The notes beneath the pieces are model-generated. The model was not told the DNA's origin and did no database searches. It was given only the letters and a program-made list of their open reading frames with translations. The translations under genes were made by a program, and so were the position numbers. Source: Roseovarius faecimaris (lineage in GTDB: Bacteria > Pseudomonadota > Alphaproteobacteria > Rhodobacterales > Rhodobacteraceae). Taken from it: a DNA stretch of 64,000 bases. The DNA is taken from NCBI RefSeq assembly GCF_009762325.1, contig NZ_CP034348.1, positions 3,478,501 through 3,542,500 of the forward strand, given 5' to 3'. Shown here one piece after another: positions 1-64,000 of the stretch. The first letter of the stretch is position 1. Each line of letters begins with the position of its first letter.

Positions 1-675
1 CGATTGGAAAATGGTCCGCCCGCGATAGGGAAACGCCTCTTCCGCCGGGTCGAGCACCTGCATCAGGATGCCCTGCACCCCCCGGTCAGCCGCCGCCGTC
101 AGCGCCGCCTTCACCGCGCTGACATCGCCCATGAAATCCGACAGCATCAGCGCCCGGCCATGCGCGGGCATACCGCGCAGGTCGGGGCTCCCGTAATCCT
201 CGGCCTGCTCGTCCAGCAAGGCCGCCGTCAGCCGCGACAGCTGCGCCTCGCCCCGGCGCGGGGGCAGCGCCGCTCCGGTCAGGCCCACCCGCTCGCCCGC
301 GCGGTTCAGCAGGATCGCCACCGCCAGCGCCAGAAGCCGCGCCCGGTCGGCCTTCTGCGGCAGGTTTTCCTCGGAGGCGAAACGCATCGATGCGGCGTTA
401 TCCACCCACAGCATCACCGATTGCGCGATCTGCCACTCGCGTTGCTTGACGAATTGCGTGTCGCTCTTGGCCGACCGGCGGTGATCAATCAGCCGCCGTG
501 AGTCGCCGGGCTGCACCGGGCGGTATTGCCAGAAATCATCGCCCAGGCCAGAGCGGCGTCGGCCGTGCTCCCCCAACAGCACCGCACCGGCAAGGTGCTC
601 CGCCCGCGCCAGAAGCGGCGGCAGACGGGCGGCCTCGGCCTCGGCCCGGGCCCGGAGGGGAAGCGGCTGGCTCAC
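1..675 (-). CDS. DUF58 domain-containing protein (3' end cut by window edge)
   Basis: The reading frame starts at a GTG whose bases overlap the stop of the upstream MoxR ATPase gene (GTGA overlap, 673-675) and runs off the left edge with 225 codons visible. The segment FWQYRPVQPGDSRRLIDHRR around residues 42-61 is the DUF58 signature (R-x-Y-x-x-G-D-x-x-R-x-I-D), although the usual Trp after the Asp is His here. A von Willebrand-like fold follows, with a VDNAASM stretch resembling a degenerate MIDAS (D-x-S-x-S). DUF58 proteins are partners of MoxR AAA+ ATPases, and the four-base overlap fits co-translation with that gene. The cellular role of such pairs is poorly defined; chaperoning or metal insertion has been proposed. 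Confidence 0.9.
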   Translation of the reverse strand, partial: MSQPLPLRARAEAEAARLPPLLARAEHLAGAVLLGEHGRRRSGLGDDFWQYRPVQPGDSRRLIDHRRSAKSDTQFVKQREWQIAQSVMLWVDNAASMRFASEENLPQKADRARLLALAVAILLNRAGERVGLTGAALPPRRGEAQLSRLTAALLDEQAEDYGSPDLRGMPAHGRALMLSDFMGDVSAVKAALTAAADRGVQGILMQVLDPAEEAFPYRGRTIFQS

Positions 676-1679
676 GCGGCGGCCTCGATTCGGGTGACAT
701 CCTCGGTCACGCTGCGGATCAGTCCGGCCAGCGTGTCACCCCGCGCCCGCGCCGCGAAATTGAGCGCCATGCGGTGGCTCAGCACGGGCTGTGCAAGGGC
801 CGCCACATCATCCACATCCGGGGCAAGCCGCCCCTGCAGCATGGCCCGCGCCCGCACGGTCAGCATCAGCGCCTGCGCCGCGCGTGGCCCGGGGCCCCAG
901 GCCACCGTCTCGCGCACCTGTTCCGGCGCGCTGTCGTCTTCGGGGCGGAAGGCGCGGACGAGGTCCAGAATCGCCTCCATCACGCTCTCGCCTACCGGCA
1001 TCCGGCGCAGCAACATCTGCGCATCGACCAGCTCTGCGGCGGTAAAGACCTCATGCGCCTCGTCCTCGGCCACGCCGGTGGTGGCCAGCAGGATATCGCG
1101 CTCGGTGTCGCGGTCGGGATAGGGCACGTCGATCTGCACCAGGAACCGGTCAAGCTGCGCCTCGGGGAGCGGATAGGTACCCTCTTGCTCGATCGGGTTC
1201 TGCGTGGCCAGCACATGGAACGGTGCCGCCAGCGGCCGGTCCTGCCCGGCCACCGTCACCTGCCGTTCCTGCATCGCCTGCAGCAGCGCCGATTGCGTCC
1301 TTGGGCTGGCGCGGTTGATCTCATCGGCCATCAGAAGCTGACAGAAGATCGGGCCGGGAATGAACTTGAACGTCCGGCTGCCATCGGCCCCGGTTTCCAG
1401 CACCTCAGACCCCAGAATATCCGCAGGCATCAGATCGGGCGTGAACTGGATGCGATGCCCGTTCAGCCCCATCACCGTGCTCAGCGTCTCGACCAGCCGC
1501 GTTTTGCCCAGCCCCGGCAGACCGATCAGCAATCCGTGCCCGCCACACAGAAGCGCCGACAGGGACAGGTCCACCACCGTCTCCTGCCCGATGAACCGCT
1601 TGGTGATCGACGCCCGCGCCTGCGCCAGCTTCTCTTCCAGCGCCTCGATGCCCGTCACCAGTTCCGTATCATCGGTCAT
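672..1679 (-). CDS. MoxR family AAA+ ATPase
   Basis: This 335-residue protein has the MoxR layout: an N-terminal helical lead-in, a Walker A motif (GLPGLGKT, about residues 52-60), a Walker B with the MoxR-type DEINRA sequence, and a C-terminal lid. MoxR ATPases act as chaperones that remodel or load partner proteins, usually the products of adjacent DUF58/VWA genes, and the overlapping DUF58 gene downstream fits. The divergent DUF1285 gene starts 57 bases away, so the two directions share a short promoter region. Confidence 0.93.
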   Translation of the reverse strand: MTDDTELVTGIEALEEKLAQARASITKRFIGQETVVDLSLSALLCGGHGLLIGLPGLGKTRLVETLSTVMGLNGHRIQFTPDLMPADILGSEVLETGADGSRTFKFIPGPIFCQLLMADEINRASPRTQSALLQAMQERQVTVAGQDRPLAAPFHVLATQNPIEQEGTYPLPEAQLDRFLVQIDVPYPDRDTERDILLATTGVAEDEAHEVFTAAELVDAQMLLRRMPVGESVMEAILDLVRAFRPEDDSAPEQVRETVAWGPGPRAAQALMLTVRARAMLQGRLAPDVDDVAALAQPVLSHRMALNFAARARGDTLAGLIRSVTEDVTRIEAAA

Positions 1680-1736
1680 GGCAAATCTCCCGTGCTGCCT
1701 ATATCGTCTGAGTAGAGTGTATCGCGCGCAACCAAA

Positions 1737-2330
1737 ATGGCAAAAGGTATGAGCGACAAACAGATCACGACACCGTCAGCCCGGGACATTGAAAGCTCGG
1801 CCAAGGCGGTGCAGCAGAAGGGGCTGCCGCCCGTACACCTCTGGACTCCGCCTTTTTGTGGCGATCTGGACATGCGCATCGCCCGCGACGGAACGTGGTA
1901 TTACGAGGGCACCCCGATCAACCGGCCGGGCCTTGTGCGGCTGTTTTCCACCATCCTGAAACGCGAAGACGGGAAGTATTACCTCGTCACCCCGGTCGAA
2001 AAAGTGGGGATCACCGTCGATGATGCGCCTTTCGTCGCGGTTGATTTCGATGTGGCGGGGGAGGTTAAGGAACAAACGCTTTGTTTTGAAACCAACGTCG
2101 GCGATCATACGCTGGCCGGGCCGGACAATCCGATCCGCGTCACGCGCGATGCCGCAACCGGAGAGCCCTCGCCCTATGTGCATGTGCGCGCCGGGCTGGA
2201 GGCGCTCATCGACCGCAAAAGTTTTTACCGCATGGTGGAGCTTGGCGAGCATCACGAGGGCTGGTTTGGCGTCTGGTCGGGCGGGGCGTTCTTTGGCCTG
2301 ATCCCCTCGGATGAACTGGTCGAGGGCTGA
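1737..2330 (+). CDS. DUF1285 domain-containing protein
   Basis: The protein has 197 residues, or 193 if the second ATG at 1749 is used; an AAAAGG run sits between the two ATGs, so the exact start is open. The segment PFCGDLDMRIARDGTWYYEG, followed by PINRPGLVRLFSTILKRED, is the typical DUF1285 opening, and the length fits the family. The biochemical function is unknown. It is divergent from moxR/DUF58 and followed after three bases by a hydroxypyruvate-isomerase-like gene, so it is probably the first gene of a two-gene operon. Confidence 0.88.
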   Translation: MAKGMSDKQITTPSARDIESSAKAVQQKGLPPVHLWTPPFCGDLDMRIARDGTWYYEGTPINRPGLVRLFSTILKREDGKYYLVTPVEKVGITVDDAPFVAVDFDVAGEVKEQTLCFETNVGDHTLAGPDNPIRVTRDAATGEPSPYVHVRAGLEALIDRKSFYRMVELGEHHEGWFGVWSGGAFFGLIPSDELVEG

Positions 2331-2333
2331 ACG

Positions 2334-3095
2334 ATGCCGCGCTTTGCCGCCAATCTGTCGATGCTCTTTCGCGAGGTGCCGCTGCTGGAACGTTTCGGCG
2401 CCGCGCGGCAGGCCGGGTTCAAGGCGGTCGAAGTGCTCTTTCCCTATGACGAGCCGGGCAATCAGGTGTTGAACGCCATCGACATCAACAAGCTGCACCT
2501 GTGCCTGATCAATGGCCCGCCACCCAACTACGCCGGAGGCGCGCGCGGTTTTGCGGCGCTCCCCGGAGGCGAGGCGCGGTTTGAGCATGATTTCAAACGG
2601 GTGCTGCGCTATGCAGACCTTCTGAAACCGCAGCATATTCACATTATGGCGGGGGTTGCGTCCGGCCCTGAGGCGCATGCGGCATTCGTGCGCAATCTCA
2701 GATGGGCGGCGGCCCAAGCACCCGGGCAGTCGCTGACCATCGAGCCGATCAACCCCTTGGATATGCCCGGCTATTTCCTGAATGATTTCGATCAGGCGGC
2801 CGAGATCCTCGACAAGGTGGACGCCCCGAATGTGAACCTGCAATTCGACGCCTATCATGCCCATCGGATCACCGGCGATACACTGGCGGCCTGGGACAAA
2901 CACGGCGCCCGCGCGGTCCACATCCAGATGGCCCGCGCCGAGGGGCGGCACGAACCGGATGCCACCGGCGCCATCGACTACCCTGCCTTCTTCGCCCGCC
3001 TGGACGCGGACGGCTACGACGGCTGGGTCAGCGCCGAATACATCCCCGAGGGCCTGACCGAAGAGGGGCTCGGCTGGTTCACCAGCGGGCTTTGA
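2334..3095 (+). CDS. Hydroxypyruvate isomerase family TIM-barrel protein
   Basis: At 253 residues it matches the Hyi/OtnI family of xylose-isomerase-like TIM barrels. Family landmarks are the opening FAANLSMLF, the INGPPPNYAGG stretch, the metal-binding E in LTIEPIN, the QFDAYHAHR segment and the closing SAEYIPEG. Relatives isomerise hydroxypyruvate and tartronate semialdehyde, or 2-oxo-tetronates; the exact substrate cannot be read from sequence. It starts three bases after the DUF1285 stop. No glyoxylate carboligase or tartronate reductase gene is beside it, so a glyoxylate-pathway role is not supported by context. Confidence 0.85.
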   Translation: MPRFAANLSMLFREVPLLERFGAARQAGFKAVEVLFPYDEPGNQVLNAIDINKLHLCLINGPPPNYAGGARGFAALPGGEARFEHDFKRVLRYADLLKPQHIHIMAGVASGPEAHAAFVRNLRWAAAQAPGQSLTIEPINPLDMPGYFLNDFDQAAEILDKVDAPNVNLQFDAYHAHRITGDTLAAWDKHGARAVHIQMARAEGRHEPDATGAIDYPAFFARLDADGYDGWVSAEYIPEGLTEEGLGWFTSGL

Positions 3096-3145
3096 CCAGG
3101 CTGATCTCTCTGGCGTTTGCACCAGACGCGGCATAGGCTCTTTTC

Positions 3146-4108
3146 ATGTCCACGCGCACCCTCAACCCGATTGCCGCTTTTGACATCATCGATGGCACGC
3201 CAACCGCCATTGATGACCCCTGGCCCGGGCTTGAGGCTGCGTCGGGTTATCGCTGGCTGCATCTCGATCTGACCCAGGACAGCGTGGAGCCCTGGGCGCG
3301 TGAACATCTGCCCCGCATTGCGCGCCACGCGCTTTTGCAAACCGAAACCCGGCCGCGATGCGATCTGTTGGAGGATGGGCTGATCCTCAACCTGCGCGGC
3401 GTCAACCTCAACCCCGAGGCCAGCCCGGATGACATGGTCTCCCTGCGGATCTGGGTGACCCGAACGGCCCTTGTCACCGCCCGCGTCCGCAAGGTGTGGG
3501 CTGTGGACGAAATGCGCAAAGCCGCGCAGAACGGACAGGCACCGGACAGTATCGGCGCCTTTCTGGTCGAGCTTGTGACCGGCCTGACCGCGCGGATCGA
3601 AACCGTATCGCTCGACCTGGAGGACCAGACAGATCGGCTCGAAGACCAACTCTTCGACGGCAGGAAACCCGCGCGCGGACAGCTCACCGGGCTGCGTCAG
3701 TCCGTGATCAGAATGCGGCGCTTCATCGCCCCGCAGCGGGATGCAATCACGGCGTTGATGCAACTCGAAGACTGGCTCATGACCCGACAGGAGCGCGCCC
3801 ATCTTCGCGAGGCCGGAAACCGCACACGGCGGATCGTGGAAGAGCTGGAGTCGGTGCGCGACCGCCTTCAAGCCCTTCAGGATCAGCTCGAAGCCGACCA
3901 CGCGCAGCGGTTGGGGCGGCACAGCCATATCCTGTCTATCGTTGCCGCCATCTTCCTTCCGCTGGGATTTTTGACCGGCCTCTTTGGCGTGAACATCGCA
4001 GGCATGCCCGGCATGGTCAGCCCGATGGCCTTCTGGTGGCTCGTCGGCGGCTCTGTGGCGCTCGGCGTGGTGCTCTATCTGGTGTTCAAGCTGGCGGACT
4101 GGCTCTAG
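3146..4108 (+). CDS. zntB: ZntB-like zinc transporter (CorA superfamily)
   Basis: This 320-residue inner-membrane protein has a long cytoplasmic N-terminal domain, a helical stalk with coiled-coil character (about 165-255) and two C-terminal transmembrane helices. The first helix ends in FGVNIAGMPG: the CorA G-M-N pore motif is G-V-N here, which together with the following GMPG is the ZntB variant associated with zinc rather than magnesium. It is probably a homopentamer. Its stop overlaps the stop of the convergent aminotransferase gene in a shared CTAG (4105-4108). Confidence 0.85.
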   Translation: MSTRTLNPIAAFDIIDGTPTAIDDPWPGLEAASGYRWLHLDLTQDSVEPWAREHLPRIARHALLQTETRPRCDLLEDGLILNLRGVNLNPEASPDDMVSLRIWVTRTALVTARVRKVWAVDEMRKAAQNGQAPDSIGAFLVELVTGLTARIETVSLDLEDQTDRLEDQLFDGRKPARGQLTGLRQSVIRMRRFIAPQRDAITALMQLEDWLMTRQERAHLREAGNRTRRIVEELESVRDRLQALQDQLEADHAQRLGRHSHILSIVAAIFLPLGFLTGLFGVNIAGMPGMVSPMAFWWLVGGSVALGVVLYLVFKLADWL

Positions 4109-5442
4109 CCCAAATGCTCGGCCAGATCGGCAAAGCTGCGGTCCAGCGCGCCAAGCACATGATCCATATCCTCCATCGCCAGACAGAGCGGCGGGACCAT
4201 CCGTAACACGTTGCGATAATTGCCGGATTTCGACACGATGATGCCATGCTCCCGGGTCCGTTCAAAGACGAAGGCCGTCTCTTCCATGGCTGGTCCCTTG
4301 GTGTCGTGATCACGGACCAGCTCGATCGCCTGCATGAATCCCGTGCCCCGCACATTCCCGATGATCGGATAGCGCGCGGCAAGGTCCTTGAGCCCCTGAT
4401 GCAGCACCGCGCCGACCTTGCTGGCGTTCTCGACCATGCGATCCTCCTGAATGACACGCAGAACCGCCCGCCCCGCCGCACTGGCCGCCGGGTTGGCGCC
4501 GTAGGTGTGGAACAGGAACTTGCCCGCCATCGCCTCGGCGACGTCGCGTTTTGCGACGACGGCACCGAGGGGGATGCCGTTGCCGATGCCTTTGGCCATG
4601 ACGACGATGTCGGGGACAACATCATGATGCTCAAAGCCCCAGAGGGCGCGGCCGGTTTTGCCGAAGCCCGATTGCACCTCGTCGATGATCATGAGGCCCC
4701 CGGCGGCGCGGATACGTTCCGCCGCGCCGGAGATAAACCCTTGTGGCATCTCGACAATTCCGCCGTAGCCCTGCACCGGCTCGATGATCATCCCGGCCAC
4801 AGAACCCGTGGTGGCGGTGGCCAGAGTGCGCTCCAGATCGACCAGATAAGGCTCCACCCCCGGCCCATGCACCCCGCGATACTGGTTGGGATCGGAGGTG
4901 AAACAGATGTTGCTCAACTGCCCCGCATTGTGCCGGAAATTCTGTAGCCCCGTCACCGACTGCGCCCCGTAAGTGGCTCCATGGTAAGAGTTTTCCAGGG
5001 CTATTACGTCAAGGTTACCAGTGCGCACGCGGGCCATCATCAACGCCAGGTCAATCGCCTCGGCGCCGGAGTTGGTGAAATGCACGACCCAGTCCTCTCC
5101 GGCGGGCATGGTGGCGGCCAGCTCCTCGGCGAAATGCGCCGGGACGGGGTGATAAAACATTGTGGTACAATGGGTTAGCTCTGCCACCTGCGCCTGCACG
5201 GCGGCGACGACTGCCGGATGGGCGTGGCCGACGGAGATGCAGAGGTTCATGCCGAGCAGATCGGTCAGGCGATTGCCCTCCTCATCCCATACGTATTGCA
5301 TGGAACCTTTCTTTAGAATCAAGGGCTTGGCATAGGGGACAAAGGCGCGTTGGGAGGCGGCATAATAGCGGTCACGCCGGGCGATGATCTCATCCGTGTC
5401 CCAACTGACCGGGGCCGGATCGTAGCTGTGAGGTCCGTCCAT
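4105..5442 (-). CDS. Class III PLP-dependent aminotransferase (AGXT2-like)
   Basis: This 445-residue fold-type I aminotransferase carries the class III landmarks: NSGAEAIDLALMMAR for phosphate binding, the SYHGATYG segment, the IIDEVQSGFGKTG motif with the cofactor-contacting Asp, and the Schiff-base lysine in VVMAKGIGNG. Overall it resembles alanine-glyoxylate aminotransferase 2 and omega-amino acid transaminases. The amino donor cannot be assigned from sequence. The gene is monocistronic. TGTACA palindromes upstream (5576-5614) may be its operators. Confidence 0.87.
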   Translation of the reverse strand: MDGPHSYDPAPVSWDTDEIIARRDRYYAASQRAFVPYAKPLILKKGSMQYVWDEEGNRLTDLLGMNLCISVGHAHPAVVAAVQAQVAELTHCTTMFYHPVPAHFAEELAATMPAGEDWVVHFTNSGAEAIDLALMMARVRTGNLDVIALENSYHGATYGAQSVTGLQNFRHNAGQLSNICFTSDPNQYRGVHGPGVEPYLVDLERTLATATTGSVAGMIIEPVQGYGGIVEMPQGFISGAAERIRAAGGLMIIDEVQSGFGKTGRALWGFEHHDVVPDIVVMAKGIGNGIPLGAVVAKRDVAEAMAGKFLFHTYGANPAASAAGRAVLRVIQEDRMVENASKVGAVLHQGLKDLAARYPIIGNVRGTGFMQAIELVRDHDTKGPAMEETAFVFERTREHGIIVSKSGNYRNVLRMVPPLCLAMEDMDHVLGALDRSFADLAEHLG

Positions 5443-5575
5443 TTTGCGTGCCTTTCCAATGGCTTAAAAGGTATCAACGCAGAGCCTAGCGCGGATCGGC
5501 GATTCCCGATAGGGGGTTGTGCCGCGCGGGGGCCAAAGGCGCGGAGACAGGCACGCCCGGGACAGGCGAAAATTC

Positions 5576-5614
5576 TGTACAGTTTGTACAGTTTACCCCC
5601 CTGAATTGTACAAT
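5576..5614. promoter_or_regulatory. Tandem TGTACA palindromes, candidate operator
   Basis: TGTACAGTT occurs twice head to tail (5576-5584 and 5585-5593), followed by the perfect palindrome ATTGTACAAT (5605-5614). They lie in the divergent region between the aminotransferase gene (start 5442, minus) and the antitoxin-like gene (start 5690, plus). Spaced copies of one hexamer suggest a dimeric regulator site. Which gene is controlled, and by what protein, is inference. Confidence 0.45.
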
Positions 5615-5689
5615 CGACGGATCGCGACACTTGGCCCCAGCGGGCGGTGCGGTTCGGTTTGGTTAACCTCTCGGCGCGAGGCTGGCGGC

Positions 5690-5929
5690 ATGTACCGCAT
5701 CCTTCCGGCCCATGTGTTTCGCCTCAGCTTCAGCCAGACCCTGCTGCGCGTCGGGCAAGGGGCCGAACGCGTGCTGATCACGCGGAACGGGCATGACCTG
5801 GCGGGGCTGGTGTCGGTGCATGACCTCGACCGGCTGGAAAAGGTGGACGCCCATAGCACGGAAATGATGGAGGAACGCCACCGGCGGATGATGGCGGAGT
5901 TTCGGCGGTTGAAGGAGGGGGGTGGGTGA
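5690..5929 (+). CDS. Phd/YefM-like antitoxin (orphan)
   Basis: The 79-residue product starts MYRILPAHVFR. It has the Phd/YefM pattern: a short beta-alpha start, SFSQTLLRVGQGAERVLITRNG (a variant of the family's helix followed by the V-x-I-T-x-x-G strand), then a G-L-V-S-V-H-D-L-D-R-L-E segment and a charged C-terminal tail that would bind a toxin. Such proteins bind DNA as dimers and neutralise a toxin encoded just downstream. No intact toxin gene follows: a well-spaced ribosome site points to a second frame at 5926, which ends after 18 codons at the edge of an AT-rich island. Confidence 0.72.
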   Translation: MYRILPAHVFRLSFSQTLLRVGQGAERVLITRNGHDLAGLVSVHDLDRLEKVDAHSTEMMEERHRRMMAEFRRLKEGGG

Positions 5930-5982
5930 ACGACGATTTCAACGCTGCGCAACAATTTACTAAGCCACCTACTCGAGATTGA
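5926..5982 (+). pseudogene. Truncated second gene of the antitoxin operon (possible toxin remnant)
   Basis: A consensus Shine-Dalgarno AAGGAGG (5912-5918) lies seven bases before a GTG at 5926 that overlaps the antitoxin stop (GTGA). This is the arrangement of a translationally coupled partner gene. The frame reads M-N-D-D-F-N-A-A-Q-Q-F-T-K and stops at 5980-5982. Composition switches from GC-rich to AT-rich near 5950, inside this frame. I infer that the partner gene was cut by insertion of the DUF262/HEPN island. The remaining 18 residues are too short to identify a toxin family. Confidence 0.4.
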
Positions 5983-5989
5983 AGCGATG

Positions 5990-6496
5990 CTAACGCCTCA
6001 TTGCTCTATCTATACATCGGATTAGTTCTTTCCCATGCTCGTAAGCGGTTTTTAGATCGCCATAAGTAGCGGTATTTGGCCAAACACCCTCGTGTACAAA
6101 ATTGTGACGCCAGATAATAAGATTTCCATAGCTGCTTTTCACGCTACCCTGTCGACTAGACAATGCTGCTTCCTCTGCGCTCTTCAACTCGCGATCAAAT
6201 CTATCACAATATTTTTTTCCAAAGGAGAAGATGTGGCGTTTCCGAATATCGCTTAGCTTGATTTGTCCGTTCAGTCGTTCAAACCTACTTCTCGCTAATT
6301 CTCCCAACGCTCGATGCTTTTGATCTGAAAAACGATAAATTATGTCTTTTATTGCCAACTCATAAGCTGTTACGGCAGAGATCGCCAGAAAGCCGAGGTA
6401 TCTTGAACGAATAAAATCGTCCGGCAGGCCCGTGATTACCCCATCGACGTGCTCCAAATAGTCATCAGCTAAATTAAATCTGTCTTCGAATGGCAT
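5990..6496 (-). CDS. HEPN domain protein, putative RNase effector of a DUF262-HEPN pair
   Basis: This all-helical 168-residue protein carries an R-X4-H motif in the segment WRHNFVHEG (R130, H135), the catalytic signature of HEPN RNases, preceded by a helix rich in conserved-looking aromatic and acidic residues (AVTAYELAIKDIIYRF). Its size and shape resemble the RiboL-PSP or MAE_28990-like HEPN groups, but I cannot place it in one. Its ATG lies two bases after the stop of the DUF262 gene, so the two are translated from one message. The gene is much richer in A+T than its neighbours and uses rare-looking codons, a sign of recent transfer. A defence or toxin role is inference from family behaviour. 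Confidence 0.7.
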   Translation of the reverse strand: MPFEDRFNLADDYLEHVDGVITGLPDDFIRSRYLGFLAISAVTAYELAIKDIIYRFSDQKHRALGELARSRFERLNGQIKLSDIRKRHIFSFGKKYCDRFDRELKSAEEAALSSRQGSVKSSYGNLIIWRHNFVHEGVWPNTATYGDLKTAYEHGKELIRCIDRAMRR

Positions 6497-6498
6497 AC

Positions 6499-7548
6499 TT
6501 AACGCAGGTGTCTGGTTGCGATTTTTAACCTCTCTTCAACGGTCACAGTGTCACTTGTATTGAAATAAATACACTGCTTGAAATCATCATCTTCATATAG
6601 CTCCTCCATCTTTTCTCTTAGATTAGACGGAAGCTTTTTCGCCTTTGGCAACAGTGCGTAGTAGACTGAATCCAGTGCAGCTAAGTTGATAGGGCCTCTA
6701 ACATGGAAAGGGCGTTCGCCTATCTCAGTCAGAAGCGATTTCGTGACGGTTGTGAATGCGGATTTGAACTCTTTGAATACCTTTGACTTTGCCGTGCGAT
6801 TTGCAGCCATCGCCTTATTTAGAAATCCCTTCATGGGTTTTTCATAGTCGCTCCCAGAACTAAAGAATGAGAATACTCGCAAGATTATCTCAACATCTCG
6901 TTGATGTTTTTCAGGTTTGGGGCGACCGATTACTTCACGCCATTCTGGCAAATCATTTAGAGTTCTAAGTTCATTGACGATTTGTCCTGAAAAGACGCAG
7001 TTTCTTATTTCTTGCGGACGCAGAGGCGTACCGCCAGTATTAAGACGCTCAAACACATAGTACATACTTGTGTCATCATCCGAGGGAGCCAACTGCTTGA
7101 TGTTGACTACTCGCATGACAGTGTTTCTTAGTTTTCTTTGGTCTTCATCTGAAAGATCAACATAACGTTTCTTTGCATACGGGCTCTTCTCATCTAATCC
7201 GGAAAGCCTGAACACTTGACGTCTACCTTGTGCATTCTCTACGCCGAAAAATCCTTCAAAAAAGAATGCTATCGACGAGACTCTTTGTAGGCCGTCGATA
7301 ACCAATCTTTTTTCATCATCTCCTACATAAAAGAACACTTGCGGAACAGGCAATCCTAGAAGAAAAGACTCTATCAACAATGAAGACTGTTTGATTGTCC
7401 AAACAAAATTTCTTTGAAATTCAGGGGCTTCTATCTCTCCATCGGCCCACATCTCGGCCAACCCTTTTAGTGTATAGTCCGACGGGTAAATGTTAAGATC
7501 AAAACTAACGAATTGTTCGTTGTCTTCATTGTCAACATCGAATTCCAT
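6499..7548 (-). CDS. DUF262 (GmrS-like, ParB-fold) protein
   Basis: The protein has 349 residues from the ATG at 7548. DUF262 motifs are clear: PEFQRNFVW (42-50), the ParB/Srx-like VIDGLQRVSSI (83-93) and FERLNTGGTPLRPQEIRN (166-183). In GmrSD-type restriction enzymes this domain binds and hydrolyses nucleotides and recognises modified DNA, with a C-terminal DUF1524 HNH nuclease. Here the chain ends without any HNH motif and a HEPN gene follows two bases later, so the HEPN protein may replace the nuclease. An upstream in-frame TTG at 7623 is less likely as start because it lies in the predicted -35 element. A+T-rich composition marks the gene as foreign to this chromosome. Confidence 0.82.
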   Translation of the reverse strand: MEFDVDNEDNEQFVSFDLNIYPSDYTLKGLAEMWADGEIEAPEFQRNFVWTIKQSSLLIESFLLGLPVPQVFFYVGDDEKRLVIDGLQRVSSIAFFFEGFFGVENAQGRRQVFRLSGLDEKSPYAKKRYVDLSDEDQRKLRNTVMRVVNIKQLAPSDDDTSMYYVFERLNTGGTPLRPQEIRNCVFSGQIVNELRTLNDLPEWREVIGRPKPEKHQRDVEIILRVFSFFSSGSDYEKPMKGFLNKAMAANRTAKSKVFKEFKSAFTTVTKSLLTEIGERPFHVRGPINLAALDSVYYALLPKAKKLPSNLREKMEELYEDDDFKQCIYFNTSDTVTVEERLKIATRHLR

Positions 7549-7595
7549 ATCAGTTTCTTGATCAGTTTTGTCTTTGGTCAAAGTCGATTTTCTCC

Positions 7596-7623
7596 ATTTT
7601 ATCCTTGCGACAAAGTCCAACAA
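7596..7623 (-). promoter_or_regulatory. Predicted sigma70-type promoter of the DUF262-HEPN operon
   Basis: On the minus strand, TTGTTG (7623-7618) and TAAAAT (7601-7596) are separated by 16 bases, a good vegetative promoter. It lies about 50 bases before the ATG at 7548. An island-borne promoter explains how the operon can be expressed independently of polA upstream. Confidence 0.5.
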
Positions 7624-7856
7624 AACACTCTCTAAGGCAACCGCTTTGCGCGGAAATGGCTAACTTATCTCGCTCCCCCGCCGACGAACTGCGGTGCGGC
7701 GATCCGACTGTCCTTCTACAGCACTTTATCCCGGCCATATCCGAAAGACCTTTGAGCGGCGCGCCCAGCGCAACCCTATCGCCGTGCCGGGGGGCGGCCC
7801 GGCGATGGCGCGGCGGCTTCGCCTTGATTCCGCGCTGAGGGACAGGGGGGCGGAGG
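7624..7856. other. Gene-free junction between polA and the island
   Basis: Together with the promoter segment this makes 308 bases without a gene. Composition returns to GC-rich by about 7670. Several short open frames exist on both strands but none has a ribosome site or a recognisable product. No direct repeat or attachment site is evident by eye. Confidence 0.5.
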
Positions 7857-10655
7857 TTAGTGCGCCTCGGCCCAGTTGCTGCCCTGCCCGGCATCGACCA
7901 CGAGGGGCACGTCGAGCTTGACCGCCGGATCAGCCGCGCCTTCCATGACGGAGCGGGCGGCATCAATCAGCGCGTCTTCCGCCCCCGCTTCCACCTCGAA
8001 GATCAGTTCGTCATGCACTTGCAGGAGCATTTTCGCGGGCTGGTCCGCGATGGCGTCGGGCATGCGGATCATGGCGCGGCGGATGATGTCGGCCGCTGTC
8101 CCCTGGATGGGCGCGTTGATGGCGGCGCGTTTGGCAAAGCCGGCGCGGGGGCCTTTGGCGGCAATCTCGGGCGTGTGGATGCGGCGGCCAAAGAGGGTCT
8201 GGACATAGCCGTGCTCCTTGGCGAAGGCGACGGTGTTATCCATATAGGCGCGGATGCCGGGGAACCGCTCGAAATAGCGGTCGATGAAGGCCTGTGCCTC
8301 GGCGCGGGGGATGCGCAGGTTGCGGGCGAGGCCGAAGCCGGAGATGCCGTAGATGACGCCGAAGTTGATCGCCTTGGCGCGGCGGCGGATTTCGGGGGTC
8401 ATGTCGTCCATCGGGACGTCGAACATCTCCGACGCGGTCATGGCGTGGATGTCCTGCCCCTCGCGGAAGGCCTGTTTGAGGGCGGGCAGGTCGGCGATAT
8501 GGGCGAGGATCCTGAGCTCGATCTGCGAATAGTCGAGGGAGACGAGGGTGTTGCCGGGCTCGGCGATGAAGGCCTCGCGGATGCGGCGGCCCTCTTCGGT
8601 GCGCACGGGGATGTTCTGCAGGTTGGGGTCGGTGGAGGCGAGGCGGCCGGTGTTGGCCCCGGTCTGGACGTAAGAGGTGTGGACGCGGCCGGTGTCGGGG
8701 TCGATATGGTCCTGCAGGGCGTCGGTATAGGTGGATTTGAGTTTGGAGAGCTGCCGCCAGTCGAGGACACGGGCGGGCAGTTCATGCTCTGTCGCCAGAT
8801 CCTCCAGCACATCGGCGCCAGTGGCATAGGCGCCGGTCTTGCCCTTCTTGCCGCCCTCAAGGCCCATCTCGTCGAACAGGATTTCCCCCAGTTGCTTGGG
8901 GGAGCCGACGTTGAAGGAGCGGCCTGCAAGCTCGTGAATCTCAGCCTCCAGCCCCGCCATCTTCTGGGCAAAGGCGTTGGACATGCGCGAGAGCACCTCG
9001 CGGTCCACCTTGATCCCGTGGCGCTCCATTTGGGCCAGCACGGGCGACAGCGGGCGTTCGAGCGTTTCATAGACGGTGGTGGCCTGGTGGCGGTGCAACT
9101 GCGGTTTGAAGGTGAGCCAGAGGCGCAGGGTGATATCGGCATCCTCGGCGGCGTATTTGACCGCATCATCAATCGCGACCTTGTCGAAGGTGATGGCCGA
9201 TTTGCCGGTGCCGAGCAGGTCCTTGATGGGGATCGGAGTGTGATTGAGATAGCGCTCTGACAGCGTGTCCATCCCGTGCCCGTGCACCCCGGAATAAAGC
9301 GCATAGGACATCAGCATGGTATCGTCGAAAGGCGCGACGGTGAGCCCGTAGCGGGCGAGCACCTTGGCATCGTATTTCATGTTCTGGCCGATCTTGAGGA
9401 TGGCCTCATCCTCCAGAACAGGCTTCAGCGCGTCGAGCACGTCCTGCAACGGCAACTGGCCCTCAAGCAGCGCGTCCGAGCCAAAGAGATCATCGGCGCT
9501 GCCGTCCTTGTGGCCGAGCGGGATATAGCAGGCCTGACCGGGCTGGATGGCAAGGCAGATGCCCACCAGATCGGCCTGCATTTCATTGAGCGAGGTCGTC
9601 TCGGTATCCACCGCCACATAGCCCTGATGCCGGATCAGCCTGATCCAGCTGTCCAGCGCCTTCATGTCGGAGATGCGCTCATAGGCATCCGGGTCTATGC
9701 CGGGCCACTCGGGCGCGGGCCCCTCTCCCGCCTCTTGCGTGGCGGGCTCGGGAATGGCGGGCGGCTCTACTTGGAGCGCCTCGGCAATGCGCTTGGTGAG
9801 CGTGCGGAATTCCATCTCGGCCAAAAAGGTCATGAGCCGTTCAGGGTCCGGCTCGCGCACTTCAAGATCGTCGAGTGTAAATTCCAACGGTGTTTCGCAA
9901 TCGAGCTGGACGAGACGCTTGCTGAGCTCGATCTGCTCGCGATTGTCCAGGAGGGTCTGGCGGCGCTTGGGCTGCGGGATCTCTTCGGCACGGTCCAGCA
10001 AAGTCTCCAGATCGCCGAACTCGTTGATCAGCAAGGCGGCTGTCTTGACCCCGATGCCGGGCGCTCCGGGCACGTTATCCACACTGTCCCCTGCCAAGGC
10101 CTGCACATCGACAACCCGCTCCGGGCCCACGCCAAACTTGGCCTCAACCCCCTCGACGCCGATGCGGTTGTTCTTCATCGCATCGAACATCTCGACCCCG
10201 CCGCCGACAAGCTGCATCAGGTCCTTGTCCGACGAGATGATCGTCACCCGCCCGCCCGCATCGCGTGCCCGGCACGAGAGCGTCGCGATGATGTCATCGG
10301 CCTCATAACCTTCCATCTCCTTACAGGCGATGTTGAACGCCTCCGTTGCCTGGCGGGTGAGCGGAATCTGCGGGCGCAAATCCTCGGGCATGGCCTCGCG
10401 ATTGGCCTTGTATTCGGGATACATCTCGTTGCGGAACGTATGGCTGCCCTTGTCAAAGATCACCGCCACATGAGTGGGCGCATCGGGCCCGTGATTATCC
10501 TGCACATATTTCTGCAGCATGTTGCAGAAGCCGCTGACCGCCCCCACCGGCAAGCCGTCTGATTTACGGGTGAGCGGTGGCAAGGCATGATAGGCGCGGA
10601 AAATAAACGCCGAGCCATCAATCAGATGCAGGTGATGCCCTTTGCCAAACGCCAT
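7857..10655 (-). CDS. polA: DNA polymerase I
   Basis: This is a full-length 932-residue enzyme with all three domains. The N-terminal 5'-nuclease starts at LHLIDGSAFIFRAYHALPP and includes GYEADD and the SSDKDLMQL metal site. The proofreading 3'-5' exonuclease begins at VAVDTETTSLNEM with its D-x-E intact. The polymerase domain has motif A (LVSLDYSQIELRILAH), motif B (RRRAKAINFGVIYG) and motif C (LQVHDELIFEVE). It fills gaps in excision repair and replaces Okazaki RNA primers. The gene stands alone. Confidence 0.98.
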   Translation of the reverse strand: MAFGKGHHLHLIDGSAFIFRAYHALPPLTRKSDGLPVGAVSGFCNMLQKYVQDNHGPDAPTHVAVIFDKGSHTFRNEMYPEYKANREAMPEDLRPQIPLTRQATEAFNIACKEMEGYEADDIIATLSCRARDAGGRVTIISSDKDLMQLVGGGVEMFDAMKNNRIGVEGVEAKFGVGPERVVDVQALAGDSVDNVPGAPGIGVKTAALLINEFGDLETLLDRAEEIPQPKRRQTLLDNREQIELSKRLVQLDCETPLEFTLDDLEVREPDPERLMTFLAEMEFRTLTKRIAEALQVEPPAIPEPATQEAGEGPAPEWPGIDPDAYERISDMKALDSWIRLIRHQGYVAVDTETTSLNEMQADLVGICLAIQPGQACYIPLGHKDGSADDLFGSDALLEGQLPLQDVLDALKPVLEDEAILKIGQNMKYDAKVLARYGLTVAPFDDTMLMSYALYSGVHGHGMDTLSERYLNHTPIPIKDLLGTGKSAITFDKVAIDDAVKYAAEDADITLRLWLTFKPQLHRHQATTVYETLERPLSPVLAQMERHGIKVDREVLSRMSNAFAQKMAGLEAEIHELAGRSFNVGSPKQLGEILFDEMGLEGGKKGKTGAYATGADVLEDLATEHELPARVLDWRQLSKLKSTYTDALQDHIDPDTGRVHTSYVQTGANTGRLASTDPNLQNIPVRTEEGRRIREAFIAEPGNTLVSLDYSQIELRILAHIADLPALKQAFREGQDIHAMTASEMFDVPMDDMTPEIRRRAKAINFGVIYGISGFGLARNLRIPRAEAQAFIDRYFERFPGIRAYMDNTVAFAKEHGYVQTLFGRRIHTPEIAAKGPRAGFAKRAAINAPIQGTAADIIRRAMIRMPDAIADQPAKMLLQVHDELIFEVEAGAEDALIDAARSVMEGAADPAVKLDVPLVVDAGQGSNWAEAH

Positions 10656-10726
10656 TGTGATCCCCTCTGGTCAGCACGCCCGCCTTTCATGCCATGCGGT
10701 GCAAGCGGGGGCCACTGTCAATTTTT

Positions 10727-10781
10727 GAGTATTTGGGGAACAATGAAAGCAACGCCCTCTTTCATTGTTCCCCAAATACTC
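10727..10781. repeat. Perfect 23-bp inverted repeat
   Basis: The left arm (10727-10749, beginning GAGTATTTGGGGAACAATGA) is exactly complementary to the right arm (10759-10781), with a nine-base spacer. It lies between the 3' end of the zinc-finger gene and the start of polA. No T-tract follows on either strand, so a classic intrinsic terminator is doubtful. A related single arm recurs at 42364-42387, with 19 of the first 21 positions identical. It looks like a dispersed extragenic element. Confidence 0.8.
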
Positions 10782-10920
10782 CCGCCGGAGGCAGCCCGAC
10801 CTCAACACAAGCTCAACGCCACGAAAATGAGCGTCGCGGTGACACTCGCGCCGGGGAGGACGCAAGGACGACGAGATACTCAAGCAGGCGCGATCAGCGC
10901 CTTCCTTTGGATCAGGTGGG

Positions 10921-11100
10921 TCAGACCTTGCCTTCGAAATCCTTGTGTACCAGCTTGGCATCGCAATAGGGGCATTCGACCCAGCCTTGCTCAAGCGGGA
11001 TTTGCAGCCAGACGCGCGGGTGGCCGAGCGCGCCCTCTCCCCCGTCACAGGCAACGCGGTAGCTGTCGACGATCTTGGTTTCCGGGGCCGCGGTGGTCAT
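10921..11100 (-). CDS. Small zinc-finger domain protein (NDUFS6-like)
   Basis: The 59-residue protein has the pattern [15 protein letters not shown], then V-E-C-P-Y-C-D-A, giving C-x(8)-H and C-x(2)-C ligands for one zinc. This matches the bacterial zf-CHCC family, homologous to the mitochondrial complex I subunit NDUFS6. The start at 11100 has AGGAAA upstream. It is divergent from the ABC ATPase gene. Confidence 0.85.
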
Positions 11101-11173
11101 CGGGCGTTTCCTTTTCCTCGGGCTTGGGATAGCCCCATATATGAGCGATCCGGACGTCAGGGGCAAGAGGACC

Positions 11174-12103
11174 ATGCGCAAATCGGCCATCGAGATCACA
11201 GGGCTGAGCAAGACCTACAGGGGCGGGCCGCGCGCGCCGGAAAAGGCGGCGCTCAAGGGCATTGACCTCGACATTCCGGCAGGTTCGGTCTTTGGCCTGT
11301 TGGGGCCGAACGGGGCGGGCAAATCGACTCTGATCAATATTCTGGCGGGGCTTGTGGTCAAGACCGCCGGCAAGGTGACGATCTGGGGGTTCGATCAGGA
11401 TGTGAACCCGCGACAGAGCCGGGCGGCGATCGGTGTGATGCCGCAGGAGCTGAACCTCGATCCGTTCTTCACCCCACGCGCGGCACTGGAGGTGCAGGCG
11501 GGGCTGTATGGCGTGAAGAAGGCGGAGCGGCGCAGCGACGAGATCCTGCGCCTCGTGGGGCTGGAGGACAAGGCCGAGGCCTATGCGCGCACGCTCTCGG
11601 GCGGGATGCGGCGGCGGCTTTTGCTGGCCAAGGCGCTGGTGCATCATCCGCATGTTCTGGTGCTGGATGAGCCGACGGCGGGGGTGGATATCGAGCTCAG
11701 GCAGATGCTGTGGGAGAATGTGCGCAGGCTCAATGCCGAGGGCATGACGATCATCCTGACCACGCATTATCTGGAAGAGGCCGAGGAGATGTGCGATGAG
11801 ATCGCCATCATCAACCAGGGCGATCTGGTGGCCCGCGACAGCACGGCGAACCTGCTGAGCCGGATGGATGGGCGGCGGATGATCATTCAGCCGGACGGCG
11901 AGGTGGGCGCATTGCCCGAGGCCGAGGGGATTGAGGCGGAACTGCGCGGCGATGGCGCGCTGGTGCTGAGCTACCAGTCGCAGGCGACCCCTGCCGAGGC
12001 GGTGCTGGAGGCGGTGCGCAGCGCGGGGATTGGCATCCGCGACGTGCGCACCGAGCAGGCGGATTTGCAGGATGTGTTCCTGGAACTGACGCGGAGCCGG
12101 TAA
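11174..12103 (+). CDS. ABC transporter ATP-binding protein (ABC-2 type)
   Basis: The 309-residue ATPase has Walker [10 protein letters not shown], the Q-loop in [16 protein letters not shown], the signature LSGGMRRR, Walker [12 protein letters not shown], and the H-loop in [11 protein letters not shown]. It resembles the YadG/CcmA group that pairs with ABC-2 permeases exporting polysaccharides, lipids or drugs. No permease gene lies next to it; the next gene is convergent. The start at 11174 ([10 protein letters not shown]) is chosen because AGAGG precedes it; an in-frame ATG at 11141 is possible. Confidence 0.9.
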
Positions 12104-12148
12104 AGCGTTTCGCCTTAAGAGTTGTCTCAAGTTTAAGGCAAAACGCTT
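12103..12148. terminator. Bidirectional hairpin between convergent genes
   Basis: AAGCGTTTCGCCTTAA (12103-12118) pairs with TTAAGGCAAAACGCTT (12133-12148) with one mismatch, over a 14-base loop that itself contains GAG/CTC. It begins at the last base of the ABC gene stop and lies between convergent genes. It is probably a two-way terminator; the style is that of extragenic repeats, but I see only one copy here. Confidence 0.6.
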
Positions 12149-12156
12149 CAGGGCGC

Positions 12157-12795
12157 TTAGCCGGGCCCGTCCTCCAGCGGCGGGCAGGTGAGGCGCAGCA
12201 TGATCTCAAAGAGATAGTGCAGCACGACCGGCAGGACCGACAGGATGGCCACCCGCGCGCCGAGAGGCACATGGGCGATCAGCAGGCTTTCGTTGACGAC
12301 GATCACCAGAAAAACGGTCAGCGCATAGAGCCGGAGCAGGTGGTGGCGAAACGGAAGCGGGACCTCGGAGGGCGCGCCTACCGGGACCAGCCTGTCCAGC
12401 GCCACGCGATCGCCGCAAAGGCCGAGCAGGGTCACGCCCAGATAGAGCGCGCCGTAGAGCGAGACGAGGCGGTGGGTGACCACAGGGTTCAGCAACCAGA
12501 TTTGCAGGGCGAAAAGGCCGAGGCACACCAGCACGGCCCCCCACATGGCCGTGCGGGCACGCCCGAAGAGGCGGCGCTGTCGGACCGCCGAGACAGGCAG
12601 CACCGCGTAGAGATGCGCCGCCTGCGCCAGGACCGCTGACCAGACGAAGGCCGCGGGCTGTTCGAGGCCCAAAGCGCACAGGCCCGTCCAGCTGCCGACG
12701 AAGACCGCGGGCATCAGCAACCGGCCCCAGCTGACCGGCGGCAGGGAGCGCAGCAGGATCCACAGGATCATGGAAAAGCGGCGAAACGGGTTCAT
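12157..12795 (-). CDS. Hypothetical multi-pass membrane protein
   Basis: The 212-residue hydrophobic protein has about six predicted membrane segments, for example around LLMPAVFVGSWTGLCALGL, MWGAVLVCLGLFALQIWLL, LYGALYLGVTLLGL and LYALTVFLVIVVNESLLI. I recognise no family motif. It starts at ATG 12795 and is convergent with the ABC ATPase gene. Nothing in the context suggests a partner, though a link to the permease-less ABC ATPase cannot be excluded. That ATPase is on the opposite strand, which argues against it. Confidence 0.75.
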   Translation of the reverse strand: MNPFRRFSMILWILLRSLPPVSWGRLLMPAVFVGSWTGLCALGLEQPAAFVWSAVLAQAAHLYAVLPVSAVRQRRLFGRARTAMWGAVLVCLGLFALQIWLLNPVVTHRLVSLYGALYLGVTLLGLCGDRVALDRLVPVGAPSEVPLPFRHHLLRLYALTVFLVIVVNESLLIAHVPLGARVAILSVLPVVLHYLFEIMLRLTCPPLEDGPG

Positions 12796-12853
12796 CCGGC
12801 CAGTCTAGCGCGCGACGGGGCGGTATTGCGGCGCGCAGAAGGAAAAACCGCGC

Positions 12854-13651
12854 CTAGCTGTCGCGGCGGTTCTGCTCTTTAAGCGCCTTTTCAATCTCGG
12901 TCAGGCGGCTCAGCACCTCGTCGCGGTAGGTGCCGGTCAGCTCGTCCGCTTCGGCATGATGGGCGTCCTGCATCGAGTTGACGATCAGACCCACGACAAG
13001 GTTCACCACCGCGAAAGTCGTCACCAGAATGAAGGGCACGAAGAAGGCCCAGGCATAGGGATAGACCTCCATCACCGGGCGGACGATGCCCATCGACCAC
13101 GATTCAAGCGTCATGATCTGAAACAGCGAATAGGCCGAGCTGCCCAGATCGCCGAACCAGTCGGGGAAGGACTCACCGAAAAGCTTGGTCGCCATGACCG
13201 AGCCGATATAGAAGATGATGCCCATCAGCAGAAAGACCGAGCCCATGCCCGGCAGCGCGGCCATCAGCCCCTCGACCACGCGGCGCAGGGAGGGGGTAAC
13301 CGACACGACCCGCAAAAGCCGCAGGATCCGCATGGCCCGCAGAACCGAGAGGCCTTGCGTGGCAGGCACCAGCGAGATGCCGACGATCACGAAATCGAAA
13401 ATGTTCCAGCCACTGCGAAAGAACGTCCCGCCCCGGGCAAAGAGCTTGGCTGCGATCTCGACCACGAAAATGGCGAGGCAGATCCTGTCGAGCGCGATCA
13501 GGAGCGGACCTGCGGCGGCCATGACGGTCTTGGAGGTTTCCAGCCCGAGGATCACGGCATTGAACAGGATCACCGCTAGAATGGTGTTCTGCACCAGCGG
13601 GCGGTCGACAAAGGCGCCCACACGGGCGCGAAGGGAGGTGCTTTGGCTCAT
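12854..13651 (-). CDS. Bacterial voltage-gated sodium channel (BacNav)
   Basis: This 265-residue single-domain 6TM channel forms tetramers. S4 is the segment LSVLRAMRILRLLRVV with gating arginines at 105, 108, 111 and 114. The pore loop holds the selectivity filter TLESWSM (181-187), matching the NaChBac/NavAb-type sodium-selective filter with its Glu ring. S6 (about 201-227) is followed by a charged C-terminal helix (LTEIEKALKEQN) that forms the coiled-coil tetramerisation bundle of this family. In marine bacteria such channels are linked to motility and pH or sodium homeostasis. Confidence 0.93.
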   Translation of the reverse strand: MSQSTSLRARVGAFVDRPLVQNTILAVILFNAVILGLETSKTVMAAAGPLLIALDRICLAIFVVEIAAKLFARGGTFFRSGWNIFDFVIVGISLVPATQGLSVLRAMRILRLLRVVSVTPSLRRVVEGLMAALPGMGSVFLLMGIIFYIGSVMATKLFGESFPDWFGDLGSSAYSLFQIMTLESWSMGIVRPVMEVYPYAWAFFVPFILVTTFAVVNLVVGLIVNSMQDAHHAEADELTGTYRDEVLSRLTEIEKALKEQNRRDS

Positions 13652-13869
13652 GCGCCGGATATGGGGGAAAGGCGGGCGCGTGACAAGATAGGTGGAGTGG
13701 GATGTTTTACATGCAGGGCCGTCCTGAGGCCCGGGCGGTCTTTGGGGTCAGCGCGGCGCGAGGCCCATGACCCGCCGCCGGAGTGCGATTGGACCGGCTG
13801 TTCCAAGGCGCATTACGCCAATCAGATCCGCGCACGGAACGAGTGAAGGCCTGTCCGGGGGACGGCGTG

Positions 13870-15162
13870 CTAGCTGGGCGGGGTGCCCGCCGCGTCCAGA
13901 AGCTCGGACAGGGCCAGCGCCATGACCTGCGCGCTTTCCACCATATCGGCGATGCCCACATATTCGTCAGGCTTATGCGCGAGATCGAGGATCCCCGGGC
14001 CATAGGCGATACAGTTTTTCAGCCGCCCGATCCGGTCGATATGTTTCTGATCATAGGTGCCGGGGCTGACCACGTAATCCGCCTCGCGCCCGAAAACATT
14101 GCGCACCGCCTGCGCCACGGCCCCCACCACGGGCGCGTCACGCTCGGTCATGGTGGGAAGCACCCGGTGCAGCTCTGTGATGTCATAGTCGAAGCCGGGG
14201 CGCCCGCGCCGCACGGTTTCCAGCACCGCGCGAACCTCGCGCTCGACCTCTTCGATATCCTCTTCGATCAGGAAGCGCCGGTCGATCACCATGCGGCAGC
14301 GGTCGGGCACGCAGGGCGAGGGCAGCCCGGTATAGCCCGCTGCCTGCTCCGGTTCGCCGCCATGAATCGAGTTGATGTTGAGGGTCGACTGGCGTGCGCC
14401 TTCGGGCACCACCGGCATGGCGGTGCGTTTCTGCGCCAGCGCGGGAAACAGGCTTGTCTCCATCTCCTGCAGCACGGCGCCCATGTGCCGCACGGCGCAA
14501 TCGCCCAGGAAGGGCATGGAGCCATGCGCGATCTCGCCCTTGGTTTCGACCTCGGCCCACCAGACCCCGCGATGGCCCAGGCAGATCCGGTCCTTGTTGA
14601 GCGGCTCGGGGATGATCACATGATCCACATGGGCATAGCGCCCCTGCTGCGCCAGATAGGCCACCCCGCCGAAGCCGCCGGATTCCTCATCCGCCGTGCC
14701 GCTGATCTCGATGGCGCCCGCATGGTCGGGGCAAAGCTCGATGAACGCCTCAGCGGCGATGATCGAAGCCGCGAGCCCGCCTTTCATGTCACAGGCGCCA
14801 CGGCCATAGACACGGCCGTCCTTCACCTCGCCGCCAAACGGGTCCACCGTCCAGCCATGCCCGGCCTCGACCACGTCGATATGGCTGTTGAAATGGACGG
14901 TGTCGCCGGGCCGCCCCCCCTCGCGCCGGGCCACGATGTTCCAGCGGGGATGCGCATCGCTGTCACCGACCGCCCCTTCGGCGCGGATCAGTTCGGTTTC
15001 GAACCCGGCCTTCAGCAGCCGCTGGTCGAGATAGTCGCAGATCTCACGATAAAACGCGCCGGGCGGGTTCAGCGTGGGGATGCGGATCAGGTCCTGGGTC
15101 AGCGCCACGAGATCGCTTTCGCGCGCCGCGATCTCAGCCTTCAAACGCTCTGCCAATGCCAT
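13870..15162 (-). CDS. ArgE/DapE family M20 deacylase/peptidase
   Basis: The 430-residue di-zinc amidohydrolase carries the M20 ligands and catalytic residues: FNSHIDVV (H and catalytic D), GRGACDMKGGL (bridging D), and TADEESGG (catalytic E and ligand E). A dimerisation domain sits around residues 190-310. Annotation of relatives ranges from acetylornithine deacetylase to generic peptidase. A true dapE is present at 48873-50024, so this one probably has another substrate. It lies 73 bases downstream of a nitronate monooxygenase gene on the same strand. Confidence 0.88.
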   Translation of the reverse strand: MALAERLKAEIAARESDLVALTQDLIRIPTLNPPGAFYREICDYLDQRLLKAGFETELIRAEGAVGDSDAHPRWNIVARREGGRPGDTVHFNSHIDVVEAGHGWTVDPFGGEVKDGRVYGRGACDMKGGLAASIIAAEAFIELCPDHAGAIEISGTADEESGGFGGVAYLAQQGRYAHVDHVIIPEPLNKDRICLGHRGVWWAEVETKGEIAHGSMPFLGDCAVRHMGAVLQEMETSLFPALAQKRTAMPVVPEGARQSTLNINSIHGGEPEQAAGYTGLPSPCVPDRCRMVIDRRFLIEEDIEEVEREVRAVLETVRRGRPGFDYDITELHRVLPTMTERDAPVVGAVAQAVRNVFGREADYVVSPGTYDQKHIDRIGRLKNCIAYGPGILDLAHKPDEYVGIADMVESAQVMALALSELLDAAGTPPS

Positions 15163-15235
15163 GCCGCACCTCCTGCCATTGGCAAAACCCTAGCACCGGC
15201 ATCTCAGCGATGAAAACCAATTGTCGGGGGCAGGG

Positions 15236-16207
15236 TCACCCCAGCCTGCCCGATGCCCCGCGCAGGAGCGCGTCTGCCTCATGCGACATCCGCGCGATGA
15301 TCTCGGCGGCCGAGGGGCGGTCATGGATCAGCCCCGCCGCCTCGCCGACGAAGGTGTTGGCGCGTTCCGGATCGCCTTCGGCCCAGCCCGCTTTCCACTT
15401 GGCGGATTCCGTCTCGGCCTGTGCCAGAAGCCCTGCAAGGTCATTGTGCCAGCGATCGGTGAAGGCGTTTTGCAGGACACGAGCCGTGTAGCGGTCGGGC
15501 CAATTGAGCAAGCGGGCGCGGTCCATCACGGTGGAGCGGATCGTGTCGTCGCCGGTGGCGGAGATGGCCGCCGCGACCATCGCCTGTGAGACATCCGCCT
15601 CTGCCGAGGCCCAGAGCCGCGAGCCCACGAGCACGCCGTCAGCCCCCAGCATCAGCGCGGCAGCAAGGCCGCGCCCGTCGGCGATGCCTCCGGCGGCCAG
15701 AAGCAGCACCTCCGGCGCGTTGCCCGCCAGCCAGTCGGCCACCTCGGGCACCAAAGTCAGCGTCGCGCGGCGTTCGCCATGTCCGCCTGCTTCAGACCCC
15801 TGTGCTACGATAACGGCTGCACCTGCCTCGGCGGCGCGCCTGGCGTCGCGCAGGGTCTGCACCTGGCATATCAGGGGAATACCCGCCTCGGCGATCTGCC
15901 CGGCAAAGGGCATCGGATCCCCGAAGCTGAGGAACATCGCCGCCGGATCACGGTCCAGAACCACCTGCAAGACCTCGGGCTGTTCGGCCAGTTTCCAGGT
16001 GATCAGCCCGCAGCCGACCCGCGTGTTGCCCGCGTCGGAAAAGGCCTGTTCGAGCCAGTCCGTATCGCCATATCCGCCGCCGATCAGACCCAGTGCGCCG
16101 GCATTGGTCACCGCCGCCGCGAGCCGCCCGCCCGCCGCGAAGGCCATCGGGGCCGAGACGATGGGATGCTCCAGCTCGAAACGGTCTGTCAGTCGGGTCT
16201 TGATCAT
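15236..16207 (-). CDS. Nitronate monooxygenase (2-nitropropane dioxygenase family)
   Basis: The 323-residue FMN-dependent TIM-barrel enzyme starts with IVSAPMAFAAGGRLAAAVTN and includes the FMN phosphate site GSEAGGHGE and a GGIADGRGLAAALMLGADGV strand-loop typical of the family. It oxidises alkyl nitronates, detoxifying compounds such as propionate 3-nitronate. Many relatives have unproven substrates. Confidence 0.88.
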   Translation of the reverse strand: MIKTRLTDRFELEHPIVSAPMAFAAGGRLAAAVTNAGALGLIGGGYGDTDWLEQAFSDAGNTRVGCGLITWKLAEQPEVLQVVLDRDPAAMFLSFGDPMPFAGQIAEAGIPLICQVQTLRDARRAAEAGAAVIVAQGSEAGGHGERRATLTLVPEVADWLAGNAPEVLLLAAGGIADGRGLAAALMLGADGVLVGSRLWASAEADVSQAMVAAAISATGDDTIRSTVMDRARLLNWPDRYTARVLQNAFTDRWHNDLAGLLAQAETESAKWKAGWAEGDPERANTFVGEAAGLIHDRPSAAEIIARMSHEADALLRGASGRLG

Positions 16208-16327
16208 CTGCGCGCCCTCTCAGCATGGGTCGTTCTATGTGTAATGACCCCTGATTTCATACGAAACACAGCCAACGGTGTTGACAGGGGATCACGCCAT
16301 CGACCCTGTCCGAGACTGCCCTGCCTG

Positions 16328-17293
16328 TCACTGACCTTCAAGCGTGCCTTTCACAAAGAGCCGGTCGTTGCGGCGCAGGAAATTCCCCTCGACCGAAAAG
16401 AATAGCGGTGCGCCGGAGAGTGGCCGGGCGGGATCGGCGAGGGTCTGGACATGCAGGTGAAGATGCGGCTCACCCGAGTTGCCGGAATTGCCCACATCGG
16501 CCAGCCGTTGCCCAGGCTCGACCCGATCCCCGAGGGCGACCACCACCGAACCCGCCCGGAAATGCGCCAGCACCACGGCGAGGCCATCGCAATTGAGGAT
16601 CACGCTGTTACCTGTCATCGGATCGCGGGCCATCTCGGGCACGCGGTTGTCAGGCACCCCGGAGGTGAGGCCAATCACCTGCCCGGCACAGGGGGCCAGA
16701 ACGGGGCGGCCCTGGATCACATAGGCCGACGGATCGGGCGGCTGGATGCCAGAGCTGCGCCGACCGATGCGATCAATGCCGATGATGTCCACCGCATAGC
16801 TCTGACCGCGGAAATCGGCGGCGCGCGGCAGATCGAGCGTGCGCAAATGCGCGTTGACCGCCAAGGTGGCCCCGCCGCTGACCACCAGATACCGGCCCGG
16901 GCCAAGCGGCTGGGCCAGGTCAATGGCCAGATCCGGCGCACGGCGGCCGTCGATCACGGGGACCAGCAAGGCAAGCGCACCGCCCAGTGCCGCCAGCGAA
17001 AGCGCCAGTTCCCCGAAGCGAAGGGCGCGCCGGGGGGATGCGCCCCCCTGTCTTTGCCGGTGATAGCGCCAGAGGCAAAGCACGACATGCAACAGGCCCA
17101 GCGCATGAGGCGTCCAGAAGGGCGGGAACAGCCAGAGCCCGGCAAGCGCCAGATAGATCAGCAGCCCGGCAATGGCGAGAGAGCGCAAAACAAACCCGAG
17201 GCGGCTGGCAAAGGGGAGCAGGCCGTTGGCAAGGATGAGGACCAGCGGCAGCGCCAGTTGCAGCAGCAGAAGAGAGCGGATCAGATCGCTCAT
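16328..17293 (-). CDS. Membrane-anchored M23 (LytM-like) peptidase family protein
   Basis: The 321-residue protein has three or four N-terminal membrane helices (within about 1-105) and a C-terminal LytM-type domain ending in PHLHLHVQ, the M23 H-x-H motif. In the first metal motif (H-x3-D) the Asp is present in QSYAVDIIGID, but the position of the zinc His is Ser. A Q-S-Y-A-x-D variant is known in some M23 branches, so activity is uncertain. It is 24 bases downstream of rpe on the same strand and probably co-transcribed. Confidence 0.78.
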   Translation of the reverse strand: MSDLIRSLLLLQLALPLVLILANGLLPFASRLGFVLRSLAIAGLLIYLALAGLWLFPPFWTPHALGLLHVVLCLWRYHRQRQGGASPRRALRFGELALSLAALGGALALLVPVIDGRRAPDLAIDLAQPLGPGRYLVVSGGATLAVNAHLRTLDLPRAADFRGQSYAVDIIGIDRIGRRSSGIQPPDPSAYVIQGRPVLAPCAGQVIGLTSGVPDNRVPEMARDPMTGNSVILNCDGLAVVLAHFRAGSVVVALGDRVEPGQRLADVGNSGNSGEPHLHLHVQTLADPARPLSGAPLFFSVEGNFLRRNDRLFVKGTLEGQ

Positions 17294-17317
17294 CGCCTCC
17301 TCGTTATTTGCTTCGGT

Positions 17318-18013
17318 TTACCCCGGCAGTGCCGCTTCGGCCGCCGCGCGCAGGGCGCGGATATTGTCACCATAGACCGACGGTGCATCGACGCTGCCGC
17401 CCTTGAACACGGCAGAGCCCGCGACCAGCACATCGGCCCCGGCTGCGGCCACCAGAGGGGCGGTTTCGGTGGTCACGCCGCCGTCGATCTGGATATGGAT
17501 CGGGCGGTCGCCGATCATCGCGCGCAGGCGGCGGGTCTTCTCAACCCCGGAATGAATGAATTTCTGGCCGCCAAAGCCGGGGTTCACCGTCATGATCAGC
17601 ACCATATCGACCAGATCCAGCACATGTTCGATGCTGTCCAGCGGCGTGCCGGGATTGAGCGAGACACCGGCCATCTTGCCCGTCGCCTTGATCGCCTGAA
17701 GCGTGCGGTGGATATGCGGACCGGCCTCGACATGGGCGGTGATCATATCAGCCCCGGCCTCGGCATAGGCCTCGATATAGGGATCCACGGGCGCGATCAT
17801 CAGGTGCACATCCATGAAGGTGCTGACATGCGGGCGGAACGCCTTCACGGCGGGCGGGCCGAAGGTGAGGTTGGGTACGAAATGCCCGTCCATCACATCC
17901 ACATGCACCCAGTCGGCGCCCTGCGCCTCGATCGCGCGGATTTCCTCGCCGAAATTGGCGAAATCGGCGCTGAGGATGGAGGGCGCAATCTTGATCGAGC
18001 GGTCGAAGGGCAT
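17318..18013 (-). CDS. rpe: Ribulose-phosphate 3-epimerase
   Basis: The 231-residue TIM barrel is read from ATG 18013. Signature segments are [14 protein letters not shown], the [16 protein letters not shown] motif (metal His/Asp), [12 protein letters not shown] and [10 protein letters not shown]. It interconverts ribulose-5-phosphate and xylulose-5-phosphate in the pentose phosphate pathway. It is divergent from the acyl-CoA ligase gene, with 93 bases between the starts. Confidence 0.96.
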
Positions 18014-18106
18014 GGCAGTGCTCCGCTGTGGCTGGGCGTTGATCGGGTGCGGGCTTTGTGCAACCAATGAGCCGAGACGTCCAGTCCTTTCCGAAAGGGT
18101 TTGCCC

Positions 18107-19738
18107 ATGCTTGGCATGATGATGCACCGCGATTTGCGGATCATCGACATTCTGACCTTCGCCGCCGAAGCCTGGCCCGATCAGGGGCTTGTGTCGGTCA
18201 TGGAGGATGGCGGGCTGCACCGGCAGAGCTATCCCGAAACGCTGGACCGGGTGGCGCAGCTTGCGCAGGCGCTGAGCGCGCTGGGCATTGCCGAGGGCGA
18301 TCGGGTGGCGACACTGGCCTGGAACAGCCACCGGCATTTTGAACTCTACTATGGGATTACGGCCATTGGCGCGGTCTGTCACACGCTGAACCCGAGGCTG
18401 TCGCGGGAGCAGCTGATCTATATGATCCACCATGCCGGGGACCGGGTGATCTGTGTCGATCCGGACCTTGTGCCGCTGCTGGAAGAGATGCGCGAAGAGC
18501 TGCCCGCAGGGCTGCGCCTGATCGTGCTGTGCGATGCGGGTGAGGTGCCGCAAAGCACGTTCGAGCTTATGTGCTATGAGGCGCTTCTGGCGCCGCAGGG
18601 CACGGCGTATGACTGGCCCGAATGGCCCGAGAACACCGCCGCCGGGCTGTGCTATACCTCCGGGACAACGGGCGACCCGAAAGGCGCGCTCTATTCGCAC
18701 CGCTCGACGGTGTTTCACGCGATGATGGTGCCGCTGGGCTTTACCCATTCGCTGAAGGCGGGGCGCAAGGTGCTGCCTGTGGTGCCGCTCTTTCACGTCA
18801 ATGCCTGGGGGCTGCCGCATGTGGCGCCGCTGGCGGGGATGACGATGGTCATGCCGGGGCGGCATCTGGACGGGGAGAGCCTTTATGCGCTGATGCAGGC
18901 CGAAGGGGTGTGGTCCGCCTGGGGCGTGCCGACCGTCTGGGCCGGGCTGCTGGCAACGATCAGGGAGAAAGGCGCACCGCCTGACGGGTTCGGTGATCTG
19001 GTGGTCGGGGGGGCGGCGGCCCCGGCGTCGATGATCGCGGCCTTCGAGGCGATGGGCGTGCATGTCAACCAGGTCTGGGGCATGACCGAGATGAGCCCGG
19101 TGGGCACGCGCGGCGTGCTGCCACCGCATTTGCAGGGGCTGGAGCCCGAGGCGGTGATCGAGGCCAAGCGCGGCGCGGGGCGGCGGCTATTCGGGGTGGA
19201 GTTCAAGATTGTCGATGACGCGGGCACCCGCCTGCCCCATGACGGTGAGGCCACGGGCGAGCTTTATGTGCGCGGCAACGGCATTATCGCGGGGTATTTC
19301 AACAATGACGACGCCACCGCGAAGGCGATGGACGCCGACGGCTGGTTCGGCACCGGCGATGTGGCCACGGTAGAGCCGGACGGGATGCTGGTGATCCGCG
19401 ACCGGGCGAAGGATCTGGTGAAGTCGGGGGGCGAGTGGATCAGCTCGATCGATCTGGAAAACGCCGCCGTGGCGCATCCCGAGATTGCCGCCTGCGCCGT
19501 CATTGCCGTGCCCCATCCGAAATGGGACGAGCGGCCCGTGCTGGTCGCCGTGGCGGCGGGGGACCGGAAGCTGACGCTTGAGGAGGTGCGCGCGCATCTG
19601 GCGCCGGAGTTCGCGAAGTGGCAGTTGCCGGATGATGTGATCTATGTCGAGGCGCTGCCGCTGACCGCCACCGGCAAGATCTCGAAGCTGACCCTGCGCC
19701 GGGATCTGGCCGAGTATGTGCTGCCGGAGTTGAGATGA
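18107..19738 (+). CDS. Acyl-CoA synthetase (DmdB-like AMP-binding enzyme)
   Basis: The 543-residue adenylate-forming ligase has the AMP motif [16 protein letters not shown], the WGMTEMSP core A5 motif, GWFGTGDVA (A7), and a C-terminal lysine in TATGKISK. It resembles medium-chain and methylmercaptopropionate-CoA ligases of roseobacters, but substrate choice cannot be read here. The start MLGMMMHRD at 18107 is preceded by GAAAGGG at proper spacing. Its stop overlaps the start of the phosphotransferase gene (ATGA). Confidence 0.92.
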
Positions 19739-20757
19739 GCACGCTGGACACCAAGGCCATATCCGCCTGGGTCGCGGGCCGCCTGCCGGGGTTTGACGGG
19801 CCGGTGAGCGCCAGCAAGTTCAGCGGCGGGCAGTCGAACCCCACTTACCGGCTGGAGACGGCGGCAGGCGATTACGTCCTGCGCCGCAAGCCGCCGGGGG
19901 TATTGCTGAAATCGGCCCATGCGGTGGACCGGGAGTTTCGCGTGCAGGCGGCGCTGGCCGGAACGGACGTACCGGTGGCGCGGGTGCATCTGCTGTGCGA
20001 GGACGAGGCGGTGATCGGCTCGGCCTTTTATATCATGGACGAGGTGCGCGGGCGCAATTTTGACGACCCGCGCCTGCCCGCGCTGAGCACGCAAGAGCGC
20101 GGCGCGATCATGGACGAAATGAACCGGGTGCTGGCGGCGATTCACGAGGTGGATATCGCGGCGGTGGGCCTGAGCGATTACGGACCTGACGGGGATTACT
20201 ATGCGCGGCAGATCGGGCGCTGGACCAAGCAGTATCGCGCGACGCAGACGGATGATCTGCCTGATATGGATGCGCTGATCGGCTGGCTGGAGGGGAACAG
20301 GCCCGGCGATGACGGCCAGCGCTGTCTGGTGCATGGGGATTACCGGCTGGACAATCTGCTGTTTGCGCCGGAGGGCACGGGCTGTGTCGCGGTGCTGGAC
20401 TGGGAGCTGAGCACGATCGGCCACCCTTATGCCGATCTGGCGGCGGTAGTCATGCAATGGGCGATGCCGGTGGGGCCGGTGGGCCGGGGGCTGGCCGGGG
20501 TGGACCGGAAGGCCGAGGGGCTGTGGAGCGATCAGCGCTTTGTCGACGCCTATTGCGCGCGCCGGGGGCTGGCGGGCATCGACCGCTTCGGCTTTTACCT
20601 GGCCTTTTGCCATTTCCGCATGGCGGCAATCCTTCAGGGGGTGAAGAAACGCGCGCTGGATGGCAATGCGTCGGACCCCGAAAAGGGCCTGATGCTGGGC
20701 CAATATGTGCCGGCGTTCGCGCGGCACGGCCTTGAGGCGGCCCGGCGCGACGGGTGA
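19735..20757 (+). CDS. Phosphotransferase family protein (APH/ACAD10-like kinase fold)
   Basis: The 340-residue aminoglycoside-phosphotransferase-fold protein has the catalytic loop LVHGDYRLDNLLF (Asp base, Asn metal ligand) and the DFG-like metal site VLDWELSTIG. The GGQSNPTYRL segment is the nucleotide loop and YVLRRKPPG holds the lysine. Close relatives are the ACAD10-type proteins that travel with fatty-acid oxidation genes and phosphorylate hydroxylated acyl groups. The four-base overlap with the upstream acyl-CoA ligase supports a joint role in fatty acid use. Confidence 0.9.
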   Translation: MSTLDTKAISAWVAGRLPGFDGPVSASKFSGGQSNPTYRLETAAGDYVLRRKPPGVLLKSAHAVDREFRVQAALAGTDVPVARVHLLCEDEAVIGSAFYIMDEVRGRNFDDPRLPALSTQERGAIMDEMNRVLAAIHEVDIAAVGLSDYGPDGDYYARQIGRWTKQYRATQTDDLPDMDALIGWLEGNRPGDDGQRCLVHGDYRLDNLLFAPEGTGCVAVLDWELSTIGHPYADLAAVVMQWAMPVGPVGRGLAGVDRKAEGLWSDQRFVDAYCARRGLAGIDRFGFYLAFCHFRMAAILQGVKKRALDGNASDPEKGLMLGQYVPAFARHGLEAARRDG

Positions 20758-20821
20758 CACAGGCGCCCATCGGTCCCGGATCACGCCCGGGACGGGTGAC
20801 GCGGCTTGTCCGGCCGATTGC

Positions 20822-21016
20822 TCAGGCGAGCAGGCCGGGAAGCGGGCAAAGCTCGGTATTGTTCCGGATCGAGGTCAGAACGCGCCCTTCGGACGTGTCC
20901 TTGATCGCGTAGCCATACCCGCGCAGGCGGTGCTTCCACTCCCGCTCGGACACCGCCATGGCGCGTTCGCGCATGGCCAGGTTTTGCAGTTCGTTGTGCG
21001 TTTTTGTCATTTGCAT
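20822..21016 (-). CDS. Small hypothetical protein
   Basis: The 64-residue product (MQMTKTHNELQ..., or 62 from the second ATG) has a charged helix (MRERAMAVSEREWKHRLRGYGY), then a short hydrophilic tail with one Cys. A GGGAAACGGAACG stretch precedes the ATG. I do not recognise a family. The coding potential looks real because of the ribosome site and the lack of any competing frame. Confidence 0.55.
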   Translation of the reverse strand: MQMTKTHNELQNLAMRERAMAVSEREWKHRLRGYGYAIKDTSEGRVLTSIRNNTELCPLPGLLA

Positions 21017-21212
21017 CGTTCCGTTTCCCTAATGAACACACTCGTTGCAAATTCAGGGCTAATTAACGACCGTGGCGGAAATCGTGAACAATTGTGTCAA
21101 ATGCGGGGATTGTTCATGGCTGGGGGACAGTGGCGGCCTGGCAAAGACCCGGAAGACCTGTGCAGGTCTGCCTTGCGGCAGGACGGCGAAGGATCATGCT
21201 TCGCTCTTTGCG

Positions 21213-21614
21213 TCAGCTCCGATCGCTGAGCCCGGTCGCAAGATCACTGAGGATGGGGCAGTCGGGCCGATGATCACCGTGGCAGGACATGACCAGATGC
21301 GAAAGCGTCTCGCGCATTGCCTCCAGTTGAGCGATCTTTTTTTCAATGGTGGCCAGGTGGTCCTCTGCGATGGATTTCACCTGAGCACTTTCACGACTTT
21401 CATCCTCGTAGAGACTGAGCAGCAGGCGACAATCCTCGATCGAGAACCCGAGCGTCCGGGCACGTCCGAGAAAGACCAGCTTGTGCAGGTCGGTTTCACG
21501 GAACGCACGATAGCCATTGTCGCTGCGCAGCGGGCGGACCAGCCCGATATCCTCGTAGTAGCGGATCGTCTTGGACGGGAGCCCCGAACGTTCGGCGACT
21601 TCTCCGATATTCAT
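21213..21614 (-). CDS. cueR: Cu(I)-responsive MerR-family regulator
   Basis: The 133-residue regulator begins [24 protein letters not shown], the MerR winged helix-turn-helix, and has a dimerisation helix (about 77-110). The metal-binding loop C111-H-G-D-H-R-P-D-C119 has two Cys eight positions apart, as in CueR (C112/C120), which is specific for monovalent copper, silver or gold. Its ATG overlaps the stop of copA (21611-21614), so it is the second gene of the copper operon and should control its own synthesis through the site at 24171-24201. Confidence 0.94.
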
Positions 21615-24139
21615 GTCGCACCTCCAATCTGGCGTGCCCCGTGCCCGGCAACCGATGTGGTTTGAGCAGGAGGGGGTGTTGTTTCGCTCATGGCGGGGGT
21701 GACGCGGCGCAGGCGCAGAGCATTTGTCAGCACCGAAACCGAGGAAAGCGCCATGGCCCCCGCAGCAAAAACCGGTGACAGGAGAATCCCAAAGGCGGGA
21801 TAGAGCACACCGGCCGCAACCGGGATCAGGGCGACGTTATAGCCAAAGGCCCAGATCAGGTTCTGCCGGATGTTCGCCATGGTCCGGCGCGAGACGTCAA
21901 CAGCGTTCACCACGCCGCGCAAATCACCGGACATCAGAACGACATCGGCGGATTCAATCGCCACATCGGTTCCGGTGCCGATGGCGATGCCCACATCGGC
22001 ATGGGCCAGAGCCGGGGCGTCGTTGATACCATCCCCGACAAAGGCAATCTTGCGGCCCCCGGCCCGCAGATCGTCGAGCGCGGCGATTTTGCCATCGGGC
22101 AGCACGCCGGCGATCACCTGATCAATGCCGGTTTCCCTGGCGATTGCTTCTGCGGTCTCGCGTTTGTCACCGGTTATCATGGCGACGTGCAGCCCGGCGC
22201 GGTGCAGCGCGTCAATGGCCGCGCGGCTTGCCGGTTTGACCGGGTCGGCCACTGCGATCACCGCTGCAAGCCTGCCGTCGATGGCGGCATAGAGGGCCGT
22301 GCGGCCGCGTTCTGCCAAATCCTGCTCGGCCTCGCGAAGGGGGGCGACGTCTATGCCTTCACGGCTCATGTAACGATCCGCGCCGACCATGACATCGTGC
22401 CCGTCAACCGTAGCTGCGACGCCGTAGCCGGTGATCGACCGGAACGCTTCGGCCTGTGGTACATGAATGCCTTCGTCTTGCGCCCCGCGAAGAATGGCCT
22501 CGGCAATCGGATGTTCGGACAGGGCTTCGACCGCTGCAATGCGGCCAAGCACGTCCTGGCGGTCGAACCCGTCTGCGAGCACAACATCGGTCAGGGTGGG
22601 CCGGCCCTCGGTGACCGTTCCGGTCTTGTCGACGGCGACGACAGCAACCTCGGACAGCCCCTGCAAGGCATCGCCCTTGCGAAAGAGCACGCCCATCTCG
22701 GCCGCGCGGCCGGTGCCAACCATGATCGAGGTCGGCGTGGCCAGCCCCATGGCGCAGGGGCAGGCGATGATCAGAACAGAGACACCGGCAACCAGCGCAA
22801 AGGTCAGCGCGGGATCCGGGCCAAGGATCAGCCACACAAGGACGGTCAGCACGGCAAGCGCCATGACCGCAGGCACGAACCACAGCGTCACCCTGTCTAC
22901 CAGGCCCTGAATAGGCAGTTTCGCACTTTGCGCCTCTTCGACCATGCGGATGATCTGTGCCAGGGTTGTATCGGCCCCGACGCGCGTGGCCCGGAATGTG
23001 AGGCTGCCGGTGCCATTGACGGTGCCGCCCGTGACGGCCGCGCCTGCCGATTTGGGCACCGGAACAGGCTCACCGGTGATCATACTTTCATCGACATTGC
23101 TGGTGCCGTCGGTCACCTCGCCGTCGACCGGGATGCGCTCTCCGGGCCGGACGAGGATCCGGTCGCCCGCGGCAAGCGCGTCCACATCCACCTCGACCGT
23201 GCCGTCATCACGCAGCACCCGCGCGGTCCGCACCTGCAAGCTCAGAAGCGCCTGGATCGCAGCACCGGTGCGCCCCTTGGCGCGTGCCTCCAGCCAGCGC
23301 CCGATCAGGATCAGCACAACGATAACCGCCGCGGCCTCAAAATAGACCGCGCGCACGCCTTCGGGCAGCAGGCCCGGCAGGAATGTCGCCACCACCGAAT
23401 ACCCCCAGGCCGCGCCGGTTCCGACGGCGACAAGGCTGTTCATATCCGGTGCACCCCTCGCAAGGGCCGGGATACCGTTGGTAAAGAACTGACGCCCCGG
23501 ACCAAAGAGTACCAGCGTCGCCAACAGGAACTGGATAAGCCAGGACGTCTGGATACCGATTGAGTTTGCGATGAAATGGTGAAAGGCCGGGATCAGATGC
23601 GCGCCCATTTCCAGGACGAAAACCGGCAGAGCAAGCGCCGCCGCGAGGGCGACGCGCCGGGACAGGGCATGTGCCTCATCCGCCTTCCGCTCGGCGCGGG
23701 ATTGGCCGGCATCGGCCTGGGCCAGCTCGGCCGGATACCCGATCGCGGCCGACGCCGCCATCAGATCGGAAACTGTGACGGCCCCATCGAGAAACTCAAC
23801 CGCCGCCGTTTCAGCCGCAAGGTTTACTGACACGGACAAGACGCCCGGCACCTCTGCCAGCGCCTTGTCGACCCGCCCGACGCAGGACGCACAGGACATC
23901 GAGGCGATGCTCAACGTCACTTTGGAGGTCCGCGCCGGATAGCCGAGCGTCCGCAGAACCTGCGCCGCCTCGGCCAGAACGGCCGGATTGTCGACGGTGA
24001 GCTGCGCGGTTTCCGTTGCCAGGTTGACCGCTACGTCTGTGACCCCGTCAACAGCCGACAGGGCTTTGTCCACGCGCCCGACACATGAGGCACAGGACAT
24101 GCCTTCGATCGTGAGGGTTGTGCGTTCATTTCCATCCAT
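21611..24139 (-). CDS. copA: Copper-exporting P-type ATPase
   Basis: The 842-residue P1B-1 ATPase has two N-terminal heavy-metal domains, GMSCASC (C16, C19) and SMSCASC (about residues 82-88). The membrane metal site is the CPC motif in [13 protein letters not shown] (about 461), and the phosphorylation site is DKTGT (about 502). The [11 protein letters not shown] hinge follows. CPC plus GMSCASC domains indicate Cu(I)/Ag(I) export from the cytoplasm. It is the first gene of the copA-cueR operon. Confidence 0.95.
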
Positions 24140-24170
24140 AACATGCGCCTTTGCGAGTCGATTGACCCAT

Positions 24171-24201
24171 ATGTAAGGATTCCAGTCGCTGGAAGCTCAA
24201 G
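24171..24201 (-). promoter_or_regulatory. CueR-type copA promoter with 19-bp spacer
   Basis: On the minus strand, TTGAGC (24201-24196) and TTACAT (24176-24171) are separated by 19 bases containing the palindrome TTCCAG-CGA-CTGGAA. The over-long spacer around a dyad is the hallmark of MerR-family promoters, where metal-bound CueR untwists DNA to activate transcription. It lies 32 bases before the copA ATG. Confidence 0.8.
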
Positions 24202-24431
24202 AGGAAAAGTGAAGTTTTTCGGCGCGACCCGATTTCCATTGACCGTGCCGCCACCGGACGCCCCAAACCGCGACTGAAATACCGAAGGGAAACCGGCCTA
24301 CGCGTCCGCGTTTCCGAAGTGAGCGGTGGAGAGTGTACCGCCACAACCACACAAGAGATCGCCTTGCCTGAGCCGACATCCCATATGACCGCCGGTCTTG
24401 GAGAGCGGCGCAGAGCCGCCCACCCCGCCGC

Positions 24432-25412
24432 TCATTTACAGACCGGCAGCACCAGGGGCTCGCGTTTGGGCAGCGACTTGCGCCAGCGGTTGATCACCGG
24501 TTGCAGTTTTCGTTTGGGCCAGAACTTGGGCGCGCCGATGGCCTTGAGACAGGCCTCGTTCCAGTAGAGCCCGGCACGGGCAATAGACGCCCCGGCCCGG
24601 ACCGTGTTGGCCACGGCGCTGATATCGCCGGATTCGGGGTAGATGTAGAGCGTGGTCGGGTTGCCTTCGGTCAGTTTCAGGATCTCCTGCGTGGCATCGG
24701 CCGACCATGTGGTGCAGCCATTGCTGCGCCCCGAGGTATAATCCACAAGGCGGCCATAGGGCACATAGCCCTCGGCATCGGCATGGGGGCTGTCGGGTTT
24801 TCTGAGCCGGCATTGCCATTTGAGGAACATCGCCCGGTGCCCGCCGATGGCGCGCTCGCGGGCGTTGCTGGTGTCGCCCTCGCCATCGAACAGAAGGAAG
24901 GTCCGGTAGAAGGGAACGCTCTGACCCGATTTGCTGTAATACCCCTTGAAGGAGGTGCGGCTTTCGGCGGTGACATAAGAGCCGCCGGTGGTCAGCTTTG
25001 AGCCTTCGGCATTGCTGAAATTCTTCGCGCATTGCCGCCCGTTCGAAAAATTGGCCGCCTGAAGCTTGCGCCCGTTGCCATAGCCGGACGACACCGCGCG
25101 GAAGGATCTGCGCCCCTCGCAGATGATATAGAAGCGCCGCCCGGGCTGACCGCTGCTGGTGGTGCTGGGGCGGGTGGCGTCCTTGGCCAAGTAGCAGGGG
25201 TTGCGCACCTCGCCGCTGGCCCGTTTTTGCGCGTAAAGCGCGCGCGCCCGTTCAAGCACCACCGGCGCGATCTGACCATCGCCCGTGCCGACATGCTTTT
25301 GCAGCCACGCCGGGATGGCCTCGGATTGGGCCTGTGCCGGGGTGTGAAACAGGCAGGACAAAGCAACCCCGAGCAGGGCAGCCATGACGGCAAGACGAGA
25401 TATATCCAGCAC
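24432..25412 (-). CDS. Secreted L,D-transpeptidase-like protein (YkuD_2 family)
   Basis: The 326-residue product starts at GTG 25412, with AGAGGT five bases before it; an in-frame ATG at 25451 lacks such a site and would spoil the signal peptide. The N-terminus (LDISRLAVMAALLGVALSCL, cleavage near TPAQAQ) is a secretion signal. The GRSNGCTTWS segment (Cys about 233) and upstream His in RAIGGHRAMF match the S-x-G-C active site of murein L,D-transpeptidase catalytic-domain proteins. It would crosslink or edit peptidoglycan in the periplasm. Confidence 0.72.
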   Translation of the reverse strand: MLDISRLAVMAALLGVALSCLFHTPAQAQSEAIPAWLQKHVGTGDGQIAPVVLERARALYAQKRASGEVRNPCYLAKDATRPSTTSSGQPGRRFYIICEGRRSFRAVSSGYGNGRKLQAANFSNGRQCAKNFSNAEGSKLTTGGSYVTAESRTSFKGYYSKSGQSVPFYRTFLLFDGEGDTSNARERAIGGHRAMFLKWQCRLRKPDSPHADAEGYVPYGRLVDYTSGRSNGCTTWSADATQEILKLTEGNPTTLYIYPESGDISAVANTVRAGASIARAGLYWNEACLKAIGAPKFWPKRKLQPVINRWRKSLPKREPLVLPVCK

Positions 25413-25628
25413 CGGGCACCTCTTTTGATCGGCCGAACCCGCCGCCAGCATATCACAGATGTCGGCGCGGATGTGGGCCTATCTCGGGATGCGGCGGATT
25501 TTTGAGCATGGCCCGCCCCCCATCGCCGATAGCGCCCGACCGCGCGGAGCGTTGATCTGGATCACGGCGCGACGCGGCCCAATCAGGTAGGATTGCATCG
25601 CCCGAAACGAGATTGAGAGGCACATTCG

Positions 25629-25922
25629 ATGACCCAGACAGAAAACTATCAAATGGCCAGAACAAGGGCAGAAGCGCAGTATGGGTTTTTGGTTCACGCC
25701 GCGATCTATGCGGGGGTTATCCTGCTGCTGACCCTGATCGACCTGACCACGTCACCGGGGGTCATCTGGTTTATCTGGCCGATGCTAGGCTGGGGGATTC
25801 CTGTCGCGCTGCACGGCGCGCGGGTCTTTCAACTGGGCGACAAGGCGGCGATCATCGACGCGCTGACGGCACGCGAACTGCGACGGCTTTCGTCCAAAGA
25901 GCACCCGGTCGAGCCGCACTAA
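25629..25922 (+). CDS. 2TM domain-containing protein
   Basis: This 97-residue protein has a short polar N-terminus (YQMARTRAEAQYGFLVHAAI), two membrane helices (about 20-40 and 46-63) and a cytoplasmic tail. The R-x-x-A-x-x-x-x-G-F-x-x-H-x-x-x-Y pattern before the first helix is that of the 2TM domain family, often attached to histidine kinases or LytTR proteins. Here it stands alone. An ATG at 25629 follows GAGAGGCACATTCG. Confidence 0.8.
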   Translation: MTQTENYQMARTRAEAQYGFLVHAAIYAGVILLLTLIDLTTSPGVIWFIWPMLGWGIPVALHGARVFQLGDKAAIIDALTARELRRLSSKEHPVEPH

Positions 25923-25989
25923 GCCGCCGGGCCAGCGGTTCTTGGCAAAGCGACCAGAGGTCTGACCAATCGCGCCATGGGGTTGGTGG

Positions 25990-27183
25990 TTAGAGCTTGG
26001 CCTCGGCCTCGATCTGGCGCTTGGATTTGCGGGCGCGTTCGGTGGCCGATTTGAGCTGACCGCAGGCGGCCATAATATCCTCGCCCCGTGGTGTGCGGAT
26101 GGGCGAGGCATAGCCGGCCTTGTAGATGATATCGGCAAAGGCCTCGATCCGCGCCCAGTCCGAACGCTCATAGGGCGCGCCGGGCCATTCGTTGAACGGG
26201 ATGAGGTTGATCTTGGCGGGGATGCCGCTGATCAGGCGGACGAGGCGGCGCGCGTCGGCGTCGCTGTCGTTGACGTCCTTGAGCATCACGTATTCGAAGG
26301 TGATCCGCTCGGAATTGCTCACCTTCGGATAGGCGCGCAGGGCGTCCAGCAGCGTTTCGATATTCCAGCGCTTGTTGATCGGCACCAGACGGTCGCGCAC
26401 CTCGTCGGTGGTGGCGTGGAAGCTGACGGCAAGCTGGCAGCCGATCTCTTCCGCCGTCTTGGCAATCTCGGGCACGACACCCGAGGTCGAGAGCGTGATC
26501 CGGCGGCGGGAAAGCTGAATGCCCTCGGCATCCATCGCGATCTTCATCGCGTCGCGCACATTGTCGAAATTATAAAGCGGCTCGCCCATGCCCATCAGAA
26601 CGATATTGCTCAGAAGGCGGGTTTCATCCTTGGGCGCGCCGCGCTCGGGCCATTCCCCCAGATCGTCGCGCGCCATCATCACCTGGCCGACAATCTCGCC
26701 CGCCGTGAGGTTGCGCACCAGTTTCTGCGTGCCGGTGTGGCAGAAGGAGCAGGTCAGCGTGCAGCCCACCTGAGACGAAATGCAGAGCGTGCCGCGATCG
26801 GCCTCGGGGATATAGACCACCTCGACCTCGTGCCCGCCCGCGATCCGGGCGAGGTATTTGCGGGTGCCATCGGCGCTGACCTGCCGGGAGACCATCTCGG
26901 GGATGGAAATGATAAATTTCTCGGCCAGTTCGGCGCGGTAAGCCTTGGAGAGGTTGGTCATCTCGCCAAAGTCGCGCACGCCCCATTGGTAGATCCACTG
27001 CCAGATCTGGCCGACGCGCATCTTCGCCTGTTTCTCGGGCGTGCCCGCCTCGATCAGCGCGTCGCGCATGGCCTCACGGGTAAGGCCCACAAGGTTCACC
27101 GGCCCCTCGGGAATTTTCCGGGGGATGGTCATCACGTCCTGCGTGATCGGCGCGGAGGCCTGGGGGATGCGGTCATCGGTCAT
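25990..27183 (-). CDS. rlmN: 23S rRNA (adenine-C2)-methyltransferase / tRNA methyltransferase
   Basis: The 397-residue radical SAM enzyme is read from ATG 27183. It has the C-x3-C-x2-C cluster motif CTLTCSFC, an N-terminal helical substrate domain with [12 protein letters not shown], the [12 protein letters not shown] glycine-rich stretch, and the C-terminal cysteine in IMAACGQL that carries the methyl group. It methylates C2 of A2503 in 23S rRNA and A37 in some tRNAs. Confidence 0.96.
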
Positions 27184-27280
27184 AAGATGCGCCTCTATAT
27201 AGGCTGTGTGGCGTTTTGCAAAAGGTTTTGCCGGTGATGCAGCAGGACAGGCCCCGGTAATGGCAGCTACGTGGACGCAA

Positions 27281-27311
27281 CTGACCTTCGTCATGGCTGA
27301 ACGAAGGTCAG
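27281..27311. repeat. Perfect 11-bp hairpin upstream of rlmN
   Basis: CTGACCTTCGT (27281-27291) and ACGAAGGTCAG (27301-27311) flank the loop CATGGCTGA. It lies about 100 bases upstream of the rlmN start and before the small plus-strand genes. CTTTT follows on the plus strand. It could be an operator or a terminator; no neighbouring gene decides it. Confidence 0.5.
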
Positions 27312-27436
27312 CTTTTGCATGAAGGATTGGCGTTCATAACTCGGCCAATCACCTTCACTCAGGTCACATGGGGCTGGCAGGATTGCTATTCGCAAAGCAT
27401 GATACGAAAACAACCAAGTCGCATAAGGGCTTTTCC

Positions 27437-27556
27437 ATGCTTACTACCGTTCATCAAGTGGTCAATGAGAGCGACTTTTCTCTGCACCTAATCCTCCGTT
27501 TGCTTGTGGGCAAAGAGGACCTTGAGAAGATGGGTGCCGAGCATGGCACCCGCTGA
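27437..27556 (+). CDS. Small ORF ahead of an unknown gene
   Basis: The 39-residue frame (MLTTVHQVVNESDFSLHLIL...) has AAGGG nine bases before its ATG and overlaps the start of the next gene by 14 bases in another frame. This arrangement suits translational coupling. Alternatively the two are one gene split by a frameshift. No family is recognisable. Confidence 0.4.
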   Translation: MLTTVHQVVNESDFSLHLILRLLVGKEDLEKMGAEHGTR

Positions 27557-28112
27557 CTTCAGCTTCGAAGCGGTTCGCGGCGGGTTCAAGGTCACCGATA
27601 GGGTTTCAGGAAGCTGGTGCAGACCGATCCTGTCCTACGGCTCGGACCGGCAGACGGTTTTTGAGTTTTCAATTTTGCCCGGCAGTGGACTGCCGCCCTT
27701 GATCGGAACTTTCCTGGAAGAGGTTAGGCCAATTGCTCCGGACGATCCGCGCTGCCCGGCCGCTTTCCAGGACAGGCTTGCTGCCGCGCCCGAAGACCAG
27801 CGCTGGTGTTTCGAATTGGCGTTGACCGATTTTCGAACGGATGCCGACAGCATCGACGTGCAACATTCCGGTGCCGTTAGGAACATGTTTGTCTTCTTTT
27901 ACAACGCCATGTTGCTTGCATTTCGCATCCAGAGCGAAGAGACGGCAAAACGGAATCTTTCTCCCGAAATGTATGATAAGAAAAAACTACTCGACGCGGA
28001 AAACCCGCCCGCGTCCCCGAAATTCTTGAATTTCCGACCGCAACAGTTGGATCCCGAATTCTGGTTCACCGCCCTGAATCGCGAGGATGGCCTTTATGTT
28101 TGGGCTCCATAA
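27543..28112 (+). CDS. Hypothetical protein of an accessory patch
   Basis: The 189-residue product reads MAPADFSFEAVRGGFKVTD. It looks soluble, alpha/beta, with aromatic C-terminal segments (FWFTALNREDGLYVW). I recognise no domain. Its own ATG has a weak ribosome site, so it probably relies on the small upstream frame. G+C is visibly lower than in flanking rlmN and tag, and the gene ends in a patch with no other genes, suggesting acquired DNA. Confidence 0.55.
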   Translation: MAPADFSFEAVRGGFKVTDRVSGSWCRPILSYGSDRQTVFEFSILPGSGLPPLIGTFLEEVRPIAPDDPRCPAAFQDRLAAAPEDQRWCFELALTDFRTDADSIDVQHSGAVRNMFVFFYNAMLLAFRIQSEETAKRNLSPEMYDKKKLLDAENPPASPKFLNFRPQQLDPEFWFTALNREDGLYVWAP

Positions 28113-28461
28113 CAGCCTTTAGGGCAATCGTCTTAACCCCGCAAACGGCTGTCTGAATGCCACCGGCGGGATCTCCGCCGACGCGCAGAAAGCAGCCATG
28201 CGTTGCGCACCAGCGTCATTGGCAATATCGCGCTGTGGCGCGAGCAACGCGTGATCTCCTACCTGCTCGCCTCGGATCGAGCACGCGCGCGCCTGGCAGA
28301 AGAAAAACTTAGCAGCTGGGCAGTGAACCACCCCTTCGACGAAGTTTGAAGGCTCGCCTCCTGCGGGCTGAAAAGGATAGACACTCCGCTTGCCGAGGCT
28401 TTCATTGGAAAGCCTCGACCAGCATAGGCGAGGACCAATTCACATGAGCCCCGTTCCGAAA
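28113..28461. other. Gene-poor patch with a possible gene remnant and a hairpin
   Basis: Most of this stretch has no supported gene. On the plus strand 28137-28349 is open for 70 codons without a start codon; its translation (for example NIALWREQRVISYLLASDRA) looks protein-like and helical, so it may be the tail of a decayed gene. A perfect 10-bp hairpin, CGAGGCTTTC-ATTG-GAAAGCCTCG, occupies 28394-28417. No insertion-sequence ends are visible. Confidence 0.4.
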
Positions 28462-28477
28462 GGCCGTCAGAACGGCC
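28462..28477 (-). terminator. Putative terminator of tag
   Basis: GGCCGT and ACGGCC form a six-pair stem with a four-base loop, followed on the minus strand by TTTCGG. It starts about 19 bases after the tag stop codon. The stem is short but well placed. Confidence 0.5.
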
Positions 28478-28495
28478 ATTTGAGAGCCACCAGAT

Positions 28496-29071
28496 TTAGG
28501 GAATGTGCGCTTTGACCTTCTCGTGGCAAGGGCAGCCCACCAGATGATCGTTGACCATGCCCACCGCCTGCATCCAGGCATAAACAATGGTCGGGCCGCA
28601 GAATTTGAACCCGCGTTTCTTCAAATCCTTCGAAAATTGTTGGGATATTTCCGTCTGGGCCGGGACCTCGGCGAGGCTGGTCCAGCGGTTTTGCAGGGGC
28701 GCGCCGCCGACGAAGCTCCAGCAATAGCGGTCAAAGCCCTGTTCGGCTTCGACACGCTGCCAGGCGCGGGCGTTGGTGATGGTGGCCTCGATCTTGCCGC
28801 GGTGGCGGATGATGCCCGGATCGGCGAGCAGGCGCATCACCTCCGCACTGCCCCAATCGGCAATGATATTTGGATCAAACCCTTGGAAAGCATTACGAAA
28901 ATTCTCACGCTTCTTGAGGATCGTGATCCAGCTCAGACCGGCCTGAAAGCCATCGAGGATCAGCTTTTCCCAGAGCGCGCGGCTGTCATATTCAGGCACG
29001 CCCCATTCGGTATCGTGATAGTCCAGATAGATCGGATCGCGCCCCGCCCAGCCGCATCTTTCCTGCATCAT
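28496..29071 (-). CDS. tag: DNA-3-methyladenine glycosylase I
   Basis: The 191-residue repair enzyme starts MMQERCGWAGRDPIYLDYHDTEWG, which is the TAG family opening with its zinc Cys and the conserved Tyr/Asp region. The C-terminal zinc ligands lie in HLVGCPCHEK. The segment GFQAGLSWITILKKRENFRNAF is also characteristic. It excises 3-methyladenine from alkylated DNA. An AGGGGG five bases before the ATG at 29071 fixes the start. Confidence 0.95.
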   Translation of the reverse strand: MMQERCGWAGRDPIYLDYHDTEWGVPEYDSRALWEKLILDGFQAGLSWITILKKRENFRNAFQGFDPNIIADWGSAEVMRLLADPGIIRHRGKIEATITNARAWQRVEAEQGFDRYCWSFVGGAPLQNRWTSLAEVPAQTEISQQFSKDLKKRGFKFCGPTIVYAWMQAVGMVNDHLVGCPCHEKVKAHIP

Positions 29072-29180
29072 TTGCCCCCTTGCACAGCCTGTGGCGGCCT
29101 GATCGTTCAAATGCGCCGCTTAAGACTTCCTTAGAGGGAAGCGGGCAGGTTGTGAACCGAGTCACACCGGAGAGTTGCTA

Positions 29181-30020
29181 ATGCGGGGCAGCAGACGCAT
29201 CAGGGCCGATATTCCCGCGGGTCATCAGGATCCGCTCAGCTATGCGGTCACGGCCCGGGACCGGTCGACCATCGAGATGGTCAATCAGGCGGTGCGTCAC
29301 AAGCAGGTGATGCTGGCCTATCAGGCGGTTGTTCCGGCCCGGGACCAGAGCCGCCCGGCCTTCTATGAAGGGCTGATCCGGGTGCTGGACGAGACCGGGC
29401 GGATCATCCCGGCCCGTGACTTCATCAGCGCGATCGAGGAGACGGAAACCGGCCGGATCATAGATTGCCTTGCGCTTGAACAGGGGATGAAGACGCTGGC
29501 GAAATTCCCCGATCTGCGCCTGTCGGTCAACATGTCGGCCCGATCCATCGGCTATGACCGGTGGATGCGTACACTCAAGCGGGGGCTTGGCGCCGATCCG
29601 ACGGTGGGCGAGCGGCTGATCCTGGAGATCACCGAAAGCTCGGCCATGCTGGTGCCGGAGCTGGTCATCAACTTCATGAGCGCGCTGCAGCGCAAGGGGA
29701 TCAGCTTTGCGCTGGATGATTTTGGCGCGGGCTTTACCTCGTTCCGCTATCTGCGGGATTTCTATTTCGACATCCTGAAGATCGACGGGCAGTTCATCCG
29801 CGGCATTGCCGCGTCGCCCGACAATCAGGTGCTGACCGCCGCTCTTGCCTCGATTGCCGAGCAGTTCGACATGCTGACGGTCGCGGAGTTCGTCGAAAAC
29901 GCACAGGATGCGGCCTATCTCACCGAGATGGGCATCGACTGTCTGCAGGGGTACTACTTCGCCGCGCCGACGGTGCGCCTGCCCTGGGCGGAAAAGGAGC
30001 GGGCGCGCGCCGTTCTCTGA
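29181..30020 (+). CDS. EAL-domain c-di-GMP phosphodiesterase
   Basis: The 279-residue protein is essentially one EAL domain after a 35-residue N-terminus, with no sensor, GGDEF or membrane segment. The catalytic set is complete: E63 in the YEGLIR motif (EGL in place of EAL), N117, E149, E152, D179-D180 in [10 protein letters not shown]200, E236/E239 and Q256 in LQGYYFA. It should hydrolyse cyclic di-GMP in the cytosol and so favour motility over attachment. GGAGAG precedes the ATG. It is transcribed alone, ahead of phaA. Confidence 0.92.
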
Positions 30021-30151
30021 CCTGCGACATTGCAAGCGGTTGCCGCGCTGCGGCGACTGTTTTATCACGGGCCCGAAGGCGGGGGTGTCCGAATCCTTAT
30101 CATTTCTCAAGCCCGGGCAGTCTCGACCATGACATTGGTGGAGAACATGAC

Positions 30152-31327
30152 ATGACAAATGTAGTAATCGCCTCCGCGGGACGGACCGCAGTCGGTTCTT
30201 TCGGCGGCTCTTTCGCAAACACCCCGGCGCATGATCTGGGCGCGGCCGTTCTGGAAGGCGTGGTGGCCCGCGCGGGCGTGGACAAGGCAGAAGTTTCGGA
30301 AACGATCCTCGGTCAGGTGCTGACCGCCGCTCAGGGGCAGAACCCGGCGCGCCAGGCGCATATCAATGCCGGCCTGCCGCAGGAAAGCAGCGCCTGGGGC
30401 ATCAACCAGGTCTGCGGGTCGGGCCTGCGCGCCGTGGCCCTTGGCGCGCAGCACATCATGCTGGGCGATGCCAGCATCGTCGCCGCCGGTGGGCAGGAAA
30501 ACATGACCCTCTCCCCCCATGCCGCGCATCTGCGCGCCGGGCACAAGATGGGTGACCTGAAATATATCGACACGATGATCCGCGACGGTCTGTGGGATGC
30601 CTTCAACGGCTATCACATGGGCCAGACCGCCGAGAATGTTGCCGAGAAGTGGCAGATCAGCCGCGAGGCGCAGGACGAGTTCGCCGTCGGCAGCCAGAAC
30701 AAGGCCGAAGCCGCGCAAAAGGCGGGCAGGTTCGACGACGAGATCATCCCCTTCACCGTCAAGACCCGCAAGGGCGAGATCGTTGTCGACAAGGATGAGT
30801 ATATCCGCCACGGCGCGAACCTTGAGGCGATGCAGAAGATGCGTCCGGCCTTCACCAAGGACGGGTCGGTCACCGCGGCCAACGCCTCGGGGCTGAACGA
30901 CGGCGCAGCAGCCGTGCTGCTGATGAGCGCCGACGACGCCGAGAAGCGCGGGATCGAACCGCTGGCGCGGATCGCTTCCTATGCCACGGCCGGGCTGGAC
31001 CCGCAGGTGATGGGCGTGGGCCCGATCTATGCCAGCCGCAAGGCGCTGGACAAGGCGGGCTGGTCGGTGGACGACCTGGACCTGGTGGAAGCCAACGAAG
31101 CCTTTGCCGCGCAGGCCTGTGCAGTGAACAAGGACATGGGCTGGGATCCGAGCATCGTGAACGTCAATGGTGGTGCCATTGCCATTGGGCACCCGATCGG
31201 CGCCTCGGGCTGCCGCGTGCTCAACACCCTGCTCTTCGAGATGAAGCGCCGCGACGCCAAGAAGGGCCTCGCCACGCTGTGCATCGGCGGAGGCATGGGT
31301 GTGGCGCTCTGCGTCGAACGTCCGTAA
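30152..31327 (+). CDS. phaA: Acetyl-CoA C-acetyltransferase (thiolase)
   Basis: The 391-residue biosynthetic thiolase has the acylated cysteine C88 in [10 protein letters not shown], the His of [15 protein letters not shown] (about 347) and the base C377 in LCIGGGMG. It condenses two acetyl-CoA to acetoacetyl-CoA, the first step of polyhydroxybutyrate synthesis. phaB lies downstream with one secreted-protein gene between. The synthase (phaC) is not in the window. Confidence 0.95.
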
Positions 31328-31329
31328 CC

Positions 31330-31746
31330 ATGACGGGCGCGTGTCATATCGCGAACCGCGCCCGCATTTTCCACGGCCCTGGTATCGGGTGTCTGGCCCT
31401 GCTGGCCCTGGGCGGCATGGCACAGGCCAGCCAGCCCATCTCGACCAGCCTGACGGAATGTAATGTGATCTTTTCCGAGCTGGCCGTGATCGGTGAAGCG
31501 CGGGGCAAATCGCAGGACGAGATTGCAGCCATCACCCGCAGCGCAACCGTGTTTCTGGACGCCGCATTCGCACAGGCCAAACATGAGGGACAGCCCGACG
31601 CATACGAGCATGTTCGATCTGATCTGCACAGGCTGACCGACAAATGGGATGGACGGTTTTCCAGGATCACACTCCTGAACGAGAACATGGAATGGATCAA
31701 ATATTGCCGTGCCCTCGGAAAGGATCGCGGGCTGGAGCTGCCGTGA
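31330..31746 (+). CDS. Hypothetical secreted protein between phaA and phaB
   Basis: The 138-residue product starts at ATG 31330, two bases after the phaA stop. An N-terminal signal peptide (hydrophobic GIGCLALLALGGMAQA, cleavage near ASQ) predicts export to the periplasm. The mature part is helical and charged, with two Cys (TECNVIF and IKYCRAL) that could form a disulphide. No family is recognised. The close spacing suggests transcription with phaA, yet the product's location does not fit the cytosolic PHB pathway. Confidence 0.7.
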   Translation: MTGACHIANRARIFHGPGIGCLALLALGGMAQASQPISTSLTECNVIFSELAVIGEARGKSQDEIAAITRSATVFLDAAFAQAKHEGQPDAYEHVRSDLHRLTDKWDGRFSRITLLNENMEWIKYCRALGKDRGLELP

Positions 31747-31783
31747 AAACCACCCCGCATCGCGGAATATGCGAAAATCCTGC

Positions 31784-31800
31784 GCGCAATAATATTGCGC
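31784..31800. promoter_or_regulatory. Palindrome upstream of phaB
   Basis: GCGCAATA-A-TATTGCGC is a perfect dyad 56 bases before the phaB ATG. PhaR-type repressors of this bacterial group are known to bind GC-flanked dyads near PHB genes, so it is a candidate operator; assignment is inference. Confidence 0.4.
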
Positions 31801-31856
31801 TCATCAGCATAACTGAGTAACAAACAAACCAAACACATTCAGACTGGAGACTTAAG

Positions 31857-32582
31857 ATGGGAAGAACAGCACTTGTGACCGGTGGCTCGCGCGGTATCGG
31901 CGCGGCCATTTCGAAGGCGCTCAAGGCCGAGGGCTATAACGTCGCCGCCTCTTACGCGGGCAATGACGAGGCCGCCGCGAAATTCACCGAGGAAACCGGC
32001 ATCAAGACCTACAAATGGGACGTGGGCGATTACGAGGCTTCCGAGGCCGGGATCGCGCAGGTCGAGGCCGATCTGGGCCCGATCGAAGTGGTTGTCGCCA
32101 ATGCCGGGATCACCTGGGACGGGTTCTTCCACAAGATGACGCCGGAGCAGTGGAACAAGGTGATCGCCACCAACCTCACGGGCGTGTTCAACACCGTGCG
32201 CCCGGTCTGGCCGGGGATGCGCGAGCGCAAGTTCGGCCGTGTGATCGTGATCAGCTCGGTCAACGGTCAGAAGGGTCAGGCCGGTCAGGTCAACTATGCC
32301 GCCACCAAGGCCGGTGACATCGGCATCGTGCGCAGCCTCGCGCAGGAAGGTGCGCGCGCGGGCATCACCGCCAACGCCGTCTGCCCGGGCTATATCGGCA
32401 CGGAAATGGTCCGCGCCATCGACGAAGACGTGCTGAACAAGCACATCATCCCGCAGATCCCCGCGGGCCGTCTGGGCGAGCCGGAAGAGATCGCGCGCTG
32501 CGTGACCTTCCTGGCCTCCGACGATGCGGAGTTCATCAACGGCTCGACCATCTCGGCCAACGGGGCGCAGTTCTTCGCCTGA
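31857..32582 (+). CDS. phaB: Acetoacetyl-CoA reductase (NADPH)
   Basis: The 241-residue short-chain dehydrogenase has the cofactor motif TGGSRGIG (8-15), the NAG strand (81-84) and the catalytic S134, Y147 and K151. It reduces acetoacetyl-CoA to (R)-3-hydroxybutyryl-CoA for PHB. GGAG seven bases before the ATG is a good ribosome site. A strong terminator follows. Confidence 0.95.
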   Translation: MGRTALVTGGSRGIGAAISKALKAEGYNVAASYAGNDEAAAKFTEETGIKTYKWDVGDYEASEAGIAQVEADLGPIEVVVANAGITWDGFFHKMTPEQWNKVIATNLTGVFNTVRPVWPGMRERKFGRVIVISSVNGQKGQAGQVNYAATKAGDIGIVRSLAQEGARAGITANAVCPGYIGTEMVRAIDEDVLNKHIIPQIPAGRLGEPEEIARCVTFLASDDAEFINGSTISANGAQFFA

Positions 32583-32605
32583 GCCGAACGATCAGAGCTC
32601 ATAAA

Positions 32606-32634
32606 AAAGGGCCGGTCTCATGGACCGGCCCTTT
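32606..32634 (+). terminator. Intrinsic terminator of phaB
   Basis: AAAGGGCCGGTC (32606-32617) pairs perfectly with GACCGGCCCTTT (32623-32634) over a five-base loop, ending in TTTCTCGTT. A classic rho-independent terminator 24 bases after the phaB stop. Confidence 0.9.
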
Positions 32635-32660
32635 CTCGTTCCGAGGGAGGCTTGCAACGA

Positions 32661-32780
32661 TCACTCGGACGGGAACGGCTTGCGCAGCCAGCGCAACATA
32701 CCAGCCAGCGCGTCACTGCGGGCCTGGTGGGCCGCGCGGATGGCATCGCGGGTGCGGGCGGTTGTCGGTGCTTCGATCAT
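32661..32780 (-). CDS. Small hypothetical protein divergent from the LysR gene
   Basis: The 39-residue product is basic and helical (RTRDAIRAAHQARSDALAGM), ending LRKPFPSE. AAAGGAG six bases before the ATG is a strong ribosome site, the main evidence that it is translated. It shares the upstream region with the LysR-type gene, so it could be that regulator's target. Confidence 0.55.
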   Translation of the reverse strand: MIEAPTTARTRDAIRAAHQARSDALAGMLRWLRKPFPSE

Positions 32781-32870
32781 GGCGGGCTCCTTTGTGGTGT
32801 TCAGTGTTACTTGATTGATTTGAATATGGCCCTTTGCCTTGTTGACCACAAACGAGACTTTCTATCTGTT

Positions 32871-32889
32871 CACTTAAGTGGTACTTAAC
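32871..32889. promoter_or_regulatory. Dyad and TTAA-N7-TTAAC site before the LysR gene
   Basis: CACTTAAGTG (32871-32880) is a perfect palindrome, and the same bases form TTAA (32874-32877), seven bases, TTAAC (32885-32889). The latter matches the CtrA box spacing; ACTTAA is also repeated every eleven bases. It ends five bases before the LysR ATG, so a bound protein would block the start region. Confidence 0.45.
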
Positions 32890-32894
32890 TGAAT

Positions 32895-33842
32895 ATGCCA
32901 GACCGTCTGCCCCCTCTTACCGCTTTGCGCGCCTTTGATGCCGCCGCACGGCATATGTCATTTCAGGCCGCCGCGGCCGAGTTGAACGTGACCCCCGCCG
33001 CGCTCAGCTTTCAGATCAAGTCGCTGGAAGAGCATTTTGGCGGGCCGCTTTTTCGCCGCCTGAACCGGGCGGTGGAGCTGACCGAGGCGGGCCGCGCCCT
33101 GGCGCCCGGCTGTGCACGCGGGTTTCGCGAGCTGTCGACCGCCTGGCAGACGGCGCGCCGGATCAGCGAAACCAACACGCTGACGGTGACGGCAGGCCCG
33201 GCGCTGACGGCCAAGTGGCTTGCCCCGAGGCTGTATGAATTTGCCCGCGTCCACCCCGAGATCGACCTGCGCTTCTCGGCCTCGTTGCAGATCGTCGATC
33301 TGGAGAACGCAGGCGTCGATGTCGCCATCCGGTTCAGCGCGAATGTTGACGAGAGGTATTTCTCAATCCCGGTGCGCAAGGAATGGATGACCCCGGTGAT
33401 GACCCCGGCACTGGCCGAGAGATACACCACCCCCGAAAGCCTGACCGACGCGCCGCTGATTTTTGACGATTCCCTGGCGAGCCTTCAGAACCCGCCGGGA
33501 TGGCCCAACTGGTTCAGGGCGATGGGCATGGATTTCGAACCCACGCACGGGCCGCGGTTTTCCAATGCGGATCATGCCATTGATGCGGCGGCGGCCGGGA
33601 TGGGGATCGTGCTGGGGCGCCGCGCGATCATCCTGCAGGATTTGCTGGAGGGGCGGCTTGTCGCGCCTTTCAAGACTGCGGTCGAAATCGACGCGCAGTT
33701 CAACTTCGCCTGCCTGAAAGGCACCGAAACGCGGCCAAACGTGGCCGCATTCCGGGACTGGTTCTTCAGTGAAATCGAGAAAACAGCCTATGTGTCGGAT
33801 GACTTTGAGATCATTCCGAGCAGCGGGATACGCCCCGCCTGA
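32895..33842 (+). CDS. LysR-family regulator (GcvA-like)
   Basis: The 315-residue regulator opens with PPLTALRAFDAAARHMSFQAAAAELNVTPAALS, the GcvA-type winged helix, and has a periplasmic-binding-protein-like effector domain from about residue 95. GcvA-type proteins control glycine cleavage, beta-lactamase or amino-acid genes; no such target is adjacent here. Only the 39-residue divergent frame is a local candidate. Confidence 0.92.
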   Translation: MPDRLPPLTALRAFDAAARHMSFQAAAAELNVTPAALSFQIKSLEEHFGGPLFRRLNRAVELTEAGRALAPGCARGFRELSTAWQTARRISETNTLTVTAGPALTAKWLAPRLYEFARVHPEIDLRFSASLQIVDLENAGVDVAIRFSANVDERYFSIPVRKEWMTPVMTPALAERYTTPESLTDAPLIFDDSLASLQNPPGWPNWFRAMGMDFEPTHGPRFSNADHAIDAAAAGMGIVLGRRAIILQDLLEGRLVAPFKTAVEIDAQFNFACLKGTETRPNVAAFRDWFFSEIEKTAYVSDDFEIIPSSGIRPA

Positions 33843-33860
33843 TACGTTCCGGGCCGCCGG

Positions 33861-34031
33861 TCAGGCGCTGACGGACAGCCGTTCAATCTCTTCCTTGAGC
33901 CGCAGTTTCTGCTTCTTGAGCTCGGCAATCTCAATATCGGAGGAGCCGGGCGCGCGCTGCACCTCTTCCACCCGATCCGAGAGGTCCTGATGTTTCCGTT
34001 TCAGTTCTTCCAGGTGCGAACTCAGGCTCAT
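33861..34031 (-). CDS. YdcH family (DUF465) small protein
   Basis: The 56-residue helical protein reads MSLSSHLEELKRKHQDLSDR and ends with IAELKKQKLRLKEEIERL, the DUF465 pattern of two charged helices separated by a short acidic turn. AAGGAG precedes the ATG. Function is unknown; family members are short coiled coils. Confidence 0.88.
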   Translation of the reverse strand: MSLSSHLEELKRKHQDLSDRVEEVQRAPGSSDIEIAELKKQKLRLKEEIERLSVSA

Positions 34032-34142
34032 AGGCGCTCTCCTTTTCTGCGGGTGTCATTACTCTACATGGGGAGTGCAGCACAGTTTTACAAATCTGTC
34101 ACGCTGCGGCTGCATTGTGAGGCGCGAAAACTTGTTCAACTT

Positions 34143-34919
34143 TTATGACTCTTGCGGAAATGTCAGCGCCGCGCCCTCGCGCAGAATGGCGGCGGTGGCG
34201 GGGGTATAGCTGTCACGGTCCCCGTCATGCTGTGCGCCCTCATGCAGAAGCCAGCCGTCATGCAGCCGGAACGGCGCGCGCCCGTTCTTGCGCCCGCGCA
34301 ACAGGACAAGCCGCGCAGCACGGCCCCGGCGCGGGATCAGCGGGAGCAGTTCGAGACTGCCCAGATGCTGCGCCATCGCGGTCAGAAGCTCGGGCGCGCG
34401 GGCGGCCTGGTGGATGATAGTGAGCGTGCCCTTGGGCGCCGTGCGCCGGGCGCCCACATCGACCCAGGCGGATAGCGGCGTGGCCTCGCCCAGCGCCCCC
34501 TCGCGGCCCGGATCGGTGGCGGCCACCCCGGTGGAGCGGTCGAAATAGGGAGGATTTGCAATGACATGGGTGAACTGGCGCTGGCGCAGCGCGCTTGGCA
34601 TCTCGGCCAGATCGCCGGTCAGAACCTCGGCATCAAGGCCGTTTTCGTCGGCATTGCGGCGGGCGAGCGCGGCATAGCCCGTCTGCCGTTCCAGCCCGGT
34701 CACGCGGAGCCCCGGCACGCGCACCGCGCAGCACAGCATCGCCGCCCCTGCCCCGCAGCCCAGATCGAGCAGCGTCTCACCCGATCTGGCGGGCACCGAC
34801 GCGGCCAGAAGCACCGGGTCCACCCCGGCACGATAGCCGGCCTTTGGCTGGGACAGGGTCAGACGCCCGCCAAGGAAGGCATCGCGGGTCAGATCGCCCT
34901 CGTCCGCGTGCTCATTCAT
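34143..34919 (-). CDS. TrmN6-like SAM-dependent methyltransferase
   Basis: The 258-residue enzyme has the SAM motif LLDLGCGAGAAMLCCA and the adenine-N6 catalytic motif NPPY (in VIANPPYFD). It resembles YfiC/TrmN6, which methylates A37 of tRNA1(Val). The opening DAFLGGRLTLSQPKAGYRAG is characteristic of this group. The ATG at 34919 overlaps the end of the DUF2007 gene by eight bases. Confidence 0.88.
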   Translation of the reverse strand: MNEHADEGDLTRDAFLGGRLTLSQPKAGYRAGVDPVLLAASVPARSGETLLDLGCGAGAAMLCCAVRVPGLRVTGLERQTGYAALARRNADENGLDAEVLTGDLAEMPSALRQRQFTHVIANPPYFDRSTGVAATDPGREGALGEATPLSAWVDVGARRTAPKGTLTIIHQAARAPELLTAMAQHLGSLELLPLIPRRGRAARLVLLRGRKNGRAPFRLHDGWLLHEGAQHDGDRDSYTPATAAILREGAALTFPQES

Positions 34920-35127
34920 CCACATGCAACCCGTTGTCGAGAAGGGTCCGGCGGGCGGCGTCAAAATCTCTCTCGGCGACCATGACGCGGCGAGGGAAAA
35001 CCCCGATCGAGCCCTCAAGGATGCTCATATTTACGTCCAATTCAAAGCAGTCTATACCCTCGCCCTGAAGCAGCGCCTTGGCAAAGGCGATCTCGGTCGG
35101 GTCGTTGGTGCGCATGAGCTGTTTCAT
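34912..35127 (-). CDS. DUF2007 domain-containing protein
   Basis: The 71-residue product starts MKQLMRTNDPTEIAFAKALL, followed by GIDCFELDVNMS and a closing DFDAARRTLLDNG, the DUF2007 (putative signal-transducing, GlnB-like) layout. It overlaps the methyltransferase gene and is divergent from the polyprenyl synthase gene, 55 bases away. Confidence 0.88.
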   Translation of the reverse strand: MKQLMRTNDPTEIAFAKALLQGEGIDCFELDVNMSILEGSIGVFPRRVMVAERDFDAARRTLLDNGLHVDE

Positions 35128-35182
35128 ACATCTGAAATAAGGGCATGCATGGCGAAATGTCGAGCGATGTGACGGGAGTGTG

Positions 35183-36184
35183 ATGGGATTGGACGAGGCA
35201 GCCACCAAGCCGCATGAGCAGCTGGCCGCGCATCTGACCGAGCGGATGGCGGCAGTGAATGTGCTGATCCGCGAGCGGATGGCCTCGCGTCACGCGCCGC
35301 GCATCCCCGAAGTGACGGCCCATCTGGTCGAGGCCGGCGGCAAGCGTCTGCGCCCGATGCTGACGCTGGCCAGTGCCGAGATGTGCGGCTATGACGGCGA
35401 TTTTGACGTGCATCTGGCGGCAACGGTGGAGTTCATCCATACCGCGACCCTGTTGCATGACGACGTGGTCGATGAAAGCGCACAGCGGCGCGGACGGCCC
35501 ACGGCGAACCTGCTGTGGGACAACAAATCAAGCGTCCTGGTGGGCGATTACCTGTTTTCCCGCGCGTTTCAGTTGATGGTTGAAACCGGCTCTCTCCGGG
35601 TGCTGGACATTCTGTCCGGCGCGTCGGCGACGATTGCCGAGGGCGAGGTGTTGCAACTGACCGCCTCGCGCGATCTGTCCACAACCGAAGAGATTTACCT
35701 GCAAGTGGTGCGCGGCAAGACGGCCGCCCTGTTTTCGGCCGCGACCGAAGTGGGCGGCGTGATCGCGGGCGCGCCCGAAGCGCAGGTGCAGGCGCTCTTT
35801 GATTATGGCGATGCTCTGGGAATTGCGTTTCAGATCGTCGATGACCTGCTGGATTACCAGGGCCAGAGCAGTGCCACCGGCAAGAATGTCGGAGACGATT
35901 TCCGCGAACGCAAGCTGACGCTGCCGGTGATCAAGGCAGTGGCGGCGGCGGATGCCGAAGAGCGCGCCTTCTGGAAGCGGACCATCGAGAAGGGCGATCA
36001 GCGCGAAGGCGATCTGGATCAGGCGCTGGCACTGCTGGACAAGCATGGCACGCTGGAGGCCACGCGGGCCGAGGCGCTGGCCTGGAGCGCCAGGGCGCAG
36101 ACGGCGATCCGCTCTCTGCCCGAGCATCCCATACGCACAATGCTGGACGATCTGGCCGAATATGTGGTGGCGCGGATCAGCTGA
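35183..36184 (+). CDS. ispB: Polyprenyl diphosphate synthase (octaprenyl/decaprenyl type)
   Basis: The 333-residue trans-prenyltransferase has the first aspartate-rich motif LLHDDVVDES, the GGKRLRP motif and the second motif QIVDDLLDY. The residues before the first motif (TVEFIHTATL) are small, in keeping with long-chain products. In this bacterial group it makes the ubiquinone-10 side chain. The ATG follows GGGAGTGTG. Confidence 0.92.
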   Translation: MGLDEAATKPHEQLAAHLTERMAAVNVLIRERMASRHAPRIPEVTAHLVEAGGKRLRPMLTLASAEMCGYDGDFDVHLAATVEFIHTATLLHDDVVDESAQRRGRPTANLLWDNKSSVLVGDYLFSRAFQLMVETGSLRVLDILSGASATIAEGEVLQLTASRDLSTTEEIYLQVVRGKTAALFSAATEVGGVIAGAPEAQVQALFDYGDALGIAFQIVDDLLDYQGQSSATGKNVGDDFRERKLTLPVIKAVAAADAEERAFWKRTIEKGDQREGDLDQALALLDKHGTLEATRAEALAWSARAQTAIRSLPEHPIRTMLDDLAEYVVARIS

Positions 36185-36242
36185 GCCGCGAGCGAGCGCC
36201 TGAAAACGGGCGCGCTCCACTGACTGTCCGAGTTAACCCTGT

Positions 36243-37088
36243 TCAGGGCCGCGACGATGGGTGCCCTGCATTCAGACGTGCCGCAGCGACCCACCAGCCG
36301 GGCTGTTGTTCGCGCAGGCGTCCCGCCGCCGCACGGGCGGTTTCACGGTTGTCATAAAGGCCAAAGCAGGTGGCCCCCGAGCCCGACATCCGCGCAAGGC
36401 GACAGCCGGGGGTGACCTCCAGCGCCTTGAACACCTGGGCGATCACCGGCTCGACCGCGATGGCGGGTGCCTCCAGATCGTTGCGCATGCCCTTCAGCCA
36501 GGTGATGAACTCGGCCCGGGACTGGCCGGAGGGGATCACCTCGGGCATGGGCGGGTTTTCATGGCTTTCCAGCTTCTTGAAAACGGTCTTGGTCGGGGCC
36601 GGGCGGTTGGGATTGACCAGCACAGCATGCAGCTTGGGCAGGCCGTGGAGCGGCTCGACACTTTCGCCGATGCCGCGCATGCGCGCCGCGCGGCCCACAA
36701 GGCACACAGGCACATCCGCTCCCAGCGCCAGCGGGTTCTCGGGGATCGGTTTGCCGGTCAGCTCCGACAGCGCCTTGAGCGTGGCCGCCGCGTCGCTGCT
36801 GCCGCCGCCAAGCCCGGCCGCGTTGGGCAGTTTCTTGGTCAGGCGCATCTCGGCGCCGACATGCATGAATTGCGCCGCCCGGATCATGATGTTGCGCTCA
36901 TCCAGCGGCACACCGGCGGTCATCCGCCCTTCGACCGAAAGCGACAGCGTATCCGATGGCTTCACCCGCACGGTGTCGCCGATATCGGCGAACACCACGA
37001 GCGAATCGAGCAGGTGATAGCCGTCGTCGCGGCGGCCGGTCACATGCAGGGTGAGGTTGATCTTGGCCGGAGCGAGAACCTTAACCAT
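36243..37088 (-). CDS. ispE: 4-diphosphocytidyl-2-C-methyl-D-erythritol kinase
   Basis: The 281-residue GHMP kinase starts MVKVLAPAKINLTLHVTGRR, has the ATP loop PNAAGLGGGSSDAAATL, the Asp of LGADVPVCLVG and the C-terminal MSGSGATCFG. It phosphorylates CDP-methylerythritol in the MEP isoprenoid pathway. The first codons overlap the stop of the TPR gene, so the two are translationally coupled. Confidence 0.94.
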   Translation of the reverse strand: MVKVLAPAKINLTLHVTGRRDDGYHLLDSLVVFADIGDTVRVKPSDTLSLSVEGRMTAGVPLDERNIMIRAAQFMHVGAEMRLTKKLPNAAGLGGGSSDAAATLKALSELTGKPIPENPLALGADVPVCLVGRAARMRGIGESVEPLHGLPKLHAVLVNPNRPAPTKTVFKKLESHENPPMPEVIPSGQSRAEFITWLKGMRNDLEAPAIAVEPVIAQVFKALEVTPGCRLARMSGSGATCFGLYDNRETARAAAGRLREQQPGWWVAAARLNAGHPSSRP

Positions 37089-38793
37089 CATCCGCCACGC
37101 GCAGAGGCGGTGAGCCTTCTTCCTCAAGCACGATATCGAGCCCGACTTCGAGCTTGCGGCGGATGCGGTCGGCATCGACATCGGGCGAGGCGTTTTCCGC
37201 ATCGACGAAGGACAGCGCGCGCTTCCACTGGAATTCGGCCTCGGTGAAGCGGCCCACGGCCCAGAGCACGTCGCCCAGATGATCGTTGATCACCGGGTCC
37301 ACCGGCTCCAGCTCGACCGCGCGTTCCATATGCACCACCGCCTCTTCGTAGCGGCCAAGCCGGTAGAGCACCCAGCCGAGGCTGTCGACGATATAGCCCG
37401 AATTGGGCTGTGCCGCGACGGCCTCTTCGATCATGCCGAGCGCCTCGTCGAGGTTGATCTGCAACTCGACCATGGAATAGCCGAGATAGTTGAGCACCTG
37501 CGGCTGACCCGGGTTCAGTTCCAGCGCGCGGCGGAAATCGGCCTCGGCGGCGTCCCAGTTGTCGAGCCTCTCATGGCTGATCGCGCGGGCGTAGTGGACG
37601 AACCACTGACCCTGGTCGCGGGCGTCGTAAATCTCGATCGCGCGGTCATAGGCGGCGATGGATTTTTCCCAGTTCTCAAGCTGGCGATAAAGATCGCCCG
37701 TCGAGACATGCACAATGGGCAGCTCGGGGTGGCTTTCGGAAAGCTGAGTCAGCACCTCGACCGCCGCATCGGTTTTCTCGGCGCGGCGCAACGATTCGGC
37801 GCGGCCCAGTTCGGCCACATGGAAATTGGGGTGATCGCGCGGCACGCGGGCATAGGCGTCATTGGCCAGCTCGAACCGTTCCAGCGATTCCAGCAGCTCC
37901 GCCGTCATGAGCAGCGCGTCGATATGGTCGGGTTTGAGATACTCGGCGACGCGCGCATAGAGCAGGGTGTAGTCATCGGCGCTTTCGCTCATCAGAGCCT
38001 GCCCGAGGGTAAAGAACACTTCGGCGATGCCGTCCTGCGCGGTGCGTACGCGGGTGAAGGGCAGCGTCTCGCCCGCGGTCAGCCGGTCGCGCAGATCGGC
38101 AATCTCGGGGTCGGGAGACGGACCGAACGTGTCTTCGAGAATGGCCACCGCGTCGTCGCCGCGCTCAAGCTGGCTGAGGATCTCGGCCCAGGCGATGGTG
38201 CCAAGGCGGGTGCGCTGAATGGGCCCGTCGACCTCGCCCGAGAAAATCTTCTCGGCGCTTTCGTAATCGCCCACCGACGCCAGGGCCAACGCCTTGTGAT
38301 AAATCGCAAAGCTGCGCAATCCGCGCTCATTCGCCACCGCGTCGAACTGGGTCAGCGCCTCGTCCATCTGGCCTTCGCCACGGAAGGCCCAGGCCTTGAT
38401 CAGACCATCGGCCAGCATACCGACACCGCGATCTTCCTCGATCCGGGTGAACAGCGCCTGATAGTCCTCGCGCTTGGCCTCGTCCGCCACCAGCGCCATG
38501 AAGGCGACCTGGCTCATCAGCCCGTCCGCTTCGATCTTGCGGGCGATCGGCACGGCGCGGTCGAGATCACCAAGCGACATATGGGCGACCGTGGCGGATT
38601 CGAGGATTTCGGGGTTCGACGGATCCTTGGCCAGCGCCTGGGTGAAATATTGCGCCGCGGCGGCGAAATCATTGTCGTAACGGGCCTGCCGCGCGGCCAG
38701 ATAGGCCCCGATGGCGTCATCCGCCCAGACCGGCGGGGCCGGTGTGCCCAGCAGAATTGCCGTTGCCAAGGAAAGAATGACACCTGTTTTCAC
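37081..38793 (-). CDS. Secreted tetratricopeptide-repeat protein
   Basis: The 570-residue protein from GTG 38793 begins with a signal peptide (KTGVILSLATAILLGTPAPPVWA, cut before DD). The rest is helical TPR repeats, clearest at AAAAQYFTQALAKDPSNPEI, ADFRRALELNPGQPQVLNY and AVVHMERAVELEPVDPVIND. Such proteins are periplasmic or outer-membrane scaffolds in Roseobacter. The upstream TTG at 38874 is less likely, as it would bury the signal peptide. Confidence 0.85.
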   Translation of the reverse strand: MKTGVILSLATAILLGTPAPPVWADDAIGAYLAARQARYDNDFAAAAQYFTQALAKDPSNPEILESATVAHMSLGDLDRAVPIARKIEADGLMSQVAFMALVADEAKREDYQALFTRIEEDRGVGMLADGLIKAWAFRGEGQMDEALTQFDAVANERGLRSFAIYHKALALASVGDYESAEKIFSGEVDGPIQRTRLGTIAWAEILSQLERGDDAVAILEDTFGPSPDPEIADLRDRLTAGETLPFTRVRTAQDGIAEVFFTLGQALMSESADDYTLLYARVAEYLKPDHIDALLMTAELLESLERFELANDAYARVPRDHPNFHVAELGRAESLRRAEKTDAAVEVLTQLSESHPELPIVHVSTGDLYRQLENWEKSIAAYDRAIEIYDARDQGQWFVHYARAISHERLDNWDAAEADFRRALELNPGQPQVLNYLGYSMVELQINLDEALGMIEEAVAAQPNSGYIVDSLGWVLYRLGRYEEAVVHMERAVELEPVDPVINDHLGDVLWAVGRFTEAEFQWKRALSFVDAENASPDVDADRIRRKLEVGLDIVLEEEGSPPLRVADDG

Positions 38794-38863
38794 GCTGATC
38801 TGCCCTGTTGCTTTTGGTTGCCAGCGCAAAGGTAGACTTTGCAGGCGGGAGAGGCAATGCAAA

Positions 38864-38888
38864 GGGCGGCGCAATCGCTGCGCCGCCC
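38864..38888 (-). terminator. Terminator of the ETF-QO gene
   Basis: GGGCGGCGCA (38864-38873) pairs with TGCGCCGCCC (38879-38888); on the minus strand the stem is followed by TTTGC. It starts 22 bases after the ETF-QO stop. Confidence 0.7.
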
Positions 38889-38910
38889 GATCACATAAGC
38901 GAGGAATTGA

Positions 38911-40545
38911 TCACATATTCGGGTAGTTCGGCCCGTCGCCGCCCTGCGGGGTGACCCAGGTGATGTTCTGGCTGGGGTCCTTGATGTCGCAGGTCTTGCA
39001 ATGCACGCAGTTCTGGAAGTTGATCACGAACTTGTCGTCCACCACCTCATAAACCCCGGCCGGGCAATAGCGTTGCGCCGGTTCGGCGAATTTCGGCAGG
39101 TTCACGTCGATCGGCACGCTCGGATCGGTGAGCTGCAGATGCGCGGGCTGGCTTTCCTCGTGGTTGGTCATCGAGAAGCTGACATTGGTGAGCCGGTCAA
39201 AGCTGAGCGTGCCATCGGGTTTCGGGTAGTCGATGGGCTTGTGCTTGGAGGCAGGCTCGGTCGCGGCCGCGTCGGTCTTGCCGTGGCCGATGGTCCCGAA
39301 AAGCGAAAAGCCCAGCGTGTTGGTCCACATATCAAACCCGCCCAGGGTGAGGCTGGCCAGCAGGCCGTGCTTGGACCAGATCGGCTTGACGTTGCGGACC
39401 TTTTTGAGGTCCTTGCCGATAGGGCCGGTGCGCACTTCGTTTTCGTAGTCGTTCAGCTCGTCACTGGCGCGGCCCGCTTCGATGGCCTTATGCGCGGCTT
39501 CGGCTGCGGCCATGCCCGAGAGCATCGCGTTATGGTTGCCCTTGATGCGCGGCACGTTGACCATACCGACCGAACAGCCCAGCAGCGCCACGCCCGGCGC
39601 CACCATCTTGGGCATGGACTGATACCCGCCCTCGGTGATCGCCCGCGCGCCATAGGCCACGCGCTTGCCGCCTTTCAGCAGCTCGGCCACCATCGGGTGA
39701 TGCTTGAAGCGCTGGAATTCCATGTAAGGGAAGAGGTGCGGGTTGCGGTAATTCAGGTGCACAACGAAGCCGACATAGACCTGGTTGTTGTCGAGGTGAT
39801 AGATGAACGACCCGCCGCCCGCATTGCTGCCCAGCGGCCAGCCCATCGTGTGCGTGACCGAGCCTTCGCGGTGCTTGTCGGGGTCGATCTCCCAGATCTC
39901 TTTCATCCCGATGCCGAACTTCTGCGGCTCCTTGCCTTTGCTGAGGTCGTATTTGGCGATCACCTCTTTCGACAGGCTCCCGCGCACGCCTTCGGAGAGG
40001 AACACGTATTTGCCATGCAGCTCCATGCCCGGCTCGTAGGCGGGGCCGGGGGTGCCGTCGGCGTTCTTGCCAAACTCACCGGCCACCACGCCCTTGACCT
40101 CGCCATTCTCGCCATAGACCAGCTCGGAACAGGCCATGCCGGGGAAGATCTCGACGCCCAGTTCCTCGGCCTGCTCGGCCATCCAGCGACAGACATTGCC
40201 CATCGAGACGATGTAATTGCCGTGGTTGTTCATCAGCGGCGGCATGGGGAAGTTGGGGATGCGGATCTGACCGGCCTCGCCCAGCATGTAGAAATTGTCA
40301 TCCTTGACCGGCACGTTGAGCGGCGCGCCCTTTTCCTTCCAGTCGGGGATCAGCTTGTTCAGGCCGCACGGGTCCAGCACGGCACCCGACAGGATATGCG
40401 CGCCCACTTCCGAGCCCTTTTCCAGCACCACCACCTCGCGGCTGGGGTCCAGTTGCTTGAGGCGGATCGCGGCGCTCAGCCCGGCGGGGCCTGCGCCCAC
40501 GATCACCACATCATATTCCATCGCTTCGCGTTCAATCTCGGACAT
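38911..40545 (-). CDS. Electron transfer flavoprotein-ubiquinone oxidoreductase
   Basis: The 544-residue membrane-bound flavoprotein has the FAD dinucleotide motif VVIVGAGPAGLSAAIRL, a GCSVGMVNVPRIKGNHNAMLSG quinone/FAD region and a C-terminal ferredoxin-like 4Fe-4S motif C-V-H-C-K-T-C-D-I-K-D-P. It passes electrons from ETF, fed by fatty- and amino-acid oxidation, to ubiquinone. The gene is monocistronic with its own terminator. Confidence 0.96.
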   Translation of the reverse strand: MSEIEREAMEYDVVIVGAGPAGLSAAIRLKQLDPSREVVVLEKGSEVGAHILSGAVLDPCGLNKLIPDWKEKGAPLNVPVKDDNFYMLGEAGQIRIPNFPMPPLMNNHGNYIVSMGNVCRWMAEQAEELGVEIFPGMACSELVYGENGEVKGVVAGEFGKNADGTPGPAYEPGMELHGKYVFLSEGVRGSLSKEVIAKYDLSKGKEPQKFGIGMKEIWEIDPDKHREGSVTHTMGWPLGSNAGGGSFIYHLDNNQVYVGFVVHLNYRNPHLFPYMEFQRFKHHPMVAELLKGGKRVAYGARAITEGGYQSMPKMVAPGVALLGCSVGMVNVPRIKGNHNAMLSGMAAAEAAHKAIEAGRASDELNDYENEVRTGPIGKDLKKVRNVKPIWSKHGLLASLTLGGFDMWTNTLGFSLFGTIGHGKTDAAATEPASKHKPIDYPKPDGTLSFDRLTNVSFSMTNHEESQPAHLQLTDPSVPIDVNLPKFAEPAQRYCPAGVYEVVDDKFVINFQNCVHCKTCDIKDPSQNITWVTPQGGDGPNYPNM

Positions 40546-40776
40546 CGCTGTGTTCCCCTGGTTGCCTGCGGCAAAATAAGTCCAAAGCTGCTTAGCGCCA
40601 GTGACAGGGCAGGGTCAATCGCGACACGACGTCGAAATGCGGATTTGCGTCAAAAGCCGCCGCGGCGGCGCGCCATTCTCCCCATTGCAGCGCATGTTCC
40701 TTTCGCCTATCTCTTTGTCGGTATGCGCGCCGGTGCGGTGCGCCCCTGACGGCAGACAGATGAGAAAGCCAGCCTC

Positions 40777-41247
40777 ATGGACAAGATCCCGATGACCCGC
40801 GGCGGCCATACCGCCCTGGAAACCGAATTGAAGCAGCTCAAGAGCGAGGAACGCCCGGCCATCATCCGCGCGATTGCCGAAGCGCGCGAGCATGGCGACC
40901 TGTCGGAGAATGCCGAGTATCATTCGGCCAAGGAAAAGCAGAGCTTCATCGAGGGCCGGATCAAGGAGATCGAGGGCATTCTGAGCCTCGCCGAAGTGAT
41001 TGACCCGTCGAAGCTGTCCGGCGCGATCAAATTTGGCGCGACGGTGACGCTGGTGGATGAGGATACCGACGAGGAAAAGACCTATCAGATCGTCGGCGAG
41101 CACGAGGCCAATATCGAGGCCGGGCTGCTGAACATCAAATCGCCTATCGCCCGCGCGCTGATCGGCAAGGAAGAGGGCGATAGCGTCGAAGTGCGCACGC
41201 CTGGTGGCGAACGCTCTTACGAAGTGTTAAAGATCGCCTATATCTGA
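40777..41247 (+). CDS. greA: Transcription elongation factor GreA
   Basis: The 156-residue protein has the N-terminal coiled coil with the acidic tip residues ([20 protein letters not shown] and E that reach the RNA polymerase active site) and the C-terminal FKBP-like domain ending [10 protein letters not shown]. It rescues backtracked RNA polymerase by stimulating transcript cleavage. Confidence 0.97.
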
Positions 41248-41260
41248 GCGGGATCCCACG

Positions 41261-42277
41261 ATGCCCAACCGGCGCGACACTCCCCCGAGTTCTCTCGGGG
41301 TCTATGAAAAATCGAAGACACAGCAGCTCTCCACGGTCGAGGTCGTGGCGATTGTCCTGTCGTTCCTGTGGCTGGCGCTCACCGCGATCTTCTTTCTGGT
41401 GCTGGAGCCCGCCGGGGCCTTTGCCGAGGGCGGCGCGCTGCGCTTTGTCACCATCCTGATGGCGGTGTTCCTGCCGGTCGCGATGATCTGGGTGGCGGTG
41501 ATGGCGACCAAATCCTCGCGCGTGATCCGCGAGGAAAGCCAGCGCCTGCAGGCCGCGATCGACGCGATCCGCCAGACCTATCTGACCCAGATCCAGGGCC
41601 AGGCCACCACGCAGGAACCCTCGGTCGCCAAGAAGCTCGATGAAATCGCCGCAGCACAACGCAAGACCGAAACCGTGCTGGCGATGTTCTCCTCCACCCG
41701 GCAGCCCGTCACGCCGCGCCCGGCCACCCCTGCCACAGCGGCGGCGGTGGGCCCGGATGATCAGGTGGCCCTGCCGCTGGGCACCCCCGCCGAGGCGCTG
41801 GAACCGCCGCTTGCCCACGAGGATTTCGTGCGCGCGCTGAACTTCCCCGAAACGGCGGAAGACAAGGAAGGCTTTGCCGCGCTGCGCCGGGCGCTCAAGC
41901 ACAGGCCGACGGCACAGCTTGTCCAGGCCAGCCAGGACGTGCTGACCCTGATGAGCCAGGACGGCATCTATATGGACGATCTGCGCCCTGACATGGCCCG
42001 CCCTGAAATCTGGCGCCGCTTTGCCGCCGGGGAGCGTGGCCGCCAGATCGCCACGCTGGGCGGGGTGCGCGACCGCTCGTCGCTGGCGCTCACCGCCACG
42101 CGGATGCGCTCGGATCCGATCTTCCGCGATGCGGCGCATCACTTTCTGCGCAAGTTCGACCGGATGATCTCGGACTTCGCGGAAACCGCGACCGATGCGG
42201 AAATTTCCGACCTCTCGGACACCCGCACCGCCCGTGCCTTCATGCTGCTGGGGCGTGTGGCGGGGACGTTTGACTGA
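41261..42277 (+). CDS. Hypothetical membrane protein with coiled coil
   Basis: The 338-residue protein has two membrane helices (about 27-50 and 60-82), a charged coiled-coil stretch (REESQRLQAAIDAIRQTY and KKLDEIAAAQRKTETVL), a Pro/Ala-rich linker (about 145-180) and a C-terminal helical domain without Cys. No family is recognised. It starts 13 bases after greA and is probably co-transcribed with it. Confidence 0.8.
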   Translation: MPNRRDTPPSSLGVYEKSKTQQLSTVEVVAIVLSFLWLALTAIFFLVLEPAGAFAEGGALRFVTILMAVFLPVAMIWVAVMATKSSRVIREESQRLQAAIDAIRQTYLTQIQGQATTQEPSVAKKLDEIAAAQRKTETVLAMFSSTRQPVTPRPATPATAAAVGPDDQVALPLGTPAEALEPPLAHEDFVRALNFPETAEDKEGFAALRRALKHRPTAQLVQASQDVLTLMSQDGIYMDDLRPDMARPEIWRRFAAGERGRQIATLGGVRDRSSLALTATRMRSDPIFRDAAHHFLRKFDRMISDFAETATDAEISDLSDTRTARAFMLLGRVAGTFD

Positions 42278-42337
42278 CCTGATCCAAAGGCGTGGCTGCG
42301 CCACAACCGGTTGAATTGCGTTCAGGCCACGCAGGCC

Positions 42338-42387
42338 TTGGGGGCGCTGCCCCCAAACCCCCGGAGTATTTTCGGAACAATGAAGAG
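42338..42387. repeat. Dispersed hairpin plus GAGTATTT arm
   Basis: TTGGGGG-CGCTG-CCCCCAA (42338-42356) forms a seven-pair hairpin, followed by an arm at 42364-42387 that begins GAGTATTTTCGGAACAATGA. The arm matches the left arm of the perfect inverted repeat at 10727 at 19 of 21 positions. The pair lies between the 3' ends of a plus-strand and a minus-strand gene. Confidence 0.65.
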
Positions 42388-42398
42388 GGGCTGCTCAG

Positions 42399-43751
42399 TC
42401 AGCGGCGTTTGAGCTGTTGCAAGAGCTCGACCGAAGGATAGCCCGTCGGCTCTACCCCGATGCTTTGTTGGAAGCCCTTGATCGACTTGACCGTGTTCGG
42501 GCCGATGATCCCGTCGATCTTTTCCAGAGGGTAGCCCTTGCGCTTTAGCCGACGTTGAATTTCCTTGCGTTGCTCGAAGGTGACCGGGGTGTAGCCGCGC
42601 GGCCAGCCGGCCTGGATCGGCGGACCGCCGGCGATACGGTCGCCCAGATGGCCGACGCCGATCGCATAGGCATCGGCATTGTTATAGCGTTTGATCACGT
42701 CGAAATTCTTGAACACCATGAATTTCGCCCCTGCCGCCCCCGCGGGCATGAGGATACGGGCCGAGCCGTAATCCTTTACCGGGCGTCCACGCATATCGGT
42801 CACCCCGCGCGCCGCCCAGTCGGAAGGCATGCGTTTGGAGCCGGTATCCGTGAACCCCTTGGGCACTTTCACTTCCAGCCCCCAGGGCATCCCTTTGACC
42901 CAGCCGAACCGCTTGAGATAGGCTGCGGTGGAGGCCAGTGCATCGGTCGGATCGTTCTTCGACCAGATGTCGCGCCTGCCATCGCCGGTCGCGTCCACAG
43001 CATAGGCAAGATAGGAGGTGGGAATGAATTGCGTGTGCCCCATCGCCCCGGCCCAGGAGCCGGTCATCCGGCGCGGCGCCACATCGCCCGATTGCAGGAT
43101 TTTCAGCGCAGCGATGAGCTGTTTTTCAAAGAACGCACCGCGGCGCCCGTCATAGGCCAGGGTCGCCATCGCCTCGATCACGTTGATATCGCCCATGCGC
43201 GTGCCATAGCGGCTTTCCAGACCCCAGACGGCGGTCACCACCTCTGCCTCGACGCCATAGCGCTGCTCGATCCGGTCAAGCGCGCGCCGGTGCTTGCGCA
43301 GGGCGGCCTTGCCTTCGCTCACCCGGTCGGGTGAGGCGGCGCTGTCGAGATAATCCCAGATGTTGCGCTTGAATTCGGCCTGGTTGCGGTCCTTGTCGAC
43401 CACCTCGGCGTTGTATTGCACCCCGCGAAACGCCTTGTCGAAGGTCGATGCACGGATGCCTGCGGACAGGGCGCGGCCGCGAAAGCCCTTGATCCACTTA
43501 TCGAACCCGGGGTTTTTCGTGGAGGCGAGGATCACCTTGGCGGGGTCGGTCTCCAGATTGGACGGGCGCATGACCGGGCGCAGAGCATTCACCGGCACAT
43601 CAAGCACGACAACCACGTCCTGCGGCGTCAGCGTCCCGGGGCGCAGGTGCGGCCGCAGTGACGTCTCAACCGGCCCGGCCCAGGCCGCCACGGATGACAG
43701 GATACCCGTCACGGCCGCCCCGAGAAGGCCCCTCTGCACGCTTATACGCAT
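42399..43751 (-). CDS. Lytic murein transglycosylase (MltB/SLT_2 type)
   Basis: The 450-residue protein starts at ATG 43751, with AAAAGGAT before it, and opens with a signal peptide (MRISVQRGLLGAAVTGILSS, cut near AWA). The catalytic Glu lies in AVWGLESRYG (about 189), with GAMGHTQFIPTSYLAYAVD completing the SLT_2 fold. A peptidoglycan-binding domain (about 385-450) ends the chain. An upstream ATG at 43778 lacks a ribosome site. It cleaves glycan strands in the periplasm. Confidence 0.92.
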   Translation of the reverse strand: MRISVQRGLLGAAVTGILSSVAAWAGPVETSLRPHLRPGTLTPQDVVVVLDVPVNALRPVMRPSNLETDPAKVILASTKNPGFDKWIKGFRGRALSAGIRASTFDKAFRGVQYNAEVVDKDRNQAEFKRNIWDYLDSAASPDRVSEGKAALRKHRRALDRIEQRYGVEAEVVTAVWGLESRYGTRMGDINVIEAMATLAYDGRRGAFFEKQLIAALKILQSGDVAPRRMTGSWAGAMGHTQFIPTSYLAYAVDATGDGRRDIWSKNDPTDALASTAAYLKRFGWVKGMPWGLEVKVPKGFTDTGSKRMPSDWAARGVTDMRGRPVKDYGSARILMPAGAAGAKFMVFKNFDVIKRYNNADAYAIGVGHLGDRIAGGPPIQAGWPRGYTPVTFEQRKEIQRRLKRKGYPLEKIDGIIGPNTVKSIKGFQQSIGVEPTGYPSVELLQQLKRR

Positions 43752-43994
43752 GGCCTGATCCTTTTTATTCTTTTTCATGCTCGTTGACAGGATGGTAGCG
43801 CGAAGCGGGGCAAATCAAAAGTCAGGACTGCGTGAGGAGCAGCGAATTGCCGAAGCAGCGCGACCGCTGCCGCGTGGCGCGAGACGGCTGGGCCCGCAGG
43901 CGGATGGCGGCATGCCCGCCTGTTGTCCGGAGGATCCGCAAAACAGAACGCCGCTTGACCGGTGTCCCGGCAAGCCAGAGCGGCAAGGCGGTTT

Positions 43995-44702
43995 TCAATG
44001 CGCGGGGTCGGCCGGTGTCATCTCTTCGCGGAGGCGCGCCATATAGTCCCGCAGGAGCGGCACGCGCCGGGGGCGGAACGAGGCGCCGGTCAGTTCCAGA
44101 TGGCGCATCCGGTCAAGCCGGAAGGCACGGAAATCCCGCCGCAGGTGGCACCAGGCCAGAAGGCAATGCGACGCCTGCATGAAAACGATCGAGAGCGGAT
44201 CGACCTCGCGCGTGGTGGCGCGGGCCTCGGCATCGGAGTAATCGAACCGGATGGTGCGCTCGTCCCAGGTGGCCTGACGCAGCGCGCTCACGTCGATGCC
44301 GGGCTCGGGCATCCTTGCATAGCGGCGCGCGGTCAGCACCGCATGTTCCAGCCGGTGCGCCTGGGCCGCGGGCAGGCGGGCGCGCAGCTTGCTGAGCGCG
44401 GTCTGCGCCGCCTTGACCAGCGCCGGGTCGCCCACCTCGCCCACTTCGCGCAGGCCGAGCACCAGCGCCTCCAGCTCATCGGTGTCGAAGCTGAGCGGCG
44501 GCAGGGCGGCATCCTCGATCAGCGTGTAGCCGAACCCCGCCGAGCCGTCGATCACCGCGCCGAGGCTGCGCAGCGTGTCGATATCGCGGTACACGGTGCG
44601 CGGCGACACGCCCAGATCCTGCGCCAGATCGGCGGCGGTGGCCGGAGGCGGCATCAGGCGCAGGGCCTGCATCAGCTGAAAAAGGCGGTGGGTACGGGAC
44701 AT
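43995..44702 (-). CDS. WYL-domain (YafY-type) transcriptional regulator
   Basis: The 235-residue regulator has a DeoR-like helix-turn-helix (ATAADLAQDLGVSPRTVYRDIDTLRSLGA) and a WYL domain (about 135-225; here the motif reads LLAWCHLRRDFRAFRLDRM). WYL domains sense ligands, often nucleic acids or small molecules. It is divergent from the GST-like gene, and direct and inverted repeats lie between them. Confidence 0.9.
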   Translation of the reverse strand: MSRTHRLFQLMQALRLMPPPATAADLAQDLGVSPRTVYRDIDTLRSLGAVIDGSAGFGYTLIEDAALPPLSFDTDELEALVLGLREVGEVGDPALVKAAQTALSKLRARLPAAQAHRLEHAVLTARRYARMPEPGIDVSALRQATWDERTIRFDYSDAEARATTREVDPLSIVFMQASHCLLAWCHLRRDFRAFRLDRMRHLELTGASFRPRRVPLLRDYMARLREEMTPADPAH

Positions 44703-44703
44703 G

Positions 44704-44744
44704 GTGACAGTATGGTGGCACATCCTGCCAGATAGTGACAGTAT
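44704..44744. promoter_or_regulatory. Operator region of the WYL regulator / GST pair
   Basis: GTGACAGTAT occurs twice (44704-44713 and 44735-44744), 31 bases apart, on either side of the inverted repeat TGGCA-CATCC-TGCCA (44716-44730). The repeats begin right at the regulator's start codon, so binding there would repress both divergent genes. Confidence 0.6.
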
Positions 44745-44782
44745 CGAACGCCAGCGCTTGTGCATCAGCGAGGAGAGACGAC

Positions 44783-45484
44783 ATGCTGACCCTGCTCACC
44801 TTCGGACCTAGTTTCGAGATGCCCAGCCACAGCCCGTTTTGCGTCAAGGCAATGGCGCTTTTGCATCTTTCAGGGCAGGACTGGCAGCCGAAATATCTTT
44901 CAGATCCGCGCAAGATGCCGCTGGGCCGTCTGCCTGTTCTGAAGACGGCGGAGGGGCGGCTGATCCCCGACAGCGCGCATATCCAGGCGTATCTGGAGGC
45001 TGAAGGAGCGGCGTTTGACGCGGGTCTGTCCGCGCAGGACAAGGCCCGTTCACATGCGCTGATCAGAATGGTTGAAGGGCATCTTGCGGCCGGGATGGCG
45101 CATGACCGATGGCTGCGCGACGAGTGTTGGCCAGAGGTCCGCGAGGCCTTTTTCAACCGGGTGCCGCGGATGATGCGCGGCCCGGTATCCGGTATGATCC
45201 GGCGCAAGGTGCGCGCGGCGATGATGATCAACGGCATCGCGCAATTCAGCGAAGAAGAGCGGTTGGCGCGGCTGGCGCAGGACCTTGAGACCATAAGCAC
45301 GACACTCGGCACTGGGCCGTTTCTCTTTGGCGAGCGCCCTACGGCCGCCGATGCTGCCATCGCGCCCGTGCTCGATATGATCCGCACCCTGCCCTGTGAC
45401 ACCGGGCTGCGGCGGCTGGTCCGGGGGTCTCCGGCGCTGATGGGCTATATCAAACGGGCGCGCGCCGCGCTTTACCCGATGTGA
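44783..45484 (+). CDS. Glutathione S-transferase family protein
   Basis: The 233-residue protein has a thioredoxin-like N-terminal domain (SHSPFCVKAMALL, with Ser/Cys near the glutathione site; DPRKMPLGRLPVL with the cis-Pro) and a helical C-terminal domain containing the N-capping box in RPTAADAAIAPVLDM. Substrate unknown. GGAGAG precedes the ATG. The divergent WYL regulator is the likely controller. Confidence 0.85.
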   Translation: MLTLLTFGPSFEMPSHSPFCVKAMALLHLSGQDWQPKYLSDPRKMPLGRLPVLKTAEGRLIPDSAHIQAYLEAEGAAFDAGLSAQDKARSHALIRMVEGHLAAGMAHDRWLRDECWPEVREAFFNRVPRMMRGPVSGMIRRKVRAAMMINGIAQFSEEERLARLAQDLETISTTLGTGPFLFGERPTAADAAIAPVLDMIRTLPCDTGLRRLVRGSPALMGYIKRARAALYPM

Positions 45485-45485
45485 C

Positions 45486-45517
45486 GCGAGGCCGGCATGT
45501 CAGGGCCGGATGAGCGG
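45486..45517. repeat. Dispersed 3'-end repeat, right-half copy
   Basis: The stretch beginning GCGAGGCCGGCATGTC and ending CGGATGAGCGG resembles the right arm of the long hairpin at 58515-58583. It lies two bases after the GST stop and between convergent genes. Confidence 0.55.
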
Positions 45518-45522
45518 CCGCC

Positions 45523-47778
45523 TCAACGGCGCTTGCGGGCCACCTTGCGCTTGGTCTTGTCGGCTTTCCGTTTGGCCTGGCCCGCCTTGCGGCGTGGTGC
45601 CTTGCCGCCCCGCGCGCCAGGCTTGCGCGTCACCGTCTTGCCATCAAGGCTGACCAGTTCCAGCGCCAGACCACCCGTCACCGGAGCCGCTTCGCTTAGC
45701 TTCACGGTGACACGTTGGCCCAGACCGATCACCAGCCCGCTATCCTCGCCGGTCAGCGTGGCGGCATCGCGATCGAAGCGGAAAAACTCCCGCCCGAGCG
45801 AGCGCACCGGAATGAGCCCGTCAGCCCCGGTTTCGTCCAGCCGCACGAAGGCCCCGAATTTGGCCACGCCGCTGATCCGGCCGGTAAATGCCTCGCCGAT
45901 GCGTTCAGAAAGAAACGCCGCGAGGTAACGGTCATTCGTATCGCGCTCGGCCATCATCGAGCGGCGCTCGGTGTCCGAGATATGCTCACCCGTGCTTTGC
46001 AGCGTCTCGATATCGCGCGGGGTCAGCCCGTCCTCGCCCCAGCCATGCGCCGAGATCAGCGAACGGTGCACGATCAGGTCGGCATAGCGCCGGATCGGCG
46101 AGGTGAAATGCGCATAGGACGCCAGAGCCAGCCCGAAATGGCCGAAATTCGCGGGCGCATAATAGGCCTGTGTCATCGACCGCAGGGTGGCCATGTTGAT
46201 CACTTCCGAATGGTCCGTGTCCTGCGCGGCATGCAAAAGCTGGTTGAGGTGCTGCGTCTTCAGCGCCTGCCCCTTGGCCAGGACGAGCCCGGCGGCATCG
46301 GCCACGTCGCGCAGCGTCTCCAGCTTCTCCGGCGGCGGCTCCTCGTGCACCCGAAACAGAAGCGGTGAGCGTTTGGCAATCAGCGTCTCGGCGGCGGCGA
46401 CATTGGCCAGCACCATGCATTCCTCGATGATCTTATGCGCCTCCAGCCGGTCGGCGAAATTGACGCTGAGCACCTTGCCTTCCTCGCTGAGCTCGACCTT
46501 GCGCTCGGGCAGGTCCAGATCGAGCGGCTGGCGGCGGTTGCGCGCGTCTTTCAGCGCCTCATGCGCGGCATAAAGCGGCTTGATGACCTCCTCCATCAGC
46601 GGCGCGCATGCCTCATTGGGCGCGCCATCCATGGCCGCCTGCACCTCGTGGTAGTTGAGCGAGGCGGGCGAGCGCATCAGGCCACGCACGAAGCGGTGAC
46701 CGATCTTTTCGCCATGGGCGTCGATCTGCATGCGCACGGCGATACAGGCGCGCGGCACGCCTTCATGCAGGGAACACAGATCGCCCGAAAGCCGGTCGGG
46801 CAGCATCGGCACGACGCGGTCGGGGAAATAGCTGGAATTGCCGCGCTTGCGCGCCTCCTGATCCAAAGCAGAGCCAGGGCGCACGTAATAGGCCACATCG
46901 GCAATCGCGACCCAGATCACATGCCCGCCCTCGTTTCCGGGGTCGTCATCGGCATGGGCATAGACCGCGTCGTCATGGTCGCGCGCATCGGCGGGGTCGA
47001 TGGTGATCAGCGGCAGCTCGCGCAGGTCCTCGCGGCCATTCAGGCCCGCCGGTTTCATGCGGTCCGCCTCGGCGATCACCTCGTCGGGGAAGTCGTCCGG
47101 GATCCCATGCTGGTGAATCGCAATAAGGCTGACGGCCTTGGGCGCGGTCGGATCGCCCAGACGGTCGGTAATCCGCGCCGAGGGCAAGCCAAGCCGGTCC
47201 TTGGGCCCGGCCTGTTCGGCCTCGACCAATTCGCCATCCCTGGCACCGTTCACCGCATCAGCAGCCACGCGCCATTCCTTGCCGTCGCCCTTGTCGATGG
47301 GCAGGATGCGCCCGCCCTCGCCGCGTTTGCGGAAAATGCCCAGCACCTTGAGCGGGTTGGTCCCGATCCGGCGGATCAGCTTGCCTTCATACTGGTGCGG
47401 CTCGCCCGTCACCTCCTGCACGCGGGCGAGGATCCGGTCGCCTTCGCCCAGTGCCGGATCCGAGGCGCGCGGGATCACCAGAACCTTGGGTTCCGCCGCT
47501 TCGCCATGCCACTCCATCGGGCGCGCGGTCAACTCTCCGTCCGGGGTCTGGCCGGTCACTTGCAACAACGCCACGGGCGGCAGGCGGTCCGGGTCGCGAT
47601 AGGTCTTCTTGCGCTTTTCGAGATGCCCTTCTGCCTCCAGCTCTTTCAGCATGCGCTTGAGGTCGATCCGGTCCGCGCCCTTGATGCCGAAGGCCCGGGC
47701 GATATCGCGTTTGGAAGTGAGGGTCGGGTTGTCGGAAATCCATTGCAGGATTTCGTCCTTCGTCGGCAGGGTGCTCAT
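45523..47778 (-). CDS. rnr: Ribonuclease R
   Basis: The 751-residue enzyme has an N-terminal winged helix (DIARAFGIKGADRIDLKRML), cold-shock domains, the RNB catalytic core with TIDPADARDHDDAVYA (magnesium Asp residues), an S1 domain (about 620-700) and a lysine/arginine-rich tail (GKAPRRKAGQAKRKADK). It degrades structured RNA from the 3' end and takes part in RNA quality control. Confidence 0.96.
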   Translation of the reverse strand: MSTLPTKDEILQWISDNPTLTSKRDIARAFGIKGADRIDLKRMLKELEAEGHLEKRKKTYRDPDRLPPVALLQVTGQTPDGELTARPMEWHGEAAEPKVLVIPRASDPALGEGDRILARVQEVTGEPHQYEGKLIRRIGTNPLKVLGIFRKRGEGGRILPIDKGDGKEWRVAADAVNGARDGELVEAEQAGPKDRLGLPSARITDRLGDPTAPKAVSLIAIHQHGIPDDFPDEVIAEADRMKPAGLNGREDLRELPLITIDPADARDHDDAVYAHADDDPGNEGGHVIWVAIADVAYYVRPGSALDQEARKRGNSSYFPDRVVPMLPDRLSGDLCSLHEGVPRACIAVRMQIDAHGEKIGHRFVRGLMRSPASLNYHEVQAAMDGAPNEACAPLMEEVIKPLYAAHEALKDARNRRQPLDLDLPERKVELSEEGKVLSVNFADRLEAHKIIEECMVLANVAAAETLIAKRSPLLFRVHEEPPPEKLETLRDVADAAGLVLAKGQALKTQHLNQLLHAAQDTDHSEVINMATLRSMTQAYYAPANFGHFGLALASYAHFTSPIRRYADLIVHRSLISAHGWGEDGLTPRDIETLQSTGEHISDTERRSMMAERDTNDRYLAAFLSERIGEAFTGRISGVAKFGAFVRLDETGADGLIPVRSLGREFFRFDRDAATLTGEDSGLVIGLGQRVTVKLSEAAPVTGGLALELVSLDGKTVTRKPGARGGKAPRRKAGQAKRKADKTKRKVARKRR

Positions 47779-47830
47779 GAAACCGGCCTAGCATGGCTGA
47801 TGCGGGGCGTCATCCGGGAAATGCTTGTCG

Positions 47831-47880
47831 CGCCCTTGCGTGCGCGCCGCGCGAGGCAGCCTGTCAGGGCTGACGAGCGG
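47831..47880. repeat. Dispersed 3'-end repeat copy
   Basis: CGCCCTTGCGTGCGCGCC followed by GCGAGGC and ending CTGACGAGCGG. The core is shared with the copy at 58515-58583. It overlaps the 3' end of the DUF2064 gene (stop at 47864-47866). Confidence 0.65.
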
Positions 47881-48454
47881 CGGACAGATCGGCGGCGGTG
47901 TCCACGTCCCGGAGCGTGTCGGTGAGCGCCACGCGATCACGCTCAAAGGCGCGCAGCGTATCGGCCAGCGCATGTTCGGTGGACCAGCGCACATTCCGGA
48001 ACAGCCCCGAGGGCACCGCCCGCACCCGTTTCAGCCCCACCAGCCAATAGCCCCCATCCGGCGCCGCGCCAAACACCGCCTCATGCCGCCCCAGCGCCGC
48101 GAAGGCCCGCGCGATCTGAGGCTTGCCCACACCGGGAATATCCGCGCCGATAATGCAGACCGGCCCGGGCGGCAGGCTAAGGAACACGCGCCCCATTCGG
48201 TCCCCCAGACCGCCCTTGCCTTGCGGCATACGTGGCAGATGCGCGGGCCAGATGCGGCTCATCAGCCCCTCACGGTCGGGCGACACGGCCAGAACCAGAT
48301 CCCACCGCGGATCTTCGACGCGGGCCAGCAGCGACCGCACCTGTCGGCGGAACCACCACGCGGCAGGCACCATTCCGATTTCGCGCCCGAGCCGCGTTTT
48401 GACCCGGCCCGGGCGCGGCTCTTTCACCATGACCACCAGCTTGGGGCGGATCAC
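47864..48454 (-). CDS. DUF2064 / TIGR04282-type glycosyltransferase-like protein
   Basis: The 196-residue protein has a GT-A-like fold with MVKEPRPGRVKTRLG near the N-terminus, IIGADIPGV and the GAAPDGGYWLVGL motif. Relatives are annotated as nucleotidyl- or glycosyltransferases; the true reaction is unclear. It overlaps the GNAT gene by four bases and is the last gene of the dapE operon. Confidence 0.85.
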   Translation of the reverse strand: MIRPKLVVMVKEPRPGRVKTRLGREIGMVPAAWWFRRQVRSLLARVEDPRWDLVLAVSPDREGLMSRIWPAHLPRMPQGKGGLGDRMGRVFLSLPPGPVCIIGADIPGVGKPQIARAFAALGRHEAVFGAAPDGGYWLVGLKRVRAVPSGLFRNVRWSTEHALADTLRAFERDRVALTDTLRDVDTAADLSAARQP

Positions 48455-48876
48455 AGGGCGCGCTCCATCATCCGGTGCGGGAGGCCGCCGGCATCGTCAA
48501 AGACCGGCCCGTAGGCGACAAAGCCCAGCGCCTCGTAAAAGTCCAGGGCATAGGTCTGTGCGCCCAGTTCGGCGCGGGTGACATCGGGCAGGGCGCGCAA
48601 CCGGTCCAGACACGCCTCGATCAGCCGCAGCCCCAGGCCGACGCCGCGATGCGAGGGCAGAACGCAGACCCGGCCGATCTTGCCGGTTCCATCCTTGATC
48701 AGGATACGGGCGGTGCCCACGGGAACATCTCCGTCCAGCGCCAGAAGATGCAGCGCCTCGCCGTCACGGCCATCCTGTTCCAGATCGGGCGCAACACCCT
48801 GTTCCTCGACAAAGACCGCACGGCGCACCGCGTGGCAGGCCGACAGATCTTCGGTTGGGACGATCTCGACACTCAC
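48451..48876 (-). CDS. GNAT family N-acetyltransferase
   Basis: The 141-residue acetyltransferase has motif A in [21 protein letters not shown] (acetyl-CoA pyrophosphate loop) and an ElaA-like opening ([21 protein letters not shown]). The acceptor is unknown. It overlaps dapE upstream and the DUF2064 gene downstream by four bases each. Confidence 0.9.
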
Positions 48877-50024
48877 GCGAAATAGTCCTTCAGGATGCGG
48901 GCATAGATCGCCTTGAGCTGACGGATCTGCGCCACCTCAACCCGTTCATCCACCTGGTGCATGGTCTTGCCGACAAGGCCGAACTCCACCACCGGGCAAT
49001 GATCCTTCACAAACCGCGCGTCCGACGTGCCGCCAGAGGTGGACAGCTCAGGCCGCACCCCTGTTTCGGCCTCCACCGCTTTTGTCACCATCTCCGACAA
49101 CTCTCCCGGCGGGGTCAGAAAGCTTTCGCCCGAGACCTTCACCTCCATCGCCGCCGTCACCCCTGTCTCTTCGGCGATCCGGTCCAGTTCGCTCTGCATC
49201 CAGCCGATCAGGCTCTGACTAGAATGGGCGTCGTTGAAGCGGATATTGACCGTGGCGCGGCATTGCGCCGGAATGACGTTGGTCGTGGGGTTGCCGGTGT
49301 CGATGGTGACGACCGCCAGCGTCGAGGGATCGAAATGCGCCGTGCCGGTGTCAAGCTCATGCGAGGCCAGCCGGTCCACCAGCCGCGCCATGGCCGGTAC
49401 CGGGTTGACCGCGCGGTGCGGATAGGCCGAATGGCCCTGCACGCCGGTCAGGGTGATCCAGGCCGAAAGCGACCCGCGCCGCCCGATCTTGATCATCTCG
49501 CCCATATGGGTGGGGCAGGTCGGCTCTCCGACCAGGCAGGCGGTCATGCGCTCGCCTTCGCGCTGCATCCAGTCGAGCAGGGCGGTCGTGCCGTCCACGG
49601 CATCGCCCTCTTCATCACCGGTGATCGTCAGGATAATGGCCCCCTCGGGCGGGGCCTCTTGCACCATGTCCACGGCCGCCGCCACAAAGGCCGCCACACC
49701 CGATTTCATGTCGGTCGCGCCGCGCCCCCAAAGCTGGCCGTCCTTCTCGACCGCGCCAAAGGGCGGGACGGACCACGCTGCTTCGTCCCCCACCGGCACG
49801 ACATCGGTGTGCCCGTTGAACCCGAAGGAGCGGTTCGCGCCCTTGTCGCCCCAGCGGGCAAAAAGATTGGCCACCCCGCCACGATCGACGCGGGTGCAGG
49901 CAAACCCGGCCTCGCTCAGCACCTGCTCAAGCAACACCAGGGCGCCGCCTTCGTCAGGGGTCACCGAGGCGCAGCGGATCAGCTTTGCGGTCAGGTCAAC
50001 GGGGTCGAGCGGGGCATGTGTCAT
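48873..50024 (-). CDS. dapE: Succinyl-diaminopimelate desuccinylase
   Basis: The 383-residue M20 enzyme carries the zinc and catalytic motifs [28 protein letters not shown] and ITGDEEGDA, and the DapE-specific [11 protein letters not shown]. It removes succinate from N-succinyl-LL-diaminopimelate for lysine and peptidoglycan. It heads a three-gene overlapping operon; dapD is 2.8 kb away on the same strand. Confidence 0.95.
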
Positions 50025-50324
50025 GAACTGTCCTGTCGGCGGGAAAATCGTCGGTCCTGACCTAGCGCGCTTTGCCAGCGCACGCAAATGTGGCGGCAAA
50101 GGCGCGTATCTCTGCGATTTTCGCCGAAGACCCCCGTTAACCCCTTAACAGGTCATCTGAAACTTGCTACCAAATCCTCAATAAATGACCCGAGGCAGGG
50201 CAATCAGCAGGGCCGCACACGGCCCGGTATCGAGCGGACACAGAGCAGGTCCACAAGAAACGACAGGAGCGGAGCAGATCCGCCGCGCTGATCATTGCGC
50301 TGCCTCACGGGATATGAGGCGGGT
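50025..50324. other. Gene-free region between dapE and the anchor-L gene
   Basis: 300 bases with no credible gene. It holds the divergent promoters. An inverted repeat GTTAA-CCCC-TTAAC lies at 50136-50149. No riboswitch pattern is seen. Confidence 0.5.
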
Positions 50325-51011
50325 ATGGGTGCAGCTTTGAAACATCCCATTTGTCGCGGGACAAGCGCGACAGAGATGGCGCAGGCGCTGCTTGGCGCCG
50401 GGGCCACCGTCCTCAATGCGTCCTGTTCCGGGGATCCGGCCCTTTCGGGCACCTGCTCTGGTGACGACACTGGCGCATCAGGGGGGACGCCGGGCCGTCG
50501 CGGGGCTGTTCTGGCGACCGGTGTCGGAGCCGGTGACACGGCTCAGCTCGATGTGGATTTCATCCCTGCCGGAGATGTGTTGACGATGCGTCTGCTTTTC
50601 ACGGGCGCGCGCCTGTCTCTCTCCGCCGAGGGGACCGGTCCCGATAGTTTCGCGGTCTGGATCAACGGGCGGCCTGTCCCTCTGTCTCCGGGCGAAAGCG
50701 CCTCCGCCTTTGGCAAAGCGCAGGGCTCACACGGGCTGAGCGCCGCGATGACGCTGATCGTCCCGGTCCATGCCGGGCAGGTGAACTCGATCCGTTTCGG
50801 CCTTGCCGGGGATAAGGCCGGATCAGAGGGCGTGACCCTGAGGATCGTCGGGGAACCGGTGCGCATCTCGCCGCGCCGCGAGGAGGACGGCCCCCTGGTC
50901 TGCGGCACCGGCACCGGATCGGGCGATGTTCTGGCCAATGATGTCGAGAGCATGGGCGGCACGCTGATCATCACCCATGTCGATGATCTGCCCACCGGCG
51001 AGGCGGCCTGA
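50325..51011 (+). CDS. Choice-of-anchor L-like protein ending in a cut Ig-like repeat
   Basis: The 228-residue product has a choice-of-anchor L-like core (AQALLGAGATVLNASCSGDPAL, an LDVDFIPAGDVLTMRLLFTGA strand pair, then SFAVWINGRPVPLSPGE) and finishes with the start of a cadherin/Ig-like repeat (DVLANDVESMGGTLIITHVD) that is cut short. Such proteins sit outside the cell. No signal peptide is evident. Its TGA is followed at once by the ATG of the Hint gene in the same frame. Confidence 0.6.
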   Translation: MGAALKHPICRGTSATEMAQALLGAGATVLNASCSGDPALSGTCSGDDTGASGGTPGRRGAVLATGVGAGDTAQLDVDFIPAGDVLTMRLLFTGARLSLSAEGTGPDSFAVWINGRPVPLSPGESASAFGKAQGSHGLSAAMTLIVPVHAGQVNSIRFGLAGDKAGSEGVTLRIVGEPVRISPRREEDGPLVCGTGTGSGDVLANDVESMGGTLIITHVDDLPTGEAA

Positions 51012-52109
51012 ATGGGGTGGATCGGGCTTTTCGACGGCGACACGCCCCGCTTTGACCGCAAGGGGCTGACCAATGCGCGTCTGGCCTCCAGCCCGCTGCC
51101 GCCGCCCGACACGATGATGCCCCGCGGCACACTTCTGGCCGAAACGCGGCTGTCGCCCGACGGGCGTCCGCGGATGCTCCTGCAGATCGGACGCGATCAT
51201 CCCTGGCAGTTCAGCCTGTCGCTGCAGGCGCTGCCCGGCGGCGGGTTCATCCTGATCGAAACGCAGGAAGACCGGATGCGCCATGTCACCCTGCCGCATG
51301 TGCCCGATGGGCGGATGGATGTGATCCGCCTGACCTATCGCTGGGACGCGCCGGGCAAGACCGGGCGGCTGACCATGGAACGGCCCGAGGCCGACACCTC
51401 CCATTCGGTCGAGATGCCGCCGCCGCATGCCCTGCCCATGGCGGATCTCGCGCAGGTCATCATCCACCCGCATTACCGCGCCTCGGAAACCGAGACCGGC
51501 ATCAGCCTTCTGGCCCTGTCGGACCGGATCGAGCCGCAAGGCCCCCTGCCCGGGCTGACCGGCAGCGTGCCGGTGGCCACCCCGTCAGGCTTCATGCCCG
51601 CGGGGGCGCTCAGGCGCGGCGATCTGGTGCAGACCCAGTCGGGCGAGGCGGTGCCGGTCCTGCAAACCGTGCGCCAGGTCATGCCCGCCCACGGCACGCT
51701 GCGTCCGGTGCGCCTGCGGGCGCCCTATTTCGGGCTGCGCCGCGATATCGTGGTGGCCCCGCATCAGCGCCTGGTGATCAGCGGCAGTCAGGTCGAGTAT
51801 CTCTTTGGCCGCGAGGCGGTGCTGGTCCCGGCCCGGCACCTGATCAACAATGTCTCGGCCCTGCCTGCGACCGGCCCGGACCTGGTGACCTATCATCACC
51901 TGCTTTTGCCCAATCACGAGGTGATCAATGCAGCGGGCTGCCCGGTGGAGAGCCTCTATGTGGGTCGCCTGCGCCGTAAACCCGACGCGCTGGCCGCAAG
52001 CCTGCTGGCCCCGTTCGACCGCGCGCATCTGCCCGAGCATCCGCAACCGGTCTGGCCGGTGCTGAAACCGTTCGAAGCGGTGGCGCTGGCCCTCAGCCGG
52101 GTGGCGTGA
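51012..52109 (+). CDS. Hint domain-containing protein
   Basis: The 365-residue protein starts MGWIGLFDGDTPRF and has a lectin-like N-terminal half (about 1-170) and a Hint (hedgehog/intein) domain from about 185 (VPVATPSGFMPAGALRRGDLVQTQSG), with VVAPHQRLVISG and LLPNHEVINAAG (the block with His/Asn). Hint domains self-process, usually by cleavage. The first catalytic residue, normally Cys or Ser, appears as Val-Ala-Thr here, so autoprocessing is uncertain. The start codon abuts the upstream stop. Confidence 0.8.
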   Translation: MGWIGLFDGDTPRFDRKGLTNARLASSPLPPPDTMMPRGTLLAETRLSPDGRPRMLLQIGRDHPWQFSLSLQALPGGGFILIETQEDRMRHVTLPHVPDGRMDVIRLTYRWDAPGKTGRLTMERPEADTSHSVEMPPPHALPMADLAQVIIHPHYRASETETGISLLALSDRIEPQGPLPGLTGSVPVATPSGFMPAGALRRGDLVQTQSGEAVPVLQTVRQVMPAHGTLRPVRLRAPYFGLRRDIVVAPHQRLVISGSQVEYLFGREAVLVPARHLINNVSALPATGPDLVTYHHLLLPNHEVINAAGCPVESLYVGRLRRKPDALAASLLAPFDRAHLPEHPQPVWPVLKPFEAVALALSRVA

Positions 52110-52113
52110 GGCC

Positions 52114-52145
52114 GCGGCGCACTCGTCCGCCCCTTACGTGTCGGC
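52114..52145. repeat. Dispersed 3'-end repeat, left-half copy
   Basis: CTCGTCCGCCCCTTACGTGT, then CGGCC. 22 of 25 positions match the complement of the right arm of the hairpin at 58515-58583. It lies between the 3' end of the Hint gene and that of the convergent hypothetical gene. Confidence 0.55.
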
Positions 52146-52469
52146 CTCGTCAAAAAACGGCGTCACCTGCGCGACGATCACGGCGTTTTCCTCAAGCGCG
52201 CGTTGCATCAACCCGCGCTCCTCGCCGCTGATCTCATGGCCCTCGGCCTCGCGCTCGGCCAGGGTGCCGTAGCCGGTCACATCGAGCGGCGCCATGTCGG
52301 CCTGTTTCAGGATTGCCACGCTCTCGCGCACGGCCTCGGCCTCGTCCACGCCGGAGGCATAGAGCATCAGCGCCGCCCCGGTGGCCCCATCGGGCAGGCC
52401 ATCGCCCTCCTTGCGGCCCACTTCGACAAGGAGGGTATAGACCTGCTGTTTGCTGTTTGTCCTGGCCAT
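52134..52469 (-). CDS. Hypothetical protein
   Basis: The 111-residue acidic product (MARTNSKQQVYTLLVEVGRK...) has ALMLYASGVDEAEAVRESVA and a GYGTLAEREAEGHEISGEE segment. It is conserved-looking but of unknown function; no signal or membrane segment. Convergent with the Hint gene. Confidence 0.75.
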   Translation of the reverse strand: MARTNSKQQVYTLLVEVGRKEGDGLPDGATGAALMLYASGVDEAEAVRESVAILKQADMAPLDVTGYGTLAEREAEGHEISGEERGLMQRALEENAVIVAQVTPFFDEADT

Positions 52470-52530
52470 GCCCGCGTTCCTTGGTCATTCGCGCGGCCCT
52501 GTCAAGCGCCGCGCCGCCGGTGCCTATCGG

Positions 52531-52773
52531 TCAGCGCATCCTGCGATAGGCCCAGATCAACAGGCTCGCCCCGGCGATGCCGACAAAAAGCTGCGGAATC
52601 CAGCTGTTCGCGGCATATATCCCGATCAGCCCAAGTATGGCATTGAGCACAACCGCGCCGATGATCCCCAGCACGACGTTCAGCAGAATGCCGGTGTTGG
52701 CCTTCATGATCATGCTGGCAATCCAGCCCGCAAGCCCGCCGACGATGATGGATGCGATGATCCCGAGTCCCAT
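52531..52773 (-). CDS. GlsB/YeaQ/YmgE family stress-response membrane protein
   Basis: The 80-residue protein has three hydrophobic segments and the glycine pattern GLGIIASIIVGGLAGWIASM (start of the transglycosylase-associated family), followed by GILLNVVLGIIGAVVLNAIL. Such small inner-membrane proteins are induced by stress. Function unknown. Confidence 0.92.
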   Translation of the reverse strand: MGLGIIASIIVGGLAGWIASMIMKANTGILLNVVLGIIGAVVLNAILGLIGIYAANSWIPQLFVGIAGASLLIWAYRRMR

Positions 52774-52836
52774 GGCACGTCCCTCCGCGTTTGCCTATCC
52801 TGCTGCCCCGACATCGCTTGGCGGCAATCGGTTCCC

Positions 52837-53664
52837 TCAGTCGCGCAGAAGCTCGTTGATGCCGGTCTTGGAGCGGGTCTTCTCATCCACCCGCTTCACG
52901 ATCACGGCGCAATAAAGGTTGATGTTGTTCTTGGTCGGCATGGAGCCCGCCACCACCACCGAATAGGGCGGCACCTCGCCATACATCACCTCGCCCGTCT
53001 CGCGATCCACGATCTTGGTGGATTTACCGATGAAGACACCCATGCCCAACACCGAGCCTTCGCGCACGATGCAGCCCTCGACCACTTCGGACCGCGCCCC
53101 GATAAAGCAATTGTCCTCGATGATGGTCGGGCCCGCCTGCATCGGCTCCAGCACGCCGCCGATCCCGACGCCGCCCGACAGGTGCACGTTCTTGCCGATC
53201 TGGGCGCAGCTGCCCACGGTGGCCCAGGTATCGACCATCGTGCCTTCGTCGACATAGGCCCCGAGGTTCACGAAGGACGGCATCAGCACCACACCCGGCG
53301 CGATATAGGCCGAGCGGCGCACCACGCAGTTGGGCACCGCGCGAAAGCCCGCAGCGCCCCATTCATTGTCGCCCCAGTCTTTCCATTTGCTGTCGACCTT
53401 GTCCCACCAGGCGCCGCCCTGAGCCGAGCCCTCCTGGCGTTCCATATCCTTCAGGCGGAAGCCCAGCAGCACCGCTTTCTTGGCCCATTGGTTCACATGC
53501 CAGTCGCCGTTTGCCTGGCGCTCGGCCACGCGCAGGCTGCCGCTGTCGAGCGCGTTCAGCGTGTCCTCGATCGTTTCGCGTGTCTCGCCTGTGGTGGCGG
53601 GGGTGATCGTGTCGCGCGCCTCCCAGGCGGCTTCGATGGCGGTTTCCAGTTGGGCGTTGGACAT
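52837..53664 (-). CDS. dapD: Tetrahydrodipicolinate N-succinyltransferase
   Basis: The 275-residue enzyme has an N-terminal helical domain and a left-handed beta-helix of hexapeptide repeats ([41 protein letters not shown]). It transfers succinate from succinyl-CoA to tetrahydrodipicolinate. Together with dapE it fixes the succinylase branch of lysine and diaminopimelate synthesis. Confidence 0.97.
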
Positions 53665-54067
53665 TGGGGGCTACCTTCTTTTTGCATGGGGTCTGCCGAC
53701 CCTGTCGGTGTCCTTATCCCGAAACATGCGCCCATGATCAATCGCCTGCGCCTGTTTTGGTCTGAGTTTCGACATATATCAGCCGTTCAACACCGCCGCC
53801 CGCGGCCCCGGATACCCGGCGCAGAAGCGCGACCGACCCCCTCCTCTGACGGTCGAAACAGCGGCAATTCACGAGAAATCAGCGGCACAGTGCCCAATTT
53901 CACCAAGATGTTTCCTTTTTTTGGCCACGTTTATTTCGAATATCTGAAGCTTGGGCGATTGTTGGGATGGCCCGAGTGACATGCAATCGACGATTGCAGC
54001 TTTTGACGCAACCCGTCGCGGCGCGGTTCGAAAGGCGATGCGCGACAGGTTAGAAGGGGACGTTGAA
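53665..54067. other. Gene-free region between dapD and TadE
   Basis: 403 bases without a supported gene between divergent dapD and tadE. The AT-rich part near 53910-53950 (CCTTTTTTTGGCCACG) may hold the tadE promoter, but I see no convincing -35/-10 pair. An in-frame ATG at 53981 gives a longer tadE but lacks a ribosome site. Confidence 0.5.
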
Positions 54068-54481
54068 ATGGGACGCAAAACCAAACACTTGTTCCGGCGG
54101 GCAAGAGGGTTCAGGAAGGATGCCGATGGCAGTGCCTCCATCGAATTCGTGCTCTGGATGCCCGTTTTCATGTTCATCCTGATGCTCACGATTGATGCCA
54201 GCATCCTGTTTATGAGCCAGTCCAACTACTGGAGCATTTCAAGGGATACCGCGCGTCTCGTGTCACGCCACGCGATCACGGAAGAACAAGCCAAAACCTA
54301 TGCCGAAGCGGCAGCGGTCAACAAATTCGCCTCGCCCACGGCGAGTGTCACCAAAAACGGTCAGACCGTGACCGTGGTTCTGACCTCGCCGGCGAGTCAG
54401 CTGACGGTGTTCAACCTGTTCAGCTTCGCCACGCCCTACCAGGTTGAAGCCTCGACAACACAAGCTCTGGAGCCGATCTAA
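54068..54481 (+). CDS. TadE family pilus assembly protein
   Basis: The 137-residue pseudopilin-like protein has a DADGSASIEFVLWMPVFMF motif (the TadE hydrophobic helix preceded by a Glu, about residues 20-48) and a short extracytoplasmic C-terminal beta region. TadE is a minor pseudopilin of the Tad/Flp pilus. AAGGGG precedes the ATG. Its stop overlaps the TadG start (TAATG). No other tad gene lies in the window. Confidence 0.88.
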   Translation: MGRKTKHLFRRARGFRKDADGSASIEFVLWMPVFMFILMLTIDASILFMSQSNYWSISRDTARLVSRHAITEEQAKTYAEAAAVNKFASPTASVTKNGQTVTVVLTSPASQLTVFNLFSFATPYQVEASTTQALEPI

Positions 54482-55998
54482 TGCCTAAGCCGACACACCC
54501 GATCAGGGCCCGCCTCGCCGCCTATGCCCGGGATGATGACGGAACGGGCACGGTTTTCAGTATTTTCGCTGTCGCAATGCTGCTGATCATCGGCGGTATC
54601 GCCATTGATGGTTCGAACTTCTGGCGCAATCAGCAACAGATGCAGCAAACCGCGGACGTGGCTGCGCATGCCGGGGTGGTCGAGCTAACCATGAATGGCA
54701 CCCAAGGGGCGGCCAGTGCGGCCGCGACCTTTGTCAACAACAACATGCCGTCCGATCTCTACGGCAACCTTTATGCCGACCAGAACAGCGATATCGTGCT
54801 GGTGCATTACGACGAGAACAACAACTCGATCAGCACCTCCGGCACCCCCAATGCCGTGCGTGTGCAACTGCACCGCAACAGCGCCTCCGGCAATCCGCTG
54901 CGCACCATCGCGCTCCGGGTGTCGGACCTGTTCCTGATCTCCGAGCAGACATCCCTGTCAAACTGGAACCTGTCGGTGACCGGCGTCGCTGCGCTGGCGG
55001 TGTTCAAGGGCTGCAACAGCACCGACGGCATTTACGCCAAGGACAAGGTGCGCCTGTCGTCGAGCAACACGTTCGGCTCCGGATATTGCCTGCACAGCCA
55101 GGATGAAATCTGGATGTCGCAGCAGAACAATTTCATGGCCAATTCGGGCCTGAGCATGCCGAATCTGGATTCCTGCGGCAGTAAATGCACCGATGGCGCC
55201 AATCCCGGCTCGGAGGCCGCCGCCTTTGAGCGGAACCTGATCCTGCCCGACATCAACGCGCATATCCAGGGGGCGTATGATTCGTTCCTGGGCACCGGCG
55301 ATCCGGCCATCAAAGACGCGTTCTTCAGCGATAAATATATCGAGAACAGCGCCCTGAATGCGCTTAAAACCGTGGGCATCAAGACCGCCGGACTTCAGAC
55401 CGGCTCGGTTGTGAACATGACGGATGCCCAGTTCGAAGAGCTGGCCGATGTGCCCGAAGGGCTGGTCTATAACGTGACCTGCAAATCCAACGGCAACCCG
55501 GACAGCGTGCGCATCGAATTTGGCGAGGAAAAGCAGAAGCCGGGCAAGAACGGTGAAAAATACTTTACCCCGTCGCAATTCAGCGATGTGGCGATCATCA
55601 CCAATTGCGGCTTCGAGTTCCTGACCGCGACCGATATCAAGTCATCGGTTCTGATTTCGACCCGCCTTGCATCCACCCACACGATCACCGCCAGCTCGGG
55701 CGCCAGCATCGGTGACCTTTTGGGCGGCTGCGCGGTCGACGAGCAAACCGTCGTCATGGGGATGTCGGGGATGAGCGTTCCGGCGGATTTCGCAGGCTCG
55801 AATGTCAGCTTCATCGTCGATAACGACATTCACCTGTCGGCGTCCAGCTCGTCCTCCACCATCAACCATTCCGGGGTGAGTTTCCATGCCTCCGGGTCGG
55901 TCGAAATCGCCGCCAATCACACCTTTGATTCCTGTGCCACCCCGCCCAGCGGGCTGATCCCCACCCTCAAGGTGATCCGGCACGTGATTCCAAGCTGA
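54481..55998 (+). CDS. TadG family pilus assembly protein
   Basis: The 505-residue protein has an N-terminal single membrane helix after DGTGTVFSIFAVAMLLIIGG and a GSNFWRNQQQMQQTADVAAHAG stretch typical of Tad secretin-associated TadG-like proteins. A large extracytoplasmic part contains several Cys. It is probably coupled to TadE by the TAATG overlap. Confidence 0.87.
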   Translation: MPKPTHPIRARLAAYARDDDGTGTVFSIFAVAMLLIIGGIAIDGSNFWRNQQQMQQTADVAAHAGVVELTMNGTQGAASAAATFVNNNMPSDLYGNLYADQNSDIVLVHYDENNNSISTSGTPNAVRVQLHRNSASGNPLRTIALRVSDLFLISEQTSLSNWNLSVTGVAALAVFKGCNSTDGIYAKDKVRLSSSNTFGSGYCLHSQDEIWMSQQNNFMANSGLSMPNLDSCGSKCTDGANPGSEAAAFERNLILPDINAHIQGAYDSFLGTGDPAIKDAFFSDKYIENSALNALKTVGIKTAGLQTGSVVNMTDAQFEELADVPEGLVYNVTCKSNGNPDSVRIEFGEEKQKPGKNGEKYFTPSQFSDVAIITNCGFEFLTATDIKSSVLISTRLASTHTITASSGASIGDLLGGCAVDEQTVVMGMSGMSVPADFAGSNVSFIVDNDIHLSASSSSSTINHSGVSFHASGSVEIAANHTFDSCATPPSGLIPTLKVIRHVIPS

Positions 55999-56058
55999 CC
56001 GTAACGGCGCGCACCGGGACAGACCCGGCGCGCCCTTACGACACTCTGACTGATCGGG

Positions 56059-56084
56059 AAAGCGCTGTTACTGACAGCGCTTTT
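56059..56084 (+). terminator. Terminator after tadG overlapping the ialB stop
   Basis: AAAGCGCTGT (56059-56068) pairs perfectly with ACAGCGCTTT (56074-56083) over a five-base loop, followed by TCTGC on the plus strand. The hairpin includes the TAA and last codons of the convergent ialB gene (56068-56082). It probably ends tadG transcription. Confidence 0.7.
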
Positions 56085-56607
56085 CTGCTTCTTCCACTGC
56101 CGCGGTAAAGCCCATCAGCGAGAAGGTATCGGTTGTCTGTGTGCCGCGCGAGGAACGCGCCTGCAACACGGCCGTCGCACCGCGTTTCAGGGCCGAAATG
56201 ATCTTGGCGTCATCGGCCGTGGAGGCAGGCCAGGCCCATTCGCCCTCGGTGAACAGCTCAAACTCGTTGCCGCCGATATCGAGATTGACGGTCGACCCGC
56301 TGGCAAAGGGATAGCCGCCGGTGAAGGCAAGCTGCCCCTTCACGCCGGCACCGGGCCGGTAGAAGGTCATCAGCAGGATATCGCCCCGGCGCACCGCCAC
56401 GACGCGCCCGTCCTTCTTGTTGACCGTTTCCGTGGGCGACGACACCGCCCAGCATTCGCGCGGATTCTGATCCTCAAACACCGACCAGGCGGTTTTTGCC
56501 GCCACCTGATTGGTGCTTTCTTCCTGCGCCATCACACCCGTTCCGGCCAATGCCAGCGCCGCGCCAGCAATCCCGCGTGCAATGAATGACCCTATTTGTG
56601 ATCCCAT
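56068..56607 (-). CDS. Invasion-associated locus B (IalB) family protein
   Basis: The 179-residue protein from ATG 56607 has a signal peptide (ARGIAGAALALAGTGVMAQE) and the IalB pattern W-S-V-F followed by P-R-E-C-W-A-V-S-S-P and a C-terminal Cys, likely a disulphide pair. IalB proteins are periplasmic and of unclear biochemical role. GGAGG lies eight bases before the ATG. Confidence 0.88.
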   Translation of the reverse strand: MGSQIGSFIARGIAGAALALAGTGVMAQEESTNQVAAKTAWSVFEDQNPRECWAVSSPTETVNKKDGRVVAVRRGDILLMTFYRPGAGVKGQLAFTGGYPFASGSTVNLDIGGNEFELFTEGEWAWPASTADDAKIISALKRGATAVLQARSSRGTQTTDTFSLMGFTAAVEEAEKRCQ

Positions 56608-56790
56608 CTGTCCAGCCTCCAAGCTGTCCTTTGCCTCAAAACCTAGTCCCGTGCGCCCCCGTTTCCCGGATTATTTCTTTGGCACGGTCATTTCTTACTC
56701 GACATTGCAATATTAGACTGAAACAGGCGAGAGTTGGAAGCCGGAATTGGCAGAATTTCGCGCGCAGCCGCAGTTCGGGAGATCACAATC

Positions 56791-57786
56791 ATGACACATC
56801 CGGTTCCAATGGTGGAGATTTGGCGCGGCCCGGTGGTGGAAAGCCAGCATTCGGGCCATGCCGTGATCTGTGACGAGACCGGACAGATCACCCAAAGCTG
56901 GGGCAACCCGGATCAGGTGGTTTATCCGCGCAGTTCCGCCAAGATGATCCAGGCGCTGCCGCTGATCGAAAGCGGCGCGGCCGATGCGCAGGGGCTTACC
57001 ACCGAACAGCTTGCTCTGGCTTGTGCGTCGCATTCCGCCGCGGCGATTCACACCGTGCGGGTGATGGCCTGGCTCGATCATCTGGGCCTGGGCGAGCCCG
57101 ACCTGCGCTGCGGCCCGCAGGAGCCCGAGGACATTCCCGCCCGCGACGCGCTAATCCGTGCGGGCGACGCGCCCTGTCAGGTTCACAATAACTGTTCGGG
57201 CAAGCATTGCGGGTTTCTGACCCTCAACCAGCATCTCGGCGGCGGGCCGGACTATATCGAGATCGATCACCCGGTGCAGCGTGCCTGCCTCGCGGCCTTC
57301 GAGGAGGTCACGGATCTCGCCAGCCCCGGCTGGGGGATCGACGGCTGCTCGGCTCCGAACTTTCTGACCACGCTGCATGGCATGGCCCGCGCCATGGCCT
57401 TTTTCGCCGCTGCCCGCGAGGGGCAGGGCATGCGTGCCACGGCGGCCGCCCGGCTGCGCGACGCGATGATCGCCCATCCCGAGCTCGTGGCCGGAGAAAG
57501 CCGCGCCTGCACCCAGCTTATGCGCGCCTGCACCGAACCGGTGGCGCTCAAGACCGGGGCCGAGGGGTTTTTCATCGCCATCCTGCCGCGCCGCAAGCTG
57601 GGCGTGGCGCTGAAGATCACCGATGGCGCCGGCCGCGCCTCCGAAAGCGCCATTGCGGCGCTGCTTGTGCGCCTTGGCGTGCTCGATGCCGGGCACCCGG
57701 CGGCAAAACGCTTCCTCAACCCTCCCGTGCTGAGCCGCCGGGGCTTTGATGCCGGTCAGATCAAACCCTCTGCCGGACTTCTCTGA
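56791..57786 (+). CDS. L-asparaginase, Rhizobium etli (class 3) type
   Basis: The 331-residue enzyme has the class 3 signatures YPRSSAKMIQALPL (catalytic Ser-x-x-Lys) and NNCSGKHCGFL (Ser-Gly-Lys with the conserved Cys), unlike E. coli-type enzymes. It hydrolyses asparagine to aspartate and ammonia. The start MTHPVPMVEIWRGP is preceded by a GAGATCACAATC stretch, a weak ribosome site. Confidence 0.92.
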   Translation: MTHPVPMVEIWRGPVVESQHSGHAVICDETGQITQSWGNPDQVVYPRSSAKMIQALPLIESGAADAQGLTTEQLALACASHSAAAIHTVRVMAWLDHLGLGEPDLRCGPQEPEDIPARDALIRAGDAPCQVHNNCSGKHCGFLTLNQHLGGGPDYIEIDHPVQRACLAAFEEVTDLASPGWGIDGCSAPNFLTTLHGMARAMAFFAAAREGQGMRATAAARLRDAMIAHPELVAGESRACTQLMRACTEPVALKTGAEGFFIAILPRRKLGVALKITDGAGRASESAIAALLVRLGVLDAGHPAAKRFLNPPVLSRRGFDAGQIKPSAGLL

Positions 57787-57835
57787 CGCGGCGCAAAGGC
57801 GCTTGCCACCGCCGGGATTTGCTTTCATTCTGGGC

Positions 57836-57989
57836 GCGTTCTCAGGGCGGGGTGAAATTCCCCACCGGCGGTAACGGGAGGCTGATACCCAGCGCCCGAA
57901 GCCCGCGAGCGGCCCCGGATTGTCCGGGGTGTCAGCAGATCTGGTGCGACTCCAGAGCCGACGGTCACAGTCCGGATGGAAGAGAGCGA
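57836..57989 (+). promoter_or_regulatory. FMN riboswitch (RFN element)
   Basis: Conserved pieces of the RFN aptamer appear in order: CAGGGCGGGGTGAAATTCCC, CACCGGCGGTAA, GGAGGCTGATAC, GATCTGGTGCGACTCCAGAG, CCGACGGTCACAGTCCGGAT, GGAAGAGAG. Flavin mononucleotide binding would switch off the downstream ribH gene, whose ATG is 85 bases away. Confidence 0.97.
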
Positions 57990-57999
57990 CAAGGGTCAT

Positions 58000-58027
58000 G
58001 CGGGCGCGTCTGCCCGCTGCCTCCTTT
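58000..58027 (+). terminator. Expression platform hairpin of the FMN riboswitch
   Basis: GCGGGC and GCCCGC form a six-pair stem over GCGTCT, followed by TGCCTCCTTTCGTTT. Located between aptamer and ribH, it is the likely ligand-controlled terminator. Confidence 0.65.
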
Positions 58028-58073
58028 CGTTTGATGCTCTGGGCGACGTGTCAAAATGTGAAAGGAGACCGAT

Positions 58074-58508
58074 ATGACACTTCCCCGCTATGCCTTCATC
58101 AAGGCGAACTGGCATGCCGAGATCGTGGACCAGGCGCTGACCGGCTTTGCCGAGCTGATCCCAATGGCACAGATCGACGTCTTTGACGTGCCCGGCGCGT
58201 TCGAGATGCCGCTTCTGGCGCGCGATCTGGCCGCCTCCGGGCGCTATGCGGCGGTGGCCGCCGCGGCCTTTGTCGTGGATGGCGGCATCTACCGGCACGA
58301 TTTCGTGGCGCAGGCCGTGGTCGATGGGCTGATGCGCGCCGGGCTTGATACGGGCGTGCCGGTCCTGTCGGTGTCGCTCACCCCGCATCAGTATCAGGAG
58401 ACGGCGCATCACACTGCGATCTATAAGGCGCATTTCGTCGAGAAAGGGCGCGAGGCCGCCCGCGCGGCGCTGATGATCGGTCAGACCCGCGCGGGCCTCG
58501 CCGCCTGA
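58074..58508 (+). CDS. ribH: 6,7-dimethyl-8-ribityllumazine synthase (RibH2 type)
   Basis: The 144-residue protein begins YAFIKANWHAEIVDQALTGF, typical of the RibH2 branch found in Rhizobiales and Rhodobacterales, and has DVPGAFEMPLLAR and the AAFVVDGGIYRHDFVAQ catalytic-loop segment. It condenses a ribityl-uracil with dihydroxybutanone phosphate, the penultimate riboflavin step. GAAAGGAGA precedes the ATG. It is controlled by the upstream FMN riboswitch; other rib genes are absent here. Confidence 0.93.
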   Translation: MTLPRYAFIKANWHAEIVDQALTGFAELIPMAQIDVFDVPGAFEMPLLARDLAASGRYAAVAAAAFVVDGGIYRHDFVAQAVVDGLMRAGLDTGVPVLSVSLTPHQYQETAHHTAIYKAHFVEKGREAARAALMIGQTRAGLAA

Positions 58509-58514
58509 ACGAAC

Positions 58515-58583
58515 GCGCCGCTCATCGGGCCCTTGCGTGCCCGCCTCGCGAGGCCGCCACGTAAGAGGCGGATGAGCAGCGCG
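58515..58583. repeat. Long imperfect hairpin, complete copy of a dispersed repeat
   Basis: Arms starting GCGCCGCTCATC and ending GATGAGCAGCGCGC enclose CCTTGCGTGCCCGCC / GGCGGCCACGT-type complementary stretches with the central palindrome GCCTCGCGAGGC. It fills most of the space between the 3' ends of ribH and the convergent YciI gene. Related copies lie at 45486, 47831 and 52114. Confidence 0.75.
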
Positions 58584-58584
58584 C

Positions 58585-58899
58585 TCAGATCTCGTGGATT
58601 TCCGCCACTTCCACGCTGCCCGACCCGCTGTTCAGGATCGGGCAGCCCCCGGCCATCTCGCAGGCCGCGTTGATATCGTCCGCGATCAGGATCGAATAGC
58701 CCGAGAGCGGGTTTGCCCCCCCGTCATCCACGACCCGGTCGCGATGCACCGTCTTCGACAGGCCCACCGGGTTGCCCGCATCGGCCACAGCGGCACCAAG
58801 CCCGGCGAGCCAGCCCATCCAGGCCGCGATCATCTTCTCTCCCTCTTCCTCGGACTGAGGCATCTCACCGCCATGATAGGCGAGCATGAATTTCGGCAT
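58585..58899 (-). CDS. YciI family protein
   Basis: The 104-residue ferredoxin-like-fold protein starts PKFMLAYHGGEMPQ and has the segment DDGGANPLSGYSILIADDIN with G-Y-x-I and the conserved Asp, then AGGCPIL. Family members are DGPF/YciI-like proteins, sometimes sigma-factor partners. No such partner is adjacent. Confidence 0.88.
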   Translation of the reverse strand: MPKFMLAYHGGEMPQSEEEGEKMIAAWMGWLAGLGAAVADAGNPVGLSKTVHRDRVVDDGGANPLSGYSILIADDINAACEMAGGCPILNSGSGSVEVAEIHEI

Positions 58900-59081
58900 G
58901 GTCGTATCCTTTCCTGTTCGGGTTTCCTCGTGCCACGAGCCTGTCCGGGGTCAAAGATAACATCTTTGCCCGTCAAAAAGATCAGCGAAATATCATCGCC
59001 CCCTTTTCCCGCGAAACCGCCCTACACCCGCCGCATTCCAAAACTAGGGTCACATGACCATACCGAAGGAGCACCGGCGAC

Positions 59082-59804
59082 GTGAAGCTCTCGCGCAAGA
59101 AAAACGGCAATCTGGAGATGCTGCGCCTGACGCTGTCGCGGCGCGGCAGGCCGTCGTTCACGCTGTTCCCGATGGTTCATGTCGCTGACCGGGCCTTTTT
59201 CCGCCAGGTGGCGCGGGAGGCGGATGCGCATGATCTCGTGCTCAAGGAAGGCGTACGCGCCGCCGCCGGACGCACCGCCAACCGCAGCCACCGCATTGCC
59301 ACCGCCGGGCATCGCACCCTGGCGGCCCAGTCGCGCAGCATGTCAGAGAGCGGCGGCGACCACTGGATAAACGCCGATCTGGCCCCGGACAAGTTCGGCC
59401 GGCACTGGCGCAAACTGCCGCTGCTGCGGCGCGCATTGTTTCATATCCTGCTGCCGGTTCTCTCGCTGTTCCTGCGCCTGCCCGCCGCCCGGCGCCAGAT
59501 GATCGACGTGCTGGCAGAGCTTGGCCCGCAGGACGATGGCTCCATCGACGAGATTTTTGGCGACGGGTTTCACGACGCGGTCGTCAAGCGGCGCGATCAG
59601 GCGCTGATCGACGCCTGCATCGATGTCATCGACACCTGGGACGAGGGCAAGGTGGCCGTGGTCTGGGGGGCTGCGCATATCCCGCCACTGGTGATGGTGC
59701 TGATGGGCACCCATGGCTATCGGATCACGTCACGCCAATGGATCACGGCCATGACCGCCCCCGGACAGCCCGTTCAGGACGTGGTGAATTCCGACCGCGC
59801 ATAA
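59082..59804 (+). CDS. TraB/PrgY-like protein
   Basis: The 240-residue product from GTG 59082 (AAGGAG ten bases before) has MVHVADRAFFRQVAREAD near the N-terminus and VVWGAAHIPPLVMVLMGTHGY near the C-terminus, the two conserved blocks of the TraB/PrgY (TIKI-like) family, with one hydrophobic segment (about 120-137) between. Function in bacteria is unsettled. Its 3' end overlaps that of serB by 31 bases on the other strand. Confidence 0.6.
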   Translation: MKLSRKKNGNLEMLRLTLSRRGRPSFTLFPMVHVADRAFFRQVAREADAHDLVLKEGVRAAAGRTANRSHRIATAGHRTLAAQSRSMSESGGDHWINADLAPDKFGRHWRKLPLLRRALFHILLPVLSLFLRLPAARRQMIDVLAELGPQDDGSIDEIFGDGFHDAVVKRRDQALIDACIDVIDTWDEGKVAVVWGAAHIPPLVMVLMGTHGYRITSRQWITAMTAPGQPVQDVVNSDRA

Positions 59805-60646
59805 CCCTGCAGAAAGAGCAGCGCCGTCAGATCGCCATGGTTGATGCGCACATCGCATTGCGCCGCGACCGACGGCTTGGCATGCAGCGCAACGCCCGTC
59901 CCGGCCCGGCCCAGCATCCCGAGGTCGTTGGCGCCGTCGCCCACAGCGATCACATCCGCCTCGCTGATCCCGAGCCGCGCGGTGATCTCTTCCAGCGCCT
60001 CGACCTTCGCCTGCCGTCCCAGGATCGGCCGCGCCACCTCTCCGGTGAGTGCCGCGTCGCGGATGATCAGCGTGTTGGCGCGGTTCTCGTCAAAGCCCAG
60101 ATGTGCCGCGACCTGCGCCGTAAAGGCGGTGAACCCGCCCGAGACCAGCGCCGCGTAACCGCCCTGCGCGCGCATCGTCGCCACCAGTTCGGCCCCGCCG
60201 GGCATATAGGTGATCCGACTGTCCAGCACCTGCCCGATCACTCGCTCCTCAAGCCCCTGCAACAGCGCCACCCGTTCGGTCAGCGCGCCTTCGAAATCCA
60301 GTTCGCCATTCATCGCCCTTGCGGTGATGTCCTTCACATGCGCGCCCACACCGGCCTCCTCGGCCAGCTCGTCAATGCATTCCTGCTCGATCATCGTGCT
60401 GTCCATATCCGCCAGCAGCATCCGCTTGCGCCGCCCTTCGGTGGGCTGGATGACCAGGTCGATCTTCCAGCCTTGCAGGTCCTCCCAGACCTCCCACTGA
60501 TTGCCGGGCTTTTCGGCCAGCGAGAATTCCGCCGCCTCGTCCGGCGAAAGCCACACCACATCCCCCCCGCCCCAGGCATTGCGCAGGGAACTGGCAAGGG
60601 TCGGGTCAAGCACGCCCCTGGGGGCGATCAGCGTGGCGGTGTACAT
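59774..60646 (-). CDS. serB: Phosphoserine phosphatase
   Basis: The 290-residue HAD enzyme has motif I LLADMDSTMIEQECIDELAE (both Asp), motif II LVSGGFTAF, the Lys of ILGRQAKVEAL, and motif III AVGDGANDLGML. An N-terminal ACT-like region precedes it. It makes serine from phosphoserine. The ATG at 60646 is preferred to an upstream TTG. It is divergent from serC-serA. Confidence 0.95.
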   Translation of the reverse strand: MYTATLIAPRGVLDPTLASSLRNAWGGGDVVWLSPDEAAEFSLAEKPGNQWEVWEDLQGWKIDLVIQPTEGRRKRMLLADMDSTMIEQECIDELAEEAGVGAHVKDITARAMNGELDFEGALTERVALLQGLEERVIGQVLDSRITYMPGGAELVATMRAQGGYAALVSGGFTAFTAQVAAHLGFDENRANTLIIRDAALTGEVARPILGRQAKVEALEEITARLGISEADVIAVGDGANDLGMLGRAGTGVALHAKPSVAAQCDVRINHGDLTALLFLQGYARSEFTTS

Positions 60647-60804
60647 GGGCAAGCTCCTGCGGCGTGGTCTTTGCGCTGACCTACGACATGCCGCCGGTGT
60701 TTTCCAGATGCAGCCGCCACCACGCGGCAGCCTGTAAAGGCTGACAAGTTTCCCATCGGAACGCTCTGCGTCGCATTTGAACGATAAACCGGCGCGGTTG
60801 CGGC

Positions 60805-60890
60805 ATTTATGCTCTTGCGGGGACCGGAAAACGCCGCTACCCCGGTCCGTGGGACACCCCTCCCCAACGAGGGGCGCTTATCTGGAAGGG
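60805..60890 (+). ncRNA. serC leader RNA (alphaproteobacterial serC motif)
   Basis: Two hairpins stand just before serC: GGACCGG (60821-60827) with CCGGTCC (60842-60848), and CCCCTC (60857-60862) with GAGGGG (60869-60874), then the ribosome site GGAAGGG. A conserved leader upstream of serC-serA is an established motif in alphaproteobacteria, and layout and position match. Its ligand, if any, is unproven. Confidence 0.75.
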
Positions 60891-60898
60891 TAGCATTG

Positions 60899-62053
60899 AT
60901 GGCTATGACGACACCCGGCACGCGGCCGGCCAATCCGCGTTTTTCCTCCGGCCCCTGCGCCAAACCCCCCGCATATTCCGTATCCAAACTGGCCGACGCG
61001 CCCCTCGGCCGTTCGCACCGCGCCGCCGTAGGCAAGGAACGCCTGAAAGCGGCCATCGAAGGCACGCGCGAGGTGCTGGGCATTCCGGCTGACTACAAGA
61101 TCGGCATCGTGCCCGCCTCTGACACCGGTGCGGTGGAAATGGCCATGTGGAACCTTCTTGGCGCCCGCAAGGTCGAGATGCTGGCCTGGGAAAGCTTCGG
61201 CTCGGGCTGGGTCACGGATGTGGTCAAACAGCTCAAACTCGACGCGGACGTAAAGACCGCCGAGTATGGCCAGATCGTCGATCTCGCCACCGTGGACACC
61301 GATAATGACGTGGTCTTCACCTGGAACGGCACGACCTCGGGCGTGCGCGTGCCGGATGGCGACTGGATCAAGACCGATCGCGCGGGGCTGACCATCTGCG
61401 ACGCCACCTCCGCCGCCTTCGCGCAGGACCTGCCCTGGGACAAGCTCGATGTGACCACGTTCAGCTGGCAAAAGGTGCTGGGCGGCGAGGCCGCGCACGG
61501 CATGCTGATCCTGTCCCCCCGTGCAGTTGACCGGCTGGAAAGCTATACCCCGGACTGGCCGCTGCCCAAGATTTTCCGCCTTACGAAAGCGGGCAAGCTG
61601 ATCGACGGCATCTTCGAGGGGGCCACGATCAACACCCCCTCGATGCTGGCGGTTGAGGATTACCTTCTGGCGCTCGACTGGGCGCGTTCGGTCGGCGGGC
61701 TCGACGGGCTGATCGGCCGGGCCACGGCCAATGCGGCGGTGCTGCAGGATTTCTGTGCGCGCACCGACTGGATCGCCAACCTGGCCGAAGACCCGGCGAC
61801 GGCGTCCAACACCTCGGTCTGCCTGAAGTTCACCGATGACCGCATCACCGATGGCGCTGCCTTTGCCAAGGCGGTGGCCAAGCGGCTGGAGGGCGAAGGC
61901 GTGGCCTTTGACATCGGCGCCTATCGCGACGCGCCTCCGGGCCTGCGCATCTGGTGCGGCGGCACGGTGGAAACTTCGGATATCGAGCTTCTGCTGCCCT
62001 GGCTTGAATGGGCGTTCGAGACCGAGATCGCAGCCCTTTCCAAAGCCGCGTAA
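60899..62053 (+). CDS. serC: Phosphoserine aminotransferase
   Basis: The 384-residue PLP enzyme opens [19 protein letters not shown] and has the Schiff-base lysine in [15 protein letters not shown] and the [11 protein letters not shown] phosphate region. It converts 3-phosphohydroxypyruvate to phosphoserine. It follows the serC leader and precedes serA in one operon. The start at ATG 60899 or the second ATG at 60905 is equally possible. Confidence 0.95.
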
Positions 62054-62055
62054 GG

Positions 62056-62111
62056 TGCGTGCAAGCACACACCCTACAGCATGATCCGTAGGGTGCGTGA
62101 TCTCACGCACC
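62056..62111. repeat. Nested hairpins between serC and serA
   Basis: GGTGCGTGA-TC-TCACGCACC (62092-62111) is a perfect nine-pair hairpin; CCCTAC (62072-62077) pairs with GTAGGG (62088-62093), and GGTGCGTG recurs at the left end with CACACACC. It lies inside the operon, 33 bases before serA. Confidence 0.65.
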
Positions 62112-62143
62112 TTCCCGACATTCCCAATCGAAGGACCACCAAC

Positions 62144-63739
62144 ATGGCTCCCAAAGTACTCGTTTCCGACAAACTCTCCGAAACCGCCGTGCAGATCTTC
62201 CGCGATCGCGGCATCGACGTGGATTTCCAGCCCGACCTGGGCAAGGACAAGGACAAACTGGCCGAAGTGATCGGCCAGTATGACGGCCTTGCCATCCGCT
62301 CGGCCACCAAGGTCACCGAGAAGATCCTCGCCGCCGCGGACAACCTCAAGGTCATCGCACGCGCAGGCATCGGCACCGACAATATCGACAAGGACGCCGC
62401 GTCGAAAAAAGGCGTGATCGTCATGAACACGCCCTTCGGCAACATGATCACCACCGCCGAACACGCCATCGCGATGATGTTCGCCGTGGCGCGCCAGATC
62501 CCCGAGGCCAGCGCCTCGACCCATGCGGGCAAATGGGAGAAATCCAAGTTCATGGGGGTCGAGCTGACCTCCAAGACCCTCGGCGTGATCGGTGCCGGCA
62601 ATATCGGCGGGATCGTCTGCGACCGCGCACGCGGGCTGAAGATGAAGGTCATCGCCTATGACCCCTTCCTCAGCCAGGACAAGGCCGACAAGATGGGCGT
62701 GGAGAAGGTCGAGCTGGACGAGCTTCTGGCCCGCGCTGATTTCATCACCCTGCATGTGCCGCTGACCGACCAGACCCGCAACATCCTGAGCCGCGAGAAT
62801 CTGGAAAAGACCAAAAAAGGCGTGCGCATCATCAACTGCGCGCGGGGTGGCCTGGTCGATGAAGAGGCCCTGGCCGAGATGCTGCAATCCGGCCATGTGG
62901 CTGGCGCCGCCTTCGACGTGTTCAGCGTCGAACCCGCCACCGAAAACCCGCTCTTTAACCTGCCCAACGTGGTCGTCACCCCGCATCTGGGCGCGGCCAC
63001 CACCGAGGCGCAGGAAAACGTCGCCCTGCAGGTCGCCGAACAGATGTCGGATTATCTGCTGACCGGGGCTGTGACCAACGCGCTCAACATGCCCTCGGTC
63101 ACCGCCGAAGAGGCCAAGGTCATGGGCCCTTGGATCAAGCTTGCCGATCATGTGGGCAACTTCATCGGCCAGATGACCGATGAGCCGATCAAGGCGATCA
63201 ACATCCTCTATGACGGGGTTGTCAGTGAGATGAACCTCGACGCGCTGACCTGCGCCGCTGTCGCGGGCATCATGAAATCGGTGAACCCCGAGGTGAACAT
63301 GGTTTCCGCCCCCGTCGTGGCCAAGGAACGCGGGATCAAGATTTCGACCACCAAGCAGGACAAGTCGGGCGCCTTCGAGGGCTATATCAAGCTGACCGTC
63401 GTGACCGACCAGCGCGAGCGCTCGATCGGCGGCACGGTGTTCAGCGACGGCAAGCCGCGCTTCATCCAGATCAAGGGCATCAATATCGACGCCGAGATCG
63501 GGCGGCACATGCTCTACACCACCAATAATGACGAGCCGGGCATCATCGGCACCCTTGGCCAGACCATGGGCGAAAACGGTGTGAACATCGCCAACTTCAC
63601 CCTTGGCCGCTCGGCGGCGGGCGGTGAGGCGATTGCCCTGCTCTATGTGGACGCGCCGGTGCCTGCCGACGTGGTGGCCAAACTCAAGGCCACCGGCAAG
63701 TTCCAGCAGATCCGCGCGCTGGAATTCGACGTCACCTGA
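62144..63739 (+). CDS. serA: D-3-phosphoglycerate dehydrogenase, long form
   Basis: The 531-residue type I enzyme has the NAD motif GVIGAGNIGG, the catalytic INCARGGLVDEEAL (Arg), the Glu in FSVEPATENPL, and HLGAATTEAQ (His). An intervening ASB domain (about 320-450) and a C-terminal ACT domain starting HMLYTTNNDEPGIIGTLG suggest serine feedback control. It starts serine synthesis from 3-phosphoglycerate. Confidence 0.97.
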   Translation: MAPKVLVSDKLSETAVQIFRDRGIDVDFQPDLGKDKDKLAEVIGQYDGLAIRSATKVTEKILAAADNLKVIARAGIGTDNIDKDAASKKGVIVMNTPFGNMITTAEHAIAMMFAVARQIPEASASTHAGKWEKSKFMGVELTSKTLGVIGAGNIGGIVCDRARGLKMKVIAYDPFLSQDKADKMGVEKVELDELLARADFITLHVPLTDQTRNILSRENLEKTKKGVRIINCARGGLVDEEALAEMLQSGHVAGAAFDVFSVEPATENPLFNLPNVVVTPHLGAATTEAQENVALQVAEQMSDYLLTGAVTNALNMPSVTAEEAKVMGPWIKLADHVGNFIGQMTDEPIKAINILYDGVVSEMNLDALTCAAVAGIMKSVNPEVNMVSAPVVAKERGIKISTTKQDKSGAFEGYIKLTVVTDQRERSIGGTVFSDGKPRFIQIKGINIDAEIGRHMLYTTNNDEPGIIGTLGQTMGENGVNIANFTLGRSAAGGEAIALLYVDAPVPADVVAKLKATGKFQQIRALEFDVT

Positions 63740-63748
63740 GACGCGCGC

Positions 63749-63779
63749 CACCCGCCCCGGGGCCAAACCGGGGCGGGTG
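63749..63779 (+). terminator. Terminator of serC-serA
   Basis: CACCCGCCCCGG (63749-63760) pairs perfectly with CCGGGGCGGGTG (63768-63779), loop GGCCAAA, then ATCCTTTCTC. It begins ten bases after the serA stop. Confidence 0.88.
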
Positions 63780-63850
63780 ATCCTTTCTCGGCGGTTGCCT
63801 TTGCAATCCTGCGCCGTACTCTGAACCCAATCGTTTCAGAGGACCGCCCC

Positions 63851-64000
63851 ATGACCAAGCCCCGCGCCCGCGATCTGGGCATTCCGTTTGACGGCACCCC
63901 CGGCACGTTCAACGCCATCACCGACATTCCCGGCGTCGAGCTGGGCCAGACCACGCTCACCGCGGGCCCGGTGCGCACCGGCGTCACCGCCCTTCTGCCC
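63851..64000 (+). CDS. P1 family (DmpA-like) peptidase, 3' end cut by window edge
   Basis: Fifty codons are visible: MTKPRARDLGIPFDGTPGTF then NAITDIPGVELGQTTL, the standard opening of S58/DmpA-type aminopeptidases, which self-cleave to an active Ser nucleophile. The catalytic part is outside the window. ATG 63851 follows AGAGGACCGCCCC. Confidence 0.85.
   Translation, partial: MTKPRARDLGIPFDGTPGTFNAITDIPGVELGQTTLTAGPVRTGVTALLP

Follow-up and report, generated by a model that had tools for sequence, protein, structure and literature searches.

Between the converging 3' ends of two genes in Roseovarius faecimaris lies a 69-base imperfect hairpin (positions 58515-58583 of the 64,000-nt stretch of DNA analyzed here, C2:3478501-3542500, which we call the window). 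A first-pass annotation had connected this hairpin with full or half copies at 45486, 47831, and 52114 and suggested that all are bidirectional terminators or 3'-protecting elements of the REP/BIME type. The locus raises the questions of whether these hairpins are members of one family, which of their parts are conserved, and how they come to lie, and remain, at the ends of genes.

All four sites are present. The focal copy is composed of two units, 58520..58549 on the minus strand (GCGAGGC GGGC ACGCAAGG GCCC GATGAGC, with a perfect 4-bp stem and a GCAA inner loop) and 58548..58577 on the plus strand (GCGAGGC CGCC ACGTAAGA GGCG GATGAGC), which have the centre GCCTCGCGAGGC in common. It starts 11 nt past the stop of the gene at 58074-58508 (+), and 7 nt separate its end from the stop of the gene at 58585-58899 (-). 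The second two-unit copy joins 47823..47852 (-; GCGCGGC GCGC ACGCAAGG GCGC GACAAGC) to 47851..47878 (+; GCGAGGC AGCC TGTCAG GGCT GACGAGC) and overlaps the end of the minus-strand gene 47864-48454, whose TGA stop falls in the loop of unit 47851..47878. The other two copies are single units. One, 45486..45515 (+; GCGAGGC CGGC ATGTCAGG GCCG GATGAGC), lies 1 nt past the stop of 44852-45484 (+), with the stop of 45523-47778 (-) 7 nt away; the other, 52121..52150 (-; ACGAGGC CGAC ACGTAAGG GGCG GACGAGT), lies 11 nt past the stop of 51012-52109 (+) and contributes the final codons and TAA stop of 52134-52469 (-). The initial description of full and half copies, one of them overlapping a stop codon, is thus accurate, as is its statement that three of the four (58520, 45486, and 52121) sit between convergent genes; the copy at 47823 is between two minus-strand genes.

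Extent of the hairpin family

A genome-wide covariance search, the check proposed at the outset, found further copies: 27 distinct places in the whole 3.93-Mb genome fit our model (R1) at E<0.002, all of them on contig C2, and single hairpin units occur besides. An 86-base query gave 57 match rows by BLAST against the same genome, with non-self E values down to 8e-18. Together, the model and BLAST results rule out chance as the source of the family. At E 0.001, model R1 also has matches in 16 of 84 genomes of the genus and 10 of 149 genomes of the family. An exact-pattern scan for one form of the unit in a named genome collection matched 51 stretches, in records assigned to Roseovarius, Pseudaestuariivita, Cognatishimia, Pseudooceanicola, and Rhodobacteraceae and in one MAG labelled Alphaproteobacteria bacterium. 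An insensitive class-wide search of 289 genomes, in which no more than 18 candidates per genome were scored, found the family in the R. faecimaris genome alone.

The phages searched held no match to the unit, and the plasmids searched gave one partial match (57% of the query, in a Streptomyces plasmid) that we judged to be due to chance. No curated Rfam model fits the 16 hairpin loci compared at E up to 1; the only model found near the focal copy was the FMN riboswitch (RF00050, 106.6 bits), at window positions 57834-57991 (+), upstream of the gene that precedes this copy. The family is described nowhere in the literature covered, a partial sample that included the available portions of PMC12306157 and PMC8266576. 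In a copy from another genus (G064, at L066:1501-1574), the unit arms and the centre are longer, the loops are TTGC/GCAA, and the whole copy folds into a single fully paired 74-nt palindrome.

Anatomy of the unit and of two-unit copies

Each unit is about 28-30 nt long and can be written as GCGAGG[C-YYYY-(A)C-GNNA-G(G)-Y'Y'Y'Y'-G]AnGAGC. To avoid circularity, we searched the fetched stretches with the anchors GCGAGGC and GAnGAGC only, allowing at most one mismatch and applying no stem criterion. This search returned 163 units, 61 from R. faecimaris and 102 from relatives; 13 of them have fewer than three pairs, with chance hits among them, and are kept in all counts based on 163 units. A perfect 4-bp stem is found in 120 of the 163, whereas 2000 sets with shuffled 3' arms average 20.3 and reach 35 at most, and when the 3' arm is slid by 1 to 3 bases, no perfect stem remains. 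The stems themselves are diverse: those of R. faecimaris include CGCC, GGGC, GCGC, CGGC, AGCC, TGGC, GGCC, GAGC, and ACGC, always opposite a complementary arm. The inner loop, on the other hand, reads GNNA in 148 of 163 units (GNRA in 106) and the inverted TNNC in none. Thus, the loop and the flanks keep both their sequence and their orientation, whereas the stem is free in sequence so long as it pairs. Loops of the form C-GNNA-G are extra stable in DNA. The division into fixed and free positions indicates which features would be open to recognition by a reader protein or an RNase.

Among the two-unit copies, 56 pairs are arranged head to head and 2 tail to tail. An identical 2-nt overlap, giving GCCTCGCGAGGC, is shared by 53 of the head-to-head pairs, and 39 of the 56 combine a unit with an 8-nt loop and a unit with a 6-nt loop. 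Only 2 of the 56 have equal stems in both units, where 6.4 or 7.4 would be expected (P 0.027 or 0.011). Predicted minimum-energy folds are rod-like for most of the 21 two-unit copies of R. faecimaris, and a cloverleaf drawn by hand is weaker in energy than the predicted fold in all 21. We considered the long rod as the conserved fold and rejected it because pairing between the stems of the two units is not conserved; for the same reason, we take the short hairpin within each unit to be the conserved pairing. For the focal copy, energy minimization predicts the 69-base imperfect hairpin of the first-pass annotation, but what is conserved is a short hairpin in each of its halves.

Placement and persistence at gene 3' ends

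The stretches from R. faecimaris provide 38 rows of placement data: 14 convergent, 20 tandem, 3 in reading frames, and 1 divergent. This tally counts the focal copy twice, enters 47851 with a stop distance of 572 since it overlaps its stop, and uses genes called by a codon-usage script rather than an annotation pipeline. The copies cluster near stops, as had been proposed, and are not scattered at random relative to gene ends: 14 of the 20 tandem cases are no farther than 15 nt from the upstream stop, compared with a mean of 5.6 and a maximum of 13 in 20,000 uniform placements, and in relatives 16 of 26 do so (uniform mean 6.4, maximum 15). The RAYT-served GTAG REP family in the same genome offers a built-in control. 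Its 25 sites from 30 loci comprise 17 tandem, 6 convergent, 2 in reading frames, and 0 divergent, with 9 of the 17 tandem sites no more than 15 nt from the stop (rows read manually). Since GTAG REPs are placed similarly, a position just past a stop is typical of REPs generally and does not by itself prove a 3'-end function; for the hairpin units it may only reflect tolerance.

Units also occur inside genes. Seven R. faecimaris genes hold a single in-frame unit (four of these, in L049, L051, L053, and L054, emerged under looser criteria), always on the coding strand and with an 8-nt loop, and six of the seven share one frame, E-A-x-T-x-E-x-D/E-E. By eye, we take these genes to encode NuoL, MutL, an HrpB-like helicase, ValRS, a multidomain acyl-carrier enzyme, a dihydrolipoyl acyltransferase, and a dihydroorotase. 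The single units sit in linkers of the proteins. In ValRS, the loop holds a unit in R. faecimaris (L051:2505-2534, minus strand), but no unit is present in the remaining 26 loci of the genus included in the alignment (L209-L234). This variable loop carries different palindromes depending on the species, namely, the hairpin unit, GTAG REP pairs, and CGTC-like and CCCGGGTCAAGCCCGGG types, so that part of an essential enzyme is a hotspot for repeat insertion.

At matching gene junctions, copies recur in several species with stems that differ. Unit 47851..47878, for instance, is retained in relatives with other stems (AAGC/GCTT); its partner 47823..47852 was not seen in two genomes (G185 and G209), which have one unit where G000 has the full copy, and the junction in G230 orthologous to that of unit 52121..52150 is without the unit. 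Because this several-species sample had been picked for matches on both sides, we also examined stretches downstream of orthologous genes, which were found and fetched for 24 R. faecimaris 3' ends in three genomes. A unit is present in 6 of 15 stretches in G200, 5 of 20 in G168 (two stretches of doubtful orthology being scored as misses), and 1 of 20 in G217, compared with 0 of 115 controls; for G200 and G168, chance would account for fewer than 0.2 units per genome, even at tripled copy numbers. The best distance to the unit is 0-1 in 12 of the 55 orthologous stretches and at least 3 in the other 43, which indicates that copies are either intact or absent, with no decayed relics seen. With the unit missing from those 43, no 3' end strictly requires it. 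The gene products flanking intact copies are mostly at 60-94% identity, and the presence of intact copies beside such diverged genes suggests constraint, or else homogenisation among copies. Retention of intact orthologous copies favors some role at 3' ends, although it falls short of proof, and the intact-or-absent state makes selection testable.

With moderate confidence, we propose that these units are a RAYT-independent, REP-like hairpin family that would have spread in trans and been kept at 3' ends as a hairpin that protects mRNA or limits read-through. Reading of the unit would depend on its fixed parts, which are GCGAGG, the ATGAGC-type tail, the C-G closing pair, and the GNNA loop, with the stem merely having to pair. 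Single or paired hairpins would then be spread by a putative trans-acting enzyme, presumably by transposition. Copies are tolerated just past stop codons and in protein linkers, and some 3'-end copies are afterwards retained for long times, as in the orthologous stretches. Both convergent transcripts would likely end in a strong hairpin, shielding the mRNA 3' end or limiting read-through.

A competing explanation, which we regard as possible though doubtful, is that the units are purely selfish or neutral palindromes, inserted wherever they are tolerated, whose stems stay paired through template switching during replication. It accommodates the resemblance in placement to GTAG REPs, the lack of the unit at most orthologous sites, and the full copy in G000 where G185 and G209 hold a single unit, and template switching is able to create compensatory changes, as described in the part of PMC8794818 available to us. 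However, template switching should also invert the loops, which is at odds with the 148 GNNA and 0 TNNC loops, and the orthologous copies that persist have intact flanks and loops, with decayed relics not seen.

Two further explanations assign the copies other functions. We consider it improbable that they are binding sites on double-stranded DNA for a nucleoid protein, gyrase, or segregation factor. Such a site would fit the conserved flanks, the quasi-palindromic symmetry, and the restriction of the R. faecimaris copies to contig C2, but the conserved features, a paired variable stem and an oriented loop, are specific to a strand and to a hairpin, and a duplex needs neither. It is also improbable that the copies are bidirectional terminators, as initially suggested, of the factor-independent type. 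They are strong hairpins that directly follow stops and in many cases separate convergent genes. However, of the 19 terminator-like sites called in 44500-59500, not one coincides with any of the four copies, their 3' flanks are without a T-run by eye, and single units lie inside reading frames.

Relationship to GTAG and CGTC REPs

The assignment to the REP/BIME type is right in kind: the units are short and palindromic, mostly head to head, present in many copies, and located just 3' of genes. A RAYT-like gene, which the first-pass annotation had advised looking for, is indeed present; this single RAYT gene in the genome (NF047646, 184 bits), however, has GTAG REPs of its own at its sides rather than the hairpin unit, and the distribution of the hairpin family across genomes does not match that of RAYT. 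The GTAG REP adjoining the gene has 68 + 65 matches in the genome and belongs to a separate, uniform family. Of 30 RAYT loci fetched, 25 have GTAG hairpins and none has the hairpin unit beside the RAYT gene, the loose pattern hits at four of the loci lacking unit structure by eye. Among the genus genomes searched, a RAYT gene exceeds the cut-off in 8 of the 16 that bear the element and in 15 of the 24 that do not, and of nine element-bearing genomes without an NF047646 match, seven are also without PF01797 at E 0.01. Despite the RAYT gene in the genome and the BIME-like organisation of the units, it is thus highly improbable that they are REP/BIME elements of the classical kind, mobilized by the resident RAYT. 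One GTAG REP pair of the RAYT-linked family lies in the window, at 62050-62115, in or beside a called gene.

The hairpin family resembles the GTAG REPs and BIMEs that accompany RAYT genes (REPtrons) in its hairpin units, inverted pairs, post-stop positions, and occasional presence in reading frames. It differs from them in that no unpaired GTAG stands 5' of the hairpin, the ends being GCGAGG and GAnGAGC, in its lack of RAYT linkage, and in stems that vary within one genome. The CGTC REPs of alphaproteobacteria are a closer match. In the part of the source available to us (Di Nocera 2013, PMC3733652), these elements have no dedicated transposase, are mostly head-to-head dimers, and lie less than 20 bp from the 3' ends of convergent or tandem genes and also inside genes. 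The hairpin family likewise has no dedicated transposase by RAYT linkage, as judged by searches with NF047646 and PF01797 only, and its pairs are mostly head to head (56 versus 2 tail to tail), commonly with unlike partners (only 2 of 56 pairs have identical stems). It also shares with the described CGTC REPs the proximity to convergent and tandem 3' ends and the occurrence inside genes, including those for tRNA synthetases and repair proteins.

With respect to the unpaired tag beside the stem of CGTC REPs (CGTC, TGTC, or CCTC), the family is mixed: after removal, for this count and that of stem openings only, of the 13 units with fewer than three pairs, 40 of 150 units have CGTC adjoining the hairpin, 73 have CATC, 29 CTTC, 3 CCTC, and 1 TGTC. 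Other features set the two apart, again relative to the accessible description of CGTC REPs. A paired AT opens the stem in 0 of the 150. The 8-nt form of the unit has a 5-bp stem, a mismatch, a C-G pair, and a GNNA loop, compared with an 8-9-bp stem and a 4-5-nt loop in CGTC REPs, and in place of their CCA tail the unit has CCTCGC on that strand, a sequence fixed by our search anchor. As both the AT pair and the CCA tail are lacking, we file the family as a REP-like variant and not as a CGTC REP. Rickettsia palindromic elements, as far as they are covered in the same part of PMC3733652, are similar in being short palindromes in frame within protein-coding genes; by comparison, the in-frame cases here are single 8-nt-loop units (seven in R. 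faecimaris), and intergenic copies are the majority.

Our best reading is of a RAYT-independent, REP-like variant in Roseovarius and relatives, whose closest counterparts in print, within the portions of the literature available, are the CGTC REPs. More tentatively, the family may represent a third class of REP besides GTAG and CGTC. Its members would be read through their flanks, closing pair, and GNNA loop only, with the stem free but compensated, and would be spread by a putative enzyme acting on single-stranded DNA; selection at particular 3' ends would follow. How transposase-less alphaproteobacterial REPs spread and persist is a question left by PMC3733652, in the part seen here. To it we add the anatomy of the unit, its independence of the resident RAYT, the in-frame copies, and the intact-or-absent state at orthologous 3' ends. 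As a separate observation, one genome (G162) carries four Y1 transposase genes of 137.3 bits each, on contigs C35, C43, C68, and C96, which apparently represent a recent IS200-type expansion.
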